Of a stretch of DNA of 61,169 bases, positions 1-61,169 are shown one piece after another. Below the pieces are notes generated by a model. That model did not search any database. It was not told the origin of the DNA and worked only from the letters and a program-made list of their open reading frames with translations. Location of the stretch: positions 1 to 61,169 of the IMG/VR virus record IMGVR_UViG_3300031227_000040; one strand, 5' to 3'. The translations under genes and the position numbers were made by a program. The stretch is from a virus. The stretch's first letter is position 1; the number at the start of each line of letters is the position of its first letter.

Positions 1-2
1 TA

Positions 3-59
3 AAAGATAGTGAAAGGGGAACATTCTATGTTGGTATTTTAAAAGAATTAAATAAATAG
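3..59 (+). CDS. 3' end of an upstream gene (partial)
   Basis: An open frame enters from the left edge and ends at a TAG at 57-59; about 18 codons are visible, ending in a lysine/leucine-rich tail (GILKELNK). It is followed after 4 nt by another small gene, the same tight spacing seen throughout the window, which is the main reason to call it coding. No function can be assigned from so short a fragment. Confidence 0.45.
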   Translation, partial: KDSERGTFYVGILKELNK

Positions 60-63
60 TTAT

Positions 64-159
64 ATGAAAAAATATCAAGTAATTTTATTCTACACTGGTT
101 CTATTTGTTTAGGTTCTTTGTTAGGATATATAGCATTTATATTGTGTCTTAATAAATAG
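64..159 (+). CDS. Small single-pass membrane protein, 31 aa
   Basis: ATG start and TAG stop give a 31-residue peptide with a short basic N-terminus (MKKYQ) and one hydrophobic segment across residues 6-28. A positively charged start followed by one membrane segment suggests an inner-membrane peptide with its N-terminus inside. It sits between the upstream partial frame and an HNH-like gene and has no recognisable Shine-Dalgarno sequence. Function unknown; it could be a spurious frame, but spacing and composition favour a real gene. Confidence 0.4.
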   Translation: MKKYQVILFYTGSICLGSLLGYIAFILCLNK

Positions 160-167
160 TTCATTAG

Positions 168-175
168 AAAGGAGG
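168..175 (+). promoter_or_regulatory. Strong Shine-Dalgarno sequence for a TTG start
   Basis: AAAGGAGG lies about 7 nt before a TTG codon at 182-184. It is one of the few canonical ribosome binding sites in the window and is what decides the non-ATG start of the following gene. Confidence 0.7.
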
Positions 176-181
176 ACAATT

Positions 182-460
182 TTGAAAAAGAAAAAGAAAA
201 AATGTCAGATTTTTATTCCAATACCTGCAAACAAAACAACAGATCATCATCATATTATTCCCAAGAGCCGTAAAGGTAGAGGTGATAGCAATAATTATAT
301 TGAGATTAACAAGGAATTACATAAACACTACCACAGTTTATTCGGGAATTTAACGCCTGATGAAATTATCTGTTATCTTGTAAAAGATTTTTGGAATAAT
401 CAAATCGATTGGATCGACAAAGCGCTCCTATCTTTAAAGAATGAGAGGGAGGCGAAATAA
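182..460 (+). CDS. HNH-like nuclease-family protein, 92 aa
   Basis: Starts at TTG behind a perfect Shine-Dalgarno sequence. After a very basic N-terminus (six lysines) comes the motif DHHHIIPKSRKGRG at residues 21-34, then an Asn-containing stretch and LHKHYHSLFGNLTPDE at about 46-61. This histidine-rich HHIIP...N...H pattern is typical of small HNH-fold proteins encoded by phages and mobile elements. No zinc-binding cysteine pairs are present. Nuclease activity is inferred from the family; a DNA-binding or inactive role is possible. A strong hairpin overlaps its stop codon. Confidence 0.65.
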   Translation: MKKKKKKCQIFIPIPANKTTDHHHIIPKSRKGRGDSNNYIEINKELHKHYHSLFGNLTPDEIICYLVKDFWNNQIDWIDKALLSLKNEREAK

Positions 461-474
461 AACCTCCCCTCATT
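440..474 (+). other. 12-bp hairpin at the end of the HNH-like gene
   Basis: AATGAG and GGGAGG (with a bulged A between) pair with CCTCCC and CTCATT across a 10-nt loop. The stem includes the last codons of the HNH-like gene. It lacks a downstream T-tract, so it may be an mRNA-stabilising or processing hairpin rather than an intrinsic terminator. Confidence 0.5.
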
Positions 475-503
475 AAAACAATTAATTATGTAATTTAAAT
501 ATT

Positions 504-722
504 ATGAAAAAAGAAATGTATCAAGAAGTTTATGAGATTAATTTTTCAAAGTTTGATTGTTATGATGACAAGAAAATTAGTGTTATCTCTACTTCAGTTT
601 CAATGGCAATAGTAAAAGCAAAAAAACTGCTACCAATAGTATTAAAAGAGGATGGATTTGGAGCAAATGAAATGAAAGGTTGGTATATTAAAAAAGCAGA
701 ATTTGTTTTAAACGTGTATTGA
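504..722 (+). CDS. Hypothetical protein, 72 aa
   Basis: A short soluble acidic/basic mixed protein starting at ATG 504 after an A/T-rich leader, with no Shine-Dalgarno sequence. It contains no cysteine pair, membrane segment or catalytic motif that I recognise; residues 36-45 look like an amphipathic helix. The methyltransferase gene begins 10 nt after its stop, so the two are probably co-transcribed. Function unknown. Confidence 0.55.
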   Translation: MKKEMYQEVYEINFSKFDCYDDKKISVISTSVSMAIVKAKKLLPIVLKEDGFGANEMKGWYIKKAEFVLNVY

Positions 723-731
723 TCTAAACAA

Positions 732-1316
732 ATGATAGAAACAATAAACTACATAAACTACACAGACTATCTAAAGGAATTGTTACCTTATGTAAAATTC
801 CCAATAGATAAATTGTTACTGCTAGGTTCTGGCGAAATGAATGCAGATGGATGTATAGAAGCAGAAACAAGATTAGCTGTTGAGTGGGCCGATGATTGTC
901 TTCTTAAAATAAAAGATAAGAAAGGTTTGATACCAATTAAGTTTGATGCAAAACATATTACAGAGATACTAGTTCCTAAAAGCTTTGATACTGTTGTGAT
1001 GTTTGATTTCCTTGAGCATCTAGTTAAAAGAGATGGAGAAAAATTATTGAACAATATAGAAAAATACGTTAAGCAACAAATCTTAATGTTCATTCCACTA
1101 GAGAATAGACTGAGAGACAAGGAAGATATAGCTAGGACAGTAAAGGCAAATAAGAACTCTAAGAAAAATAATGTATCTATGGGTAATCATTCCTCTCAGT
1201 GGACGCCAGAGGAAATGGAAGAAAGAGGATTTAAGGTTCTAGTTTCCCCATTCTATCATAAGGAGAGAAACTGGGGCGCTATGATCTGTATTAAGGATTT
1301 GTGGCAAGTGATCTAA
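732..1316 (+). CDS. Class I SAM-dependent methyltransferase-like protein, 194 aa
   Basis: Predicted Rossmann-fold methyltransferase. LLLLGSGE at residues 28-35 resembles the glycine-rich SAM loop (motif I), and VVMFDFLEHL at about 88-97 matches the post-II/IV strand followed by the E-H pair common in class I enzymes. A basic stretch around 137-149 could contact nucleic acid or substrate. The target is unknown; the glycine motif is less complete than usual, so weak or lost activity is possible. The 3' end overlaps the first 14 nt of the tRNA-like gene, which is unusual packing. Confidence 0.6.
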   Translation: MIETINYINYTDYLKELLPYVKFPIDKLLLLGSGEMNADGCIEAETRLAVEWADDCLLKIKDKKGLIPIKFDAKHITEILVPKSFDTVVMFDFLEHLVKRDGEKLLNNIEKYVKQQILMFIPLENRLRDKEDIARTVKANKNSKKNNVSMGNHSSQWTPEEMEERGFKVLVSPFYHKERNWGAMICIKDLWQVI

Positions 1317-1485
1317 TGGCGCGAAGAATTTGTGTGCAGCTAAATTAGGTTGGTCTAACAACTGCTCTGTAACTGAAATACGGGATCACAATAAGCCGTA
1401 GCAGTGAGCGAACGGGCCTGTGACCAAAATTGCAGAACCTGTTTAAGTAAGCTCAAGTTAGGTGGTTCAAATCCACGACTTGCCT
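1303..1485 (+). tRNA. tRNA-like gene with a ~110-nt structured insertion (possibly Cys)
   Basis: GGCAAGT (1303-1309) pairs perfectly with ACTTGCC (1478-1484), followed by T at the discriminator position. A T-arm is clear: GTGG, loop TTCAAAT, CCAC just before the 3' acceptor strand. A D-arm-like TCT...AGA with GG in the loop follows the 5' acceptor. The anticodon region is abnormal: AATTTG (1327-1332) can pair either with TAAATT (1341-1346), exposing TGTGCAGC with a GCA, or with CAAGTT (1454-1459) across the insertion. The insert folds further (TTGGTC/GACCAA, ACTGCT/AGCAGT, ACGG/CCGT). U73 plus GCA suggest tRNA-Cys; an intron-containing tRNA or a decayed gene are alternatives. CCA is not encoded. 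Confidence 0.5.
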
Positions 1486-1497
1486 TTTATAAACAAT

Positions 1498-1848
1498 ATG
1501 CCATATAAAGATATTTCAAAAAGAAAAGAATATCATAAACAATACCATAAGGTGTGGTACAAAAAGAACGGAGTTAAGAGAAGGAAACAGGTTATGGAAC
1601 GTAAGAGGGAAATTAAGAAATGGTTTAAAAAGTTTAAGAAGACATTGAAATGTTCCCAATGTTCTGAATCGGACGCAGCTTGTTTAGACTTCCATCATCT
1701 AGATCCAAAGAAACACGATGACTATATTTCTAACATGATCAGAGATGGAAGAAGTAAAGCAATCATCTTAAAAGAGATTAGTAAATGTATTGTTCTTTGT
1801 TCTAATTGTCACAGAAAGCTTCATTATCGGGAGTCGTCTAAACGGTAG
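1498..1848 (+). CDS. HNH endonuclease, 116 aa, lodged between two tRNA genes
   Basis: The ATG at 1498 is preferred over an upstream GTG at 1462, which lies inside the tRNA T-arm. The first half is extremely basic (residues 5-55). The HNH domain follows: zinc-binding CSQC at about 58-61, DFHHLDP at about 70-76, and CSNCHRKLH near the C-terminus. This is the classic zinc-bound HNH layout of free-standing homing endonucleases and phage nucleases. Its last 21 nt form the 5' acceptor and D-arm start of the tRNA-Gln gene, so nuclease and tRNA are physically interlocked. It probably nicks or cuts DNA, perhaps at tRNA sites. Confidence 0.75.
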   Translation: MPYKDISKRKEYHKQYHKVWYKKNGVKRRKQVMERKREIKKWFKKFKKTLKCSQCSESDAACLDFHHLDPKKHDDYISNMIRDGRSKAIILKEISKCIVLCSNCHRKLHYRESSKR

Positions 1849-1898
1849 GACGGGTGGTTCTGGACCATTTAATCGGAGTTCGAATCTTCGCTCCCGAG
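1827..1898 (+). tRNA. tRNA-Gln (anticodon CTG)
   Basis: A complete cloverleaf can be drawn. Acceptor TCGGGAG pairs with CTCCCGA (7 bp); D-stem GTCT/GGAC with loop AAACGGTA; anticodon stem GGTGG/CCATT with loop TTCTGGA, giving anticodon CTG (reads CAG, glutamine); T-stem CGGAG/CTTCG with loop TTCGAAT; G discriminator. No encoded CCA. The 5' end overlaps the last codons of the HNH gene. Phage tRNAs of this kind are thought to supplement host decoding or replace cleaved host tRNAs. Confidence 0.85.
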
Positions 1899-1914
1899 CT
1901 TAAACATTAAAATT

Positions 1915-2310
1915 ATGGAAGACAAAAAAATACAATTTGGAAAAAAGGTATTTGAACTAACCATCCCAAGCCTTCCTCCTACAGATAATCATTTGTATGG
2001 ACAGAGGGGGAAAATTAAGTTCATGTACCCAGAGGGAAAGAAATGGAAACAGGAAGTTTATGATCTAGCTAAGAGTAATTATGGGGGCCAGATCTTAGAA
2101 CAAAATTTAGAAGCAGACGTTTGGATCTATTTTAAAAGAGATAGAGATGTTCATGGAGGACTCAAAGTTTTATTTGATGCTTTCGAAGGAGTCCTTTATA
2201 AAAATGATAAACAAATAAGAGATCAGCATTCTCACAAAAGAAAAAATGACATCTCAAAAATAAATCCATTCATTATTGTAAAATTTTATGAAACAGATTC
2301 CAACAACTAA
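1915..2310 (+). CDS. rusA: RusA-family Holliday junction resolvase-like protein, 131 aa
   Basis: RusA proteins are dimeric Mg-dependent endonucleases that cut Holliday junctions. Here TIPSLPPTDNHLYG (residues 15-28) matches the N-terminal substrate-recognition strand, and RDVHGGLKVLFDAFEGVLY with KNDKQI (about 77-102) matches the catalytic region. In the usual pattern D-x-D-N-x-x-K, the second aspartate and asparagine are replaced by His and Gly, while the first Asp, the Lys and the downstream Asp are kept. Activity may therefore be altered. The following gene starts inside its last 23 nt. Likely role: resolving recombination or branched replication DNA. Confidence 0.65.
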   Translation: MEDKKIQFGKKVFELTIPSLPPTDNHLYGQRGKIKFMYPEGKKWKQEVYDLAKSNYGGQILEQNLEADVWIYFKRDRDVHGGLKVLFDAFEGVLYKNDKQIRDQHSHKRKNDISKINPFIIVKFYETDSNN

Positions 2311-2647
2311 AAAGCACTTTGAAATTTTTAAAGATGAGTGCAATCATTGGGCAAAGGAATGGAAACTTGATGATTGGAAACTTTCATATCAAGTTGCAGA
2401 GATTAAAGGACGAGGAGAATGTTATAGATCATTAGAAGGATGCATGGCAACTATTACTTTATGTAAATATTGGGAAGATACTATTCGTCCTATTTGTGAA
2501 GAAGAGATAAGAGAAGTAGCTAAACATGAAATGCTTCATGTGTTACTTGGAAGATTAGGGACTTTAAACTATTGTAGATTTGTAACCATAGATGCAGTTG
2601 ATGAAGCAGAGCATGCTTTACTCAATAAGTTAATGGAACTTCTATGA
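2288..2647 (+). CDS. SprT-like zinc metalloprotein, 119 aa
   Basis: Contains a HEMLH (HExxH) zinc site at about residues 80-84 in the context VAKHEMLHVLLG, followed about 20 residues later by a helix rich in Asp/Glu/His (VDEAEHALL) that could supply the third ligand. A short beta-rich N-terminal half with WKL and MATITL strands resembles the SprT-like fold used for DNA-protein crosslink proteolysis. The family match is by motif and layout only. It overlaps the genes on both sides (23 and 4 nt), pointing to one transcript with the resolvase. Confidence 0.6.
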   Translation: MKQIPTTKKHFEIFKDECNHWAKEWKLDDWKLSYQVAEIKGRGECYRSLEGCMATITLCKYWEDTIRPICEEEIREVAKHEMLHVLLGRLGTLNYCRFVTIDAVDEAEHALLNKLMELL

Positions 2648-3012
2648 AACAAATCCCCCCTAAGTTAAGAAGTGAACTAGCTTCAGATCCATATTATATG
2701 AAGTGTTGTCTAACTAAGATTGAAGGAGAGTTAGAATGGCATCATGCTTGGACATATGCAAAGGGTCAGATTAATGAGCGTTGGAACATTGTCCCAGTTA
2801 CACACAGTAAACATGCTTACGATGGAGATAAGGATAGTATTCATAATGATTTGATCACAAGACAGATTGTCAAATATCTTTGCTTACGTAGGATTAGCAT
2901 GGAGGATCTTTATAAAAGATTTCCTAAGACTAATTGGAAACAAGAGTTTAAGTATCTTGAATATGTTTATGAAAATAATAAGAATCGTTTTCCTCATATT
3001 AGGTTTGAATAA
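2644..3012 (+). CDS. HNH-like protein, 122 aa
   Basis: KCCLTKIEGELEWHHAWTYA at about residues 19-38 followed by INERWNIVPV and a later THSKHAYD resembles the phage HNH-like family in which a Cys-containing turn precedes the HH dipeptide and an N...H pair closes the site. Only one Cys pair is present, so zinc binding may be incomplete. The ATG overlaps the preceding stop by 4 nt (ATGA). Probable small nuclease; substrate unknown. It is the third HNH-type gene within 3 kb, an expansion typical of phage mobile nucleases. Confidence 0.55.
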   Translation: MKQIPPKLRSELASDPYYMKCCLTKIEGELEWHHAWTYAKGQINERWNIVPVTHSKHAYDGDKDSIHNDLITRQIVKYLCLRRISMEDLYKRFPKTNWKQEFKYLEYVYENNKNRFPHIRFE

Positions 3013-3055
3013 TCATTAACTTGTATCTTTTAAATTATATTGCTTAAGTGGTATT

Positions 3056-4045
3056 ATGATGACAATAACATGGGACTCACAATTTGATTTGCATTCCACT
3101 TACGGAGTTATTTCCACCCGTATGTGTGAAGAACTTTTAAAGCTTGGAGTTGATATTAGAATTAAACCATGGTCCGAATCAACTAAAATTTCTAGGTTAC
3201 TTAATAAATGTTCTAGAGTCCCTGGGGGATTTAAAGTTAGAATGTCGGGAATTAATTCTATCTCAAACTTAGATGACTTTAGTTTCATCCCAGACTTTGT
3301 TCCTTCTTTTCAATCCCCCAATTTTGATAAGCAAATGGCAATGTTAAATGCTGCAAATCATTTAATCATTCCATCTCAATATCAGAAGGTTGCCTTTGAT
3401 GCTCTCTCTTTAAAAGCAAGTGTAATCCCAAGAGGCTCAGATTTTACACCAATACATAGAAAGCAAAAAAAGAATTACACATTTTTATTCATAGGTTATC
3501 TTTCTAAATATAAAGGGCTTCATTATTTAGCTGAAGCTTATAAGAGAAGTTTTACGGGAGAGGAAAATGTAAAATTAATTTTAAAGGGAAATGATATAAT
3601 GACTCACCCAGATCAAATGACAGATGAACAGATTAAGAAAATCTTTGGGAGAACTTTTAAAACTTTAGAAATTATTAGAGAGAACTGGGACTATTCAAAA
3701 CTTTTAAAATTATACAAGAGATCAGATTGTTTCGTTAGTCCTCATTGTAGTTTAGGGGCTTTTGGAACCAGAGTAGCTTTAGATGCCAGAAAAACAGGTC
3801 TCCCTTTAATTGCTCCTAAGTATGGAGATGTCAAATTATGGCATGACCAAAGATTTCTAGTTCCATATAAACTTAGGGATGATGGAATCGAACTAGATAT
3901 TGAAAAATTTGGTTGGGCATTAGGAGTTTGTTATAAGTATCGTGTTAATGCTAATCCTTTACCATCAGAGTCCTGGACTTGGGAAGAAGCAGCTAAACAA
4001 TTTATAGAAATATTATATGAAAAAAGTACTAATTTGGGCAGATAG
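3056..4045 (+). CDS. Glycosyltransferase family 4 protein, 329 aa
   Basis: GT4 enzymes have two Rossmann domains and transfer a sugar from a nucleotide-sugar donor. The N-terminal half has HSTYGVISTRMCEELL (about 13-28), the usual acceptor-side helix. The C-terminal domain has the strand-turn FLFIGYLSKYKGLHYLAEAY at about 144-163 and the donor-site region SPHCSLGAFGTRVALDARKTGLPLIAP split over about 226-252; the family glutamate pair is not obvious there. It overlaps the next glycosyltransferase by 29 nt. Likely decorates host surface glycans, phage DNA bases or virion proteins; the target cannot be told from sequence. Confidence 0.75.
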   Translation: MMTITWDSQFDLHSTYGVISTRMCEELLKLGVDIRIKPWSESTKISRLLNKCSRVPGGFKVRMSGINSISNLDDFSFIPDFVPSFQSPNFDKQMAMLNAANHLIIPSQYQKVAFDALSLKASVIPRGSDFTPIHRKQKKNYTFLFIGYLSKYKGLHYLAEAYKRSFTGEENVKLILKGNDIMTHPDQMTDEQIKKIFGRTFKTLEIIRENWDYSKLLKLYKRSDCFVSPHCSLGAFGTRVALDARKTGLPLIAPKYGDVKLWHDQRFLVPYKLRDDGIELDIEKFGWALGVCYKYRVNANPLPSESWTWEEAAKQFIEILYEKSTNLGR

Positions 4046-5216
4046 TCCAACAGCTACAACTGGTTTCGCTAGAGTTACTAGAGAGATCTTTACAAGATTA
4101 GATAAAAAGGTTAAGATGAAGATAGCTTGGCTAGGAGTTAATTATTCTGGGAAGCCACATGACTTTCCTTTCAGTATTTATCCTGCTCAAGATCAACTGG
4201 TTAAGACTCCGGATATAACTGGAATTAAAAGACTTCCTGGTTTCATTCAAGATTTTAAACCTGATGTTATTTTTATCCTCCAAGATCTTTGGATGTTTTC
4301 TAGAGTTGAATCTAGACTGGCAAAACTTAAACAAATAGCTAAAGACCAAGGACATCCTTTTAAAATTATCTATTACTTTCCTGTAGATGGAGATCTTCAT
4401 AAAGATTGGGTAGATGCTCTTGATATAGTTGATGTACCTATTACGTATACTAATTGGGCTAAAGATAAATGTGTAGCTCTTAATCCTAATTTAAAGGATA
4501 AGCTAAAGGTTATTCCTCATGGAGTTGATGCAAAGACTTTTTATCCAATTAAGAAAGAGAAGAAAGATTTCTTCCTATTCTCAAACGTGGGGAGGAATAT
4601 GCAGAGAAAACAATTAGCCTTAAGTATAATGGCTTTCTCTAAAGCTTTTGAAACTTTAAAACAAAGTGGAATCAATATTAAACTCTATCTTCATTGTCAA
4701 CCTGAAGAGTTTGGAATCTCATTACCTAGAATTGCTAAGCTTTATGGATTAACTACTGGAGATGATGATGATGCAGATGTTATTTTTCCCAATCAGTTTG
4801 GCTTTGTAGAACACAAGGGAATCTCAGATGAAGATCTTAATCGCGTTTATAATAAAGCTGATTGCTTAATCTCTACTACAGTAGGAGAAGGATGGGGACT
4901 TCCTCTTATGGAAGCAGCTGCTTGTAAGACTTTGTTAATAGTTCCGGAAATTCAACCTCTCATTGAAAATTTAGAAACAAAAGCAATCTTCTATGGACTA
5001 AAAGGAAGTGTAAATTTTGAGAGAGACCTATCCATTATTAGGCCGCTCCCAAATCCACATGAGCTTAGTCTTAGAATGATTGAAGTTGTTGCTGGATTTT
5101 ATGATGATAAAATAATAAATAGAATTAAAGAACGGGCATATAGTTGGTCACAGGATCTTGATTGGAATAAGGTCTTTAAAACCTACTGGTTTAACTTGTT
5201 AAAAGAACATTTATGA
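4017..5216 (+). CDS. Glycosyltransferase family 4 protein, 399 aa
   Basis: Begins with a Rossmann strand and the motif SPTATTGFARVTREI (residues 10-24), common in phage GT4 proteins. HGVDAKTFYP (about 168-177) is the interdomain hinge motif of GT4 enzymes. The C-terminal donor site shows STTVGEGWGLPLMEAAAC at about 286-303, with the E-G-x-G-L-P-x-x-E-A core intact, so it should be catalytically active. It overlaps the previous GT4 gene by 29 nt and the next gene by 4 nt, so the three are translated together. Sugar and acceptor are unknown. Confidence 0.85.
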   Translation: MKKVLIWADSPTATTGFARVTREIFTRLDKKVKMKIAWLGVNYSGKPHDFPFSIYPAQDQLVKTPDITGIKRLPGFIQDFKPDVIFILQDLWMFSRVESRLAKLKQIAKDQGHPFKIIYYFPVDGDLHKDWVDALDIVDVPITYTNWAKDKCVALNPNLKDKLKVIPHGVDAKTFYPIKKEKKDFFLFSNVGRNMQRKQLALSIMAFSKAFETLKQSGINIKLYLHCQPEEFGISLPRIAKLYGLTTGDDDDADVIFPNQFGFVEHKGISDEDLNRVYNKADCLISTTVGEGWGLPLMEAAACKTLLIVPEIQPLIENLETKAIFYGLKGSVNFERDLSIIRPLPNPHELSLRMIEVVAGFYDDKIINRIKERAYSWSQDLDWNKVFKTYWFNLLKEHL

Positions 5217-5458
5217 AAACATACGATACTAACGATCTAAACATAACTACTTCACTTACTGTAGCTGGATTTGATTTACAAGAAGTGATAGTAGATGATA
5301 AAGGAAGAGTATTGTTTAAATTCGAAGATACTAAAGAACTTAAGCAAGCTGTAAACAATTTTAGAATTGACAGACTTGAATTGCCCGCACAAGGACTTCT
5401 AATTAAATATCGCCAATTAAAAGCAATAGTTAAAGAAGTTCTTCAAGAGAATAAATAA
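5213..5458 (+). CDS. Conserved small phage protein (DUF5659-like), 81 aa
   Basis: YDTNDLNITTSLTVAGFDL at residues 4-22 followed by a strand pair with VLFKFEDT and a C-terminal helix with KYRQLKAIVKEVL resembles the DUF5659 family of short phage/host proteins of unknown function. The match is by recall of the pattern, not by search. It is translationally coupled to the glycosyltransferase (ATGA) and is followed by the first of the 15-bp palindromes. Function unknown. Confidence 0.55.
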   Translation: MKTYDTNDLNITTSLTVAGFDLQEVIVDDKGRVLFKFEDTKELKQAVNNFRIDRLELPAQGLLIKYRQLKAIVKEVLQENK

Positions 5459-5459
5459 A

Positions 5460-5478
5460 TTCCGGAAATTATTTCCGA
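5460..5478. repeat. Palindrome copy 1 (CGGAAATTATTTCCG core), intergenic
   Basis: The 15-bp perfect inverted repeat at 5463-5477 sits in the 35-nt gap before the triple glycosyltransferase gene. The surrounding 19 nt TTCCGGAAATTATTTCCGA recur exactly at 37379-37397, and a one-base variant core occurs at 22440-22454. The position before a gene start would suit an operator or hairpin; the other copies are inside genes. Confidence 0.7.
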
Positions 5479-5493
5479 TTAAATTTTAAAACT

Positions 5494-7674
5494 ATGGAAG
5501 ATGATGGAATGTATTTAGAAATGTTACCGCCTCAGCAAGAAGAAGCAAAGTCCCCGGAGGAATCTCCAGAGACAATTTCAAAGCTTCAGGCAGAAAATTT
5601 GAGCCAAGAGTTTGGCCCAGTTGAAGTTATCATGATTCGCTATAATTTAAAAGAGACAGAAGATAGAGCAATTAAAGCACTTTATGAAAATACGGTTTAT
5701 CCATTTCACTTAACAGATTATAATAACTATCCTAAGAATAAAGATCTTTCTAGATTGTGGAATGAGTTAATAGAAAAATCTGACTGTGAATATATTTGCC
5801 TATTAAACTCTGACGCATTCGTTTCTCCTGGCTGGTTACTTGAGATCATGCAAGGCTTCCAAGGCTTTCCTAATGCTGGTTGTGTTGGTCCATCCGGAGA
5901 TCACGTAGGAGGAGTTCAAAGATCTCTAGGGGGAATTCAAAGTGCCTCTGAACATAGTGGAAGCTTTGATATCTTAGAAGGGAAAGATACATTATCAGGA
6001 TTTTGCATGGTAATAAAGAAAAGTGTGTGGAAAGAAATAGGAGGATTTACAAATGAAGTCCCATTCTATGGTGGAGAACATGCATTTAATTTTATGGTCA
6101 GAGAAGCTGGCTACAAACTAGTTTGGGCTAAGGGCGCTTGGGTTTATCACGAAGGTGAAGCCAGTGCCAAAAAAGCAGGAACTCACATTGAACTGAGGAT
6201 CACGGGTCCTCAACAGTTTATTAACTGGCAGATTCATAGAGTTCCTATTTTATTTACAACTTATAATCGTTTGGACTTTACCAAACAAACCTTTCCAGAT
6301 CTTGTTCAGAAATATCCCCGCAATGAGATTTATGTCTGGGACAATACTAGTACAGATGAAACTAAGAAATGGTTAAAGAAAACTGTAAAGGGAAATAAGC
6401 TTTATAAAAACGTTGTCCTTAATTTTTCAAAAAAGAATGTTGGAGTAGCTGGCGCAATGAATGCTTTCTTAGATTATACTGTTAACAAAGAGTTTATTGC
6501 TAAAGTTGATAACGATACAATCGTTCCAGCTGATTGGTTAGAATGCTTACTAAAACTAACTGAGTATAAACATACAGATATCTTACAGCCTAAGCATCCA
6601 ATCTTACATTCAAAATATAAAAACTTTGCACAATGGATGGAACATTTACCAAAAATAGATCATCGTCTACGCCAGTCATCCTACGTGGGAGGATCAGGAA
6701 TACTGATCAGGCGTTGTAAAATAGGAGAAGAAAGAATTGAACAAACTTCAACTGCTCTATCTGGTTGGACTCAATGGCAAGATTCACATCCAGAAATATT
6801 TAAATGTTTTTGTTCTAACATTGAAATCAAATTACTTGATATGATTGAAGATAATAAGATAGATACTTCAAAGTATCCTGATTATTACGTAGAGACTGGA
6901 AGGGCAAAAGAGACAACAGAGAATAAAGTAATGACAACCCTATCAACTCATAGAGCAATTGCTAGACTGATTACTAAAAACAAATTATTCTCCTATACTC
7001 GTTATGGAGATGGAGAACTTCTAATGATGGAGAATGAATTTAAGGGAAGAGATATTACCCAATACAATTCAAAGGCATTTGCTAAGGAAATTAAAGAGGG
7101 CTTTGAGATTGATGATCCGAATTATTTACTTGCAATCTCTGCTGGTTATCAGAATGAAGAGGGAATGGCCCCCGGACTTTTCTCTCCATTTGAAAACGAT
7201 ACTACTCTTCAAGACCTAGTAAAGAAAACTTATGATAAGAAAATCTTTTACAATCCAGTTGCTTATCATTACTTAAGTGTTTTTTCTTGTGGAGAGTTTA
7301 AAGAGTTTATAGATCTATTAAATACTAAGAAGCTAGGATTCGCAGGAGGAAATCATTTAAGGGAAGCGAATAAGTATTTAAAGATTAAGCATTTTGTGAA
7401 CACCCCAGTTTCTCAGGCTTATAATTCTATCAATCATTGGTATAGGAAGATAAAAGAACTTGAGGGAAAAATTGATATCCTTCTTCTTGCAATAGGACCA
7501 ACTGCTAAAGTAGTACAGAAGAGATTATGGAAAGATGGAATAAAGATTTCGACTATAGATATTGGAAGTGTAGCTGCTATTCTAGCTAATGATGAGAATG
7601 ATGGACATACTTGGCTTCGACTAGGTAAAGCTAAAATAAATAAAACATTAAGCTTATTAACTAACTTGAAATAA
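5494..7674 (+). CDS. Triple glycosyltransferase fusion GT2-GT2-GT-D, 726 aa
   Basis: Three glycosyltransferase-type domains occur in one chain. Residues about 30-245: GT2 fold with CLLNSDAFVSPGWLLEI (NSD in place of DxD) and GFCMVIKKSVWKEIGGF plus a YGGEHAFNFMVREAGY acceptor motif. Residues about 250-440: second GT2 with VPILFTTYNR, DNTSTDET and KVDNDTIVPADW (the metal-binding DxD-like site). Residues about 475-726: TRYGDGELLMME, matching the GT-D/DUF1792 family whose signature is RxGDGE. All three active-site cores appear intact, suggesting sequential sugar addition. A 35-nt gap with a palindrome precedes it; the next start overlaps its stop. Confidence 0.8.
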   Translation: MEDDGMYLEMLPPQQEEAKSPEESPETISKLQAENLSQEFGPVEVIMIRYNLKETEDRAIKALYENTVYPFHLTDYNNYPKNKDLSRLWNELIEKSDCEYICLLNSDAFVSPGWLLEIMQGFQGFPNAGCVGPSGDHVGGVQRSLGGIQSASEHSGSFDILEGKDTLSGFCMVIKKSVWKEIGGFTNEVPFYGGEHAFNFMVREAGYKLVWAKGAWVYHEGEASAKKAGTHIELRITGPQQFINWQIHRVPILFTTYNRLDFTKQTFPDLVQKYPRNEIYVWDNTSTDETKKWLKKTVKGNKLYKNVVLNFSKKNVGVAGAMNAFLDYTVNKEFIAKVDNDTIVPADWLECLLKLTEYKHTDILQPKHPILHSKYKNFAQWMEHLPKIDHRLRQSSYVGGSGILIRRCKIGEERIEQTSTALSGWTQWQDSHPEIFKCFCSNIEIKLLDMIEDNKIDTSKYPDYYVETGRAKETTENKVMTTLSTHRAIARLITKNKLFSYTRYGDGELLMMENEFKGRDITQYNSKAFAKEIKEGFEIDDPNYLLAISAGYQNEEGMAPGLFSPFENDTTLQDLVKKTYDKKIFYNPVAYHYLSVFSCGEFKEFIDLLNTKKLGFAGGNHLREANKYLKIKHFVNTPVSQAYNSINHWYRKIKELEGKIDILLLAIGPTAKVVQKRLWKDGIKISTIDIGSVAAILANDENDGHTWLRLGKAKINKTLSLLTNLK

Positions 7675-8243
7675 TGGAATATACACACACCACATTCCTT
7701 GGGGATGGAATGTCACAAACAGAAGCAGAGTTTCGTTTGTGGGAAACCATTTTAACTGAGTATGATTTTAAAAGGATTATCGACTTAGGAACTTGGAAGG
7801 GAAATCATGCTCTGTATTTAAATATGTTTGCCATTAATAGAGGTGCTGACTTCTATACTTACGACAATAAGGATTATGAAGACAGTCCAATGAAACAGTT
7901 CATCGGGTTTGATAAGTCTTTTTTCAAAAAGGATATATTCAAAGAGGCTACTAGTATTAGGACTCTCATTAAGAAACCCGGAAGAACAATTCTCTTCTGT
8001 GATGATGGAGACAAGATAAGGGAATTTAGAACTTTTAAACCTTATCTAAAAGTAGGGGATGTTATTGCAGTTCATGATTGGGGAACAGAATGTAAACCAA
8101 TTGATGTTAATACCAAAGATCTTCATCAAGTAGCTCATGTAGATCGATTAATCTTTTTTGAAAGGATAGCATCAAGGTTTAGACTTATTAAAGATAAAAT
8201 AAAAGTTGAAGTATCTAATCCTAAAATAACTCCAATAACATGA
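7674..8243 (+). CDS. SAM-methyltransferase-like protein, 189 aa
   Basis: IDLGTWKGNHALYL (about 37-50) is a motif I glycine loop, followed by an acidic strand end (TYDNKDY) that would hold the SAM ribose, and ILFCDDGDK / VGDVIAVHDWG later in the fold. This order is like the cephalosporin-hydroxylase/Methyltransf_24 type of O-methyltransferase often found among glycan clusters. It overlaps the stop codon of the triple glycosyltransferase and the start of the next gene, so it probably methylates a sugar or small molecule made by the same pathway. Substrate unknown. Confidence 0.65.
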   Translation: MEYTHTTFLGDGMSQTEAEFRLWETILTEYDFKRIIDLGTWKGNHALYLNMFAINRGADFYTYDNKDYEDSPMKQFIGFDKSFFKKDIFKEATSIRTLIKKPGRTILFCDDGDKIREFRTFKPYLKVGDVIAVHDWGTECKPIDVNTKDLHQVAHVDRLIFFERIASRFRLIKDKIKVEVSNPKITPIT

Positions 8244-8974
8244 AAGAGAAAATTTACTTAGGAGGAACATTTGATTTGTTTCATCCTGGACACATTAACT
8301 TATTTAAGGAAGCGCGCAAAATCGCCCCCATTGTTTGTGTTTCTCTTAATACAGATGAGTTCAATTTAAAATATAAGGGGAAGAAACCCTACATGAACCT
8401 GGCTGAAAGAATGGAAACAGTAGCCTCATGTAGGTATGTAGATGAAGTAGTAGTTAACACGGGTGGAACAGACTCCAAGCCAGCCATTATTAAGGCGGCC
8501 CCCCAATATATCTTACATGGTTCAGATTGGAAGGGAGATTCTCTTATGATACAGATGGGCTTAACTAAAGAGTTTCTCAAGGAAGAAGGAATTAAAATGG
8601 TTACAGTACCTTATACTAAAGGAGTTTCAACTACAGAGCTTATAAATCAAATTAAGTGTGGGCCCAAAGTTATTGCAGTCGATTTAGATAAGACTCTTTG
8701 TCAAGGAGAAGCTTGGACCCCAGAGGATTGTCTCACAATGGTTCCTATAAAAGAAAATATAGAAATTGTGAACCAACTTTATAAGAAGAACTTCATCGTC
8801 ATCTATACCGCAAGGAGAGATCACATGATTCTCAATACTCTAACATGGTTGAAACTTAATGGAATCATGTTCCAATCAATCTCAAACAATAAAATGTCAG
8901 CCGACTACTACATAGATGATAAGGCAATAGAATTTGAAGCGCTTAAAAATAAACTCAATGTCAAAAACAGATAA
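8240..8974 (+). CDS. Cytidylyltransferase-like + HAD phosphatase fusion, 244 aa
   Basis: Residues 1-137 form a nucleotidyltransferase of the HxGH superfamily: GGTFDLFHPGHINLF at 8-22 carries the HPGH motif, and KGVSTTELI near 130 matches the second nucleotide-binding motif. Residues about 142-244 form a HAD domain: VIAVDLDKTL (DxD nucleophile pair), YTARRDH (motif II Thr) and YYIDDKAIEF (acidic motif). Known relatives activate glycerol-3-phosphate, heptose-1-phosphate or ethanolamine phosphate with CTP or ATP. Fusing the transferase to a phosphatase suggests removal of a phosphate before or after activation. It lies inside the glycan operon. Confidence 0.8.
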   Translation: MKEKIYLGGTFDLFHPGHINLFKEARKIAPIVCVSLNTDEFNLKYKGKKPYMNLAERMETVASCRYVDEVVVNTGGTDSKPAIIKAAPQYILHGSDWKGDSLMIQMGLTKEFLKEEGIKMVTVPYTKGVSTTELINQIKCGPKVIAVDLDKTLCQGEAWTPEDCLTMVPIKENIEIVNQLYKKNFIVIYTARRDHMILNTLTWLKLNGIMFQSISNNKMSADYYIDDKAIEFEALKNKLNVKNR

Positions 8975-9476
8975 GTATCAACATGGTTTAATTGCTTTTT
9001 ACTTGAAAGAGTTTAAAGCACTTAAGAATAAAAAGATTTCCTTCCTAGAACTAGGGGTATTCAAGGGGGATAGCTTAAAGGTATGGGGAAAATTCTTTAA
9101 GAATGGACGTATATATGGACTAGATGGCTGGATACCGCCAGTAAAATTCCCCCCTAATGTAAAGACATTCCAAGGAGCACAAGAGAACATACCCTTTATA
9201 GATGAAATAGGTAAGCAAGCTGGACCCTTTGATATTATATTAGATGATTGTTCTCACGAATACGCTCCCACGGCTATAAGTCACAACACTCTTTATCCTT
9301 ACTTGAAGCCAGGAGGCCTCTACATAATTGAAGACTGGACAGCAGGCTTCATTAAGACTAAGAAGTTTTACGGATTACAGAAACTCATTTTAGAATTAGT
9401 TGAAAGAAGAGACTTCCAAGAGATGCGAATAATTAAACTGCCCCAAGGTGGGTCAACTATCTTAATAAAAAAATGA
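8958..9476 (+). CDS. SAM-dependent methyltransferase-like protein, 172 aa
   Basis: The ATG at 8958 is preferred to an upstream TTG at 8934 that lies deeper in the preceding gene. ISFLELGVFKGDSLKVW (about 28-44) is a SAM-binding motif I; YGLDGW and FDIILDDCSHEY (motif with acidic pair), and YLKPGGLYIIEDW are the successive strands of the class I fold. The LDDCSH stretch resembles macrolide-sugar O-methyltransferases such as the mycinamicin/demethylmacrocin group, which bind a metal there. Likely methylates a sugar hydroxyl. Overlaps both neighbours. Confidence 0.7.
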   Translation: MSKTDKYQHGLIAFYLKEFKALKNKKISFLELGVFKGDSLKVWGKFFKNGRIYGLDGWIPPVKFPPNVKTFQGAQENIPFIDEIGKQAGPFDIILDDCSHEYAPTAISHNTLYPYLKPGGLYIIEDWTAGFIKTKKFYGLQKLILELVERRDFQEMRIIKLPQGGSTILIKK

Positions 9477-10099
9477 TAATTACAATTGTAACTCATAGAG
9501 AAAACAAACCTTTACTAGTTCAATGTCTATTGTCCTTAATTAAATGTAAGTATCCAGTAGTCGTTGTTGTAAACGATGCAGAAAATACCCCCCCTGGTGA
9601 TATTAAATGGTATACAGACCTTAAGGTTAAAACAATATTAAACATGAACGATGGTTTTGAGCTAGGCGCGCTTAAGGCTGCTATGGAAGCTAACCCCGAG
9701 GAGGAGGATTTCTTCCTAATGCAGGATAGCTGTAAGGTTCTAGACTTAAAACTGTTTGATGTTGTAGCTGAGAACCCCAACAGTGTGAGTATGTCTAACG
9801 AATACTTATCTTACCTGGGAAAGTATCAGCGTAAAATAGTGAACCTAGTCCCAATTCCTCCTGTTAAAACTAAGAAGGAGAGTATATGGAATGAGAGTCA
9901 TTGGAATAAAGATTACATTAAAGCCTGTAAAGGTAACTATACCATACTTGACCCCATGTTCGGGAACTCATGGTATCAAGGGAATGAGTATAAAATGATA
10001 TTTGGTAAAGAGAGACAAGTTTCAATTAATGAGTATCTAATTAAATATAAGGCGGTTTACAATGCTGCCAAAGCTAAAGAGGTATTAAATGGAAATTAA
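9473..10099 (+). CDS. GT2-like glycosyltransferase, 208 aa
   Basis: Opens with a Rossmann-like strand (MIITIVTHRENKPLLVQCLLS) divided over residues 1-21, then VVVVNDAE, NMNDGFELGALKAAME (glycine-rich turn typical of GT-A folds) and FFLMQDSCKV, where a DxD equivalent would be QDS. At 208 residues it is shorter than a full GT2 enzyme and lacks a clear catalytic base helix, so it may be a minimal or accessory transferase. The start overlaps the preceding stop (ATGA). It closes the glycan module with the next small gene. Confidence 0.6.
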   Translation: MIITIVTHRENKPLLVQCLLSLIKCKYPVVVVVNDAENTPPGDIKWYTDLKVKTILNMNDGFELGALKAAMEANPEEEDFFLMQDSCKVLDLKLFDVVAENPNSVSMSNEYLSYLGKYQRKIVNLVPIPPVKTKKESIWNESHWNKDYIKACKGNYTILDPMFGNSWYQGNEYKMIFGKERQVSINEYLIKYKAVYNAAKAKEVLNGN

Positions 10100-10313
10100 A
10101 GAACTAGAGCAGGAGGAAATTTTAAAATTCTACAGAGGAGTATATGCTATGCATATTAGGAGCGTAGTAGAGCTTTCACAGTTATCTGTAGATAATTTGA
10201 CCCTCTCAGATCCTAAAGATATTAAAGAATTACAAGATAGAAGAAGCAAGGCCAAGATAGTAAAGGAGACTACAGCTGATACGATGAAGACTATTCGAGA
10301 GGAACTTTTATAA
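10089..10313 (+). CDS. Hypothetical helical protein, 74 aa
   Basis: The ATG is inside the last codons of the GT2-like gene. The protein is charged and predicted helical throughout (EELEQEEI, KDIKELQDRRSKAKIVKE), with no cysteines or membrane segment, and could form a coiled coil. It is the last gene before two successive terminators, so it ends the glycan operon. Function unknown. Confidence 0.55.
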   Translation: MEIKELEQEEILKFYRGVYAMHIRSVVELSQLSVDNLTLSDPKDIKELQDRRSKAKIVKETTADTMKTIREELL

Positions 10314-10316
10314 TCT

Positions 10317-10346
10317 CTGTGGTTAATCCCACAGTCGTTTCTTTTC
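10317..10346 (+). terminator. Intrinsic terminator of the glycan operon
   Basis: CTGTGG pairs with CCACAG over a 6-nt loop (TTAATC), followed by a pyrimidine/T-rich run (TCGTTTCTTTTC). It begins four bases after the preceding stop codon, where an operon end is expected. Confidence 0.7.
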
Positions 10347-10353
10347 TTACAAG

Positions 10354-10382
10354 AGAGCCCCTACACGGTGGCTCTTTTGTTT
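10354..10382 (+). terminator. Second intrinsic terminator
   Basis: AGAGCC pairs with GGCTCT with a 10-nt loop and is followed by TTTTGTTT. It stands 8 nt after the first hairpin, making a double terminator that insulates the downstream repeat region. Confidence 0.7.
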
Positions 10383-10472
10383 AAAAATCCCCCTCATTGT
10401 TATTGTACCATAGAGCATACTAAACCTTTTAATCTTACGGAGGTTTTTTCGTTTTGGACGAGAACTACTATC

Positions 10473-10584
10473 TAACCAGCACGAGCCGGTATAACCAGCA
10501 CGAGCCGATATAACCAGCACGAGCCGATATAACCAGCACGAGCCGATATAACCAGCACGAGCCGATATAACCAGCACGAGCCGA
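10473..10584. repeat. Six tandem 19-bp iterons
   Basis: The unit TAACCAGCACGAGCCGATA occurs six times head to tail without spacers (starts at 10473, 10492, 10511, 10530, 10549, 10568; the first has GGTA in place of GATA and the last is cut after CCGA). The units are far more GC-rich than the window. They lie in a 440-bp gene-free stretch. Such arrays are typical of initiator-binding iterons or regulator-binding sites; simple slippage expansion is the alternative. Confidence 0.9.
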
Positions 10585-10684
10585 GAGTATCACAAAAACA
10601 CACACAAAGGGTCACGGGGGGGGAAAAATATACAGAGAGAGAAACAAAAAAAAATAAACACAAGAGTACATGGCACCAACTATC
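10585..10684. other. Low-complexity purine/A-rich spacer
   Basis: After the iterons come a run of nine Gs broken from a CACG, an AGAGAGAGAAAC stretch and A-rich blocks. I see no gene, hairpin or promoter here. Its base composition, next to iterons, would suit easily unwound DNA, but nothing direct shows that. The stretch 10383-10472 on the other side also holds no gene I can support. Confidence 0.5.
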
Positions 10685-10687
10685 AAC

Positions 10688-10718
10688 GCCCGCCGTGTAC
10701 GAACGAGAATCATTCCCT
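10688..10718 (+). promoter_or_regulatory. Repeated promoter-like element, copy 1
   Basis: CGCCCGCC then GTACGAACGAGAA (10697-10709) then CTAAAGTAAG. The same order of blocks recurs at about 10951 and 11560. It stands about 50 nt before the 44-aa zinc-ribbon gene and is followed by a TTAATTAACTAAC leader also present in copy 2. Positioned as a phage-specific promoter or upstream activation site. Confidence 0.6.
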
Positions 10719-10757
10719 ACTAAAGTAAGGTAAGTTAATTAACTAACTAATAAATTT

Positions 10758-10892
10758 ATGAGCGAACAAATTAAACGTTGTCCCATCCACAATGTTCCTA
10801 TGAGTAAGTCTTATGTAGAGGGTGAGTCAGACTGGTGGTGTCCTATCTGTGAGTACGAGAAGAAGAGGAAGAAGCAAGAGGATCTTAATTAA
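10758..10892 (+). CDS. Small zinc-ribbon protein, 44 aa
   Basis: ATG at 10758 to TAA at 10890. The protein has CPIH at residues 8-11 and CPIC at about 28-31, giving three Cys and one His that can form one zinc site, followed by a strongly basic helix (KKRKKQ). The WW pair before CPIC is typical of small zinc-ribbon phage proteins. It forms its own transcription unit: repeated promoter-like element upstream, hairpin terminator just downstream. A role binding nucleic acid or a host protein early in infection is inferred. Confidence 0.7.
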   Translation: MSEQIKRCPIHNVPMSKSYVEGESDWWCPICEYEKKRKKQEDLN

Positions 10893-10898
10893 GTATAG

Positions 10899-10930
10899 AG
10901 GGGAGTCTTAATCGGCTCCCCTTATTACTT
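10899..10930 (+). terminator. Terminator after the 44-aa zinc-ribbon gene
   Basis: AGGGGAG pairs with CTCCCCT over a 10-nt loop, followed by TATTACTTT. It begins 6 nt after the stop codon of the small gene. Confidence 0.65.
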
Positions 10931-10950
10931 TAGTAGGGTGGTGTTCTACA

Positions 10951-10985
10951 CGCCCTCCAAGTACGAATGAGAACCTTTACTTCTA
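10951..10985 (+). promoter_or_regulatory. Repeated promoter-like element, copy 2
   Basis: CGCCCTCCAA, GTACGAATGAGAA (10961-10973) and CTAAAGTAAG in the same order and close spacing as copy 1; the leader TTTAATTAACTAAC is also shared. It lies about 50 nt before the ATG at 11021. Confidence 0.6.
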
Positions 10986-11020
10986 AAGTAAGTGAATTTA
11001 ATTAACTAACCTAACAAATT

Positions 11021-11233
11021 ATGATTTGTCATTTTCAACCTGACCCGCTTAAAGATGCCCCTCTTGAAGCGATAGGGAAAATTAATGTCGGAGAAAACTT
11101 CGATATGGATAAGCCTATAATCTTAGGCATGGGGTTGCTTCCTAATGAGTCAGTCACTCTAGAGGGAGGCGAGCAGTTTATAGTATCAGTTCGTGGTGAT
11201 GAACTAATACTTGAACTTCGTAATAATAAATAA
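11021..11233 (+). CDS. Hypothetical protein, 70 aa
   Basis: Starts at ATG after AACTAACCTAACAAATT, with no Shine-Dalgarno sequence. The protein is acidic and beta-rich in appearance (SVTLEGGEQFIVSVRGDELILEL near the C-terminus, split as two strands around residues 44-66), suggesting a small beta-sandwich or OB-like domain. No cysteine pair or catalytic motif except one early Cys. It shares its transcript with the next gene (17 nt gap). Function unknown; early expression inferred from the repeated upstream element. Confidence 0.6.
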   Translation: MICHFQPDPLKDAPLEAIGKINVGENFDMDKPIILGMGLLPNESVTLEGGEQFIVSVRGDELILELRNNK

Positions 11234-11249
11234 GTAAACGACTAAATTT

Positions 11250-11498
11250 ATGGAACTTAAATTTACACAAGTTAAAAGTAAAAATGATTCTGACTGGGAA
11301 AAGATAGGCGGAGGGTGGGATAAGCGTAAAGACGGTAAAGCAGTTGCTAGCGGTAAAGGTATCAGCTTTAAGATTGATAAAGGCGTTGATATTCATCTTA
11401 AAGGCGGTGATAGCTTAATGGTCTTTACTAATGATAATGTTTCTAAAGGTCAGCCAAGTCACAGATTATCTGTGAATACTGCTCCTGAAAAGAAATAA
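11250..11498 (+). CDS. Hypothetical glycine/lysine-rich protein, 82 aa
   Basis: A basic protein rich in Gly, Lys and Asp, with GGGWDKRKDGK near residue 20-30 and alternating hydrophobic strands (ISFKIDKGVDIHLKGGDSLMVF, about 40-61). The layout looks all-beta. A perfect 15-bp palindrome (CACAGATTATCTGTG) lies within its last codons at 11460-11474. It ends 6 nt before a strong terminator, completing a two-gene unit. No family recognised. Confidence 0.6.
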   Translation: MELKFTQVKSKNDSDWEKIGGGWDKRKDGKAVASGKGISFKIDKGVDIHLKGGDSLMVFTNDNVSKGQPSHRLSVNTAPEKK

Positions 11499-11504
11499 TT
11501 AACT

Positions 11505-11540
11505 AGGGGAACTCCAAGAGCGGGGTTCCCCTTTTTAATT
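11505..11540 (+). terminator. Strong intrinsic terminator
   Basis: AGGGGAAC pairs with GTTCCCCT over a 12-nt loop and is followed by TTTTTAATTTCTT. Stem and T-run make it one of the clearest terminators in the window. Confidence 0.8.
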
Positions 11541-11560
11541 TCTTCTTATTTTTTCCATAG

Positions 11561-11600
11561 TGCCCTCCTAGTACGAACGAGAACCATTTATTCTAAAAAT
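11561..11600 (+). promoter_or_regulatory. Repeated promoter-like element, copy 3
   Basis: TGCCCTCCTA, GTACGAACGAGAA (11571-11583) then TTCTAAAAATAATAA, matching copies 1 and 2 in block order. It lies directly after a terminator and about 80 nt before the ATG at 11662, consistent with a promoter for that gene. Confidence 0.6.
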
Positions 11601-11661
11601 AATAAATACTAAAACTTACTTAGGTCGGGTAGGTTATCAATATATATAAAAGGCTAAGCGT

Positions 11662-11856
11662 ATGCGTAATCGATTTTGGTCCTTATTACAAGACAAAAGG
11701 ACAGGCAGGCGCGCTAAAGCCGAGCTAATCCGTGGTGGATTCGGAAGTAATCCTTCAAGACGTTGTTATGCGGCTATTCTGTTCTTTACTATTTGTTTTT
11801 TGTTTGGATTGTATTTGATTGTTAGTGGTTTGATTGTGTTGTTAGGGCTGTGTTGA
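11662..11856 (+). CDS. Small membrane protein with basic N-terminus, 64 aa
   Basis: Residues 1-36 are strongly basic and soluble (RNRFW, DKRTGRRAKAEL, NPSRR) and residues 38-63 are a single long hydrophobic segment rich in Leu, Phe and Ile. By the positive-inside rule the basic part would lie in the cytoplasm. Its T/G-rich 3' end differs in composition from its neighbours. It could act on the host membrane (for example a holin-like or superinfection-exclusion peptide), but no family is recognised. Confidence 0.55.
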   Translation: MRNRFWSLLQDKRTGRRAKAELIRGGFGSNPSRRCYAAILFFTICFLFGLYLIVSGLIVLLGLC

Positions 11857-11916
11857 GCTGTTGTGTGTTGTTTGTTGTTACTCTCCACAGCCCTTCTTGA
11901 CGTCATCTCCACGTCA
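11845..11916 (+). other. Two inverted repeats in the 169-bp gap after the membrane gene
   Basis: GGGCTGTG (11845-11852) pairs with CACAGCCC (11886-11893) across a 33-nt loop and is followed by TTCTT, so it may act as a terminator. Just after it, TGACGT (11898-11903) pairs with ACGTCA (11911-11916), a possible operator or small hairpin. The rest of the gap up to 12025 holds nothing I can assign. Confidence 0.45.
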
Positions 11917-12025
11917 GGTTAAAAGTTTATTCCCTTAGGTGATGATAAGAAAAATAGGGGGAAATTTTTAGGATCGTGTTAGGAGAGAAGTAAAGGTCGT
12001 TAAACAAGCAAGTTAATTAATGCTT

Positions 12026-12193
12026 ATGAAAGATTTATCAAAGGAAGCAGAAGCAACTCTATGTGAAATGCTTGACTATCTTTGTTCAAAAGTAAATTTT
12101 GGTCAAGCAAACTTAGATGCTAAGGCTGTTCAAAGTATGAATATTCTTTTCATAGAACTTAAGAAAGATAAGAGGAAATTTGAGTTAACTTAG
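12026..12193 (+). CDS. Hypothetical helical protein, 55 aa
   Basis: ATG at 12026 (an in-frame ATG two codons earlier at 12020 is also possible) to TAG at 12191. It looks all-helical, with an acidic N-terminal helix (KEAEATLCEMLDYLC) and a basic C-terminal helix (ELKKDKRKFEL); two cysteines lie 8 residues apart. It follows GGAGAGAAG about 35 nt upstream, too far for a ribosome binding site. The hairpin array begins 27 nt after its stop. Function unknown. Confidence 0.55.
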   Translation: MKDLSKEAEATLCEMLDYLCSKVNFGQANLDAKAVQSMNILFIELKKDKRKFELT

Positions 12194-12219
12194 GTGTTTG
12201 AACAAGCGGATTGTCCGTA

Positions 12220-12276
12220 AAGATATTAAACAGCAAAATGCCGCTGTAAATCGGCATTCTTCCTGTTTAATATCTT
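12220..12276 (+). ncRNA. Hairpin 1 of a three-hairpin array
   Basis: Outer stem of 14 bp (AAGATATTAAACAG with CTGTTTAATATCTT), an asymmetric internal loop of CAA (12234-12236) opposite CTTC (12259-12262), then an inner 7-bp stem AATGCCG/CGGCATT closed by an 8-nt loop. There is no open frame across it. The internal loop and its flanking A-A-T/A-T-T pairs recur exactly in the next two hairpins while the stems differ. Confidence 0.75.
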
Positions 12277-12280
12277 AAAC

Positions 12281-12351
12281 GATTTTCAACAGCAAAATGT
12301 ACGACTGGAGTTGTAAACAACTCCTGAGGCACATTCTTCCTGTTGAAAATC
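12281..12351 (+). ncRNA. Hairpin 2 of the array
   Basis: Outer 12-bp stem GATTTTCAACAG/CTGTTGAAAATC, the same CAA (12293-12295) versus CTTC (12336-12339) internal loop, inner stem AATGT/ACATT, a larger internal loop, and an apical 7-bp stem GGAGTTG/CAACTCC with a TAAA loop. It starts 4 nt after hairpin 1. Confidence 0.75.
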
Positions 12352-12358
12352 TTAGTGC

Positions 12359-12461
12359 GACTTCAACCACAAAATATTCTTGGCATCGCGATATTTTATT
12401 CAGGAACTTACAGTTCCTAAAACAATATCGCAGGAGCCCGAATATTCTTCTGATTGAAGTC
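12359..12461 (+). ncRNA. Hairpin 3 of the array
   Basis: Outer 11-position stem GACTTCAACCA/TGATTGAAGTC with one C-A mismatch, the same CAA (12370-12372) versus CTTC (12447-12450) loop, then stacked stems AATATTC/GAATATT, GCGATATT/AATATCGC and AGGAACT/AGTTCCT with a 3-nt apical loop. The longest of the three; it starts 7 nt after hairpin 2 and ends 23 nt before the small gene coupled to rtcB. Confidence 0.75.
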
Positions 12462-12484
12462 TTAATTAGTTAACCTTAGATTGT

Positions 12485-12646
12485 ATGAAGAAAAAAGAAT
12501 TATTAAGCAGATTAAGTGACGTTATTACTGCTTATTCTAAGGATCATACCGACTCAGTGGATAAGGATGAAGAGAAAGAATTTACTAAGAATGTTCGAGC
12601 CTGTGAAGAAGTTGAGAGATACTTTAGAATATCTTATCCTGGATGA
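12485..12646 (+). CDS. Hypothetical protein coupled to rtcB, 53 aa
   Basis: ATG at 12485, TGA at 12644-12646 overlapping the rtcB ATG (ATGA), which implies coupled translation. The protein is acidic and helical (SRLSDVITAY, DEEKEFTKNVRACEEVERYF) and has no recognised domain. Because it lies between the hairpin array and rtcB and shares their transcript, a role with the RNA ligase is possible but only inferred. Confidence 0.6.
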   Translation: MKKKELLSRLSDVITAYSKDHTDSVDKDEEKEFTKNVRACEEVERYFRISYPG

Positions 12647-13839
12647 AAAAAGTAATATCAACAGAAAGGAACCCAATTAAATTGTGGACTGAAGACGTGG
12701 AAGATGGAGCCATGGTTCAATTAAAGAACCTGGCTAATCTGCCCTTCATCCACAAATGGGTCTGTGCTATGCCTGATTGTCATCAGGGTTATGGCATGCC
12801 TATTGGTGGAGTAATCGCCACTAGAAATGTCATCATTCCTAACGCAGTCGGCGTGGACATTGGCTGTGGAATGTGTGCTGTTAAAACCTCCTTAACAGAA
12901 ATAGATACTGAGACTCTTAAGAATATTATGGGGAAAATTAGAGAAGCTATCCCTGTCGGATTTGAACATTATGAAGAGAAACAAGACCAAAGTTTAATGC
13001 CAGAATATAGTAAAGATATGATTAATGGTGTTGTAGTTGCTGAATATAATAATGCTCAAACACAAATAGGAACTCTTGGTGGTGGTAATCATTTTATCGA
13101 GATTCAAAAAGGTTCTGACGGACATATTTGGATTATGATACATAGTGGTTCAAGGAATTTAGGATTTAAAGTTGCTAAACATTATAACGAAGTTGCTAAA
13201 AAATTAAATAAGCAATGGTTTAGTTCAGTTCCTGAAGATCAGGGCCTAGCATTCTTACCAATACAAAGTGATGAAGCTAAGGCTTACTTAAGAGAAATGA
13301 ATTATTGTATAGATTTTGCTTTGGCTAACAGAAAATTGATGATGAATAGAGTAATGGAAATCTTTATAGATAAAATAGATTATTCTTATAAAGGTGGAAC
13401 AGAAACTAAGACTGGATGTGTTGAATTTGAGCCAATGATAAACATCGCTCACAATTATGCTGCTTGGGAAAATCATTTTGGAAAGAATGTTTTAGTCCAT
13501 CGCAAAGGAGCTACGCTTGCCAGGAAAGGAACAATAGGAATTATTCCTGGAAGTCAGGGAACTAAGTCTTATATAGTTGAAGGACTTGGTAATCCAGATA
13601 GCTTTATGTCTTGTTCTCATGGAGCGGGAAGAAGAATGGGAAGAAAACAGGCCAAGAGAGAGCTAGATCTAAAAGCAGAGCAGGATAAGATGAAAGGTAT
13701 TCTTCATTCCGTTAGAGGAGTTGAGCAATTAGATGAAGCTCCCGGTGCTTATAAAGACATAAGTACGGTTATGGGAAATCAAAAGGATTTAGTGAAAGTT
13801 TTAGTCGAACTTTCCCCCTTAGCTGGTATTAAAGGCTAA
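12643..13839 (+). CDS. rtcB: RtcB-type RNA ligase, 398 aa
   Basis: RtcB joins RNA 2',3'-cyclic phosphate or 3'-phosphate ends to 5'-OH ends using GTP and Mn2+. Signatures are complete: MPDCHQGYGMPIGGV (about 42-56), VGVDIGCGM with the metal-binding Cys near residue 74, LGGGNHFIEI (about 144-153), HSGSRNLG (about 167-174) and SCSHGAGRRMGRKQA (about 323-337), containing the His that becomes guanylylated. Length is normal for bacterial RtcB. In phages such ligases repair tRNAs cut by host defence nucleases. It is translationally coupled to a 53-aa gene and preceded by three large hairpins. Confidence 0.93.
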   Translation: MKKVISTERNPIKLWTEDVEDGAMVQLKNLANLPFIHKWVCAMPDCHQGYGMPIGGVIATRNVIIPNAVGVDIGCGMCAVKTSLTEIDTETLKNIMGKIREAIPVGFEHYEEKQDQSLMPEYSKDMINGVVVAEYNNAQTQIGTLGGGNHFIEIQKGSDGHIWIMIHSGSRNLGFKVAKHYNEVAKKLNKQWFSSVPEDQGLAFLPIQSDEAKAYLREMNYCIDFALANRKLMMNRVMEIFIDKIDYSYKGGTETKTGCVEFEPMINIAHNYAAWENHFGKNVLVHRKGATLARKGTIGIIPGSQGTKSYIVEGLGNPDSFMSCSHGAGRRMGRKQAKRELDLKAEQDKMKGILHSVRGVEQLDEAPGAYKDISTVMGNQKDLVKVLVELSPLAGIKG

Positions 13840-13841
13840 TT

Positions 13842-14030
13842 ATGACCTATGAAGAAGAGATTAAAACATTAACTCTTAAACAATTAGAACACCAGATAAT
13901 AGGATCAGATAAAGGAGAAATGACATGTCATGGAATAAAAGATGTAAGAATGTTATCTGCTTGTTATAGAGAAGCTGCGAGTCGTGGTTTAAAGGTCTCT
14001 TGTAAGCTTCACTTAGTTAAAGATAATTAG
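13842..14030 (+). CDS. Hypothetical protein, 62 aa
   Basis: Starts 3 nt after the rtcB stop. Predicted helical N-terminal part (EEEIKTLTLKQLEHQI) followed by CHGIKDVRMLSACYREAASRGLKVSCKLHL, with three cysteines not arranged as a zinc site. Close spacing indicates co-expression with rtcB. No family recognised. Confidence 0.6.
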   Translation: MTYEEEIKTLTLKQLEHQIIGSDKGEMTCHGIKDVRMLSACYREAASRGLKVSCKLHLVKDN

Positions 14031-14039
14031 GAGAAAATT

Positions 14040-14477
14040 ATGAAATTGATGCAAAAGTATAAGAAAATGACGGATTTAATAGGTAAGAGTAATGAGTTAA
14101 AGTTGCCATTACTTAAAGAGTTAAATGGATACTTAAAAGATTTGAAGTTAGCATCTTTTTATTTATCCTTTAGTAGTACAATCGAAATAAAAGAAGTTGT
14201 TTTAGATCATGAAGGTCATCTTCTTAATAAAATGAAATGCTTAGTGGTTACTGAATATACTCATACAGAAGAAGGTAACAATTGCTTTATTATACCAAGC
14301 TTTGTTTTAACTGATAAGGATTATAAAACTAGATACTTTAATTTGATTAAGCAATGGAAGCAACAAGCTATTGATAATGATAAAGCTTTTAAGTTACAAC
14401 AGAAAGAGAACAAAAAATTGTATGATGAGAAAGAATACAAAAGATTAAAGAGGAAATTTGGAAGAGTGCTTAAATAA
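14040..14477 (+). CDS. Hypothetical basic protein, 145 aa
   Basis: One of the few genes with a Shine-Dalgarno sequence (AGGAG about 8 nt before ATG). The N-terminal third is helical and basic, the middle looks beta-rich (FYLSFSSTIEIKEVVL, MKCLVVTEYTH), and the C-terminus is a long lysine/glutamate-rich helix (about 105-145). No catalytic motif or cysteine pair. It overlaps nothing and is followed 8 nt later by a membrane gene. Function unknown. Confidence 0.55.
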   Translation: MKLMQKYKKMTDLIGKSNELKLPLLKELNGYLKDLKLASFYLSFSSTIEIKEVVLDHEGHLLNKMKCLVVTEYTHTEEGNNCFIIPSFVLTDKDYKTRYFNLIKQWKQQAIDNDKAFKLQQKENKKLYDEKEYKRLKRKFGRVLK

Positions 14478-14485
14478 GTTAATAA

Positions 14486-14689
14486 ATGTTTATGACTAAA
14501 ACAATAATGTTAGGATTGTTAGGATTGTTTCTAGTAATAGCAGGTGGATTACTTGCTGTTAGAAACTTAATTGTTATTCGTAATGCTACTGAATTTGGTT
14601 CGGTTGGATTGTTCTTAAGTCTCTTACCATTAATATTAATATTAATTGGATGGGGATTTACTATGTATTCAGAGCATAAAGGTCATTAA
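14486..14689 (+). CDS. Small membrane protein with two membrane segments, 67 aa
   Basis: Two hydrophobic segments (about residues 5-25 and 40-60) are separated by a short loop with RNLIVIRN. The C-terminus is short and charged (EHKGH). Such two-segment peptides in phages include holin-like proteins, but the pattern alone cannot decide that. It is one of three consecutive membrane-protein genes between 14486 and 15041. Confidence 0.55.
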   Translation: MFMTKTIMLGLLGLFLVIAGGLLAVRNLIVIRNATEFGSVGLFLSLLPLILILIGWGFTMYSEHKGH

Positions 14690-14712
14690 TTAAAAGAGTA
14701 ATAAATTTGGGA

Positions 14713-14793
14713 ATGATAATTGAAACTTGGATCTATTACTCCTGGCTCTTTGTGGGCCTAATGGTAATGATTATAACTAAAAAAGTGATATGA
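14713..14793 (+). CDS. Very small membrane peptide, 26 aa
   Basis: ATG at 14713 to TGA at 14791, which overlaps the next ATG (ATGA). The 26 residues are almost entirely one hydrophobic aromatic-rich segment ending in KK. The overlap with the next start and the membrane-protein context support it, but at this length it could be a translated leader rather than a functional protein. Confidence 0.4.
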   Translation: MIIETWIYYSWLFVGLMVMIITKKVI

Positions 14794-15041
14794 AAATTGA
14801 ACTTTATATTGCGTTAATATGTTTGTTCTTTCTCATATTAATGCACATCAGACGCATGTTCTATGTAAGCTACTTTAAAGTAAAGACTTGTGCTCTTCTT
14901 AAAGTAGCTAAGATAGATGAAAAAGAAAGAGAAACGTGTATAAAATTAATTAAAAACATGGAGATAAGTGCTTTAAAATTAATCAGTTATATAATATGGA
15001 CAAAACTACAACAAAGGAAATCGTCACACAAGACGAAGTAA
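14790..15041 (+). CDS. Membrane-anchored helical protein, 83 aa
   Basis: A hydrophobic N-terminal segment (about 4-19) followed by a basic stretch (HIRRMF) would anchor the protein in the inner membrane, with a long helical tail (KVAKIDEKERETCIKLIKN) in the cytoplasm. The last 46 nt overlap the next gene in another frame, an unusually long overlap that raises the possibility that one of the two starts is further downstream. Function unknown. Confidence 0.5.
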   Translation: MKIELYIALICLFFLILMHIRRMFYVSYFKVKTCALLKVAKIDEKERETCIKLIKNMEISALKLISYIIWTKLQQRKSSHKTK

Positions 15042-15400
15042 AGCTCTGGATTGTTAACCTTGGAATAAATACTCCTCTAGATAGCTGGTATCTTAGTGAG
15101 CGAGCACTTGTTAAAGAAGTTTATGTTAACTTCAAAGATGAGAAGTGCTGGGTCCCTGATATTGAATCTCTCCTAGATCAAATCAGAGACGAGATGGCTA
15201 GAGTCTTAATGCTATCTGGCTTAAAAAAGATACACTATGATTGGCGTGGTGTGGTTTTCGAGGTTGATCCTAGAGAAAAAGAACATTGCAAAGATTTGTG
15301 GAACAATGCTGCTGTGTATGGCATTGATCCTAAATTAGTAATTGAACGAGCTAAAGAAGCAGAGTTGAATAAGAAAGCTGAAGATAAATTCGATGAGTAA
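14996..15400 (+). CDS. Hypothetical acidic protein, 134 aa
   Basis: Soluble protein with several tryptophans, helical C-terminal half (CKDLWNNAAVYGIDPKLVIERAKEAEL) and a strand region near LKKIHYDWRGVVFEVD at about 76-91. No motif recognised. Overlaps the preceding membrane gene by 46 nt and the following zinc-ribbon gene by 8 nt, so it is part of one transcript. Function unknown. Confidence 0.55.
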   Translation: MDKTTTKEIVTQDEVKLWIVNLGINTPLDSWYLSERALVKEVYVNFKDEKCWVPDIESLLDQIRDEMARVLMLSGLKKIHYDWRGVVFEVDPREKEHCKDLWNNAAVYGIDPKLVIERAKEAELNKKAEDKFDE

Positions 15401-15572
15401 AAATATCTGTCCCATCTGTCATGAGACACAGTATACAGAGACAGATAAGAAGTATCTGGAACTTTATAATCAGTGTTCATGTTGTGATCAGAGAAGCTGG
15501 GAGATAGGAGAATTATCTGATCAGGATTTTCAGGCAAGAGAAGTAATAGCTTTAAAGGCTTGTAATGGATAG
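15393..15572 (+). CDS. Small zinc-ribbon protein, 59 aa
   Basis: ATG at 15393 to TAG at 15570. CPIC at residues 6-9 and CSCC at about 29-32 give four or five cysteines able to form one zinc ribbon; the remainder is acidic and helical. Starts inside the previous gene and ends inside the next. It probably binds nucleic acid or a protein partner; nothing more specific can be said. Confidence 0.6.
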   Translation: MSKNICPICHETQYTETDKKYLELYNQCSCCDQRSWEIGELSDQDFQAREVIALKACNG

Positions 15573-15903
15573 GAAAAAATTCTTGCTTTCCTTAGAACAG
15601 AAAAATAATGAATGGAAATTAATTCAAAGACTTAGAGGAACGAGTTTTGATTTAAATGATGTCGTTTGTTTCTGTTATAAAGATTTCTATCTCAAGATTA
15701 AGTTAGAAGTGACAGAATATCATCAAGGAAGATTTTGGCTTAAAATCTGGGAACAAGATGATGATGAAGAAAAAAGAGCTTTACATCTTGACTTTTGGAT
15801 GGGTGATCAAAAATTTCCAAGATGGCAGAGAATCTTCTTAGTTAGACCTGCTTCAACTAAAAAGTGTAAACCAGTAATAAGACGCTATGCAAAAACTAAA
15901 TAG
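15565..15903 (+). CDS. Paralogue family A, copy 1, 112 aa
   Basis: First of four consecutive related genes. Features shared with the copy at 16218: an N-terminal W-x-x-L-x-x-x-R helix, then DVVCFCYKDFYLKIKL (strand with alternating aromatic residues) and PRWQRIFLVRP near the C-terminus. The pattern suggests a compact beta-barrel or WGD-like small domain. No enzymatic motif is visible. Overlaps its neighbours by 8 and 17 nt. Function unknown. Confidence 0.6.
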   Translation: MDRKKFLLSLEQKNNEWKLIQRLRGTSFDLNDVVCFCYKDFYLKIKLEVTEYHQGRFWLKIWEQDDDEEKRALHLDFWMGDQKFPRWQRIFLVRPASTKKCKPVIRRYAKTK

Positions 15904-16240
15904 GGATGCTTGGATATTCTTATCTAAACAGCGAGGTTATTTGTGGGGTGATGTGATTAGGCTTCACTATCTTAAATTTTACATAGATATTAAATTGATG
16001 AAAGGAAAAAAATTTAAATTAGGAAAGTATTTAATTGAAATGAGTGAGGGAAGTCCAATTAAAGATCCTAGATATGTTTCTAGATATGTTTCTTGTCCTC
16101 CAATCTTTCTTGGAATATCTCCAATCTGTACAGAAGTAGGCTTACAACATGAAAGAAAATTATACTTACTTATTCCTAAAGAGCTAGCACCTAAGACTTT
16201 TAAACCTAAAATTGTATATGAACAAAGGAGAATTGTATAA
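15887..16240 (+). CDS. Paralogue family B, copy 1, 117 aa
   Basis: Shares with the copy at 16510 the N-terminal pattern W-x-x-L-x-K-x-R-x-Y-x-WGD followed by R-x-HY and FYIDIKL (about residues 9-37), then a more variable tail with PP and an HERKLYLLIP strand. The common WGD...FYIDIKL core links it to family A as well (DVV...LKIKL), so all four genes probably descend from one ancestor. Overlaps both neighbours. Function unknown. Confidence 0.6.
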   Translation: MQKLNRDAWIFLSKQRGYLWGDVIRLHYLKFYIDIKLMKGKKFKLGKYLIEMSEGSPIKDPRYVSRYVSCPPIFLGISPICTEVGLQHERKLYLLIPKELAPKTFKPKIVYEQRRIV

Positions 16241-16523
16241 ATGGGAAATGCTTCTTAAGTCAAGACATTTAGAATTCGGTGATGTGGTTTTATTCTGTTT
16301 TCCTAGACTAGAAATTAAGCTTTGTTTAAAGAAAGGCAGTCATTCTTTCTCTCATTATGATATTGATATTAATGTTTGGATAGATAAGGAAAAAGAAATA
16401 CATGTAGAATTCTTTAAGGAGGGATTACAACTTGCTAGGTGGCAAAGAATTTTCTTACTTGAACCTGTTGAATTAAATCCAGAGTTTATAGGTGGTAAAA
16501 TAATGTACTATGATCCAAAATAA
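16218..16523 (+). CDS. Paralogue family A, copy 2, 101 aa
   Basis: ATG at 16218 is chosen, although an in-frame TTG at 16233 and ATG at 16245 lie closer to an AAAGGAG sequence (16224-16230). Like copy 1 it has W-x-x-L-x-x-S-R, FGDVVLFCF, EIKLCLKK and ARWQRIFLLEP (about 75-85). Overlaps the previous gene by 23 nt. Together with its neighbours it makes an A-B-A-B gene order. Confidence 0.55.
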   Translation: MNKGELYKWEMLLKSRHLEFGDVVLFCFPRLEIKLCLKKGSHSFSHYDIDINVWIDKEKEIHVEFFKEGLQLARWQRIFLLEPVELNPEFIGGKIMYYDPK

Positions 16524-16863
16524 CTGGACCTTATTAGTTAAGCTTAGAAATTATAGATGGGGTGATATAGTTCGCTTTCATTATATGGCTTTTTATATTG
16601 ATATTAAACTTGATAAGAAAAAGAAACATGTTTTTGATTTTGATGATAAAAAACTCAAAGTTTGGGTAAGTGCATATCCTAATCCTGGTAATCCAAGAAT
16701 GAGATTTGGAATTGAACCTGAGAATATTTATATCCACGTTAGAGATCTTGGAAGATATTATTGGGTTGAAGTAGAACTATTACATCCAGTTGAGTATTCT
16801 CAACCTAAGAATTTTTATGCTAAGTTAGTCGAATCTGAAGAAATGAAAGAATGTCATCATTAA
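16510..16863 (+). CDS. Paralogue family B, copy 2, 117 aa
   Basis: Matches copy 1 of family B through W-x-L-L-x-K-x-R-x-Y-x-WGD-I-V-R-F-HY and FYIDIKL (about 6-35), and ends in a strand/aromatic region (YYWVEVELLHPVEY). Overlaps the family A gene by 14 nt and the uracil-DNA glycosylase gene by 13 nt. Whether the family has a DNA role because of this neighbour is not shown. Confidence 0.6.
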   Translation: MIQNNWTLLVKLRNYRWGDIVRFHYMAFYIDIKLDKKKKHVFDFDDKKLKVWVSAYPNPGNPRMRFGIEPENIYIHVRDLGRYYWVEVELLHPVEYSQPKNFYAKLVESEEMKECHH

Positions 16864-17408
16864 AAGAACTCAGAGACGATGTAATAGATTGTAAGATGTG
16901 TGAACTTCACAAGACACGAACCTATCCTGTAATTGGAATAGGTTCTCATAATCCTAAAGTTGTGTTTGTAGGAGAAGCTCCTGGTCGTGAAGAGGATTTA
17001 ATAGCAACCCCGTTTGTGGGTAAGTCTGGACAGATCCTCCGAGCTCAGATACATCGAATAGGATTAAAAGATGTTTATCTTTGCAACGTTCTAAAGTGTA
17101 GGCCTCCAGAGAATAGAGACCCAAGTCATGAAGAGACGGAGAATTGTTCTGTGTATTTACGCAGGCAAATAGAAGTCCTTAAACCACTGTTTGTGGTAAC
17201 ACTGGGTCGGTTTGCTATGGAGACAATTAAAAGGATGTATGGAGGAAGTTACTATTCCTTATCTGAATGTCATGGAAGTAAGTCGACTTTCAAATTAGAT
17301 AATGGAAGCATAGTAACATTCATTCCTTTCTTTCATCCTGCCGCTGTTCTTTATAATCCCCTCATTCCATTTGAGGAGGATTTTAATAAGTTAAAAGAAT
17401 TGTTATGA
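16851..17408 (+). CDS. udg: Family 4 uracil-DNA glycosylase, 185 aa
   Basis: Removes uracil from DNA, starting base-excision repair. Four cysteines (C14, C17, C83, C99) are placed as the [4Fe-4S] ligands of family 4 enzymes. GEAPGREED at 41-49 is the catalytic/uracil-binding motif 1, and FFHPAAVLYNP near residue 163 is motif 2 with its His. Length equals a normal family 4 enzyme. A phage copy could limit uracil in its own genome or counter deaminase defence. Coupled to neighbours on both sides. Confidence 0.9.
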   Translation: MSSLKELRDDVIDCKMCELHKTRTYPVIGIGSHNPKVVFVGEAPGREEDLIATPFVGKSGQILRAQIHRIGLKDVYLCNVLKCRPPENRDPSHEETENCSVYLRRQIEVLKPLFVVTLGRFAMETIKRMYGGSYYSLSECHGSKSTFKLDNGSIVTFIPFFHPAAVLYNPLIPFEEDFNKLKELL

Positions 17409-17725
17409 GTATATTTAAGCTTCCTTTTAGCAAGGAGGAAATAGGAAAGGCGTGTGCTAAAAATCCCCTTATTGATAGGGAGGCTATTAGAAGAAGAGAT
17501 GAAGTAACTATCAACGAGATTGTTAAGAGAAACAAACATCTCAAGATAGATATTTCAGAGGTAAACGATATTGTTTTACAGATCAGTCCTGAATACAGAG
17601 AAGATATTATTATCTCTAAGTTTGAGAACAGGGTTGAAATTGAGAAAGAATATTGTATACCCGAAGGACCTATGAACGATGAGATTGGAAGTGAGTTGGA
17701 AAGTTTAAAGGTCTTTAATGTTTAA
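17405..17725 (+). CDS. Hypothetical protein, 106 aa
   Basis: Start overlaps the glycosylase stop (ATGA). Charged helical protein with an acidic C-terminal third (EYCIPEGPMNDEIGSELESL) and alternating Ile/Asp patterns in the middle (IDISEVNDIVLQI). No recognised domain. The tight coupling suggests joint expression with the uracil-DNA glycosylase but says nothing direct about activity. Confidence 0.55.
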   Translation: MSIFKLPFSKEEIGKACAKNPLIDREAIRRRDEVTINEIVKRNKHLKIDISEVNDIVLQISPEYREDIIISKFENRVEIEKEYCIPEGPMNDEIGSELESLKVFNV

Positions 17726-17745
17726 ATTGTGTAAACAAAAATTGT

Positions 17746-18246
17746 ATGAAAACTAAATTGTCAATTAGAACTAGGAACTTTAAGTTCAAGACTACTGATT
17801 ACACTCAAGCTTTAGCTTTCTTCTTACACTATATTCCCTCTTTGGGGAAAAAGTATGACGTGGAAATTTCTGAAGCTAAAGATGAGCGTATAAGATCCAT
17901 CTTTGTTAGAATGGCAGACATGTTAAGACCAATAACTCCTAACAGTGAAAAGAAAAAGTCTGTTGAAAAGAAATTAAAGAAGTCAGGTAATAAAGTTGCT
18001 TCTTTAAATTCTCCTGTAAGAAGTAGAGTTATTAAGAAGCTATGGTCTGAAAGAGAAATTCGTCAGGTCTGTCTTTATTGTAAGAATAACAAGACATTAT
18101 CTAAGATTAAAGGACTCTCAGCTTACAAAAGTTTAGCACGAAGACATGGTGATAGTGGTATCTCTCAGTTATGCTGGGCAATAAAGAACAATAGACTTGA
18201 TAAATATTCTGAAAAGATTAAGTCAGTTGTTAAGAGTTCTAAATGA
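17746..18246 (+). CDS. Hypothetical basic protein, possible DNA-binding, 166 aa
   Basis: A lysine-rich linker (about 67-90) divides an N-terminal beta-like part from a C-terminal helical part containing SEREIRQVCLYCKNNKTLSKI and ARRHGDSGISQLCWAIKNNRL, which resembles a helix-turn-helix arrangement of basic helices. Two cysteines (CLYC) could bind metal with partners elsewhere. A DNA-binding role is inferred from charge and fold pattern only. Stop overlaps the next start. Confidence 0.5.
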   Translation: MKTKLSIRTRNFKFKTTDYTQALAFFLHYIPSLGKKYDVEISEAKDERIRSIFVRMADMLRPITPNSEKKKSVEKKLKKSGNKVASLNSPVRSRVIKKLWSEREIRQVCLYCKNNKTLSKIKGLSAYKSLARRHGDSGISQLCWAIKNNRLDKYSEKIKSVVKSSK

Positions 18247-18605
18247 AGATAAAATGTTTTAGGTGTGGTAAAAAAGGAAACGTTAGAAAATATTATCACA
18301 CCTATCGACTTCGTGTTAAGATACTTGAACAGGTGGGTAAAAAGGTGTGTGAAAAAACAGAAGTTAAAGAATTTGTGGGAGATATTTGGAAAGCTAAAGG
18401 CTTCAAAAACATAGGTCTAATGGGTGTTTCTATTCCTTTAGATAGATATGTTTGGGTATGTGATAAATGTTTAAAGAGAAAATGTAAGCTTTGTTCGATT
18501 GGTCTTTCCAATAAATGGATTTGTAAGTGTGGATTAAAACATGGTGCTTTTTACCCCAATCATCCTGACTATTGTAAGCAGTGTTGGGATGCTAAACGAA
18601 AATAA
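18243..18605 (+). CDS. Multi-zinc-ribbon protein, 120 aa
   Basis: Cysteine pairs occur four or more times: CFRC (4-7), CDKC near 76, CKLC near 83, CKC near 96 and CKQC near the C-terminus. They can form two to three zinc knuckles or treble-clef units joined by basic linkers. This layout is typical of nucleic-acid-binding or adaptor proteins. The start overlaps the previous stop. No specific family recognised. Confidence 0.6.
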   Translation: MKIKCFRCGKKGNVRKYYHTYRLRVKILEQVGKKVCEKTEVKEFVGDIWKAKGFKNIGLMGVSIPLDRYVWVCDKCLKRKCKLCSIGLSNKWICKCGLKHGAFYPNHPDYCKQCWDAKRK

Positions 18606-18607
18606 TT

Positions 18608-18910
18608 ATGGACAAATTAATTAAAGAACTTAAAAAGATATTAAAGGATGATATAGCTGTTGAGAAAGTGGTTATGATAGTTGAAGAATATAAACCACTT
18701 CGGAAAGTAACAGCATCATCTCTCTCTATTAAGTCTAGAGGAATTATGGCGTCTGTAGCTTTGAAAGCAGCAGTGGAACTTCTCCCTCAGATTAGTGATA
18801 AAACTTTTGAAGAGCTTGCAGATGTCTGTTATGTCTGGCTTAGAACTAAACAAGAAGTCGGAATGCCTAAAGAGATTCAGAAAGCTGTTGAAGCTATTGA
18901 ACCCTTTTAG
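18608..18910 (+). CDS. Hypothetical helical protein, 100 aa
   Basis: Predicted all-helical: KELKKILKDDIAVEKVVMIVEEY, then a long hydrophobic-spaced helix SVALKAAVELLPQISDKTFEELADVCYVW (both split here to their central parts, about residues 5-24 and 50-78). It looks like a small bundle or oligomerising domain. It starts the run of short genes before 20.4 kb but lacks the TIxKLxG motif of the following six. Function unknown. Confidence 0.5.
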   Translation: MDKLIKELKKILKDDIAVEKVVMIVEEYKPLRKVTASSLSIKSRGIMASVALKAAVELLPQISDKTFEELADVCYVWLRTKQEVGMPKEIQKAVEAIEPF

Positions 18911-18912
18911 TT

Positions 18913-19155
18913 ATGAAAGTCCCAAAGTATAGAACGTGGACACAACTTTTCTCAGGTCCTTATTCAAAATATGTTAGTGGACTTTCTATTGGAATGTTAT
19001 GTACTATGATAAAGAGTCATTCTGAAATAGTAACTATACAAAAACTTAAGGGGGAAAAACCTGAATCTGATTATCCTGATTATCCTGAGGGAAATTTAGC
19101 CCCCTTAATGTTAAAGGTCGAATTAAAAGAACTTAAGAAAAGAGGTAAGCTATGA
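18913..19155 (+). CDS. TIxKLxG-motif family, member 1, 80 aa
   Basis: Shows the family core: a helix (LSIGMLCTMIKSHSE), the strand-turn TIQKLKGE at about 41-48, a spacer rich in Asp/Pro, and the final helix LMLKVELKELKKRG. The same order of elements is present in the next five genes. The N-terminus (TWTQLFSGPYSKY) is not shared. Overlaps the next gene by 4 nt. Function unknown. Confidence 0.55.
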   Translation: MKVPKYRTWTQLFSGPYSKYVSGLSIGMLCTMIKSHSEIVTIQKLKGEKPESDYPDYPEGNLAPLMLKVELKELKKRGKL

Positions 19156-19397
19156 ATAAAAAAATAAAAAAAGAATGGAAAAAGGTAGAAAAGATTAGCC
19201 AAGTTTCTGATTCTATTTCTTTGTTTCAAGAGTATCTTGATGATTTAAATGATAAAGAATTAGTAAAAGCAATAGAAAATTCAAAACAAAACATAATTGT
19301 TACTAGAATTCAAGGTGAGGATGGTGTAATTTTTCTGAAGTTCTTTTTAGATTTAGAGGAACACGAATTAAGAAAAAGATTAAATGAGGATACATGA
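19152..19397 (+). CDS. TIxKLxG-motif family, member 2, 81 aa
   Basis: Basic N-terminus, acidic helix (YLDDLNDKELVKAIENSK), the core strand as IVTRIQGEDG, then the closing helix LDLEEHELRKRL. The core residue Lys is Arg here. Overlaps both neighbours by 4 nt. No enzymatic residues are visible. Confidence 0.55.
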   Translation: MNKKIKKEWKKVEKISQVSDSISLFQEYLDDLNDKELVKAIENSKQNIIVTRIQGEDGVIFLKFFLDLEEHELRKRLNEDT

Positions 19398-19759
19398 GTT
19401 ATAAACTTCCTCCAAAAGATGAATGGCAAATGGAAAAAGATGATGATATGATTCAAGCATCTGCTTATCGTGATCAAGTCTTTGAAGCTTCTATTGATCC
19501 AAGTATAAGTGAATTGAAAAAAAGAATAGATGAACTTAAAGGTAAGAAACAGTTGACCTATAGAGGATTCTTATTAGAAACTACTTCCATAAAGTCTTTA
19601 GAAGAAATGATAAATAAAACTAAGAGAGGGATTACAATTGCTAAGTTGCAGGGAAGATCTATTGATATACTTAAAGACATTCTTGAAGCTCAGCAAGGAG
19701 TTTTTAAAGAGAAGAGAATAAAGCTCATCCTTGAAGATAAGAAAAATGAGGATGAATGA
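19394..19759 (+). CDS. TIxKLxG-motif family, member 3, 121 aa
   Basis: The longest member. An extra N-terminal segment of about 60 residues precedes the family core: SLEEMINKTKRGITIAKLQGRS (residues about 70-90, given here in parts: helix SLEEMIN and strand ITIAKLQG) and the helix DILKDILEAQQGVFKEKRI. Acidic C-terminus. Overlaps the next gene by 4 nt. Confidence 0.55.
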   Translation: MSYKLPPKDEWQMEKDDDMIQASAYRDQVFEASIDPSISELKKRIDELKGKKQLTYRGFLLETTSIKSLEEMINKTKRGITIAKLQGRSIDILKDILEAQQGVFKEKRIKLILEDKKNEDE

Positions 19760-19977
19760 AAAGTATATTAGCTAATATTCCTAATCATGTATGTGAAGAA
19801 ATAATGGGAAACTTAAGGAAAATTCCAGTTAGTGAATTAAAAGCTCATAGAAAAAATACTCTTGAAAGCTTGACTCTATCTAAACTAAAGGAAGATAAGC
19901 TTGAAGCTAAAGCGAATCAAGTTTTCTTGGAGCTTGTTAATCGTGTCCTAAATGAGACACATGGTTTGGACTACTAA
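19756..19977 (+). CDS. TIxKLxG-motif family, member 4, 73 aa
   Basis: Core appears as LKAHRKNTLESLTLSKLKED (about 31-50) followed by a helix KANQVFLELVNRVL. The Gly of the core is replaced, so this is a divergent member. Its last 26 nt overlap the next gene. Confidence 0.5.
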   Translation: MKSILANIPNHVCEEIMGNLRKIPVSELKAHRKNTLESLTLSKLKEDKLEAKANQVFLELVNRVLNETHGLDY

Positions 19978-20191
19978 AAATGGTGAAGTAATGAATCTGA
20001 GTGACATGTCTATTCAGCATTTGATTCGTGCTCTTAAGTATAATGATAGAAAGAAAACAATTGCTAGATTAAAAGGATATGGAAAAGGGTCAATTGAATT
20101 TAATCAGATAGCAAGAGTTCAAGGTATGTTAGAAGCAGAGTTAGAAAGACGGAATAGAAAAAGCTTTGATAAAGATTGTAAATTTCTGTAA
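19952..20191 (+). CDS. TIxKLxG-motif family, member 5, 79 aa
   Basis: Helix MSIQHLIRALKYNDR, core KTIARLKGYG at about 32-41 and closing helix VQGMLEAELERRNRK: a close match to the consensus. Start uncertain: ATG at 19952 lies inside the previous gene, and in-frame ATGs at 19961 and 19991 would also work. Confidence 0.5.
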   Translation: MRHMVWTTKNGEVMNLSDMSIQHLIRALKYNDRKKTIARLKGYGKGSIEFNQIARVQGMLEAELERRNRKSFDKDCKFL

Positions 20192-20193
20192 CT

Positions 20194-20421
20194 ATGAAAA
20201 AATATAAATATGGAATTATAAAAGAACCTGGGGGATTTGTTATAGTAAAGAATAATTCTACAATCCCATTAAGAACATGTTCTGTTTCTTCTTTGTTAGA
20301 TATTCGTAAATGGGCAATTTTAGGACAAACAACAATACAACTTGAGGGAGAATATCGCATTGATCAACCAAGGCTTTTTAAAGATCTAATAAAAGAAATT
20401 GATAAGCTTGTAAAAGATTAA
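20194..20421 (+). CDS. TIxKLxG-motif family, member 6, 75 aa
   Basis: N-terminal strand pair (YGIIKEPGGFVIVKNN), helix SVSSLLDIRKWAI, core TTIQLEGEYR at about 48-57 and helix FKDLIKEIDKLVKD. The core Lys is replaced by Leu/Glu positions, so the relation is weaker than for members 1, 3 and 5. Last gene before the ATPase module. Confidence 0.45.
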   Translation: MKKYKYGIIKEPGGFVIVKNNSTIPLRTCSVSSLLDIRKWAILGQTTIQLEGEYRIDQPRLFKDLIKEIDKLVKD

Positions 20422-20442
20422 TTAGTTAATCGACAATTAAAT

Positions 20443-21579
20443 ATGTATACAGTAAATTTGGAGTATCTAGGAAAGATGCTCCCACTTTATTTTAAGTTGA
20501 AGAAGCCTTTGTATTTGTGGGGGAAACCCAGTACGGCAAAGTCTTCTATCATTAGACAGTTCGCAATAGAAGAAGCTGCGAAAAGAAAGTTAGAATATTC
20601 GGAGGATAAATTTGGTCCTCAATATTTCACTTGTAAAATAATTCCTTTATCCCAATTTGATGCTCCTGATTTAAGGGGTATGCCTGAGATTAAGAATGGA
20701 ATGACAACCTTTATTCCAGGCTGTGAGTTACCACGTGACGGTCAAGGAATAATTTTCTTTGACGAAATGAATTTGGCAGATGAGATAGTTCGTAAAGCTA
20801 TGTATCAGTATATCTTAGAAGGTAGGTATTCAAATCTTCCTCCTATCTATGATAAGAATGGACAGCTTTCTTATTGGAGAGTAGCTGCTAGTAATGAAGA
20901 GAGTGACTTTAGTAATGTCGGGAGGTTAAGACTGGCTTTACTTAGAAGATTTCATCACTTAAAGGTTGTGCCTGAGTCTAAGGAAATATTAGATTACTTT
21001 AGTAAGATTGGAGCGAATTCAATGGTGATAGCATATCTTCTTAATTATCCTACTGATTTGTTTCCTCATCCATATGATGAGAAATTGTTAGAAGCTAAAG
21101 CAAATCCATTCCCTTGTATGTGGGAGGCAGTCTCAGATTATATGTTAGCCTATCCTGATTTAAAAGGTAAGGGTAAGATGAATGATCTTAGAATTTTTGT
21201 TTCCTCCTCAGTGGGATTAGGAGCTGCTGCTAAGTTCATAGGTTTCTTAACCATGGCAACTAAGCTAAAGATTAAAGATATAATTAAGGATCCTAAGAAA
21301 GAAATTAAGAAGATTGATAAAGAGGATGAAAAGATTTCATTACTTTATGCTGTAATTGCTTCTCTTCAAGAGCGTTGGGTAAGAACTAAGAGTGCACTTA
21401 CTCCTCAACAAGTCGAGGGAGTATTAACTTGCCTTGATGTTGAATTCCAAACAGCATTTTTAAAGTTGTTAATGGGAGGCCAGAAAGGTAAGAGAAAAAT
21501 TCCTAAACTCTTGGCACAACCAGGAGTTACTAAAGCTATACAAGACCTTGGAATTTATCTAAATGATGATAATGGATAG
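20443..21579 (+). CDS. MoxR-family AAA+ ATPase, 378 aa
   Basis: MoxR ATPases act as chaperones that activate metalloproteins or remodel VWA-containing partners. Walker A is LWGKPSTAKSS (about 25-35), Walker B is IIFFDEMNLAD (about 104-114), followed by a sensor region with VAASNEE (about 149-155) and an arginine-rich RLRLALLRRF (arginine finger area). The C-terminal half is helical. The next gene, overlapping by 17 nt, encodes the VWA/metallopeptidase partner, the standard MoxR-VWA pairing. In phages such pairs are uncommon and of unknown target. Confidence 0.85.
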   Translation: MYTVNLEYLGKMLPLYFKLKKPLYLWGKPSTAKSSIIRQFAIEEAAKRKLEYSEDKFGPQYFTCKIIPLSQFDAPDLRGMPEIKNGMTTFIPGCELPRDGQGIIFFDEMNLADEIVRKAMYQYILEGRYSNLPPIYDKNGQLSYWRVAASNEESDFSNVGRLRLALLRRFHHLKVVPESKEILDYFSKIGANSMVIAYLLNYPTDLFPHPYDEKLLEAKANPFPCMWEAVSDYMLAYPDLKGKGKMNDLRIFVSSSVGLGAAAKFIGFLTMATKLKIKDIIKDPKKEIKKIDKEDEKISLLYAVIASLQERWVRTKSALTPQQVEGVLTCLDVEFQTAFLKLLMGGQKGKRKIPKLLAQPGVTKAIQDLGIYLNDDNG

Positions 21580-22777
21580 AGAAAGATTTATAAGAGCTAA
21601 GATTCAAATGCTAGTTGATGAACCTTTCTTCGGTCAGTTAGCATCTTACTTAGTTCCTGTTGAAGTTGATAAGAAACTCTGTCCAACCATGGGTGTAAAT
21701 CAATTGGGAGAATTATATGTGAACCCAGAGTTTGTAGATAGTCTTCCCTTTAAAGAACTTAAGGGGGTTTTAATGCATGAGATTCTTCATCTTGCATTGT
21801 TACATCCCTCCAGAGTTCAAGACTTTAATCATAGATTGTTTAATGTAGCTGCTGATTTAAAGGTAAATGATATCCTTCTTAATGGAAATAAAGAAGTTTG
21901 TCTTCCTAAAGACGGAATCTTTCCTAATTATAGACATGAATGGGCTTTGGGAAAGATTAGAATTGAAAAGATTGATGAGAAAACTGCTGAACAAATCTAT
22001 CATGAGCTACAGAAACAGTGTCCTAAAGAGAAAAAGATTAAAGTAATGCTAGATTTAAAGTCTTCGACAGGACAAAATGATAAGAATAATAAGAAAGGCA
22101 AAGGCAAAGGAGGAGCAAATATACCAGGAAATAGTAGAGCCTTAACAAAAGAAGAAATGGAAACAGCAAAGAATGCTTGGTCAGATAAAGTTAATGGTCT
22201 AAAGGTCCAGGGATTGATGCCAGCTAATATAGATAGAGCCTTAAACAAGTTAAGAGCTCATAAGATTACGTGGAATTCTTGGTTGAACGGAAGGTTTGCT
22301 AGAATAGTTAAAGAAAGATCTTGGTCTAGAGCAAATAAAAGATGGCTTCCATGGTATTATCCAGGAGCTTCTAAAGTAAAAGGACTACGTTGTGTAGTTG
22401 CTGTGGATACTTCAGGTTCAATTTCCGATAAGGAATATTCGGAAATAATTTCCGAACTCTATGGAATCTATAATGATTTTAGAGGAGCAGTTGAGATGAT
22501 AGTTATTTCTTGTGACTCAGAAATACATGATGTATATTACTTAAAAGAAAATGAACAAGAGAAATTGAAGAACATAAAATTAAAAGGCGGTGGTGGTACA
22601 GATTTTAATCCAGTCTTTAATTGGATTAGAAAAGAACTTAGGCAAGAGGTCGATTGTCTATTGTACTTCACTGATGGCTATGGAGATTTTCCCCCTAGAG
22701 CATTACCGTTTGATACTATGTGGGTAATGACAAGTGATGTTAAACCTCCATTTGGCAAAACATTAAGCTTGAAATAA
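21563..22777 (+). CDS. VWA and metallopeptidase-like protein (DUF2201 type), 404 aa
   Basis: Residues about 50-120 hold a HEILH zinc site (GVLMHEILHLALLHP) followed by NVAADLKVNDIL, whose Asp can be the third ligand, as in the putative metallopeptidase domain of DUF2201. A charged Gly/Lys-rich linker (about 165-195) leads to a VWA domain with the MIDAS motif VDTSGSIS near 281 and GGGGTDF near 343. The protein is the likely partner of the MoxR ATPase. A palindrome and a half-site (22421-22456) lie inside the coding sequence at the MIDAS region. Confidence 0.85.
   Translation: MMIMDRERFIRAKIQMLVDEPFFGQLASYLVPVEVDKKLCPTMGVNQLGELYVNPEFVDSLPFKELKGVLMHEILHLALLHPSRVQDFNHRLFNVAADLKVNDILLNGNKEVCLPKDGIFPNYRHEWALGKIRIEKIDEKTAEQIYHELQKQCPKEKKIKVMLDLKSSTGQNDKNNKKGKGKGGANIPGNSRALTKEEMETAKNAWSDKVNGLKVQGLMPANIDRALNKLRAHKITWNSWLNGRFARIVKERSWSRANKRWLPWYYPGASKVKGLRCVVAVDTSGSISDKEYSEIISELYGIYNDFRGAVEMIVISCDSEIHDVYYLKENEQEKLKNIKLKGGGGTDFNPVFNWIRKELRQEVDCLLYFTDGYGDFPPRALPFDTMWVMTSDVKPPFGKTLSLK
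22421..22456. repeat. Palindrome copy 2 plus half-site, inside the VWA gene
   Basis: CGGAAATAATTTCCG (22440-22454) differs from the other two copies by one central base; with flanking T and A the palindrome extends to 17 bp. Eleven nt upstream is a half-site ATTTCCGA (22421-22428). All within codons for residues just after the MIDAS motif. Confidence 0.65.
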
Positions 22778-22778
22778 T

Positions 22779-22988
22779 ATGAAATTCTTTACAATGATTA
22801 CAATAGTTTATCCTATTATTCTATTTGCTTATATAGCAGGATCATTAGCAGAAGCTATTGGAGATGAAACGTGTTTAGAAAGTTATACATTTACTATGGG
22901 AAATTTTTTGTGGACGATAGCTATGATTGGAATAGTCCTAGCAGTATGTTTCTGGTCTGGACAAGAGTGGGAAAAGAATAAAAAATAA
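22779..22988 (+). CDS. Small membrane protein, 69 aa
   Basis: Two hydrophobic segments (about 5-21 and 41-58) are separated by an acidic loop with a cysteine (AIGDETCLESY) and end in a basic tail. It begins 1 nt after the VWA gene. Membrane tethering of the MoxR-VWA module is a possible role, inferred only from position. Confidence 0.55.
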   Translation: MKFFTMITIVYPIILFAYIAGSLAEAIGDETCLESYTFTMGNFLWTIAMIGIVLAVCFWSGQEWEKNKK

Positions 22989-22999
22989 AAAGAAATTAT

Positions 23000-23233
23000 A
23001 TGCCAATAGAAAAAAAGACAGTAGTTAAAACACAAAAAACTGTTTATGAATTTGAAGTTGAGTTCAAAATCAATAAGACAGTTAAGGTTATTGAATATAG
23101 TACACCAGATTATAAGAAAGTAGGAGAAATTGAATCAGGAATATTCAAATTTAGAAGTGACGATCTTAAGGAAGTTAGAAAATTAAGTCATGGAATTCTT
23201 AGTCTTATTAAACTAGGTGAGAGAAATGGATAA
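23000..23233 (+). CDS. Hypothetical beta-rich basic protein, 77 aa
   Basis: Many alternating charged and hydrophobic residues (TVVKTQKTVYEFEVEFKI, KTVKVIEY) suggest a beta-sheet domain; the C-terminal part is helical (DLKEVRKLSHGILSLIKL). No motif recognised. The next gene starts at an ATG inside its last codons, with a purine-rich stretch (AGGTGAGAG) before it. Confidence 0.55.
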   Translation: MPIEKKTVVKTQKTVYEFEVEFKINKTVKVIEYSTPDYKKVGEIESGIFKFRSDDLKEVRKLSHGILSLIKLGERNG

Positions 23234-24233
23234 AGTATTACAAGAAGTTATTAAAAGGTTTGCTTCTATAAAACAAAGACTTCTTTTAATTGAAAAGATA
23301 TGGGGAAAGAAAGAAGATAAGTATGATGCTGAAAGAGATCTTTATAAGTTTGAGAATGCAGCTAACAATTTCTTAGCTTGGTATGAAGTTAAGAAAGTTA
23401 TTGAAAAGGAAATAAAGATTAAAGGTATGATTGATTTGAAAGAGAAAATGGATTATCTTACAAGACATTTAAGACATGCTTCATATTTTGCTTGTCTTAG
23501 TTCAGAAAGAATATTCATGGGTGAAAATAGAAATTATACTTTCCGACCTTATTGTTATTGGAATGATTTGTCTTATATGGGTGGCGATTTCTTTTACTTT
23601 GGAGGGAGAACTCCTCTTGGTATGATTCCTTCCATAGGAGAAAAATGGGATCTAAAGAAAGAAAAGACTAAGTGGATTCTTTCAAGTGAAGAAAATAAAT
23701 ATGATTTGTCTTTAATCTATAATAATTCTCACATCGATAAAGAAAAGTTTATTAAGATTCTAGAATCCATATACTTAGTAAATGAGAAAATAAATAGTTC
23801 AAAGATTAAAATGGATTATAACGGAGCTGAAATTTTAATTAATGAAAGTACTTCGTTTAGCTTTGGAAACGAAAGATTAAGTTTTCTATCTAGTGGAGGT
23901 GATGCTCACTTTGATATTGATTTGATTAACAAAAAATTTCCTGCTGAAAAACTTTTTGAAGATATTAAAGCAAAGAAATCTATGTCTGAAATTGAAAAAG
24001 GATTAAAAGATTTTATGGTTGAAGACTTAATAGATGAATTCTATTCATCTTCTGATAATGATTTTATGGAAGATCTAAAAAGATTTTTAGATTTCTTCAA
24101 TAAATTTTTGCCTTCTGTAAAAAAGGGTATTAAATCAATTGAGAGTGTTGCAAAAATAGTTAAAGAAGAAACAGATAAATTCTCCTGCTATACTGAGAAT
24201 GCTACGACTTATCTTAAATTGTTAAAGAAATAA
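23226..24233 (+). CDS. Large hypothetical protein 1 of the MoxR module, 335 aa
   Basis: The ATG at 23226 is chosen over a GTG three codons earlier. N-terminal coiled-coil-like helices (about 1-80), a central region rich in aromatic residues and glycine (FYFGGRTPLGMIPSIGEKWDL near 140-160), SFSFGNERLSFLSSGGDAHFDI near 215-235, and a helical C-terminal half. Its helix - aromatic beta - helix plan resembles the next gene, with which it is paired. No catalytic site seen. Could be the substrate or partner of the MoxR-VWA pair. Confidence 0.55.
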   Translation: MDKVLQEVIKRFASIKQRLLLIEKIWGKKEDKYDAERDLYKFENAANNFLAWYEVKKVIEKEIKIKGMIDLKEKMDYLTRHLRHASYFACLSSERIFMGENRNYTFRPYCYWNDLSYMGGDFFYFGGRTPLGMIPSIGEKWDLKKEKTKWILSSEENKYDLSLIYNNSHIDKEKFIKILESIYLVNEKINSSKIKMDYNGAEILINESTSFSFGNERLSFLSSGGDAHFDIDLINKKFPAEKLFEDIKAKKSMSEIEKGLKDFMVEDLIDEFYSSSDNDFMEDLKRFLDFFNKFLPSVKKGIKSIESVAKIVKEETDKFSCYTENATTYLKLLKK

Positions 24234-24234
24234 T

Positions 24235-25242
24235 ATGAGTATATTTGAAAAAGTAAAAGAACCATTATCTAAACTTCAAGCTTTGATTAACAAAGATATC
24301 AACCTCAGAATGGGAATGATAAAAGAAATAGAGAAGCATCCAGTTGTTCAAGAGATTAGAAAGATTCAAGATATTATTCATGACGAAGAAAGGAATATGG
24401 AATATATAACTTGTTCAATCCCAAATATAGGAGTGACTGAAATTAAAATGATTAGCAGTAAGAAGACAGGAAGAAATCAATACTATGGAACTGAAGATCA
24501 TTTTATTGATCCAGTTTTTCATAGTAGACTTGGTCTTAAAGGACAGCATCAAAGAGATCGAATTAATCAAGGACAACTAGTAATGAGAGATCTAACTGAA
24601 GTTAAGAAGACTAAAGCTATTTTTGTTTCTGAGGATATAAGAGAGATAAAACTTGACTTTGATCCTGCTTTATATTCTTATAAGAAAGTTAATCAAGAGA
24701 ACTTAGCATTCTTTCTAAGTTATATAGACAATCTAATTAATGTTTATCAAGGTCTTAGTTTAGAAGTTAACTTTGGAGAAAAAGATCAAGAGGGTTCTCT
24801 TCTATTCTCTTTGGCTAAAAAAGAAAAGAGAAGTAAAATGGATAACAAAATTTTCTCCTTTGAGTTTCCCTCCTTAAGAAAAGGTTGGCATAATAGTTAT
24901 AGTTATGGCAGTAGTGGATATCTTGAAATGGATTATGTAAATCTTCTTGGATTCTCTTTAGATCAAATACAAAAGCATCATCATGTTTCAGATATACCTG
25001 ATATTGCTCATCACTCTGGTGCTAATCAAGAGATTAGTTATGAGAAACCTCATCAAGCAAATTCTATTATTCAGTATTCTAATTGTTTTAATTCTGTTGT
25101 TGACAACTGGGATAAGATTGATAAAGGTTTGAAAGAATTCTATGCTAAGAAAATTAAGATATTTGATTTGATTAAGAGTGACTATAAAGTATTCAAGACA
25201 ATTATTCAAACTCAAGCAACGATTAATAAGTTAAAGAACTAA
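24235..25242 (+). CDS. Large hypothetical protein 2 of the MoxR module, 335 aa
   Basis: The same length and general plan as the preceding gene: helical N-terminus (about 1-60), a middle region of aromatic strands including FSFEFPSLRKGWHNSYSYG (about 206-224) and LEMDYVNLLGFSLDQIQKHHH (about 229-249, here spanning two elements), and a helical C-terminus. A His-rich spot (KHHH, ...IAHHSG) might bind metal. A paralogous pair is suggested by plan and tandem position, but clear residue identity is limited. Function unknown. Confidence 0.55.
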   Translation: MSIFEKVKEPLSKLQALINKDINLRMGMIKEIEKHPVVQEIRKIQDIIHDEERNMEYITCSIPNIGVTEIKMISSKKTGRNQYYGTEDHFIDPVFHSRLGLKGQHQRDRINQGQLVMRDLTEVKKTKAIFVSEDIREIKLDFDPALYSYKKVNQENLAFFLSYIDNLINVYQGLSLEVNFGEKDQEGSLLFSLAKKEKRSKMDNKIFSFEFPSLRKGWHNSYSYGSSGYLEMDYVNLLGFSLDQIQKHHHVSDIPDIAHHSGANQEISYEKPHQANSIIQYSNCFNSVVDNWDKIDKGLKEFYAKKIKIFDLIKSDYKVFKTIIQTQATINKLKN

Positions 25243-25244
25243 GC

Positions 25245-25721
25245 ATGAAGATAAAAGAATTACAGTTAAAGTCTTTAGGATTACCTTCTGTGTTTGATAA
25301 GCTCTTATCCTTGGTTACTTGTAAAAAGGGAAATCTCTGGACTATAGATGAGAATCTAGTTCTGACTTATGAGAAAGATAAATCTGAAGAGAAAGCTAAA
25401 TTAATTTTAGCTCATGAAGTTTTACATCTTTACTTGCTTCATCCTTTTATTGAGACACCTAAAGAAGTAAAGTTAATGCATGAAGTTACAGATTATCTTG
25501 TGAACGATATTCTAATCTATGAGTTTGGACTTACTGAATTACTTAAGATAGCTAAGTATAAAACAGATAAGGAAGGCTATACTCCTTGTGGAGTTTGTGT
25601 GAGGAATAAATCTTTTGTCGAACTCTTTGCTTTAATGTGTAAGCTGAGAGGAAAAGAAGTTCCTACAATAGTCTTTAAGAGAAAAGAATTAAACCATTTC
25701 TTGAAGTTAATGGTTAAGTAG
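25245..25721 (+). CDS. Stand-alone HExxH metallopeptidase-like protein, 158 aa
   Basis: LAHEVLHLYLLHP at about 55-67 followed by LMHEVTDYLVNDILIYEFGL matches the N-terminal metallopeptidase-like domain of the DUF2201 gene at 21563 (HEILHLALLHP...NVAADLKVNDIL), so it is a second, VWA-less copy of that domain. The two-cysteine turn CGVC (about 119-122) is extra. It is the last gene before a terminator, closing the module. Peptidase activity is inferred from the zinc motif. Confidence 0.7.
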   Translation: MKIKELQLKSLGLPSVFDKLLSLVTCKKGNLWTIDENLVLTYEKDKSEEKAKLILAHEVLHLYLLHPFIETPKEVKLMHEVTDYLVNDILIYEFGLTELLKIAKYKTDKEGYTPCGVCVRNKSFVELFALMCKLRGKEVPTIVFKRKELNHFLKLMVK

Positions 25722-25733
25722 AGAAAGAGTTGA

Positions 25734-25768
25734 GCCCCGATTTAATTAGTCGGGGCTTGACTTTTTTT
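25734..25768 (+). terminator. Terminator closing the MoxR module
   Basis: GCCCCGA pairs with TCGGGGC over a 9-nt loop and is followed by TTGAC and a seven-T run. It stands 12 nt after the metallopeptidase stop. The same bases after the stem form the -35 box of the next promoter. Confidence 0.85.
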
Positions 25769-25785
25769 ATGCTATTAATTATACT
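25757..25785 (+). promoter_or_regulatory. Sigma70-type promoter for the virion module
   Basis: TTGACT (25757-25762), a 17-nt spacer and TATACT (25780-25785) give a near-consensus promoter. Transcription would begin about 8 nt later, leaving a very short leader before the ATG at 25806. It overlaps the preceding terminator's tail, a compact operon boundary. Confidence 0.8.
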
Positions 25786-25805
25786 ATATTTGATTGTTAC
25801 GTATC

Positions 25806-26105
25806 ATGAAATTTTCTAAGATTATAGAGAACTATCCTAGTCTTAATGATAATTTGTTTGAAAGCAAGCTTTCGTTTGTATTAGACAAAGAGAAGTTTAC
25901 ATTAAGGAAGATTAAAGTTCCAGGAACTTCATTTGTACTTAGATACTATAGATTAGGAGACTATACTTTGATAGAACAAAATCCCCTTGAAGATTCAGGA
26001 GATGCAAAGCTTGTAAGAAAAGGAGAAAGGATTTCTATTCTAGTGGATAATTTAAATGATAAATCTTTATATAAATTTAAAAAGAATAAACTCATTAAAT
26101 TATGA
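25806..26105 (+). CDS. Hypothetical protein, first gene of the virion module, 99 aa
   Basis: The ATG at 25806 is preferred to an upstream TTG at 25794, which would sit at about the transcription start. Soluble basic protein with strands KFTLRKIKVPGTSFVLRYY and a C-terminal basic helix. No family recognised. Its position, directly before genes leading to the large terminase, would suit a small terminase subunit, but no helix-turn-helix is evident, so I do not assign that. Confidence 0.5.
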   Translation: MKFSKIIENYPSLNDNLFESKLSFVLDKEKFTLRKIKVPGTSFVLRYYRLGDYTLIEQNPLEDSGDAKLVRKGERISILVDNLNDKSLYKFKKNKLIKL

Positions 26106-26401
26106 CAGATCTTAAAAAAGATAAAGAAAAAAAACAACCAGTAGAGGATACAGTAGTTGCTATTCCTTCTCTTGAAATTAGAGATCCTATTGAGGCTCCT
26201 CTAAAAAAAATAGAAACAAAAAAGTCTACAAAGTTTTGGTACATCATTGGTTTTTTGATTGCTCTAGTTTTCTTATTTTTTGTACTCGTTAGTCTTGTCG
26301 CCATATTAAAGATTGAAGTATGTTATAAAATCCTCTCATTGGTTCTAGGATTTTTATTTTTATTAGACTTGTTACATTCATTTAAATTTTTATTCAAATA
26401 A
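26102..26401 (+). CDS. Membrane protein with two segments, 99 aa
   Basis: A charged cytoplasm-like N-terminus of about 45 residues (many Lys, Glu) is followed by two hydrophobic segments (about 47-67 and 73-90) and a short basic end. Overlaps the upstream gene by 4 nt. Its place just before the terminase could fit a holin-like or virion-release role, but no feature confirms it. Confidence 0.5.
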   Translation: MTDLKKDKEKKQPVEDTVVAIPSLEIRDPIEAPLKKIETKKSTKFWYIIGFLIALVFLFFVLVSLVAILKIEVCYKILSLVLGFLFLLDLLHSFKFLFK

Positions 26402-26402
26402 G

Positions 26403-28025
26403 ATGGAAGTTAAAGACGATAAAATCTTTCAGTGGTTGAAGGATCAAAAGATCTATACAGATAGTGGAGAACCATTTGAGTTTGAACAACATGGATTTTT
26501 AAAAGATTTATTTACAAATTTTAATAAGAACATTGTAGTAAAGAAATGTTCACAGATTGGTGTTTCTCTTGCGTTACTTTCAAAGATACTTTACTTATCA
26601 GATACTATGGACAAGAGAGTTAATACTCTTTATACTTTACCAACTGATGATGATGTTAAAGATTTTGTCAGAACTAAGTTTGACCCTATTGTTTTGGATT
26701 CTTATTTGAGTAAGTATGCGGAGGGTGTACGTAAAGAAGATAAAGTTTATTCCATTCAATTAAAGAAGATCTCTAATTCATTCTTTTACTTTAGGGGGTC
26801 TAAATCTAAATCAAAAGCTTTAAGTGTTTCAATTGATATCTGGATAGGAGATGAATGGGATTACCAAGATCAGAACATTAAGGAAATGTATTCTGAAAGA
26901 CTTAAGGGTTCTGGTTCTTTAAGAATTAATTGGAAGGTAGGGAATCCTACAATTCCAAATTACGGAATAGCTAAAGAGTTTGAAGACTCTACTCAGAATT
27001 ATTGGTACATTACTTGTCCAATGTGTAGACACGTGCAGCGTTTAGTTTGGCCTGATTCTATAGATAAAGAAAGAAAGGTATACGTATGCCGTCAGTGCCA
27101 GCGTCCTCTCACTGATGAGGTAAGGCTAGATGGTAAATGGATCCCAACCTACCCGGATCGTAAGCTAAAGGGTTATTCCTTTAACAGATTAATGGCTACT
27201 TGGTTCACGGCCGAAGATATACTTGATGACTTTAAGGTTAAGAAGATAGAGAATTTTTATAGATTTGTTTTAGGAGAATCATATGAAGGTAAGGGGATTA
27301 ATATTAAGACTAAGTTTAAAACTTTCTTAACGGACTATAAAATAAAGGAAGGTAAGAGAATTATAGGAATAGATCAGGGAGATAGATTCTATGTGGTCTC
27401 CGGTATAGCTGGAAAGAAACATAGGATAATCGATTATGCTGCTGTATTTGATAACCCTGCTGAGATTAATGAGATGATCGCTGAATTAAAACCTGAACTA
27501 GTTGTGATGGATGCTTTACCTAACAAACACTTAGGGAGGATTTTCCAAAAGCAGTATGGTAAAAATAAATTCCTCCTAGCAAATGAGAGAGAGAAATCTT
27601 TAAAGGCGGTTGAATCTTTAGATATTGATCATAGACTTGGGGTTGTTAGTGCTGATAGAACTATGGTACTAGATGAAATGTTTTCATTCCTTGAGTCTGG
27701 AGTTTTAAAAATAAATAAGAATACTTCCAATCAGGACCTTTTCAAAGATCATTTATCTTGTATCGTTCCAGAAGAAAAAGAAATTCGTGGAGTCTTAAGA
27801 AGAAGATACAAGAAGATTGGTGAAGATCATTTAGCCTTTGCTTTATCCTTTTTTCAAATTGGTGCAGCCATTATGGTCCCAATTAAAATAGAAAAGAAAA
27901 AAGATTTGGATAAAAAAGATTTGGAAAAGAAAGAACATAGCAATGATATTATGGATGATAAAGATTTCCGTAAAGCATTGGCTGGAAAAGAAACAGATAA
28001 ATGGGAAGAGATAACAACAATTTAA
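26403..28025 (+). CDS. terL: Terminase large subunit, GpA family, 540 aa
   Basis: Packages DNA into the prohead by ATP-driven translocation and cuts the concatemer. The degenerate Walker A region is VVKKCSQIGVSLALL (about 45-59), with the Q-x-G pattern of GpA proteins; Walker B is DIWIGDEWD near 145. A four-cysteine zinc ribbon (CPMC...CRQC, about 205-235) is typical of this family. The nuclease domain has GIDQGDRFYVVSGI near 322, VVMDALPNKH near 368 and DHLAFALSF near 478 as acidic motifs. No small subunit gene is recognised next to it. Confidence 0.9.
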   Translation: MEVKDDKIFQWLKDQKIYTDSGEPFEFEQHGFLKDLFTNFNKNIVVKKCSQIGVSLALLSKILYLSDTMDKRVNTLYTLPTDDDVKDFVRTKFDPIVLDSYLSKYAEGVRKEDKVYSIQLKKISNSFFYFRGSKSKSKALSVSIDIWIGDEWDYQDQNIKEMYSERLKGSGSLRINWKVGNPTIPNYGIAKEFEDSTQNYWYITCPMCRHVQRLVWPDSIDKERKVYVCRQCQRPLTDEVRLDGKWIPTYPDRKLKGYSFNRLMATWFTAEDILDDFKVKKIENFYRFVLGESYEGKGINIKTKFKTFLTDYKIKEGKRIIGIDQGDRFYVVSGIAGKKHRIIDYAAVFDNPAEINEMIAELKPELVVMDALPNKHLGRIFQKQYGKNKFLLANEREKSLKAVESLDIDHRLGVVSADRTMVLDEMFSFLESGVLKINKNTSNQDLFKDHLSCIVPEEKEIRGVLRRRYKKIGEDHLAFALSFFQIGAAIMVPIKIEKKKDLDKKDLEKKEHSNDIMDDKDFRKALAGKETDKWEEITTI

Positions 28026-28026
28026 T

Positions 28027-31000
28027 ATGGATACACAAAAGTTTTTAAAAGAGGTTAGTGCATCTAGGGAGATTCATGATAACTTCCTTAGTGCTACTGA
28101 AAAGAATTTATCGTATTTCTTTTGGGGAAAAGATCAGGAGATTGTAACTTTCAAAAAGGGTTTGTTTTCCTATGGGGATTTTATTAGTGCGATGGAATCT
28201 GTGGCCCCAAGTGCTTTTAATCCTAGTTTAATTCCTTTACAGATAATGTTTCAAGAGATGGGGAATTCTAAGATTAAAGTTCGTACAGCTCCTACTGGGG
28301 CTTTAACTAAAGTAGATGGAGCGTTTGAATTTGGGATTGAGTTATCTCAAAAGCTTACTAATATGTTTGAGAACTTTAGTCCTCATGGATTGACGGCCTT
28401 GTTTGAAATGATTAATCATTCTTACATGGTCTTTTATTTAGATGCAGGCCATGGGACAATACATTCATTAAGTTGTTCAGATTTTTATCCTGGAGATTCA
28501 GAGATCTCAGACTTACAATCACAACCATTTGTTGTTAGATTAACTAGTCCTCGTAAAGAATTATTACTAAGAAGTATTCCTAACTCTACTGATCCCAGAA
28601 TAAATTCCTCCGCTTATCATGATATTACTAAGCTATCTGAATTAACTGCAGTTCCTATTATAGATATCTGGAGTAAGGCAATTAATAAGAGAATCTTTAG
28701 CCTCCCTACTGGTGAGGTTTTATTTGAAGATGAAATGCCGGATGTAAAGACTTATCCTTTCTTTAAAGCTAGTGATAATCTTAGTCCTAATCGTTGGTAT
28801 ACTATGCCTATCATGTCAAAAATAAGACCGTTGCTTGAAAAATATAAGAAGGTTACAATGGCTATTGATCATGCAACTCATGCACAAGCTAGACCTTTGT
28901 TAGTTTATGATGAAGAAGCTTCTATTAATATTCCTAAACTTAAAGCTCAGTTGCAAGAGGGTGGTAAGAATATTCTAGTAGGTAAGAGTGAGATAGGTGA
29001 TATTCGTTACAAGCAACCCGGGCAGCTTCCAGAGTATGTCTTTGCTCATCAAGCAAATTTACTTGGTCAGATAAATCAATTACTAGGGATTGCTGGGATG
29101 GCTAGAGTTGGTGCAGTTAGAGAGAAGGGGGCCGTTGAAGCAATGATCCGCTCTTCTTTACGTCAGTTCATTTTCTATTCTAATCAGATTAGAGGAGCTA
29201 TAGTTAAGGCTAGTGATTACTATACTAGATATGTTCAGACTCATCGCCTACAATTTTTAAAAGAATTTAATGCTTTAAATTCCCCCTCTCCTTTATGGAC
29301 AGAGGGAGGTTATAAATCAGAAGTTGAGGTCTTACCTTCAGTAGCTTCTAGAACTTCAACTGAACAAGCTTTTATTTTGAGAAAGAATGATAAGGGACTT
29401 ATTTCTAAAGAACAAGCTCTTAGAGAATTAGGATATTCTAATCCTGATAGACAAAAGAAAGAATTAAATGAAGAGATATTAAGTCAAAAGAAATTAGCTG
29501 AAGAACTTAAGAGACCTTCACTTTCTTTACGTCAGGAAGTAGAACAGGTATTGGGTCCAGTATTAGGATACGTGCCAGATGTTCTTCTCTCTGGAGATTC
29601 TAAAGCAGTTGTTTCAGTTAATGAAAAGGATGTTGAGAAGTCACGTTTCTTATTAGGAGATATAAATGATAGAGTTTATATAGACGGATCAAGAGATCCA
29701 GAAACAAAGTCAGAAGAGGTAGAGTCTATGAGAGACAGAGTATCTGAACAACCTGCTCAACCGCCCATGGAAGCTAAGCAACCAACTGAGCAACCGGTTG
29801 AACAGCCAGCTGAACAGTTAGCTGAGCAGCCAGCCGAAGAACCAGTTGAGAAAGCTGAAACTACTAAGGAAGAAGCTCCTAAAGAAGCTGCTCCTAAGAT
29901 TAGTAAGTTTAAACAGATACTTGAAAAGTTAATTGAGATTTCTAAGGTTGGAATAAAGAAAGAAGCTGTAGGAAAGTTCATAAGTAAGTATCCTGGAATT
30001 TATTTAGCAGACCCAGCAGGTAATGATATCTATAGTGGGAAGAAATTAATGATAGTTAAGTCTAGGTTATTTGATATTATAGATAAGCCTCATATTTTAT
30101 TAGGGGGGAAGTTTGCCTATGGTGTTATAGTGCCACGTCTCCAGTTTAAAATGGATAAGAAAAGATTTCTAGAATTAGAGAAGTATCATTTAATATCTGA
30201 TAAACAGAGAAAGGAATGGTGGGACAATAAACCTTTACATGGATATTTATTTGAATTTCATAAGTTTGAGGAACCAGTAGAATGGGAACGCAAGCCTGGG
30301 GTTAAGAACTTTGTCAAAGCTCCAATTCCTTTGCGAACTGAGCACCTTGGTGTTCCGTATACGGGGGATTTAAAACCAATGAACTTAACTCCTTTTAAGA
30401 TTCCGCCTCCTGCAAAGCCAGAGAAGAAAGCTTTCCAGCCCTATGAAATATTTTCCCCCACTAGATTAAAAGATGTTATTCCAGTAGGAACTTATAATGT
30501 ATCAGAGAAGATAGATGGCATTAGAACTTTCTGTTGGAAGGTGGGAGATAAGGTCAAGTTCTTCACGGATACAGGAAACGAAATTAATGCTGCTAAACTT
30601 ACATTAGTAGCTGACTCAGTACGTAGTCTCTTTAAAACTCAGGATGTTTTATTAGATGGTGAGTTAGGAATGAAGGGGGCCAAACATGAGAGTGTTACAG
30701 GATTTGTGAGTAAGACTAGTCCGACTCCCGAAGAAAAAGCTGCCGTTGAATATATTACTTGGGATATTCTTTACTTGAATGGTAAGTCTTTAGCAGATAA
30801 ACCTTTCATAGATCGTTATAGATTACTTAATCTTAAGATTAAACCTGGACAAGCTAAGGGGAAAATTAGAAGAGTTAAAACAACTAATGCTTCTAGGGAC
30901 CAATTAGCTAAAGCAACTAAGACAGTAACTTCTCCAGAAGGCGTAGTCATTAGAGATATTGATGCAGCTTACTGGGCAACTCATGCAATGTACAAGATGA

Positions 31001-31407
31001 AGAAGACTGCTGACTTAGATGTTAAGATTATTCATGTAGAAAAAACTAAGAATAATCTCCCTGTCTTTCACTGTGCCTTAAGGGATGGAACTTATATGGG
31101 CCAAACCTATGCTCAGGGCGAAGTTAAAGCGATTAGAGGGGATGTTATTCGTGTGATGGTAGATCATTTTACAATTAGACCTGATGGTTCTATAGGGTGG
31201 TTTGCTCCACGTCCTAAAAATATTAAGTCTCCAGGCGCAGCATCTCTTAAACAGAAAGGTATTGGGAGTCCTGATACAATAGCATTTGTTAAGGAACATT
31301 ATCTCAGTCATTCTGGTACAGAGGAAGCTTGGAATAAATGGTTCCCAGCATTTAAAGCTTGGAGAATAGGTCCGATGAAAAAAATAATTAGTAAGTTAAA
31401 AGAATAA
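28027..31407 (+). CDS. Portal protein fused to an ATP-dependent DNA ligase, 1126 aa
   Basis: Residues 1 to about 520 look like a portal: long helical body, EKGAVEAMIRSSLRQFIFYS region and the C-terminal GLISKEQALRELGYSNPDR typical of portal proteins. A Pro/Glu/Gln-rich linker (about 572-630) follows, then an unassigned domain (about 640-790), then a full nucleotidyltransferase ligase domain: motif I EKIDGIR with the adenylated Lys near 828, motif III DGELG near 877, IIIa YITWDILY near 909, IV EGVVIR near 971 and V YKMKK near 989, plus an OB-like C-terminus. One uninterrupted frame; it directly follows terL. The ligase would be displayed on or near the portal ring. Confidence 0.85.
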   Translation: MDTQKFLKEVSASREIHDNFLSATEKNLSYFFWGKDQEIVTFKKGLFSYGDFISAMESVAPSAFNPSLIPLQIMFQEMGNSKIKVRTAPTGALTKVDGAFEFGIELSQKLTNMFENFSPHGLTALFEMINHSYMVFYLDAGHGTIHSLSCSDFYPGDSEISDLQSQPFVVRLTSPRKELLLRSIPNSTDPRINSSAYHDITKLSELTAVPIIDIWSKAINKRIFSLPTGEVLFEDEMPDVKTYPFFKASDNLSPNRWYTMPIMSKIRPLLEKYKKVTMAIDHATHAQARPLLVYDEEASINIPKLKAQLQEGGKNILVGKSEIGDIRYKQPGQLPEYVFAHQANLLGQINQLLGIAGMARVGAVREKGAVEAMIRSSLRQFIFYSNQIRGAIVKASDYYTRYVQTHRLQFLKEFNALNSPSPLWTEGGYKSEVEVLPSVASRTSTEQAFILRKNDKGLISKEQALRELGYSNPDRQKKELNEEILSQKKLAEELKRPSLSLRQEVEQVLGPVLGYVPDVLLSGDSKAVVSVNEKDVEKSRFLLGDINDRVYIDGSRDPETKSEEVESMRDRVSEQPAQPPMEAKQPTEQPVEQPAEQLAEQPAEEPVEKAETTKEEAPKEAAPKISKFKQILEKLIEISKVGIKKEAVGKFISKYPGIYLADPAGNDIYSGKKLMIVKSRLFDIIDKPHILLGGKFAYGVIVPRLQFKMDKKRFLELEKYHLISDKQRKEWWDNKPLHGYLFEFHKFEEPVEWERKPGVKNFVKAPIPLRTEHLGVPYTGDLKPMNLTPFKIPPPAKPEKKAFQPYEIFSPTRLKDVIPVGTYNVSEKIDGIRTFCWKVGDKVKFFTDTGNEINAAKLTLVADSVRSLFKTQDVLLDGELGMKGAKHESVTGFVSKTSPTPEEKAAVEYITWDILYLNGKSLADKPFIDRYRLLNLKIKPGQAKGKIRRVKTTNASRDQLAKATKTVTSPEGVVIRDIDAAYWATHAMYKMKKTADLDVKIIHVEKTKNNLPVFHCALRDGTYMGQTYAQGEVKAIRGDVIRVMVDHFTIRPDGSIGWFAPRPKNIKSPGAASLKQKGIGSPDTIAFVKEHYLSHSGTEEAWNKWFPAFKAWRIGPMKKIISKLKE

Positions 31408-31409
31408 TT

Positions 31410-32141
31410 ATGTATACAAACTACTACATCGCAGGTGTTCGCGATGGTAAAAAAACTAGAGTCTTTAATAAGAATCTTCATCAGGGTATTTTAGCTGCAA
31501 GGAAAATTGGTATGAAGCCTACATCGAAAGATGCTTATGGTTATGACTCTAAGAAAAAGAAATGGGAAAGTTTAAAAACTTCTGCTCCTGTTGCTGCAAC
31601 TTTTAGGAAAGATGCTGCTAAGTCTTTATTAGAAAAAAGTAAACCAGTTAAAAGGATAAAGAAAGATTTTAAAGAAGTAAAACAAATGACTCGTGGATTG
31701 ACTGCTAAATCTTTATTGGAGAAAGGTATAAAAAGAACTAGTGATAATGCAAAGGCAATAATTGGAGTTGGAGCTGCTATTCTTAAAGGAGGACAGAAGA
31801 TTTTAAAGAAAACTAATTTTATAGTTCCAGCTGTTAAACTCTTAGGGGAAAAAATTAAGGTAGCAAAATCTACCATAGAAGCTAATCAAGCTCGTAAAGA
31901 TCTATTGAAAAAGTTCAGTGACGATTTACCTTCCACTATAATGGGAGCAGACAATTACAATAAAGCAGTTAGGACTATTGATGATTACTTAAAGAAAGGA
32001 AACTATGTAGCTGCTTCTAATTATATGGTTACTCAATTATTCAAGTTAGAGAATCAGACAAGAGGAACAGGAAGTAATACATACGTAGCAGATAAACTTG
32101 GTAATTGGTATGGGAAACATTTAACTTTTCCTGAAGAATAA
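31410..32141 (+). CDS. Hypothetical basic protein of the head module, 243 aa
   Basis: Strongly basic, with two similar segments containing AKSLLEKS/AKSLLEKG (about 70-78 and 103-111), suggesting an internal duplication. The N-terminus (YIAGVRDGKKTRVFNKNLHQGILAARKIGMKP, residues about 6-37, given as its two halves around GKK) looks like a small alpha/beta unit. The C-terminal half is helical. No family recognised. It lies 2 nt after the portal-ligase gene. A DNA-binding or internal-head role is possible from charge. Confidence 0.5.
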   Translation: MYTNYYIAGVRDGKKTRVFNKNLHQGILAARKIGMKPTSKDAYGYDSKKKKWESLKTSAPVAATFRKDAAKSLLEKSKPVKRIKKDFKEVKQMTRGLTAKSLLEKGIKRTSDNAKAIIGVGAAILKGGQKILKKTNFIVPAVKLLGEKIKVAKSTIEANQARKDLLKKFSDDLPSTIMGADNYNKAVRTIDDYLKKGNYVAASNYMVTQLFKLENQTRGTGSNTYVADKLGNWYGKHLTFPEE

Positions 32142-32143
32142 TT

Positions 32144-32377
32144 ATGACTAAGAAACAAATATATAAAGTTACGTATCATGATATTTCTTCTATCAACAAT
32201 GAGGTTATTGTAAAACCTTATAAGAACTTGATGGCAACATGTTATATCATTGGGGAAATTCTTGAGGACGAAGATACTATTGTGGTAAAATATGGTGGAG
32301 GAATTGGGGAAGAAGATAATGATAGTTGCTTTGATGTTATTCCTAAATGCTGTGAAATAAAAAGAGAGAAGATATGA
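32144..32377 (+). CDS. Hypothetical acidic protein, 77 aa
   Basis: Beta-rich in appearance (YKVTYHDISSINNEVIVK), with a long acidic stretch (EILEDEDTIVVKYGGGIGEEDNDS, about residues 37-60) and a CDVIPKCCE end with three cysteines. The stop overlaps the next start (ATGA). No family recognised. Confidence 0.5.
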   Translation: MTKKQIYKVTYHDISSINNEVIVKPYKNLMATCYIIGEILEDEDTIVVKYGGGIGEEDNDSCFDVIPKCCEIKREKI

Positions 32378-32661
32378 ACAAAGAAATCTTTCAGTTAACT
32401 ATGATTAGTCGTAGACTTTCTACCTTAAAAGGAAATAAAGGCAAGGTTTTTCTAGTAGGGGGAATGATTACGAATGGTCGGTCCGTTAGAGACATTGATA
32501 TTTTAGTTCAGAAGAAAGAAGATATTCCTTTAGTTAAAAAAGCAATGGGTCCATTTAGTAAGGATGTTCATTACTCAGTTGATAAAGGAAGCAGACCTAG
32601 TTCTAGATCTTACTTAACAATAGAACCAAAGAGTTTACCAGAAGTTAATAAGATCTTCTAA
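32374..32661 (+). CDS. Minimal nucleotidyltransferase-like protein, 95 aa
   Basis: VFLVGGMITNGRSVRDIDIL at about residues 25-44 matches the pol-beta-type nucleotidyltransferase signature: a strand, GG, then D-x-D nine residues later. The rest is a short helical/strand tail, so this is a minimal catalytic domain like MNT-type or nucleotide-adding proteins. The third acidic residue is not clear. It is embedded between the portal-ligase and the LigD-phosphoesterase-like gene and shares stop/start overlaps. Substrate unknown; DNA-end, RNA-end or protein targets are all possible. Confidence 0.6.
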   Translation: MNKEIFQLTMISRRLSTLKGNKGKVFLVGGMITNGRSVRDIDILVQKKEDIPLVKKAMGPFSKDVHYSVDKGSRPSSRSYLTIEPKSLPEVNKIF

Positions 32662-33554
32662 TGAAAATAGATACAGAAAAAGTTAAGGGGAAATCTTATA
32701 AGGTTTATAAAGGAACTAAGATTCCTACTAAGGCAGAATTTTTAAGACGGGCTTTAAAGAAAGCTAAAGATTTAGACGTACATGAGAAGTGGATTGACTT
32801 CATTCCGGCTACCTTTACACTTCAATTACATGGTTGGTTTGATGAAGGAAGTTATGGAAAAGGCAAACAGGCCTTGACAAAAATAATATCTATTGTTAAG
32901 ATATCTTTAAAGAATCATGAAGACCCAATTCTTAACCTAAAGTATGGAAAGTTTCATTATGATTTACGAATAAAAAAGAAAGGTTCAGTTACATGGTTTG
33001 GTTTAACTACCTTTCGATTACCTTGGACCGGGACCCCTGAAGATAAAGTAATGGGAACTGTCAAAGGTTATCAAGCTCTAGTTAAGGGGTCTGAAAAATT
33101 AAATAAGTTTTTAAGAACAAAAGCAGAAGAAGCTTTAACTACTCAAGGAACCTCCGAACGTAGAGATCGTCCAAAGTGGATGAAGATTAAAGCAGAGTTC
33201 TGGAATCCTCCTGGACTAGGAACTCCTACTGGACAGCCTGGTGTAATGATAGCAATCGAATATTTAAAACCATGTGTTGTTCATAGAAGAGAATTAGATT
33301 TTCTGGATGCAACATTTATAGGAGAATTTTTTAAGGGAAGATATTACGATAGGCTAGTTGAAAGGAAATTAGAAAAAGGTTTTGGTTTAGGATTCTATTT
33401 TTGGAGAGCGAAACGTGCATGGAGTTTAGCAGCCATGGAGAAAATTGCTAAGGGTCAGACTAAGAAAGAATCAGTAGAAGTAAAGACTCAAGATGAAACT
33501 AATGAAATACAAATCTCCCTTAAGCCTAAATGGAAATATAAAAGTTCGAAATAA
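32661..33554 (+). CDS. LigD-type 3'-phosphoesterase-like protein, 297 aa
   Basis: FHYDLRIKKKGSVTWFGL (about residues 98-115) resembles the core of the LigD 3'-phosphoesterase domain, H-Y-D-L-R-L followed by G-V-x-x-S-W. Upstream FTLQLHG (about 52-58) resembles that family's F-V-V-Q-x-H strand carrying the other catalytic His, but here about 40 extra residues separate the two. C-terminal WNPPGLGTPTGQPGVMIAIE and aromatic regions are not part of the known domain. If active it would trim 3' phosphates or ribonucleotides before ligation. Similarity is local and unverified. Confidence 0.5.
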   Translation: MKIDTEKVKGKSYKVYKGTKIPTKAEFLRRALKKAKDLDVHEKWIDFIPATFTLQLHGWFDEGSYGKGKQALTKIISIVKISLKNHEDPILNLKYGKFHYDLRIKKKGSVTWFGLTTFRLPWTGTPEDKVMGTVKGYQALVKGSEKLNKFLRTKAEEALTTQGTSERRDRPKWMKIKAEFWNPPGLGTPTGQPGVMIAIEYLKPCVVHRRELDFLDATFIGEFFKGRYYDRLVERKLEKGFGLGFYFWRAKRAWSLAAMEKIAKGQTKKESVEVKTQDETNEIQISLKPKWKYKSSK

Positions 33555-33576
33555 ATAATAAGTTAATCTTGTTTAT

Positions 33577-33822
33577 ATGGCTGAGAAAAAAATAATTCTA
33601 GTTTGTCCTAAGTGTGGCGCAAAAGAGGAAGTCGCAATAGGAACAAAAGATTTAAAATGTAAAAAGTGTAACATTGCTATGCTTCCTGAAGAGAAGGCTA
33701 AGGCTTTTGCTAAGGTTTATGCAGCTGCTAATGTTAGACGAAGACGTAGAGATGCGGCTAGAGGTTTAGCTAGAGGTTTAGCTAACAAGACTGAAGCTGG
33801 CTATGGATACGGTGCAAAATAA
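33577..33822 (+). CDS. Zinc-ribbon protein with Arg/Ala tail, 81 aa
   Basis: Two Cys pairs, CPKC (10-13) and CKKC (about 28-31), form a standard zinc ribbon. The C-terminal half is Ala/Arg-rich with VRRRRRDAARGLARGLAN at about 54-71, which should bind nucleic acid. It lies in the head module between the phosphoesterase-like gene and a small membrane gene, so a DNA-contacting role during packaging or end repair is plausible but unproven. Confidence 0.65.
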   Translation: MAEKKIILVCPKCGAKEEVAIGTKDLKCKKCNIAMLPEEKAKAFAKVYAAANVRRRRRDAARGLARGLANKTEAGYGYGAK

Positions 33823-33826
33823 TCAT

Positions 33827-34009
33827 ATGAAACTATTAGACTGGTTTAAAGTTAAGAAATTTAACTTGATTGATGCAAAGATTTTTGCTTTGTGTGGTAT
33901 GTTTATAGGAATGATACTAGCTAAGTTAGTTGACATTAATGTTTATTTACTACTTATATTAGCTGCATTACTTTATATTTGTATCATTCAAAAGGTTTTC
34001 AAAAAATAA
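33827..34009 (+). CDS. Small membrane protein, 60 aa
   Basis: ATG at 33827, 4 nt after the previous stop, is preferred to an in-frame start inside the upstream gene. Two hydrophobic segments lie at about 17-34 and 37-55 with basic ends. Holin-like architecture, but position in the capsid operon leaves other roles open. Confidence 0.5.
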   Translation: MKLLDWFKVKKFNLIDAKIFALCGMFIGMILAKLVDINVYLLLILAALLYICIIQKVFKK

Positions 34010-34029
34010 TTAATCATAAATATTAAATT

Positions 34030-34821
34030 ATGAAATTAAAGTTTAGCGAAAAAAAAGAAGAAGAAGAAACTAAAAAAGACGAAGAAGTTAAAGAAGAAAA
34101 GAAAGAGGAAAAAACTGTAGAAAAAACTGTAGAAAAAACTGAAGAGGAAGTTGTAGTCGCTCCTGATAAGTTTATGGAAGCTATCAATGCAGTTAAAGCA
34201 GGTCAAGAAAAGCTGGGGGAAAAACTTGGAGATGTTAACACTCGTCTTGATGTAATGGAAGAGGAAAAAGAAGAAGATTTTAATAGTGTTGGTGATGATC
34301 TATTTAAAGAAGATGAACCTGTTAAGGAAGAACCTAAGACAGAAGTTAAGGAAGATATTAAAAAGACAGAGGAACCTGATCTTGAAGCAGCTATTGCTGA
34401 TGAGGAAGGCTTTAGAAATAAAGTCTCCAAAGGTCAGAGATCTATTGCAGAACGACAAGATAAGATTGAGAGAAAGATTGATGAAGGTGAACTTAAAAGA
34501 GAAGTAGGAATTGCTAAAGAAAAATTCCCCAACGCAAAAGATACTGATATCCTTAGAGGAATAGCAGATGATCCTAACAAGTCAGCTATGGAAATAGCTG
34601 AAGAACTAAGTACAAATTTTGATAATACACGCAATGAAATGCGTAAAGAAATTAAAGAGGAACTTGAAGCAGAGGTAAAAAAAGAGCAAAAAGGTAACGT
34701 CTCTTTACCTCAGACACCAGGTTCAAAAGACTCTTCTACTGAAAATCCCGCTGAAGCTGGGGGCTTAGACCCTTGGCAAGATGCTAGGGATAAAGCAAAG
34801 TCGGAAGTTGAAGAAGAGTAA
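34030..34821 (+). CDS. Probable scaffolding protein, 263 aa
   Basis: Highly charged, glutamate/lysine-dominated protein with predicted long coiled coils (about 1-60 and 140-230) and heptad patterns such as FMEAINAVKAGQEKLGEKLG. It lies directly before the major capsid gene, where scaffold genes normally are, and has no catalytic motif. Scaffolding proteins guide capsid assembly and leave before maturation. No prohead protease is recognised in the window. The assignment is from position and composition. Confidence 0.7.
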   Translation: MKLKFSEKKEEEETKKDEEVKEEKKEEKTVEKTVEKTEEEVVVAPDKFMEAINAVKAGQEKLGEKLGDVNTRLDVMEEEKEEDFNSVGDDLFKEDEPVKEEPKTEVKEDIKKTEEPDLEAAIADEEGFRNKVSKGQRSIAERQDKIERKIDEGELKREVGIAKEKFPNAKDTDILRGIADDPNKSAMEIAEELSTNFDNTRNEMRKEIKEELEAEVKKEQKGNVSLPQTPGSKDSSTENPAEAGGLDPWQDARDKAKSEVEEE

Positions 34822-34833
34822 AAATTGTTTAAT

Positions 34834-34848
34834 AAGACTTAAAGTCTT
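34834..34848 (+). promoter_or_regulatory. 15-bp palindrome just before the capsid start codon
   Basis: AAGACTT-A-AAGTCTT is a perfect inverted repeat ending 3 nt before the capsid ATG. As RNA it can form a short hairpin over the ribosome-binding zone; as DNA it could be an operator. No Shine-Dalgarno sequence is present there. Confidence 0.5.
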
Positions 34849-34851
34849 GTT

Positions 34852-35856
34852 ATGTCCTTAATTGCAGAATTAACAGCTGCAACTCACAAGTATTACTCTC
34901 CAGTAGTCATTGATCAGATTTTTCAGTACTCACCTTTATTGTATAGAATATTCAAAATTGCTAAGGAAGGTTCTTGGGGTTTAGCACAAACAACTAGTGG
35001 TGGTCGTAAGATTGCAGAAACGCTAGAGTATCAGGAAACCGCTCAGGCTTCCGGGTCTCATGGTGGATACGCAAGCTCCGACACATGGGTCGCTGATGAC
35101 GAAGATTCATTAACTCAGGCTGAATATAGCTGGAAAATGTATCACGCAACCGTCAAGATTCCAAACATCACAGTATCAGAGAATTCAGCGAAAGCTAGAA
35201 TCTTCGATATTGCCGCCATTAGGTTGAAGAATGCTTCCAAAACTCTTAGAAAAGATCTAGCAACTGACCTCTATGCAGATGAAACCGGTGAATCAGGTAC
35301 TACAATGATGGGTTTACGCGCACTTGTCAAAGCCACTGGTACTATTGGTGGAATTGATAAGGGAAGTTACTCATGGTGGCAAGGTGTCATAAGCACAGCT
35401 GAATCAAATCGTACATTAACTTGGGCGATCTTGAACGACTTGTTTATGGATACTAAGCATTATGGTGACGGAGTCGCTTTATCTCTCTTTGTCTGTTCAG
35501 ACGGAGTAATGCAGAACTATGAAGATACCTATACCAAAGTCGTTGGTGCAGATACTTCTACTTCAGGTGTTCGCTTAGCTTTACAATCTGGTAAAGTACT
35601 TGAAGGTGGATTCAGATCCTTTATGTTCAAAGGAATCCCAATCGTTTCAGATCCTTTTTGTCCCGCAAACAAACTATTCGGTTTAACAGAACAATTCCTA
35701 CATGCTAGAATTTTAAAACAATTTGGAACTCTCGGTTGGAAATCAATTGAAGATCAAGGTAAGGATTACCTCCAGGCCACTTTTAAAGGTTATTTAGCTT
35801 TTACTTGTAGTTGTGCTAGAAAGCAATCTATGGCTGAAGCTTTGACTGAAGCTTAG
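34852..35856 (+). CDS. Major capsid protein, 334 aa
   Basis: Forms the icosahedral shell. The N-terminal part ELTAATHKYYSPVVIDQIFQ and SPLLYRIFK with GGRKIAETLEYQ (about 51-62) is the typical opening of HK97-fold phage capsid proteins. WKMYHATVKIPNITVSE (about 93-109) and RKDLATDLYADETGESGTTMMGL (spread over about 134-156, loop with glycine) are expected for the E-loop and spine-helix regions. Length fits. It follows the scaffold gene and ends just before a terminator, so it can be produced at high level. The codon use is slightly richer in C/G than its neighbours. Confidence 0.85.
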   Translation: MSLIAELTAATHKYYSPVVIDQIFQYSPLLYRIFKIAKEGSWGLAQTTSGGRKIAETLEYQETAQASGSHGGYASSDTWVADDEDSLTQAEYSWKMYHATVKIPNITVSENSAKARIFDIAAIRLKNASKTLRKDLATDLYADETGESGTTMMGLRALVKATGTIGGIDKGSYSWWQGVISTAESNRTLTWAILNDLFMDTKHYGDGVALSLFVCSDGVMQNYEDTYTKVVGADTSTSGVRLALQSGKVLEGGFRSFMFKGIPIVSDPFCPANKLFGLTEQFLHARILKQFGTLGWKSIEDQGKDYLQATFKGYLAFTCSCARKQSMAEALTEA

Positions 35857-35876
35857 ACTGTTACATAGTGATTAAT

Positions 35877-35905
35877 GGGGCGTGGCTTTAGGTTCGCGCC
35901 CCTTT
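35877..35905 (+). terminator. Terminator after the capsid gene
   Basis: GGGGCG pairs with CGCCCC around a 14-nt loop and is followed by TTTATATT. It starts about 20 nt after the capsid stop, an arrangement usual for strongly expressed capsid genes. Confidence 0.75.
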
Positions 35906-35910
35906 ATATT

Positions 35911-36396
35911 ATGAAAAGAAAAAAGTTTTGTTATGTGACTTGGTATCATCCATGTCTCAAAACTAGAAATGATTTAGAAGAGCTAGATCAAAAGGTGTTT
36001 GTTCTTTATCAAGACAGTAAGCAATCAGTTCTTTTAAAGAATGTGAAGATGTTTTATTCTTTTATAGATAATAGAGCAGTAGGAATGAATTTCCTTATGC
36101 ACTATTTAATGTCTAAGTATTATTGGGTGGTAGTTTTTCATCCCAAGGTTCAAGTGTCTCCAGATAAGATACAGTTCCCAGACTATTCAAGAGTGTTTTA
36201 TTCTGCTGGGGAGGATTGGCAAAATCTCCCTAAGGAGTTTAGCTCAATGCATTTCTCTTACATTTTACGAACCTATGATTATCTACCATGGAATACTTCT
36301 AAGACAGACGCTGAATCTTTAGCTGAGTATATTAAGTCTATTAAAGTTTCTAACTTATCTAAACAAATAAATCCTTATTGGAAATTAATTTTATGA
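35911..36396 (+). CDS. Hypothetical virion-region protein, 161 aa
   Basis: The ATG at 35911 is chosen; an earlier in-frame start at 35875 would place codons in the terminator. Aromatic-rich protein (CYVTWYHPCLK, MLSKYYWVVVFHPKV), with no recognised motif. It starts a series of three overlapping genes with similar aromatic, basic composition before the giant gene. It may be a head-completion protein; not assignable from sequence. Confidence 0.5.
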   Translation: MKRKKFCYVTWYHPCLKTRNDLEELDQKVFVLYQDSKQSVLLKNVKMFYSFIDNRAVGMNFLMHYLMSKYYWVVVFHPKVQVSPDKIQFPDYSRVFYSAGEDWQNLPKEFSSMHFSYILRTYDYLPWNTSKTDAESLAEYIKSIKVSNLSKQINPYWKLIL

Positions 36397-36851
36397 TAAA
36401 TTCATTAGTATTACCTAGTGAACCTAGGGCCGCTTTCTTTAGACAATATTTAAAAATACAGGGGGTAAATGTAATTAAGGAGTCTTCTAGTAAGAGACCA
36501 AACGTATTACATATTTTTAGCAGAAATCCTAAAGCGATTCTTAGAATGTATAAAATCTTTAAGCCTGACTTATTGGTTCTACATCAAGTTCATTACCCTA
36601 GGATTGCTTATAATCTTCCATATGTTTATTTCCCCCTAAAGAATAAAGAAGATTTTTATAAAAACATAGTAGCCTATACTAACAATATCTCTTTAACTAA
36701 TCTTTACTTGAATAAGATAAATGTTCAATACACAATTAAATTCTTTACTAGTGAGGCTTCTTTTAAAAAGAAAGTCTTCTCTATATTTAGAAAGTCTAGT
36801 AAGATGAAAACCAGGTTAAGAGATTTAAAGACTAAGTTAATGCTGGATTAA
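36393..36851 (+). CDS. Hypothetical virion-region protein, 152 aa
   Basis: The ATG at 36393 overlaps the preceding TGA (ATGA), favoured over a TTG at 36378. Residues 1-70 resemble a Rossmann-like alternation (NVLHIFSRNPKAIL, PDLLVLHQVHYPRIAY); the C-terminus is very basic (KKKVFSIFRKSSKMKTRLRD, about 127-146). No catalytic motif. Ends on the first base of the next ATG. Function unknown. Confidence 0.5.
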   Translation: MINSLVLPSEPRAAFFRQYLKIQGVNVIKESSSKRPNVLHIFSRNPKAILRMYKIFKPDLLVLHQVHYPRIAYNLPYVYFPLKNKEDFYKNIVAYTNNISLTNLYLNKINVQYTIKFFTSEASFKKKVFSIFRKSSKMKTRLRDLKTKLMLD

Positions 36852-37534
36852 TGAGAGGCGCGTATGAAATCCTAATCTATATTGATGAAGATAGATATCC
36901 TGTAAGGAAGATGATTCAAACTTTTAAGAGTATACGTTACTTTCTTTCAAAGGGTAGAGCTCCTAAACATTTTAGATCATGGGGATTTCCATCAGTCTCA
37001 ATCTTGTTTAAGAATCCTAGTACTAAGAGGTTCATGAACATAAGAATGTATTACAAGTTTTATCCATGGTGGACTAGGATTTATTTTGGGGTTACTCCTT
37101 CTGAGTTCTTAAAGAATCGATTAGTAAGTCCACATACAAAAGCACTTTTAATTATACAAGCTCCTATAAAGTTTGGAGCGACTAATCAAGCTAGTCTTAT
37201 TAGATCAGCAAGATTCTTTGCCTCTGTAGTTTATCCTTTATATTCTAAGCAATGGAAATCTGCGGTAGCTAAGTATCCTGGGTTATTAGCTGTTCATAAT
37301 AAGACAAGGATTAGTGAGGGGGATTTTCAAACAGTTGGGAAAAGACTTAGTAAAGTCTGTCCATATTTCCAATCTGATTTCCGGAAATTATTTCCGAAAA
37401 AGAACTGGAAATGTTTTGCAATAAGAAGAAAAGGTTTGCATAATTTACAACATTATCCTGATGGCAGGATCGGGCCATCAGATAAGAATATAAGATTCAG
37501 AGTGTTACTTGATAATTTATATGACTCTTTATAA
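36851..37534 (+). CDS. Hypothetical basic protein, 227 aa
   Basis: Basic and aromatic, with MRMYYKFYPWWTRIYFG-like content around 65-85 and APIKFGATNQASLIRSARFF near 103-122. Possible minor head or tail-completion protein from its position between capsid and the giant gene; no family recognised. Palindrome copy 3 lies in its coding sequence at 37379-37397. The end overlaps the next gene by 14 nt. Confidence 0.5.
   Translation: MRGAYEILIYIDEDRYPVRKMIQTFKSIRYFLSKGRAPKHFRSWGFPSVSILFKNPSTKRFMNIRMYYKFYPWWTRIYFGVTPSEFLKNRLVSPHTKALLIIQAPIKFGATNQASLIRSARFFASVVYPLYSKQWKSAVAKYPGLLAVHNKTRISEGDFQTVGKRLSKVCPYFQSDFRKLFPKKNWKCFAIRRKGLHNLQHYPDGRIGPSDKNIRFRVLLDNLYDSL
37379..37397. repeat. Palindrome copy 3, inside a gene
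   Basis: The same 19 nt as at 5460-5478 (TTCCGGAAATTATTTCCGA), with the 15-bp core at 37382-37396, within codons near the C-terminus of the preceding gene and about 125 nt before the giant gene starts. Confidence 0.65.
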
Positions 37535-40500
37535 TCTATTTAAACAGCAAAGTTTACAACTCCCATCAGTATCAGAACGTAAGAAACTATATTCAGGATA
37601 TAAGCTGGGAGAGGATTATGTAGGTTCAGCTGAACAAAATATTAACTTAACCAAAGCTATTGAAAAAGATGTGCGAGCTTTTGATTCTTTTGTTAAGTCA
37701 TTAAAAACTCCTAAGGCTGTTGAGCCTAAGGAAGATATATTTAAAAAGGAACCGGTATTAGAAAGATCAGATCCTTTTGAGACAAGAGAATTAACTGTTG
37801 GTAAGACAGTTGGTGATTGGTTAAAGGAAAATAAAATAGAGTTTGAGGACTTTCAAAAGTTAAATCCAGCGTATAAGACACCGGATTTTAAGGTTGAGAG
37901 TCCTTTTAAAGTTAGAGTTGTTAAAGCTCCTAAGTTTTTAAAGGATTATCCTGAGCTAACAAATAGAACTGGGATGTCTATTGCACCAATTAAAATGATA
38001 AAGGAACCTTCTGAACTAGAGAAGATGATAAAGCAGACAATCCCTAATCTTTTAAAGGAAGGTATTAGAAAAATTCCTAAGCTTTTTGTTGGAGATAAAA
38101 ATATCTTTCCTCAGATAACTAGTGAGATAGCTAAAGGAATAAAGCAAACTAAAGAATTCTATAAGCAAAAAGATATTGAAAAGAAACTAGCTGATAAAAG
38201 TAAAGCTAAAAGTATTAGTTGGAATCCTAAGTCTATTTTAAAGTCTTTAATTTTACTTACTCAACCGGTAGCTCTTATAGAAAGAAGAGCAGATAAGAAA
38301 AAAGTTGAACTAGAAAAGAAAGAAGTTCAAACTTTAATTCCTACTATTAAAGATATTATAAGTGGAGACTCAAAGGTAGATATTAGTCGTAAAGAACAAT
38401 TAATACTGATTCAACCTAAAGAAGATAATCTTGGAGTCGAAGGAAATGCTGCTAGGTTAAAGAGATCTTTAAAAGAAACTGCTGACTTAAAGGAGGATTT
38501 TCTCCAAAAGAATATCACCTTAGTTTCTAGAGGAGATGAGATCACTGGGTTTACAGATGAGAAAGGAAAATATGAAGACTTCTATGAGTTAGATAAAGAT
38601 GTTAAAGAAGCAGAAGCGATGAAGGTAGAGGTAGAAGCACTTACTCAAAAGATAGGAGGGAATACTGCTAAGCTTCAGACTAACTCCGATGAATCTCTTA
38701 AGTGGCAAACTGAAATGTTTAACAATCTTGAGGAACGAACTGAAGTTATCTTCAGTATTATTTCAGATCCTGATATAATTAAAGACCCTTCCTTACTTGC
38801 TAAAATCTTTTCAATTTTCCCCTCACGTTCTAGCTTCATGTTAGGAGTTACTAAGGCCCCCGAAGAAACATTAATTCAAACTCCAGAGGTTAAAGAACTT
38901 ATCTCTGAGCTGGAAGGATTATATACTGAAAGAATGAAAGAGATTTTAGATGTTGCTTCTAGTGTCCAAGCTGGAGATGAAGCTGCTTCCACAAAATTCT
39001 GGGAGGGTCTTACAGAAAAGGAAATGGAAAATCTTGAAAGAGTAATGACTCTCAATAGATTGATTGGAGAGAAGGATGATTCAACTAAGATCCAAAAGAC
39101 ATGGGAACTAATGGAAGATCCTTATTTTCAGAAAGCCCTTTTAGATAGTTATGAATATCTTTCTGAAGAACAGAAAAAATTCTTAAAGCCTATAGTTGAA
39201 GTAGCTAGGTTAAATGCTGAGAGAGTTATTTTATGGCCACTAGTAAATAAAGAACTAGAATCTCAATCAGAAGAAGTAAAGAATTTGATAACTGAATATC
39301 AAAGTTTAATTGATAGTATTAATAGAAGGGTTGTAGTTCTTGGAGATCCTTCAGTCTCTGGGACTCTTGCTCATAATCTAGTTGAACTTAGTGAGACTGG
39401 TCAAGATTATTATAGAAGTATAAAACTATCTGAATTAAAGAGTGAAGCTGATAGATCAGAATTTCTAGAGACCTATGAGAGAGCTAGAACTTTTAAATCT
39501 ATGGCTAAAGCTAGAATGAATTTTCTACTTGGCCTTGGGAAAAAAACTGAGTGGCAACCTTGGAAAGCTTATAAGCAATCTTTATTCCCTGGAGGTTTTC
39601 AAACTTACTTAAGAGAAGGTGGAATTGGAATGGATCTTCCTCGCATAGTTAGTATCCCAATTTATCATGCTGCTAAATTTGGTTGGAAGACAATGATAAA
39701 AATGTGGGATACTGGTTTAGCTGCTGTCAGTACAGGAATTATAGCTGCTTTAGATATTACTTCTTCAGGATTCAAAGCTATTATAGAGAACCTTGGAGCT
39801 TTGTATGGGTATGAAGAGAAAGATGTTATTAATCAAACTACATTAGGGGAGTATCCATTTAAGGAAGATAATTTTCTTAGTAAGATGTGGAATGTTGCTT
39901 CTTTTAATGTATTCAATTTACCTGATGCTTCTAGATATAGTGATATCAAATCTATCCCAGTTGGAGAAAGATTTCTTCCTGAGAATATAGGTAAGTGGGT
40001 TGATTTTAAAAGAGGTGGATATATTCCACAAGTTTTTGCTTCTCAATATCATCCTCGTGCTTATGAAAAAAAGTTGATTGTTGAAACTTCTAAACCATTT
40101 GATCATCTTCCTAAAGAATTTATGGGAGTAAGAGAGGAATTTTTACAGTTAAATGGTTTAACTGAAAATTCAGTTTTAAAAATGGGACAAAGAATTATGG
40201 TTCCTACAGAGGCTTTTGTTTCTCCACGTAATTTACTTGATCCTAAGTTAGTAAACAAATTAGAGCAATCTCTTAATGGTAGATTAAGTTTGTTAGCTTT
40301 TGATTTTCTTGGATGGGTTAAGTTAGATCCACTTACAGTTTTTTGGAGTGGTATTGGTTCCACTTCTAAATCGATAATGAAACATATTTCCCCTAAGTAT
40401 GCTAAGCAATTAAAGACTAGGAAGGATCTGTTAGCTTTTTCTAAACAGTATTCTAAGTCTACTGATATCGCTGAGGATTTAGCTAGCTTTATTACAGGAG

Positions 40501-43500
40501 ATGCTGTAGCAGAAGGATTTTTAAAGGCAACCTTCCCGGGAATGATAGAAGCCAGAAAAGCTTTAACCAGCGTTAGAGTTCTTGATAATTTAGATCCACG
40601 AATTTTAAACCAAATAGAAAAGCTTTCACAAAAAGGAGAACTTTGGAGAAGTGGATTCTTCTCTAAGACTTTTCTTGATGATGTAAAAGGTAAGATTGGA
40701 AAAGAAAAGTTTAAAGTTTTTAAAGAAGGTTTAGAAGGATTAATGTTAAAAGGTAAACTTCCTGAAGCTACTAATAATATTGTATGGGAAGTGTTGAATC
40801 AATATGGTGGTGATGGATTTAAAATGATACAGAAAATAATTAAGGGTACTCCAAAAACATTTACAAATGAATTAGGGAAATTAGTAAAGAGTTATCACAC
40901 TGCTGAGATGAGACAATACGTACTACGTAAAAATTTAGATGATGCTTTAAAAGGATTAGCTCCATCTGAAAGAAATGCTGTATTAACTCTTTCTCAAAAA
41001 ACTCCTGCTCAAATTACATTAGAGCTTTCTCGAATGAAAAAGCTTGGAAAAGGAATCTCTTTTAAGGGTAAGTTATTTCAGAGAGCTGAGTTTAATAGTA
41101 AATCAATTGAGAAAATTAAAAGGGCTGTTGCTGAAACTAAAAAGAATCTATCTGAGATTGAGAGTATAATCTTAAAAGGTGACTCTATTATTAAATTACC
41201 AAATGGAAGTAAGATTGTATTTAAATTTAAGGATGGGGGAAAGAACTATTATGATCCGATCAGTAAAGTTTTTGTAATTGAGAAGCCAGGAAACATGGGA
41301 GTTAGTGGAGTCCTTAATGATTTCTATAGTCAGGTTGGAAAACAAGCAACTAAATATTTAGATAATACTACTGCTTATTTCTCTGAGTCAACTCTTTTAA
41401 AAAGATATTACCTCTCTTATGAAGATATTGTAAAGGAGATTAAGAATGGGAATATTGGACTAGGCCATAGATTAACTGATACTCTAGTTAAGTTTAATGG
41501 TGAGGAAATAAAGCTAAAGAAATTCCTAGCAGAAATTAAACAATTAGCTAAAGAAGAGCCTGGTCTTCCTTTTAAAGAGAGAGCATGGAAAAAGATTAGT
41601 AAGAATTTACCCAATGAGGGGAGCTTTTCATCTAAGAAATGGAGTTTTGAAATTCCAGTTAATACTAAAAATTCCTCCTCAGTAGTTGAAGCGATGTTAA
41701 AACATATTAAGTTTGATGTTCTAACCAATAATAAATGGGAAGGAATGAGTGGGAGTGAGTTTAGAACTATGTTAGAAAAAGTTGCTAAGATAGATAATGC
41801 TTTCATTCCTACTACTGTAAGTAAAACAGTTTATACTACTCTTCCTTTTCAGTATGGACAAGCTAGTAAGGCTCTTAAGGGCTATTCAGCCTGGGGAGAG
41901 ATGCCAACTAGGCAAGCCATGCAGAAACTTTTAAAGGAAGAATCTAAAAAGATAATCAAGGTTACTGATCCTAAAGACTTTAGAGCTTATTTTGAAGAGG
42001 CTATGAGTCTATACTTTATGAAGAAGTATGATCCTACATCTTATGTTAAATATAAGAGTGATATTTTTCAGATGTTTGAGAATCTTACTCCTCAAAAATT
42101 AAATCAGTATTTAAATTCTCATCAAAAGATTGCTTTAATGATCTTTAATAATGAGAAGAAAGGTATTCAATCTTTACCCCCTTCACTTATTTCTTTATTA
42201 GAAAAGTTTACTGGCAATGCTGATGATGTTAAGAATGCATTAACTAAGTTTTTAAAAGGAAGAATAGAGGCTGAGAAGATTCAGATATTAAAAGCTGAAA
42301 AGATTAGAAAGTTAAATGATTTTAGAGTTGGTAAGATAAGGAATCCAGAAGCTGAATGGCAACTATATAAAAAGAAGTGGTCCCTTGACCTAGCAATTAA
42401 TCCTAAGAGTGAAGAATTTTCTGTTCTCCATGATATTTTAAAAGAAGCTCCTATCTTGAATTTTAAAAAGACTCCTTATTTAGTTCCTAAGAAATGGATT
42501 ACTAGAGCTGAAGATAATTACTACTTAAGAAGAGGGAGATCTGTTGCTGAACATGAAGCTTTATTCTTAGATATTCAACAAGGTGGAAGACAAAAGCTTG
42601 CTCAAATCTTATCTAAGAAGATTCCAAAGACAAAAAGAATTGTAATCATGGAAGATTTAAGTAAGTCTATTAAGAATGTTAAAGCTCAAACCTATACGTA
42701 TTTACCTTCTAATACTAGAAAAGAAATAGATAAAGAAGTTGAAAGAATAGTTTCTAAACTTGGAAGAGAAGGTTACTTCGTGATTCCAGAAAGTCATAAG
42801 CTGTCTAAGTATGCTTATAATAAGATGTCTGAAGTTTTGCCTCCTGGCAAAGTAAGCTTACTTAAAAGACATGGAGCAGGGAAAGATAGATTTGCAATGA
42901 GTGAAGCTAAGGCCGTTAATACACTAAAGGAACTAGGTCAGTATGAAAATTATACAATGTGGGGGGCAATTTCTGAGAAAGATATTTTTGAATTCTGGAG
43001 CAGAGTTCCTGAATATATTCCTAGGTTTAAATACTATCATGGTACAGGTAAAAAGTTTACTGCTCCTATTGAAGGAATGAAAACAAAGGGAACCTTTACC
43101 TGGATGCCTGATCTCAGAGCAAAGAATTTAGATTTCAGAAGAGAGATACTTCCTTTTATAAAAAAGAGAAAGAATACAAATGCTAAGTTATTGGCAGAAT
43201 TTATTTCTTCTCCTACTGGAGCTGTAGATGATCTTTCTGTTTCTGCAATTGCTCAAGCTGTAGAAGTCTTAGAAAATAAGAAAAGAATTTTAAATGGAAT
43301 TTTCGACTCTAAGAGTTTCTATATTCAAAAATCTAAGAGTGGAAAGAAACTAATAAACTTTAAAGGAAAAGGAAAACTTGATGATCTAGACTTGGATTCT
43401 ATTATCTATTTTTCAAATGGTAAGACTGTTGGGAATATTTCTGATTCAATTAGGAAGAGAGCAAAGAAGTTTATCTATGAACAGAAGTATTTAGATAGAT

Positions 43501-46500
43501 TAGATGATGCGCAGTGGCCGGCCAACTTAACTCTTGGAGATGTGAGAGCTGATTTACGTCAAGCATTTAATCTACATAAGTATTCTGATAGAGATCAATT
43601 TGCAAAAGTCTTTAAAGAAGTTTTAAATTCTAAGGGGAAAAATGATTCAGCTATCAAGAAGTTAATACGACAAATGAAACTAGACGATCTTATTGAGCTC
43701 CCAAAGATGGAAAGAGATTTCTATGTTCTTATGTCTGATTTAAATGAAGCAGCTCAACGTGGAAATTTTCTTTCAGTATTAAGAAGTGAAGCGGATGATG
43801 CTTATAATAATTTAAATAATTTAAAAGTTGCTTTAAAAAGATTAAAGAAACTAGATAAGCAAGGTAATAAATATATCTATTCAGTTAAGCATCCTAGTAT
43901 TGAGGGAGAAACAGCAACTATAATGAAAGCTTATTTTGATAAAGGTACCGGGACTTTAAAGAAGATAGAGAAAGAACTTCCAAAAACTGGAGGCTTGAAT
44001 AATTTTTCAAATAAGTTTATTGCTTCTAAGATTGAACTTAAGAAGGTTGAAGGTTCAGTCCAGGTTAAAGTTAAAGATGCAATAACAAAATTAAAAAGTA
44101 ACATAACTTCATTAGAAGAATATGTTCCTAGAGTTGAGAGTATGAATAAAGTCTTTAGTATGTTTGATTTTGATTCATTTAAAATTAGAAACGTAGATGA
44201 TTTCATAGATGCTATCTGGGATATTTCTAGAAGTACTCCTTCTGAGAAAGCTCTTGCTTTAATTGGTGATTGGCGTGGTAAAGGAATTAAGAAGGCTCAG
44301 GGGGCTGGTAGGCTTGAATACAAGCACGTAGATGTTGAAAAGGTTAAGTTAGTTGATGCTAAGATCAAACCTTTACTTACAAAAGATGTTACTAAATTTA
44401 TAGAACTTCATCAAATTACTGCTCCTAAGTTTATAATAACAGATAAAAGTACTCAGGTTTCCTTAGACATATTAAAATCATTAAAAGAAGTTAAAGCAGA
44501 TTTAGTTATCTTTGTTGATTTAAAAGTACCTAAGAATGTTCTGGATAAAATAAAAAGAAAAGCTATTATTGATTCTTCTAAATTCTTTCCTGCTAAGTCT
44601 TTAATAGCAAATAAAGAAGAGGTTGCTCTAGCTAGAAGAGTTCGTGATGCTTTTTATAAGAACCAACGTGTAGTAATTATAGGGGGAAAAGCTAAGAAGG
44701 TTAAAGAGAGATTGATAGATTTATTCCCCCCTGTAGAAGCTGAAGCTTATAAGGGACTCTTTCATATAGATAGAATGCCTAAGATAAGAAAGAAAAAATA
44801 TCCTGGTCCAACATATTTAAAAAGAAAAGGAAAGACTCCAATTCAAACAGGAATGGATAAGGAGGCTAAAGAGATTTATTCAAAAACTATTCCTTCTAAA
44901 TCATTAGCTGATTGGGATAATTACTTAAAGAAACCTTCAGTACCACGTTTGGTTGAAGAAATTCCTGCAGAAAGAACCAGGAGAATAACTGATATTATTT
45001 TAGATAAGCTAGAAGATTCAATAGAACAGTCTCCTGATTTTAAAGAGTTCTGGATTAAGAAAGTAAAGAGGGTAATAGGTTCTAAAGTAAAACAAGTTAA
45101 AGTAAAGTTACCTGAGATTATAAACTTTAATGATGTTGAGAATCTTAAGTTGTTAGATGATGCTGGTATTAAATTATATGTTGCTAAGACTGATACTCTA
45201 AGGATGGAATCTCTCTTACAGTTAAAGAAAGAAAAGATTTCAATTAGACTGATTTCAGAAGCTGATGCTCTTAAGTTAAAGTATTCTTATGCTAAAGGAG
45301 TTACTGGGAAAACTGAACTTTATGAACGTCTTGATTTCTTTAAGAGGAAAATTCATTCAGAGATTAAATCAGATGTTAGAAATTTCTTTAAAGAGTATAA
45401 GAAAATAATTCCATTCTCCACTGTGAGTATGGGAGATCTTAGAAAGAATACTTATGAATGGCTAACTTCTGTTTATAAAAGTAAGGGGAATAAAGCATTA
45501 ATTAAAGAGTGGAAAGAAACTGCAGTTAAGATGAGAAAGACTTATGAGGAACAGTTACGTGCAATTATCATTAAAGAGTTTGGTACTCTAAATAATAAAG
45601 CAGCAAGACATATCTTTACTAGAAAGCTATCAAAGTTTGATGAGCTAATTAAAATGGCAGAGGAGTTAAAGCTTGGGTTTGGTGCTCCAACTAAAATAGG
45701 ATTTGTTTCATTAATCTCAAAGCTTAGAGCCGGACTTAGTACAGCTTTTAATTGGATAATTAAAAAGTCTGAAGGCCCTCTTTCTTTAGGAGAAGAGGGA
45801 ATGTTGTATACTATAAAAGGATTAGACATGGGACTTAAAGCAACAGGACAGGTTGTTAGTGGTTCATTTAGAGCATTAAGAACCTTTTGGATATGGAATG
45901 TATTGTTCTTAAGACCGGCTTGGCATATAAATAATCAATTGGGAGATACTCTTCGTGGGACTATGGTTTCTAAACAAGTTCGTTATATGATGGATTCGTT
46001 TAGGACTTATGGATTAATTTCTGCCTCCTATCTTTCTTTCTTAGGCAGAGATATTAAATCTTTAGTCTGGCCATTGTATAGATATTTCCTTCCAGCTAAG
46101 GTAAGAAAGTATATTAAGGTTACAGATCCATTAGTTAAGACTAAAAAACAAATACTTAAACAGTTAAACTTAACTCTTAGACCTAATACAGCTAAGAATA
46201 CTTATGCTTTAAAGAAGATTTTAAGTCAGTATGAAGTTACATTTAACCCTAGGACTATTAAATTGATGAATACTAAGGGCCCTCAGGGATGGACTTCTAA
46301 GAAACTCTTTAAAGATATGACCAGTCCTAAGTACTGGCAAAGAAATTATAAGATTCCTATGTCTACTGTTAATCAAAGTACTCATATGGGTTTGCTTACT
46401 GCTTTAGAAGATCCTATATTAGGAGCTAAGATGTGGAAGTTAATGAAAGAAACTGGGATTGGAAGTGCCTTAAGAAAGCGTGGAGCTTTAATGAAACTTG

Positions 46501-49500
46501 ATTTAGTTTTGTTTGCAAATATGAATGAGAAGATGAGAAGATTGTTATTGCTTGATAATCTAATGAAGACCAAAGCAATGTCTTTAGCTAAAGCATCTAT
46601 GAAGGTTCGTTCTTATCTCTTTGACTATTCCCATTTATCTAGAGCAGAAAGAGTATTCAGATTAGTCTGTCCTTTCTGGTCTTTCTCACGATTTAGTTTT
46701 GAGTTATATTCTAAAATGCTTTTAGAAATGGGTTCTAAGTTTTATTGGGCCGGACAGTTTTTTATAAAGTCTTTAGAAGAAGCATCAGCAGGTTTACCTG
46801 AGCAATTTAAAAATAGAGTTAAGATTCCATTTACAGATAGCTTTGCTTATCTTCCTTTTGGTATCATAGACTATTGGAGTTTTCTAGCAAATCCCCGTGA
46901 AGAGTTGATGCGATTTATAGACAACCCTCAACAGTTACCTTTTGGTTTAGGGTGGGACCCAGGATTAGCTTTACTCTTGAAAAATCTTACGGGGAAAAAA
47001 TGGTATCAAACTTCTAGAATTTTAAAGGATCATACTGGCTGGACAGATGAAGAAGTTAAAGCAGAGATGGAGAGAGATAATGTTCCTAACATAAATATGA
47101 CTATTGATTTTCCAACCATGCTTACTTCTTTTATACCAGTTATGGATTTAGCTGGAGTAATTTTCCCCTCCTTATTTAAAGTAGATCAAGCAACTGTAGG
47201 GGATGAATTATCTTTAATAGGTTCCAAACCAATTAGATCAGCATTTAAATTCTTTGGTTTTAATATAATGAAAGCAGAACCATGGATGGAATTTTCTGCT
47301 ATTTATGATAGAACTGCTCCTCATCTTAGACCGTTTTTAATAGAGCAGACTAAGAAAGAAGGTACTGGAATCTACGAAGCATGGGAGAATATGATTGCTA
47401 AGAGTCATATGATTAAAATGTTGAATGCTAGAACCAAAGATGAGAAAGATAAAGCTGCTCATGATATGGAGAAGTTTATTGTAGTCTCTAAGTTTTACGA
47501 GTTAGAAGAAAAACAAAAAGGTTTAGGAGATAGATGGATAGAATTTAAAGCTAGGGAAGGAAACTTAACACCTAAGGCCTTAATGAAAGAGCATTGGGAT
47601 TATGACATTGATGATAGTTCTTATAGAAGAGAACAGAAAGCTAAGTTTGAAAAGATAAAAGCTAAGTCTATTTTAAAACTAGTGGAGAAAGAATACGTGG
47701 CTAAAATTTCTCCTACTACTGAAGCTGTTCTTGATGTTCTTAATATTCCTCATCCAGATGTTGGTTTTGCAGAAGTATTTGAAACAGAAGTTTTTGATCA
47801 GTATGGAACCCCTAGGTTTGATACTGTTGAGGAAGCTATTGAAAAGATTAAGGAGCTTAAGGAAAGATATAGCGTTCCAAATTTAATCCCCCAAGAGATT
47901 AGAAGGAGAATGGATAAGGAAACATTAGAGTGGAAGGCTAGAAGTTGGGAGGCTAAAGAGTTAAAGAAGATAGATGATTCTAAATATTATGCGAAGATGA
48001 GTGTAGCTTACTCATATATTCCTGAGAATGTTGAGACCCTATCAGCTGAAGCTCAACGTTTAGCTTTTGCTAAGCGTGATGCTTATATTGTTAAGATGCC
48101 GGTTGAGTATCAGAAGAGATGGAAAGAATCTCAGCCAGAATATATTATTCAGTTTAGAGAACTTCTCAATACTGCTTATGAAAAGATAGGAGGAATTTAT
48201 GCCTCAACACAAGAAGATCCTTATAACAAAAATTACTATGTAGAGTTCCAAAAACTTCCTCAATGGATTCGGAATGTTCATTTTGTTTATCATCCTGAAG
48301 ATATTAATGTCATTCCATTTAAAGCAAAGTTATTTGAATTCTTCCAGGAAGATAGAGCCCAGCATTTAAAAGGTTATAGTTCTAACTTAAGGAATGATTA
48401 TTATTTTTCAAATGATTCTTTAGCAGTAAAAGCAAGACAGGACATGGATGCAGAAGAGTTAGCATTCCAGAAACTTAAAGGAGAATTAAGTACTAAGATT
48501 GATCAAAGCTATAAGTCCGGGTCATTGGTTGGATACTATACTCTGTTTTCAACAATGCCAAAGACATGGCAAGATCATTACTGGGAACTCCAGGAAAACT
48601 CAGTTAAGAGTGGTTGGATGAAACAGGAGGATTATGATCTTTCTAAGGAGTGGTTTGAATTTAATTCTAAAGTTGAAAAGGCTAGGATTCAAGATAATGA
48701 AAATCTTAAGAATGGAATTTTTTCTTCCTTAGAAGAAAAAGTCTGGAGTGATTCTAAGTGGGATAAGGTTAAAGCTTGGTATGAAAAGAATGAAATGAAT
48801 AAAGGATACGTAGAATATTCTAAGCTTAAATTTAAATTCAATAAGGAAACTAAAGAGGAAGGTCCCCAGAATTATTATAAGTTTATAAATGAATTACCTG
48901 GAGAAGCTAAGTGGTATTACTATCGTCACCACCTTGATTCTATTAAGTATATAGATTTTATGGCTGAGTATACTGACCTTCTTGTTAATGAAGATAATAC
49001 AGATGCTTCTGATTTCCTCTGGGATGAAAAGAATAAGGTAGCTAGAGAAGCTTTCTTCTCATCTCATCCTAATGAAAAGTATTACATAGAATATAGAGAG
49101 CGAATTTTCGCCCTGTCTAAAGATGCGGGGGAATATTATGATTTAATTTTAAATGCCCCCCAGAGATTTCAAGATATTTATTTCCGTAAACATCCTTTAG
49201 CTAAGTTATATTTAAAAGAAGTTCAAAGATATTTTAAAGCAATTACTCTTGATACTGAGAACAAGAGTAAAGGAATTAAAAGCAAAGAAGCTAAAGAAGT
49301 TTTTGAAAGCAAGAGTTTTCAGAAAGCTCTTAAGGTTTGGGATAGGGTTGATAGTGGAGTCTTTGCTTACTATACCGGGTGGTATGAAATTTCTAAACAA
49401 GTTGATGAGAAAGGTATTGATAAATGGGGAGAAATCTATGAAGACTATATTGCTACTCATCCTGCTTTTAGAAAGCAACTTGAAAAAAGACAACCAGAAA

Positions 49501-51026
49501 AGTATAATATTCTTTATCCATTTAAGATTAAGTTATGGAAAACCCCCTCAGATAAAATGAATGAATTCTTCTTTGCTCCTGAGAATAAAAGAGCAAGAGA
49601 GTTAATGGAAGAAGCAGAACCTGGAATAATTGCTTATCGTAAGTTCTGGAATGCTCTTAGTGACATGGCTCAGAAGGGACATTGGAATCGTTATTTCAGT
49701 TATTATTTTAGTGAAAAGAATAAAGTCAGTAGGTTAAAGCATTGGGAGAATAACCCAGAGGCGGAAAGACTTTATCCTATATGGAGGAATTATCAACTTA
49801 AACCTGCAGGGAATTGGGAGGAACGAAGAGCTAAAACTAAATACTTAGATTCACATTCTGATTTAAAAGCTTTCTTCTCTAAAGGAACTGATGATGTTAA
49901 ATTAAGAGCTGACATTGATGAATACTTTAAAATAAAGAATGAGTATCCTGATGAAGGAGAAGGTTATTCTTTTTTCCTTAAGTGGAAAATACAGAATACT
50001 CTTGCTGAAAAGTTCTTAGAAAATCACATGGAGATTGTAGAATACTTCCAAAGATTTCCTAAGAAGTATGGTGACGAAGAGTCCGGGTACATGCAAGAGC
50101 TTGCAACTAAATACAATCAACTTCCAGTTGTTGAGAAAGATGCATTCTTAAAAGCTCATCCTCCTCTCTTTGATTTTCTTATTAGATTTTCTCCTCCTGG
50201 AGTAAGGAAAGCTATTAAGTTACAAAGAGAATACTTTCAAATAGTCTCTGATGATTGGGATGCGAAGAATACTTTCGTTAAAAATAACCCTATATTAAAG
50301 GAATATTGGGAAGTAAATGCTTATCCAAAAGTTTTGCTTTTAGATCCAGCTAGATTAAAGCATTATAAGGATGTTGACAAAAAAATAGTAGAGTATTATA
50401 CTCTAATTAAGACAGCAGATTGGTCATCAGGAGAGAAATTACGCCAGCTCCTACCTGATTTTTATTCTAGTCCTGGCACTGGTGAGATTGGAGAATGGTT
50501 TAAATCACGAATCTATAGAGAAGCAATGTCTGCCTGGTCTAGTTTACTTAAGAGAAACCAACTAGGAGGTATTACATTCTTTAGAGCTCTTCCTGAATGG
50601 CTTAGAAATCGTTACTTAGAAAAGCATCCTGAGTATAATCTAATGACTCAGTATCCTATTAGTCGTTTTGCAGAAGAACCTTTGAGAAAAGATCTTTTAT
50701 CCAAGGCTGCTTTAAGACTCCATTTAGCAGAACGCATGCACTATAAATATTCTCCTAATCTTCCTTGGAAAATCAAGGAAAGAATAAAGAAGGAATTTAT
50801 TAGAGCGGGAGTGTGGGAGTCTAGAGCACATTGGAAAAAGTCTGATTGGCAAAGGTATTATATGCAGAAAGCAATTAAGAAGAACAATCTGTTCGAATTA
50901 GATTTACATCATAATGCTTTGCTTCGTAAAGAATTTGAGAGACTGTCTAAAACTTGGTTAACTCGTGGAAGGATACTTCCTTTTAAGAAGAAAGTAGTTC
51001 CCCATGAAGTGGAATTAATTGACTAA
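37521..51026 (+). CDS. Giant virion-associated (polyvalent/ejected) protein, 4501 aa
   Basis: One uninterrupted 13.5-kb frame; the ATG at 37521 overlaps the previous gene. LysM-like patches occur near residues 92-117 (VGDWLKENKIEFEDFQKLNP) and 860-898 (LQLNGLTENSVLKMGQRIMV). A hydrophobic stretch lies at about 710-760. YYHGTGKKF near 1838 resembles the HGT strand of ADP-ribosyltransferases. RPAWHINNQLGDTLRG near 2797 and LFDYSHLSRAERVFRL with CPFWSFSRF near 3032-3060 match the NP-x-F...N-x-x-RD and DYS...ER...PF pattern of LPD38-type large polyvalent phage proteins. The C-terminal ~1000 residues carry degenerate repeats. Probably packaged and ejected with DNA. Confidence 0.75.
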   Translation: MTLYNLFKQQSLQLPSVSERKKLYSGYKLGEDYVGSAEQNINLTKAIEKDVRAFDSFVKSLKTPKAVEPKEDIFKKEPVLERSDPFETRELTVGKTVGDWLKENKIEFEDFQKLNPAYKTPDFKVESPFKVRVVKAPKFLKDYPELTNRTGMSIAPIKMIKEPSELEKMIKQTIPNLLKEGIRKIPKLFVGDKNIFPQITSEIAKGIKQTKEFYKQKDIEKKLADKSKAKSISWNPKSILKSLILLTQPVALIERRADKKKVELEKKEVQTLIPTIKDIISGDSKVDISRKEQLILIQPKEDNLGVEGNAARLKRSLKETADLKEDFLQKNITLVSRGDEITGFTDEKGKYEDFYELDKDVKEAEAMKVEVEALTQKIGGNTAKLQTNSDESLKWQTEMFNNLEERTEVIFSIISDPDIIKDPSLLAKIFSIFPSRSSFMLGVTKAPEETLIQTPEVKELISELEGLYTERMKEILDVASSVQAGDEAASTKFWEGLTEKEMENLERVMTLNRLIGEKDDSTKIQKTWELMEDPYFQKALLDSYEYLSEEQKKFLKPIVEVARLNAERVILWPLVNKELESQSEEVKNLITEYQSLIDSINRRVVVLGDPSVSGTLAHNLVELSETGQDYYRSIKLSELKSEADRSEFLETYERARTFKSMAKARMNFLLGLGKKTEWQPWKAYKQSLFPGGFQTYLREGGIGMDLPRIVSIPIYHAAKFGWKTMIKMWDTGLAAVSTGIIAALDITSSGFKAIIENLGALYGYEEKDVINQTTLGEYPFKEDNFLSKMWNVASFNVFNLPDASRYSDIKSIPVGERFLPENIGKWVDFKRGGYIPQVFASQYHPRAYEKKLIVETSKPFDHLPKEFMGVREEFLQLNGLTENSVLKMGQRIMVPTEAFVSPRNLLDPKLVNKLEQSLNGRLSLLAFDFLGWVKLDPLTVFWSGIGSTSKSIMKHISPKYAKQLKTRKDLLAFSKQYSKSTDIAEDLASFITGDAVAEGFLKATFPGMIEARKALTSVRVLDNLDPRILNQIEKLSQKGELWRSGFFSKTFLDDVKGKIGKEKFKVFKEGLEGLMLKGKLPEATNNIVWEVLNQYGGDGFKMIQKIIKGTPKTFTNELGKLVKSYHTAEMRQYVLRKNLDDALKGLAPSERNAVLTLSQKTPAQITLELSRMKKLGKGISFKGKLFQRAEFNSKSIEKIKRAVAETKKNLSEIESIILKGDSIIKLPNGSKIVFKFKDGGKNYYDPISKVFVIEKPGNMGVSGVLNDFYSQVGKQATKYLDNTTAYFSESTLLKRYYLSYEDIVKEIKNGNIGLGHRLTDTLVKFNGEEIKLKKFLAEIKQLAKEEPGLPFKERAWKKISKNLPNEGSFSSKKWSFEIPVNTKNSSSVVEAMLKHIKFDVLTNNKWEGMSGSEFRTMLEKVAKIDNAFIPTTVSKTVYTTLPFQYGQASKALKGYSAWGEMPTRQAMQKLLKEESKKIIKVTDPKDFRAYFEEAMSLYFMKKYDPTSYVKYKSDIFQMFENLTPQKLNQYLNSHQKIALMIFNNEKKGIQSLPPSLISLLEKFTGNADDVKNALTKFLKGRIEAEKIQILKAEKIRKLNDFRVGKIRNPEAEWQLYKKKWSLDLAINPKSEEFSVLHDILKEAPILNFKKTPYLVPKKWITRAEDNYYLRRGRSVAEHEALFLDIQQGGRQKLAQILSKKIPKTKRIVIMEDLSKSIKNVKAQTYTYLPSNTRKEIDKEVERIVSKLGREGYFVIPESHKLSKYAYNKMSEVLPPGKVSLLKRHGAGKDRFAMSEAKAVNTLKELGQYENYTMWGAISEKDIFEFWSRVPEYIPRFKYYHGTGKKFTAPIEGMKTKGTFTWMPDLRAKNLDFRREILPFIKKRKNTNAKLLAEFISSPTGAVDDLSVSAIAQAVEVLENKKRILNGIFDSKSFYIQKSKSGKKLINFKGKGKLDDLDLDSIIYFSNGKTVGNISDSIRKRAKKFIYEQKYLDRLDDAQWPANLTLGDVRADLRQAFNLHKYSDRDQFAKVFKEVLNSKGKNDSAIKKLIRQMKLDDLIELPKMERDFYVLMSDLNEAAQRGNFLSVLRSEADDAYNNLNNLKVALKRLKKLDKQGNKYIYSVKHPSIEGETATIMKAYFDKGTGTLKKIEKELPKTGGLNNFSNKFIASKIELKKVEGSVQVKVKDAITKLKSNITSLEEYVPRVESMNKVFSMFDFDSFKIRNVDDFIDAIWDISRSTPSEKALALIGDWRGKGIKKAQGAGRLEYKHVDVEKVKLVDAKIKPLLTKDVTKFIELHQITAPKFIITDKSTQVSLDILKSLKEVKADLVIFVDLKVPKNVLDKIKRKAIIDSSKFFPAKSLIANKEEVALARRVRDAFYKNQRVVIIGGKAKKVKERLIDLFPPVEAEAYKGLFHIDRMPKIRKKKYPGPTYLKRKGKTPIQTGMDKEAKEIYSKTIPSKSLADWDNYLKKPSVPRLVEEIPAERTRRITDIILDKLEDSIEQSPDFKEFWIKKVKRVIGSKVKQVKVKLPEIINFNDVENLKLLDDAGIKLYVAKTDTLRMESLLQLKKEKISIRLISEADALKLKYSYAKGVTGKTELYERLDFFKRKIHSEIKSDVRNFFKEYKKIIPFSTVSMGDLRKNTYEWLTSVYKSKGNKALIKEWKETAVKMRKTYEEQLRAIIIKEFGTLNNKAARHIFTRKLSKFDELIKMAEELKLGFGAPTKIGFVSLISKLRAGLSTAFNWIIKKSEGPLSLGEEGMLYTIKGLDMGLKATGQVVSGSFRALRTFWIWNVLFLRPAWHINNQLGDTLRGTMVSKQVRYMMDSFRTYGLISASYLSFLGRDIKSLVWPLYRYFLPAKVRKYIKVTDPLVKTKKQILKQLNLTLRPNTAKNTYALKKILSQYEVTFNPRTIKLMNTKGPQGWTSKKLFKDMTSPKYWQRNYKIPMSTVNQSTHMGLLTALEDPILGAKMWKLMKETGIGSALRKRGALMKLDLVLFANMNEKMRRLLLLDNLMKTKAMSLAKASMKVRSYLFDYSHLSRAERVFRLVCPFWSFSRFSFELYSKMLLEMGSKFYWAGQFFIKSLEEASAGLPEQFKNRVKIPFTDSFAYLPFGIIDYWSFLANPREELMRFIDNPQQLPFGLGWDPGLALLLKNLTGKKWYQTSRILKDHTGWTDEEVKAEMERDNVPNINMTIDFPTMLTSFIPVMDLAGVIFPSLFKVDQATVGDELSLIGSKPIRSAFKFFGFNIMKAEPWMEFSAIYDRTAPHLRPFLIEQTKKEGTGIYEAWENMIAKSHMIKMLNARTKDEKDKAAHDMEKFIVVSKFYELEEKQKGLGDRWIEFKAREGNLTPKALMKEHWDYDIDDSSYRREQKAKFEKIKAKSILKLVEKEYVAKISPTTEAVLDVLNIPHPDVGFAEVFETEVFDQYGTPRFDTVEEAIEKIKELKERYSVPNLIPQEIRRRMDKETLEWKARSWEAKELKKIDDSKYYAKMSVAYSYIPENVETLSAEAQRLAFAKRDAYIVKMPVEYQKRWKESQPEYIIQFRELLNTAYEKIGGIYASTQEDPYNKNYYVEFQKLPQWIRNVHFVYHPEDINVIPFKAKLFEFFQEDRAQHLKGYSSNLRNDYYFSNDSLAVKARQDMDAEELAFQKLKGELSTKIDQSYKSGSLVGYYTLFSTMPKTWQDHYWELQENSVKSGWMKQEDYDLSKEWFEFNSKVEKARIQDNENLKNGIFSSLEEKVWSDSKWDKVKAWYEKNEMNKGYVEYSKLKFKFNKETKEEGPQNYYKFINELPGEAKWYYYRHHLDSIKYIDFMAEYTDLLVNEDNTDASDFLWDEKNKVAREAFFSSHPNEKYYIEYRERIFALSKDAGEYYDLILNAPQRFQDIYFRKHPLAKLYLKEVQRYFKAITLDTENKSKGIKSKEAKEVFESKSFQKALKVWDRVDSGVFAYYTGWYEISKQVDEKGIDKWGEIYEDYIATHPAFRKQLEKRQPEKYNILYPFKIKLWKTPSDKMNEFFFAPENKRARELMEEAEPGIIAYRKFWNALSDMAQKGHWNRYFSYYFSEKNKVSRLKHWENNPEAERLYPIWRNYQLKPAGNWEERRAKTKYLDSHSDLKAFFSKGTDDVKLRADIDEYFKIKNEYPDEGEGYSFFLKWKIQNTLAEKFLENHMEIVEYFQRFPKKYGDEESGYMQELATKYNQLPVVEKDAFLKAHPPLFDFLIRFSPPGVRKAIKLQREYFQIVSDDWDAKNTFVKNNPILKEYWEVNAYPKVLLLDPARLKHYKDVDKKIVEYYTLIKTADWSSGEKLRQLLPDFYSSPGTGEIGEWFKSRIYREAMSAWSSLLKRNQLGGITFFRALPEWLRNRYLEKHPEYNLMTQYPISRFAEEPLRKDLLSKAALRLHLAERMHYKYSPNLPWKIKERIKKEFIRAGVWESRAHWKKSDWQRYYMQKAIKKNNLFELDLHHNALLRKEFERLSKTWLTRGRILPFKKKVVPHEVELID
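48098..50660 (+). repeat. Degenerate protein repeats at the C-terminus of the giant protein
   Basis: About eleven units spaced roughly 40-120 residues apart share the pattern aromatic-aromatic, x5-6, L-P, x5-7, Y-F/H, x-x, H-P-E/L, then Y-x-x-Y. Examples are QKLPQWIRNVHFVYHPED near residue 3575, LNAPQRFQDIYFRKHPLAK near 3873 and FRALPEWLRNRYLEKHPEYN near 4352. They suggest a long helical solenoid. Confidence 0.6.
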
Positions 51027-51036
51027 TATTTAAACC

Positions 51037-51660
51037 ATGAATACAGCAGAATTTATAAAAGAGTTAGGAGATTCATTCTCTGATCCTAACTATCAATTGT
51101 TCTCACAAGAAGATTGGAAAGATGTTATAAACTTCCAATTAAAAGATATTGCAGGTGATGTTAAAATTCAGACAACTACAGAAGTAACTTATGATAGCTC
51201 TACTTTACAAGTAGATATTTCTGGTGATACTTATGACAATTTAATTTCCGTTGATTCAGTCTTACTTGAAACTTCTAATGGGAGAATAGTTGAATTTGAT
51301 AATTGGACTTGGCTTCCAGGAAAGAAAGTAGTTGATATGGATCCAGATGTTTACAAGGATGCAGATAGGAATATTGATGACTATTCTAAAACTTATATTG
51401 TTTGGTCTCATTATGCTGATGAGCTAGATGATGAGAATGATACAATTCCGGTTAACAATAAGAACGTTGGCCTCCTAAAGAAACTCTGTAAAAAAGAAGC
51501 ATTAAGTAGACTCTTAATGGACAAGGTTAAATTCAAACGCTATCAAGTCTATGCGGGACAAGTTTCGCATTTTTTTGTTTTAGGTTTGATAAAGGAATTG
51601 GACAATGAAATCGAGAGGGAAAAAATGCTACAAAAAGATAATTCAATAGATACATTCTAA
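51037..51660 (+). CDS. Probable head-tail adaptor protein, 207 aa
   Basis: Acidic N-terminal helices (DWKDVINFQLKDIAG) are followed by a beta-rich middle (TEVTYDSSTLQVDISGDTYD, about 48-67; NWTWLPGKKVVDMDP) and a helical C-terminus with LLKKLCKKEALSRLLMDK, the general plan of phage connector/adaptor proteins that bind the portal. It is placed between the giant protein and the first tail protein. Fold assignment is inferred from plan and position only. Confidence 0.55.
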   Translation: MNTAEFIKELGDSFSDPNYQLFSQEDWKDVINFQLKDIAGDVKIQTTTEVTYDSSTLQVDISGDTYDNLISVDSVLLETSNGRIVEFDNWTWLPGKKVVDMDPDVYKDADRNIDDYSKTYIVWSHYADELDDENDTIPVNNKNVGLLKKLCKKEALSRLLMDKVKFKRYQVYAGQVSHFFVLGLIKELDNEIEREKMLQKDNSIDTF

Positions 51661-54188
51661 TGGAAAATATAAACGTAAATAAAAAATATGATGTAGAATT
51701 AGATTATTTTGGTTATATAATTGAACCTGCATCATTCAGAATAACTCCTGCTTCTTTATTTGGAACTAGATTTACTAGAGGCAGACCAGAATATTCTGGG
51801 TTAGATCTCTGGCAGATCGGAGCACTAACTGATTTCTCAAAAGGAATGGGCCAAGACTTCTTAGTTGATCCTTCTAGATTTTCTTTCTCCGAAGGAATAG
51901 ATATTACTACTCCGGGGGAAATTAAATTAGAAAGAGATTTAGTTGCTATAGATGGTGATCATTATCCAGCTAGTAAGGGAAAAGTTACTGCACATTATAG
52001 AAGTGCTTCAGCTATTTATCTTGGAACAGAAGATGGAAACATACTTAAGTCTACAGATGGAGTTACTTTTACTCAACATCAGGATACTGGAGCTGGTAAG
52101 ATCTATCAATTTTATGAAGTTGATGATGCCTTAGTAGCTACTAAGGGTGCAAAAGCTTCTTGGTTTTATTCTGATTGGCAAAAGATATTTAGTTATCCTT
52201 CTACTAATAAGGATGGATCCTTTGCTATTGGAAACAAATATCAATATGGACAGACATTCCAACCAACGGCAAGTAATAAAATAGTGAAAATGATAAAGGC
52301 TTATATGCTTTCAATGCCAGGTAAAGCTACTGGGAATTTGGAATGTGCAATTTATGAACTTGATGGTTCTCATCTTCCTACTGGAGACCCGGTTGCTACT
52401 GCAGAACATGGCCCACTAACTAACTTTGAATCTTATGCTTGGGTTACCTTTAGATTTTCAGAAGCAATTACATTAGATGAGAGTACTGAATACGGTATGG
52501 TCTTTAGTGTAATTGGAGGAGCTGATGAATCTGCTTTGGTTGGCAGAGATGAATCTTCCCCTTCAGATGCTGGAAGAGCCATTGAATATGATGGAGAAAC
52601 TTATACTGTTTCTACTACAGAAGCTTGTATCTATGAGATATGGAATCAAGAAGGCTCAGCAGCGTGGGCGGAAATAGGTCCTGTTAATCTTTATTTTGTT
52701 TCAGTTGAAAGTCAAATAATTTACGGATATTTTAATGATGGAGTCAGACAGTCTGAAGATGGATTGATTTGGGTTCCTGAACCACCAGATCCTTTATGGG
52801 CTTTACCTTCTGGAGATGGAGTTCCTTTATCAGCCTTAACTATTCCTCGTGGTTTCTTACTTGGAACTTCAAGGGGATTATGGATGATAAGTGCTGGTTC
52901 TTCCGGGTATGCAATAAGAGAATTTACTGGACAAGTTTCAACTGATAACTTTAGAGGATTTGGAAAGTATGATTACTTTGGAATCTTCTCTGTTGAGAAT
53001 GAAGGAATTCTCTACACTGATGGGAAGGCAACTTTTGTAACTAATATAGATTCAAAGTCTAATTCTTTTGCGTTCAGATCTTGTGCGGGAATAGAAATAA
53101 TTGGACAGGATATATTTGCTCTTGTTAAAAATTCAGATGATGAATGGTATTTAGCTAGATCAAATCAACGTTACTTTAATTCCCCCACACATTTTACTAT
53201 GGTTAAGAAATTAACTAAGACCCCTTATCATCTTTCTACGTATGGTACCGCAACAGTAAAGAAAGTATTTATTCATTATGAAGATGAGACTACAGATGTT
53301 CTTGATCTTCTTGCTGGAGTTTATCAGACATCCGGATGGTTAGAAACTTCTAAGATTGATGAGGATTTAATTAGACTTCAAAAGATGTATAGAGTAATCT
53401 CATGTGTTCTCTCTGACTCACCGGCCAGTGCTAAAGTTTCTATTGCGTATGCAAAAGATAATGAGGCTATTGGTTCGTATGAAGATAATACTTTAACTGC
53501 AACTACAGTGGAAGTTAAGAAGACTTTAGATAATGGAACTACTGGAAATAGAATTAAGATTAGAGTTAAGCTAACTAAGACTGGAATTTCTACACCAGTT
53601 GTTTCAGATATTACATGGAAATATATTTTAGAAAGACCAAGTGAAGAAACTACTTCTAAGAAGAATTTTACTTTTACAATAATAGCAGAAGATGAAATGG
53701 CTTGTTTAGATAATTCAGATTTCCCCTATACAAGGAGAGAACTAATGGATAATATTTGGGATACCAAAGATAAGAAACAGATACTGAATTTTGTTGGTCT
53801 TGATAACAAGGAGGAGGATGCTATTAAGATAACTCATACCAGCGGGTATACTGTTACAATAGATCAGGTAGATTCCACAATTAAACTTTATAATGCTAGT
53901 GGAGTCTTAGATCATTCTCTTTCATCTAATCAGACTCTCACTGCGATTGTAGTAGCTATTACTGGTTATAGTGGTTATACTTGTGTATTATCCCCCGATG
54001 CTACTGGGACAGATTCAGGGACCACATTAATGCCTGTAAGTAGTATTTCAATTAAAGGAGGAAGAACTTTAAAAAGTGGTGATTCAATTCATAAAGTGAT
54101 TATCACTTCCGGGACTCCAGCAGAGACTCATACTTCTTCTGAGGGGGCCGGTTCAGCTAGAATTAATTTATCGTTAAGAGAAATTTAA
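51660..54188 (+). CDS. Probable tail structural protein (nozzle or hub), 842 aa
   Basis: The N-terminus (YFGYIIEPASFRITPASLFG) is followed by beta-propeller-like blades with motifs such as AIYLGTEDGNILKSTDGVTF (about 117-136) and later LYFVSVESQIIYGYFNDGVRQSEDGLIW. A jelly-roll-like segment (YQYGQTFQPTASNKIVKMIKAY) and a C-terminal domain of Ser/Thr/Gly-rich repeats (about 720-842) follow. The mix is like short-tail nozzle or tail-hub proteins. No enzymatic motif seen. Its start overlaps the adaptor stop. Confidence 0.6.
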   Translation: MENINVNKKYDVELDYFGYIIEPASFRITPASLFGTRFTRGRPEYSGLDLWQIGALTDFSKGMGQDFLVDPSRFSFSEGIDITTPGEIKLERDLVAIDGDHYPASKGKVTAHYRSASAIYLGTEDGNILKSTDGVTFTQHQDTGAGKIYQFYEVDDALVATKGAKASWFYSDWQKIFSYPSTNKDGSFAIGNKYQYGQTFQPTASNKIVKMIKAYMLSMPGKATGNLECAIYELDGSHLPTGDPVATAEHGPLTNFESYAWVTFRFSEAITLDESTEYGMVFSVIGGADESALVGRDESSPSDAGRAIEYDGETYTVSTTEACIYEIWNQEGSAAWAEIGPVNLYFVSVESQIIYGYFNDGVRQSEDGLIWVPEPPDPLWALPSGDGVPLSALTIPRGFLLGTSRGLWMISAGSSGYAIREFTGQVSTDNFRGFGKYDYFGIFSVENEGILYTDGKATFVTNIDSKSNSFAFRSCAGIEIIGQDIFALVKNSDDEWYLARSNQRYFNSPTHFTMVKKLTKTPYHLSTYGTATVKKVFIHYEDETTDVLDLLAGVYQTSGWLETSKIDEDLIRLQKMYRVISCVLSDSPASAKVSIAYAKDNEAIGSYEDNTLTATTVEVKKTLDNGTTGNRIKIRVKLTKTGISTPVVSDITWKYILERPSEETTSKKNFTFTIIAEDEMACLDNSDFPYTRRELMDNIWDTKDKKQILNFVGLDNKEEDAIKITHTSGYTVTIDQVDSTIKLYNASGVLDHSLSSNQTLTAIVVAITGYSGYTCVLSPDATGTDSGTTLMPVSSISIKGGRTLKSGDSIHKVIITSGTPAETHTSSEGAGSARINLSLREI

Positions 54189-54189
54189 T

Positions 54190-54351
54190 ATGACTGAAGT
54201 AAAAGGTTATTGTGTTAAGTGTCGTAAACTTCAACCTCTAGTAGATGGTAAAGAAGTTGTAAAGAAAGTAAGAGGAAAGACAATGAGATTCTTAAGGGGA
54301 AAATGTAAAGTTTGTGGTACTAACATTGCAAAAATGTTACCTAAAAAATAA
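54190..54351 (+). CDS. Small zinc-ribbon protein, DUF5679-like, 53 aa
   Basis: ATG at 54190 to TAA at 54349, overlapping the next ATG by 1 nt. YCVKCRK at about 7-13 and CKVCGT at about 39-44, separated by VVKKVRGKTMRFLRG, match the DUF5679 pattern of one zinc ribbon with a basic spacer, common in phages. Probably binds nucleic acid; placed unexpectedly inside the tail operon and paired with a nuclease-like gene. Confidence 0.7.
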   Translation: MTEVKGYCVKCRKLQPLVDGKEVVKKVRGKTMRFLRGKCKVCGTNIAKMLPKK

Positions 54352-55067
54352 TGGGTTATAGTTTAAAGTACAGAAAGCTTAGAGCCTTAGAAGAAAGGCG
54401 CTATGCAGATTATGATTATATTAATCGCCAATCAAAGAGGAAAGAAATTACCTGGCAATCTATCACACCTAACATTCCAGGAACTGTTCCAGAGAAGATG
54501 GTTTATGATTATCTTGTACAATTGGGGATAAATTTTGAATTTCAGTATGCTTTAGCTGATGCAGCTGATACATATATGAATGAGAATAGATGGATTCCTG
54601 ATTTTACATTACCTGATTATGATGTGATAATAGAGATCTTCGGAATCTATTGGCATTCAATTCCAGAAACAGAAGAGGGAGATAAACTCAAAGCTATGTA
54701 TATGCTCAATGAAGGCTATACTAGGTATGCTAATGGAATTCCAACTTATCCTACAGGAGGATATCAAGGGAAAAGATTAATAGTATGGAGTGACTCAGAG
54801 ATTTATGTGATGGGTCCACCAGTATTATTTGCTAGAGATCTTCCTGATATAATTTTCAATCCATTAAAGAGAGGAGTACCTGCTGAATACTTACAGAATA
54901 AGGATGTTGAATTTCTTAAGAAAGAAAAAGCGAAAGCAGCACAGTCAATGCGCATGACTCTTCCTAAAATAACAAAACGTTCACTTAGTTTAATTGTTAA
55001 GAGTAGAAGAAATGTCGGAAAAGTATCCGCAAAATTACATCCTGGATCAAAAGCCAGAGCCTTATGA
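54351..55067 (+). CDS. PD-(D/E)XK / VSR-like endonuclease-fold protein, 238 aa
   Basis: TVPEKMVYDYLVQLGINFEF (about 44-63) carries the conserved Glu helix; WIPDFTLPDYDVIIEIFGIYWH (PDF about 83-85, IIEIFG about 92-97, WH about 100-101) supplies the D...E-x-x-x-W-H core of VSR/PD-(D/E)XK nucleases with motif D-x(n)-E-I-F-G. The remaining C-terminus is basic. The core looks intact so nicking or cleavage is plausible. It is located between tail genes, beside a zinc-ribbon gene. Its 3' end overlaps the fibre gene by 56 nt. Confidence 0.7.
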   Translation: MGYSLKYRKLRALEERRYADYDYINRQSKRKEITWQSITPNIPGTVPEKMVYDYLVQLGINFEFQYALADAADTYMNENRWIPDFTLPDYDVIIEIFGIYWHSIPETEEGDKLKAMYMLNEGYTRYANGIPTYPTGGYQGKRLIVWSDSEIYVMGPPVLFARDLPDIIFNPLKRGVPAEYLQNKDVEFLKKEKAKAAQSMRMTLPKITKRSLSLIVKSRRNVGKVSAKLHPGSKARAL

Positions 55068-57822
55068 TCCACAAAAGGCAGAGATTCTTAGAGATTCTCA
55101 ACAGAATGCAGTTCTTCCTTTTGGAAGAAAATCTGTTATTCGTTATGCTACGTTACCAGGTTCAACTAAAGTAAGGTTCGGAGCTAGAGGAATGGATGAA
55201 GGCCAGACTAGACCAGAAGATTTAGCCTCCGGAGTTCTAGGAGGATATTTAGATTTGGGCCATACCTCTTTAGTTAAGTTAAGTACTGAGGGGATTTTAA
55301 TAGGAGCTAATCCTGGAGTAGAAGGAGGTGGCTGGCTAATGAGTCACACTGGATTGTTTGGTTATAACGATGCTGATGCTAGATTTCAATTCTATTTAGA
55401 AACTTCTGGAGCACTTGAACCAGGTACCTTAGTGTTAGGAGATTATGATAATGATCAGTATGCAATGTGGGATCAAGCTAATTCTCAGTTTATAGTTAAA
55501 GGAACTTTTTATGCAACGGCAGGATTAATTGGAGGATGGAGTATATCTGATACTGCTCTTTATAAGGAAGATGGAACTGATTCGGCTGGTATGGTTCCTA
55601 CAGATTATGCTTTTTATGCTGGAATAGTTTTAGCTGATAGAGCAACGGCCCCCTTCAGAGTTTATAAAGATGGCTCAGTGACTTGTACAAACCTAACCGT
55701 TACTGGAGGTTCTATAAGTGGAATTGTTTTAAGTGGACTTGCAGCTGGTTCAGAGCCTAGTATTCAGGGATGGCAACAGGATATGATCTTTAGTTCTACA
55801 GATCATAACACAGTTGCTTGGACTGCTGGAACAATTACTCTTTTAAATGGGGATACATTTAATATAAGTCCTGGTGCAAATACAGGAGATATAACTGCTT
55901 TGACTTATATTTATTTTGATAAAACTTCTCCTACTGTTTTACAAGTTACTACGACTCCAGCCAATGCTGTTGGTGCAGGAAAGATTTTAATAGCAGTTGC
56001 TGAAGATGTTGCTGCTGGAAAGTTAGCTTCTTATCAGGTCTTTGGCGGGACTGGAGGAATAAATAAACTGTGGACTGCTGATAGTATTGCAGCAAATACC
56101 ATTACTGCTAATGAGATTTTGGCTAATACAATTACTGCTAGTGAAATCTATGGACATACAATTACTGCTGATCAAATCGCAGTAGGAACAATTACCACTA
56201 CTGAAATAAATCTCCTATCTTTTGAAATAAGTTCTACTAATGTAAGTGATGTTGATGCCTATTCTACTAATCAGGATAAACAACAGTTGTCTACTTTACT
56301 TGTAGATACTCCAACTGGTTCTGGATTGTTTATGGATGCAACCCATTTAGGATATTATGATTCTCCTAATTGGAAAACTTATATGGATAGTTCAGGAAAC
56401 TTTTATCTAGGTGGAACTAGTGGAAGTTTACAATGGGTAGCTAGTACAGATTCTTTAATAATCAGTGGTACAATTTATGCAACTATAGGAACAATAGGTG
56501 GGTGGACTCTAGATACATTGACACTAAAATCTTATAATAATGAGATAGAATTTTATGCTGGAGATGCTTCAAACACTCCTCATCTTAAGATTTTTTCAGA
56601 AGGTAGTTCAAACCCAAATGATTATGCTCAGCTTACTGGTGGAGAAGATCCAGGCCAAGTAAACGTAGGTATTCCTCGTTTTGATGTGTATAGAGATATA
56701 ACTGAGACTGATGGAAATGTTAGAACACAATATGGTAAAGTTCTTTGGTTTTATACAAAATATCAGACTGTAGCTTATGATCCTTGTCCTCAAGGTCAAA
56801 TATATACAAAGGATGGTAAAGAATGGAAAGAAGATTTTCCTACAATAGGATCTCCTGCTGATCAAGATGGAATAAGTGTTTGGTCTTTACTAATGAAATC
56901 TACTGGTGATGCAGCTAGAGTTGCAAAAGCTGCTATTATGTTTTATGGTTATGCTGCTCAGTCTGGAGCTACAGGAGAAATTGGACTAACAGGACAAGTT
57001 TTAGCTCCACAAACAACAATGAGATTAGGAGATTATAACGCTAAGTATTCACAATTATATTTAGATCAACTTGCTTCTAATCCATCTGCTCCTTATTTAG
57101 TAGAAGGTTTAGTTTTTACAAAAACAGATCATCACATTTATTATTATAATGGAAGTTCTGTTGTTGCTTTGGATTCAAGTGGTGGAATTAGTGAAGTTAA
57201 AGATGATACTACTCCTGAGTTAGGTGGAAGCTTAGATTGTAATTCTCAAACTCTAACTGAGGCTGGACACATTTACCCTTCAAGTAGTAAATATCTTGGA
57301 TCTACAACTTATAGATGGAGTGTTTTATATACAGCTAATATAAATTTAACAGACATGGTAACAGATGCTACTAGTCCAGCATCAGGATATTTATCTTTAG
57401 GTACTAGTTATTCTTATGGATTAGTATTACAAAAAGGTATTTTAGTTAAAGGAGATATTCTTCCAACTGCAGCTACTTATGATCTTGGATCTACTGGAGT
57501 AAATAGATGGCAAAATTTATATACAAGTGGTATAAGTCTATCTGGAAGAATTGTAAATTCTTCTAGTAGTACTTATTATTTATGTTTAGGTACTGCATAT
57601 GATCATGGATTAGTTTTACAAAAAGGAATTGATGTCACAGGTGGATCAATTGATGCTACAGATTCTAATGGTAGAATAAGACAATATCTAGCAGGATTAA
57701 GATCAAGGTCTGCTCCTGGAAGTCCTGCTGCTAGTGAAGTTTATATTTATTATGATAGTGCAGACGGAGATATTAAAGCAAAAAATTCTTCAGGCACAGT
57801 TGTTACAATTGCAAATTTTTAA
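55012..57822 (+). CDS. Tail fibre/tip protein, 936 aa
   Basis: ATG at 55012 is chosen over an upstream TTG at 54994. After an N-terminal 90 residues that could attach to the tail come repeated beta elements: YATAGLIGGWSISDTALYK (about 165-183) and YATIGTIGGWTLDTLTLKS (about 496-514) are two copies of a GGW-type domain; coiled NTITANEILANTITASEI (about 365-382) is a trimeric helix/strand motif; SSKYLGSTTYRWSVLYTAN and YDLGSTGVNRWQNLYTSG are two copies of a third repeat. All are usual in host-binding fibres. No tail-chaperone domain is present. Confidence 0.75.
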   Translation: MSEKYPQNYILDQKPEPYDPQKAEILRDSQQNAVLPFGRKSVIRYATLPGSTKVRFGARGMDEGQTRPEDLASGVLGGYLDLGHTSLVKLSTEGILIGANPGVEGGGWLMSHTGLFGYNDADARFQFYLETSGALEPGTLVLGDYDNDQYAMWDQANSQFIVKGTFYATAGLIGGWSISDTALYKEDGTDSAGMVPTDYAFYAGIVLADRATAPFRVYKDGSVTCTNLTVTGGSISGIVLSGLAAGSEPSIQGWQQDMIFSSTDHNTVAWTAGTITLLNGDTFNISPGANTGDITALTYIYFDKTSPTVLQVTTTPANAVGAGKILIAVAEDVAAGKLASYQVFGGTGGINKLWTADSIAANTITANEILANTITASEIYGHTITADQIAVGTITTTEINLLSFEISSTNVSDVDAYSTNQDKQQLSTLLVDTPTGSGLFMDATHLGYYDSPNWKTYMDSSGNFYLGGTSGSLQWVASTDSLIISGTIYATIGTIGGWTLDTLTLKSYNNEIEFYAGDASNTPHLKIFSEGSSNPNDYAQLTGGEDPGQVNVGIPRFDVYRDITETDGNVRTQYGKVLWFYTKYQTVAYDPCPQGQIYTKDGKEWKEDFPTIGSPADQDGISVWSLLMKSTGDAARVAKAAIMFYGYAAQSGATGEIGLTGQVLAPQTTMRLGDYNAKYSQLYLDQLASNPSAPYLVEGLVFTKTDHHIYYYNGSSVVALDSSGGISEVKDDTTPELGGSLDCNSQTLTEAGHIYPSSSKYLGSTTYRWSVLYTANINLTDMVTDATSPASGYLSLGTSYSYGLVLQKGILVKGDILPTAATYDLGSTGVNRWQNLYTSGISLSGRIVNSSSSTYYLCLGTAYDHGLVLQKGIDVTGGSIDATDSNGRIRQYLAGLRSRSAPGSPAASEVYIYYDSADGDIKAKNSSGTVVTIANF

Positions 57823-57825
57823 CCC

Positions 57826-57854
57826 TTGACATAATTAAACAAGTATTCTAAGAT
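57826..57854 (+). promoter_or_regulatory. Sigma70-type promoter inside the tail module
   Basis: TTGACA (57826-57831), 17-nt spacer, TAAGAT (57849-57854), directly after the fibre stop codon. The -35 is perfect. The next ATG is only 7 nt after the -10, so the first transcript would have almost no leader or start within the gene; downstream genes may be the main targets. Confidence 0.65.
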
Positions 57855-57860
57855 GTTAAT

Positions 57861-58097
57861 ATGATTAAAGTAATTTATAGAGGATCATCTGAGAAGAGAT
57901 CCTATAAGACAAAAGAATTTCATGCCTCTATTGGTAATGTTGTTTTTATGTCTGAAGAAGCCTGGGAGAAAATTAATGAAGAGGGTGATGCTAAACTTTT
58001 TGAGAAGGTCGAAAGTATAGCAAAAAAATTCCCCCTATTCAGAACTGTATCCCCAGGCGTGCCTTTTGAGAAGGCAAAAATTAAACAACTAACTTAA
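57861..58097 (+). CDS. Hypothetical protein, 78 aa
   Basis: Small, basic, alpha/beta protein (MIKVIYRGSSEKRSYKTKEF; EEAWEKINEEGDAKLFEKVE) with no motif recognised. A hairpin with GCCTT/AAGGC and an A-rich tail lies in its last codons. It follows the internal promoter. Fibre-associated genes of this size are often assembly helpers, but nothing shows that here. Confidence 0.5.
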   Translation: MIKVIYRGSSEKRSYKTKEFHASIGNVVFMSEEAWEKINEEGDAKLFEKVESIAKKFPLFRTVSPGVPFEKAKIKQLT

Positions 58098-58102
58098 ACT
58101 TT

Positions 58103-58609
58103 ATGTCTGCTACTATAAAATTAGAATGTTGTAATAGTACTGATGCTGGAGTAGAAACAGATATTACAGGAGCTGGTATTGATTTCATTACTGCTGATAA
58201 TGCTCTTAATACTTCAGGAAACAGGGAGGCTTATCCAATCACTATTCCAACTGTAGGGGTAGCTTATTCTTATGAGAAATGGTTAAGATGGAAATGTACT
58301 GTTGTTCCAGATACACAGTGTACGAACTTTCAATTCTGGGGGCCAGCTACAGTTCCAGGAACTGGTTTAATTCTTTATGTTGGAACCACAGACACAGGAG
58401 TAACTCCTGTTGTTACAGACTCAACTCCTGCTGCCACTCAGCAAGATACCAACTACTATGATACTGATCATCAGTTAGCTATCTCAGGAACATTAACTTT
58501 AGAGAATGATGAGACTGATTATTTAGTTATGCAACTTGATGTTGGAACTACAGCAGGTCAGGGAAACATTTCCCAACAGACTTACAATTATTCTTACGAT
58601 GAGAACTAG
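58103..58609 (+). CDS. Probable virion surface protein, 168 aa
   Basis: Rich in Thr, Gly, Asp and aromatic residues with strand-like segments (ATIKLECCNSTDAGV, YSYEKWLRWKCTVVPDTQC, LTLENDETDYLVMQLDVGT), giving an all-beta, acidic protein. Such compositions are typical of capsid-decoration or tail-tip proteins. Two internal Cys-Thr clusters exist but no zinc pattern. Located between small genes in the fibre region. Family not recognised. Confidence 0.55.
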   Translation: MSATIKLECCNSTDAGVETDITGAGIDFITADNALNTSGNREAYPITIPTVGVAYSYEKWLRWKCTVVPDTQCTNFQFWGPATVPGTGLILYVGTTDTGVTPVVTDSTPAATQQDTNYYDTDHQLAISGTLTLENDETDYLVMQLDVGTTAGQGNISQQTYNYSYDEN

Positions 58610-58651
58610 AACTTTTTAGATTACTATACTTAATGTGCTAAGTAAAATATT

Positions 58652-59080
58652 ATGAAATTAGAAAACTTTTTTCGTTACAAATTAGTTTTAGATTCTTCTA
58701 AAGTAATAGAACAAAAGATACCAGGAGAGAGTACGGGGTTTAAATTCAGTACTACTAATCCAGACTTTTATAAAGTAAAGTTTCTTCAACTCATTCCAGA
58801 GGGGGAAAATTTATCTGGACTTACTTTAGAGATTCCTTCTAAGGCTAGAATCATTTGGTTCACTAGAACAATTATTCATCAGGGGAAAACTTCCTTTAAG
58901 ATGCATGTTTATATGGCAGGGTGGCAAACTACTGTTAAACGTTTTGGATCAAAGGATGTAAATATTAAACACATACTTTACTTTTATCCAGATGGAACTA
59001 TAGAGGATTGTCCGGGGGAACCTACGCTATTAAATTTAAAGATTAATGCTATTGAAGATGAGATTTTAAAAGAAGCTTAA
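58652..59080 (+). CDS. Hypothetical tail-region protein, 142 aa
   Basis: The N-terminus (LENFFRYKLVLDSSKVIEQKI) and later SGLTLEIPSKARIIWFTRT and IHQGKTSFKMHVYM look like beta strands with basic residues. No catalytic or binding motif recognised. A TATACT at 58634-58639 lies upstream, but without a good -35 box. Likely a fibre or baseplate component by position. Confidence 0.5.
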   Translation: MKLENFFRYKLVLDSSKVIEQKIPGESTGFKFSTTNPDFYKVKFLQLIPEGENLSGLTLEIPSKARIIWFTRTIIHQGKTSFKMHVYMAGWQTTVKRFGSKDVNIKHILYFYPDGTIEDCPGEPTLLNLKINAIEDEILKEA

Positions 59081-59090
59081 TTTTTTTACA

Positions 59091-61169
59091 ATGAGTTCAA
59101 CATTTTTAGAAAAAATAAACGGAGGAAAATCTGTTATAACAGATAATCCTCTTGCAAGTGATGGTGCTCAACTTAGTATTACTGGAGGAGAAAATTCTAA
59201 ATTCCCCCAAACGGGAATCTTCAGAGCTACTCTTTGGGATTCAGGAACTTATACTGATCCTAATGATGATCCTAACATGGAGATGGTAGATGCTGAGTTA
59301 AACACTGGTGATACATATGATATTACTAGAGCTAAAGAAAGTACCACAGGAGTAGAGCATGCGCAAGGCTCTGCTTTTCGTCTTTTAATAACAGCTGGTG
59401 GAGTAGAGGAATATGAGACTGCAATTAATATTTTAGAAAACTTAAAGGATTATGCTGATAGTCCTATGATTGTTACTGGTGGAGAAATTACAGAAGGCAC
59501 AGCTGGAACTTTTACCGTTGCTGCTTTAACTGCTTTAGTAAGAATTACTGATAGTTTAATTGGAGAATTAAAGTATATTACTCTTGCCGAACAAGCAAAT
59601 CAAGCTATTACTGCTGCTGATACAACTTATTTTATATGTTTAGATTATAATGGTGGAACACCTCAGATAGTTTTATCTGAAACTAATCCTTATGCACGAA
59701 CAACCTCACCAGATAGAACACAAATTACTATTGGAAAAGTAATGAAAGATGGTAGTGATAATGTTCATTATATTCCAGGTGGATTTAATTTTCAAGATGG
59801 AATTGAGAAACTTCATCAAAGAGCTGGTTCATTAAGAGGACACGAATTACAAAGTGGTTCAGCTATTGCTTATTTAGCTGATAACAAATTTACAATGGAA
59901 GCTGCAGTATTCTATGCTGGAATAAATAGAATAACACAACTTTTATATAATAGTAATACAACTCAATTTACTTCTGTCAGAGGAGATGGTGGAGTTGGTT
60001 GGACAGAAGCCTTGACTAATCTTATTGATTTTGAACATTATGATGATGGTGTTGGTGGTCTTGGAACTATTGCAAATAACAAATTTGGTTGTCATTGGGT
60101 TTATAGACACATAGGAGATGGACACGTTTATGTAAGATTAGGACTTGATAGCTATTCTCTTGCTGGAGCAGAAGAAGCTGATGAGCCAACAAAACCAACT
60201 CACTTAACTGATTTTGGTGCTTTAATTGGAAAGATAATTGCTCCTCAAGCTGGTGGAAGTTTTACTGTTATTCAAATGGTAACTGATACTATGTTCACTG
60301 GAGCTGCTGCTGCTGACCACGGAAATCTAACTGGTTTAGGTGATGATGACCATAGTATTTATCCTTTATTAGCTGGTCGTTCAGGTGGTCAAACTATTTA
60401 TGGTGGAACTGCAGCAAATGAAGATTTAACATTAGAGGGAACTTCACACGGAACTAAAACAACTTCTTATCTTAATTTACAGCCCAATGGTGGTAATGTT
60501 GGTATTGGAACTGCTAGTCCAGCAGCAAAACTACATACTGTTAGTAATACTTACCCAGTAACATTAATTGAAAGAAAAGCAGCTTTATCTGGAGTCAGAT
60601 ATTGGGGAGCTGAATTATATGCTAACGATACTACAACATCAGAAAATGGACAAGGAATAGGTTTTATTTTTAAAGTTAATAATAATATTGGAGAACCTAC
60701 TAATGCTGGTCAATTTTCTGGAGCTTTAGATACAGTAGCCACTGAAAGTGAAGTTGGAGCATTATATTTTGCTCCTGCTTGGCACGGAGATGACCCATCA
60801 ACTCGTTCTGATATGGTATTAAAGGCAACGGGAGTAAATAGTGGAGATTCGGAATTATTAATCGCTGGCAATGTTGGCATCGGAACAACGAGCCCTTTAG
60901 AATTATTATCTCTTGGAACTGCTGGAACTACCGCTGGAGTATTATCTCTGGCTGGGGCAACTTCAGGAAAAGCTATTATAGATGTATCTGCTGAAGCAGG
61001 AACTCCTACACTCACGCTTCCAACTACTACTGGAACGCTGGCACTAATTTCAGATATTCCAACTACCTTAGCAGGACATAATGCTACTGAATTAGATGAT
61101 ATTTCTGCTCAAGACATAACTGATATTGGAAACTTATCAGGAAGTAATACAGGCGACCAAGATTTATCA
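59091..61169 (+). CDS. Tail fibre protein, 3' end outside the window (partial, 693 codons)
   Basis: The frame is open from ATG 59091 to the right edge. It begins with an NPLASDGAQLSITGG-type segment and continues with Gly/Thr/Ala-rich beta repeats. GGNVGIGTASPAAKLH (about residues 464-479) and GNVGIGTTSPLELLSLGTAG (about 592-611) are the N-V-G-I-G-T-x-S-P repeats found in many phage and bacterial fibre stalks, commonly followed by an intramolecular chaperone domain (S74 type) that would be beyond the edge. AADHGNLTGLGDDDHSIYP near 416 is another typical stalk motif. Confidence 0.8.
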   Translation, partial: MSSTFLEKINGGKSVITDNPLASDGAQLSITGGENSKFPQTGIFRATLWDSGTYTDPNDDPNMEMVDAELNTGDTYDITRAKESTTGVEHAQGSAFRLLITAGGVEEYETAINILENLKDYADSPMIVTGGEITEGTAGTFTVAALTALVRITDSLIGELKYITLAEQANQAITAADTTYFICLDYNGGTPQIVLSETNPYARTTSPDRTQITIGKVMKDGSDNVHYIPGGFNFQDGIEKLHQRAGSLRGHELQSGSAIAYLADNKFTMEAAVFYAGINRITQLLYNSNTTQFTSVRGDGGVGWTEALTNLIDFEHYDDGVGGLGTIANNKFGCHWVYRHIGDGHVYVRLGLDSYSLAGAEEADEPTKPTHLTDFGALIGKIIAPQAGGSFTVIQMVTDTMFTGAAAADHGNLTGLGDDDHSIYPLLAGRSGGQTIYGGTAANEDLTLEGTSHGTKTTSYLNLQPNGGNVGIGTASPAAKLHTVSNTYPVTLIERKAALSGVRYWGAELYANDTTTSENGQGIGFIFKVNNNIGEPTNAGQFSGALDTVATESEVGALYFAPAWHGDDPSTRSDMVLKATGVNSGDSELLIAGNVGIGTTSPLELLSLGTAGTTAGVLSLAGATSGKAIIDVSAEAGTPTLTLPTTTGTLALISDIPTTLAGHNATELDDISAQDITDIGNLSGSNTGDQDLS

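What the first reader, a model, noticed from the sequence alone, without database searches (positions are those of the whole stretch)
12194..12484. Three-hairpin array with an invariant CAA/CTTC internal loop beside rtcB
Seen: three consecutive long hairpins (12220-12276, 12281-12351, 12359-12461), separated by only 4-7 nt, in a stretch with no gene. Stem sequences differ completely, yet pairing is kept by compensating bases. In each, the same asymmetric internal loop (CAA on the 5' arm, CTTC on the 3' arm) occurs at the same depth and is closed by the same A-A-T / A-T-T pairs. Constant unpaired bases amid changing stems is the signature of a structured RNA recognised by a protein or forming a fixed 3D motif. 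The immediate downstream gene pair is a 53-aa gene coupled to an RNA ligase. Inference: a phage noncoding RNA, RNA substrate/sponge, or leader controlling rtcB. I do not recognise it as a known RNA family.
Basis: partly seen in the sequence, partly recalled or inferred. Interest (0 to 1): 0.85.

Follow-up and report, generated by a model that had tools for sequence, protein, structure and literature searches.

The report
Three tandem hairpins in phage genome
An uncultivated bacterial virus carries three side-by-side, related RNA-type hairpins in a gap between genes, each with the same small flaw in its stem; the structure is real and looks selected, but it was found nowhere else we could look, and nothing ties it specifically to the RNA-ligase gene nearby.

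Summary
The array is real. Three adjacent hairpins (12220-12276, 12281-12351, 12359-12461) form the strongest local fold of the window (z -9.8 on +, -13.7 on -). Each carries the same defect 11-14 bp above its base. On + this is a C.C mismatch, two A-U pairs and a bulged C; on - it is a GA/G loop beside an invariant G.U pair. Correction: the stems are not unrelated. They are diverged tandem copies, and 8 of 23 pairs differ with compensation, so pairing was probably kept by selection. No Rfam family matches, and no relative turned up in IMG/VR, GTDB, phage, plasmid or E. coli searches (exact-motif or BLAST, so limited). The closest relative phage (head protein 78%, RtcB 70-73%) has rtcB elsewhere, no array, and lacks the 2.8-kb accessory block carrying the array here. 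None of 12 other viral rtcB loci has it, so the rtcB link is positional only. Best guess: a lineage-specific cis-acting structured spacer in a polycistronic phage transcript, working like intergenic RNase III processing or mRNA-stabilising hairpins. Antisense RNA, DNA palindromes and put-like antitermination remain open.

The parts
12220..12276 (.). Hairpin 1: 14-bp basal stem 12220-12233/12263-12276; defect C12234 x C12262, A-U pairs 12235-12236/12260-12261, bulged C12259; apical stem; 8-nt loop
12281..12351 (.). Hairpin 2: 12-bp basal stem 12281-12292/12340-12351; defect C12293 x C12339, bulged C12336; longer apical part with a second internal loop and a 7-bp terminal stem
12359..12461 (.). 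Hairpin 3: 11-bp basal stem 12359-12369/12451-12461 (C12367 x A12453 on +, which is a G.U on -); defect C12370 x C12450, bulged C12447; long three-part apical arm
12204..12219 (.). Small hairpin (CGGA-TTG-TCCG) just before hairpin 1; weak, possibly unrelated
12183..12478 (+). Possible outer closing stem: GAGTTAACTTAGG region (overlaps the stop codon of the 57-aa ORF) with TTAGTTAACC (leader of the 53-aa ORF)
   Evidence: MFE folds; no comparative support
12020..12193 (+). 57-aa ORF upstream, no relative found
12485..12646 (+). 53-aa ORF downstream, overlapping rtcB by 4 nt, no relative found
12643..13839 (+). rtcB, RNA-splicing ligase (Pfam RtcB, E 1e-114)
12010..14789 (+). Accessory block (57-aa ORF, array, 53-aa ORF, rtcB, three more small ORFs) absent from the equivalent site of the closest relative phage G001, where the flanking leader and the next gene are adjacent
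   Evidence: the exact left edge is approximate

Best explanation
A lineage-specific, cis-acting structured intergenic spacer in a polycistronic phage transcript. A hairpin of about two helical turns (23 pairs in hairpin 1) with a fixed defect was duplicated in tandem twice. Pairing and the defect were kept by selection while the sequences drifted. Shown: the folds, the copies, the compensated changes, the invariant defect, the position between same-strand genes, and absence from the relatives examined. Inferred: it is transcribed with the genes on +; the dsRNA hairpins are cut at or near the defect by host RNase III (as at phage T7 intergenic processing sites), or simply cap and stabilise the ends, so that the upstream 57-aa gene and the downstream 53-aa/rtcB genes become separate mRNA pieces with their own stability. 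The link to RtcB is only that rtcB is in the downstream cistron.
For: Extreme folding. Eight compensated pairs between copies, 0 of 500 shuffles reaching the observed values, signal lost when partners are slid. The ORFs read as genes around the array are on + and no strong terminator lies between 12.0 and 14.8 kb. Hairpin 1 has 23 pairs, about two helical turns, with a central defect; a T7 RNase III substrate, R1.1, is cut at one bond into 47- and 13-nt pieces (PMC4858673). The surrounding block is an accessory insertion, a plausible setting for a module with its own spacer.
Against: The minus strand folds better and holds 7 wobbles against 1, which is unexpected if + is the functional RNA. 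RNase III would not be expected to need the same defect sequence in three tandem copies. No related phage shows the element. The host, its RNase III and all transcripts are unknown.
Confidence: 0.35

Rival explanations
1. A separate antisense (minus-strand) noncoding RNA: three tandem hairpins, each showing a GA/G internal loop next to an invariant A-U/G.U step, that binds a protein (host or phage) as a sponge or decoy.
For: Better fold on - (z -13.7 against -9.8); G.U pairs 7 on -, 1 on +; G.U at the defect invariant in all copies while other pairs change.
Against: Three of the wobbles are one shared ancestral motif, so only about 5 against 1 independent events, not significant. No convincing minus promoter (best 9/12 at 12607-12579, number of sites not above chance) and only weak minus terminator-like sites. 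No minus-strand genes were recognised nearby.
Confidence: 0.22
2. DNA-level palindromes: tandem copies of an imperfect inverted repeat acting as single-stranded DNA or cruciform hairpins (replication, packaging, recombination site, or remnant of a hairpin-type mobile repeat such as REP elements).
For: Compensated pairing is equally expected for DNA hairpins; the copies sit in an accessory block missing from the relative.
Against: Only one array in the genome and no copies found in viral, bacterial, phage or plasmid collections, unlike a mobile repeat; G.T wobbles mostly on one strand would be unexplained; no transposase, relaxase or integrase was recognised next to it.
Confidence: 0.2
3. A put-like antitermination RNA: nascent hairpins with bulges bind RNA polymerase and carry it through downstream terminators.
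For: HK022 put RNAs are about 70 nt, two bulged stem-loops near the start of early operons (PMC9378689); the array lies 0.2-0.4 kb after a conserved leader.
Against: The relative phage runs the same downstream gene order without the array; few terminator-like sites downstream until 25.7 kb; three hairpins rather than two and no match in Rfam scans.
Confidence: 0.1
4. Leader or substrate specific to RtcB (riboswitch-like control of rtcB, or RNA ligated by RtcB).
For: Adjacency: the array ends 182 nt before the rtcB start.
Against: No array at rtcB of G001 or of 12 other viral rtcB loci; a 53-aa gene lies between; no self-cleaving ribozyme family found.
Confidence: 0.06

Closest known systems
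Phage T7 intergenic RNase III processing sites (R1.1 type)
   Same: Intergenic dsRNA hairpin of about two turns between phage genes, with a defect inside the stem (defect in R1.1: own knowledge; single cut into 47 and 13 nt: PMC4858673).
   Different: Three tandem copies with a fixed defect sequence; no cleavage shown; host unknown; wobble bias to the opposite strand.
HK022 put antitermination RNAs
   Same: Adjacent stem-loops with bulges in a phage transcript (about 70 nt in all for put, PMC9378689).
   Different: Three hairpins over 242 nt, no match in Rfam scans, relative phage does without it.
REP/BIME and other imperfect palindromic repeats (own knowledge)
   Same: Imperfect palindrome with a conserved mismatch, clustered copies.
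   Different: Single cluster, no dispersed copies, no associated transposase recognised nearby.

Membership tests
Any Rfam 15 family | Score above the family gathering threshold | tested here: not met
   Only a tRNA in the whole window; best sub-threshold matches at the array are miRNA models far below cut-off
RNase III processing site (T7 R-type) | Double-stranded hairpin of about 20 or more bp between genes of one transcript, with an internal defect | tested here: met
   Hairpins of 23, 29 and 42 pairs on - (23, 28, 39 on +) with defect, between same-strand ORFs; that they share one transcript is inferred
RNase III processing site (T7 R-type) | Cleavage by RNase III at a fixed bond | not testable with these tools
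   needs enzyme assay or end-mapping
put antitermination RNA | Suppresses downstream terminators through RNA polymerase | not testable with these tools
   needs a reporter assay
put antitermination RNA | Two bulged stem-loops of about 70 nt total | tested here: not met
   Three hairpins, 242 nt; put geometry from PMC9378689
Dispersed palindromic repeat (REP/BIME-like) | Many copies scattered in the genome or its relatives | tested here: not met
   Covariance model finds only the three hairpins in the window with significance and none in relatives
rtcB leader | Conserved with rtcB across relatives | tested here: not met
   Absent at 13 other viral rtcB loci

The most novel reading that the evidence does not exclude
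A new phage-encoded noncoding RNA, transcribed antisense to the operon, made of tandem hairpins that each display the same GA/G plus G.U recognition motif, and that titrates or inhibits a host RNA-binding protein or nuclease.
Probability: 0.12. Interest if true: 0.65.

Novelty: new variant of a known kind. Interest (0 to 1): 0.37.

Why it matters
If it is a processing or stability element, it is one more example of phages punctuating mRNAs with hairpins, here with an unusual tandem design. If it proves to be a protein-binding hairpin array, it would be a compact new phage decoy RNA found from structure alone, without sequence relatives. The three copies define a testable minimal motif.

Tried and rejected
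One L026 hit scored with the model (E 0.005) but has only a 6-bp outer stem and reads as ordinary coding sequence by eye. Covariance model R1 on 395 genomes of the Pedobacter phylum and 398 of the Ruminococcus phylum: three weak hits, about what chance gives at E 0.01, with several broken pairs. BLASTN against phages, plasmids, E. coli: nothing relevant. TerL as single query found no relative; the major head protein found G001. CsrA sponge considered: hairpins 1 and 2 have ACAGGAAG on -, but in the stem, and hairpin 3 lacks GGA there, so rejected. attC-like recombination sites considered: R-box consensus not met by eye, no cassettes. Fold-back amplification artefact rejected: it would give perfect inverted repeats, not a shared defect and compensated differences.

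Full report
OBSERVATION. The window is a 61-kb IMG/VR virus record, with phage terminase and head proteins. Between a 57-aa ORF (ends 12193) and a 53-aa ORF (starts 12485, overlapping rtcB by 4 nt) lie three hairpins at the stated coordinates. The region folds at -104.5 kcal/mol on + (z -9.8) and -128.3 on - (z -13.7), with 0 of 100 shuffles as good on either. In a scan of the window and its relatives the array gives the most negative score of the window (-5.5 on -). Single stems of 11 or more pairs are at the chance level (3 found against 3.5 expected), but two within 10 nt never occurred in 100 shuffled windows.

ANATOMY. On + each hairpin has a C.C mismatch, two A-U pairs, then a bulged C, 11 to 14 bp above the base. 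On - the same place is a GA/G internal loop followed by A-U, G.U, A-U. Aligned on the minus strand, the three are diverged copies: the arms align, 12 of 23 pairs never vary, 8 changed on both sides, 95.6% of cells pair, no shuffle of 500 reaches these values, and sliding partners by one to three columns destroys the signal. The alignment used arms joined by an artificial TTTT loop, because the apical parts differ in length. The G.U pair at the defect is invariant. The shared sequence is simplest read as descent by tandem duplication, with pairing kept by selection.

STRAND. Predicted G.U pairs number 7 on - and 1 on + in the three hairpins. Three of the seven are the shared motif, so the bias is suggestive only. 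The ORFs read as genes around the array are on +, no convincing minus promoter is seen, and promoter-like matches are no more common than in shuffles.

RELATIVES. No Rfam match. BLASTN of the array against phages, plasmids and E. coli gave nothing relevant. The closest relative found, G001 (IMGVR_UViG_3300033145_002388), shares head protein (78%), TerL (72%), RtcB (70-73%) and collinear structural genes, but its rtcB sits behind a homologue of the window's 17405-17725 gene and it has no array. At the window's position G001 has the homologue of ORF 11662-11856, a similar leader, and directly the homologue of ORF 14790-15041 (32% identity, E 1e-10 in a two-sequence comparison): about 2.8 kb, array and rtcB included, is an accessory block here. 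Twelve further viral rtcB loci and two more relatives (L205, L206) have no such structure. The 57- and 53-aa ORFs have no relatives found.

MECHANISM. Shown: structure, duplication, compensation, fixed defect, position, absence from relatives examined. Inferred: transcription and function. The plainest reading is a cis-acting intergenic RNA spacer in a polycistronic mRNA, working like RNase III processing sites or stabilising hairpins; R1.1 of T7 is cut at a single bond into 47- and 13-nt products (PMC4858673). Rivals are an antisense RNA with a protein-binding motif, DNA palindromes, and a put-like antiterminator (HK022 put: about 70 nt, two bulged stem-loops near early promoters, PMC9378689). 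An RtcB-specific role has only adjacency behind it.

VERDICT. A genuine structured element without known family, private to this lineage as far as can be seen. Moderate interest; the strand question and any transcript evidence would decide most of it.

Noticed in passing
window 28027-31407: 1126-aa protein just after the terminase gene, in the usual portal position, carries an ATP-dependent DNA ligase domain near its C-terminus (aa about 821-1009; Pfam DNA_ligase_A_M 7e-18, phrog_114 8.5e-21). Possible structural protein-ligase fusion; G001 and L205 have homologues. The neighbour 32661-33554 contains FHYDLRI, resembling a LigD phosphoesterase motif (by eye).
   Followed up: partly
window 10473-10584: Six tandem copies of a 19-bp unit TAACCAGCACGAGCCGATA (98% matches) in an intergenic stretch; G001 has other short repeats at a similar place.
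   Followed up: no
window 10697, 10961, 11571: Repeated intergenic element GTACGAAYGAGAA, two copies just after terminators; G001 and L205 show related TACGTAY elements. Perhaps a promoter or start-region element.
   Followed up: partly
window 25735-25800: Strong terminator directly overlapping a sigma70-like promoter (TTGACT-17-TATACT) before the terminase region; similar arrangement in G001 and L205.
   Followed up: partly
window 37509-51026: Single ORF of 4505 aa, about 22% of the record, conserved in G001 (43-51% identity).
   Followed up: no
window, before many ATG codons: Leader motif like TTAATTAACTAACTAA precedes several start codons here and in L032, with little sign of Shine-Dalgarno sequences; by eye only.
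   Followed up: no
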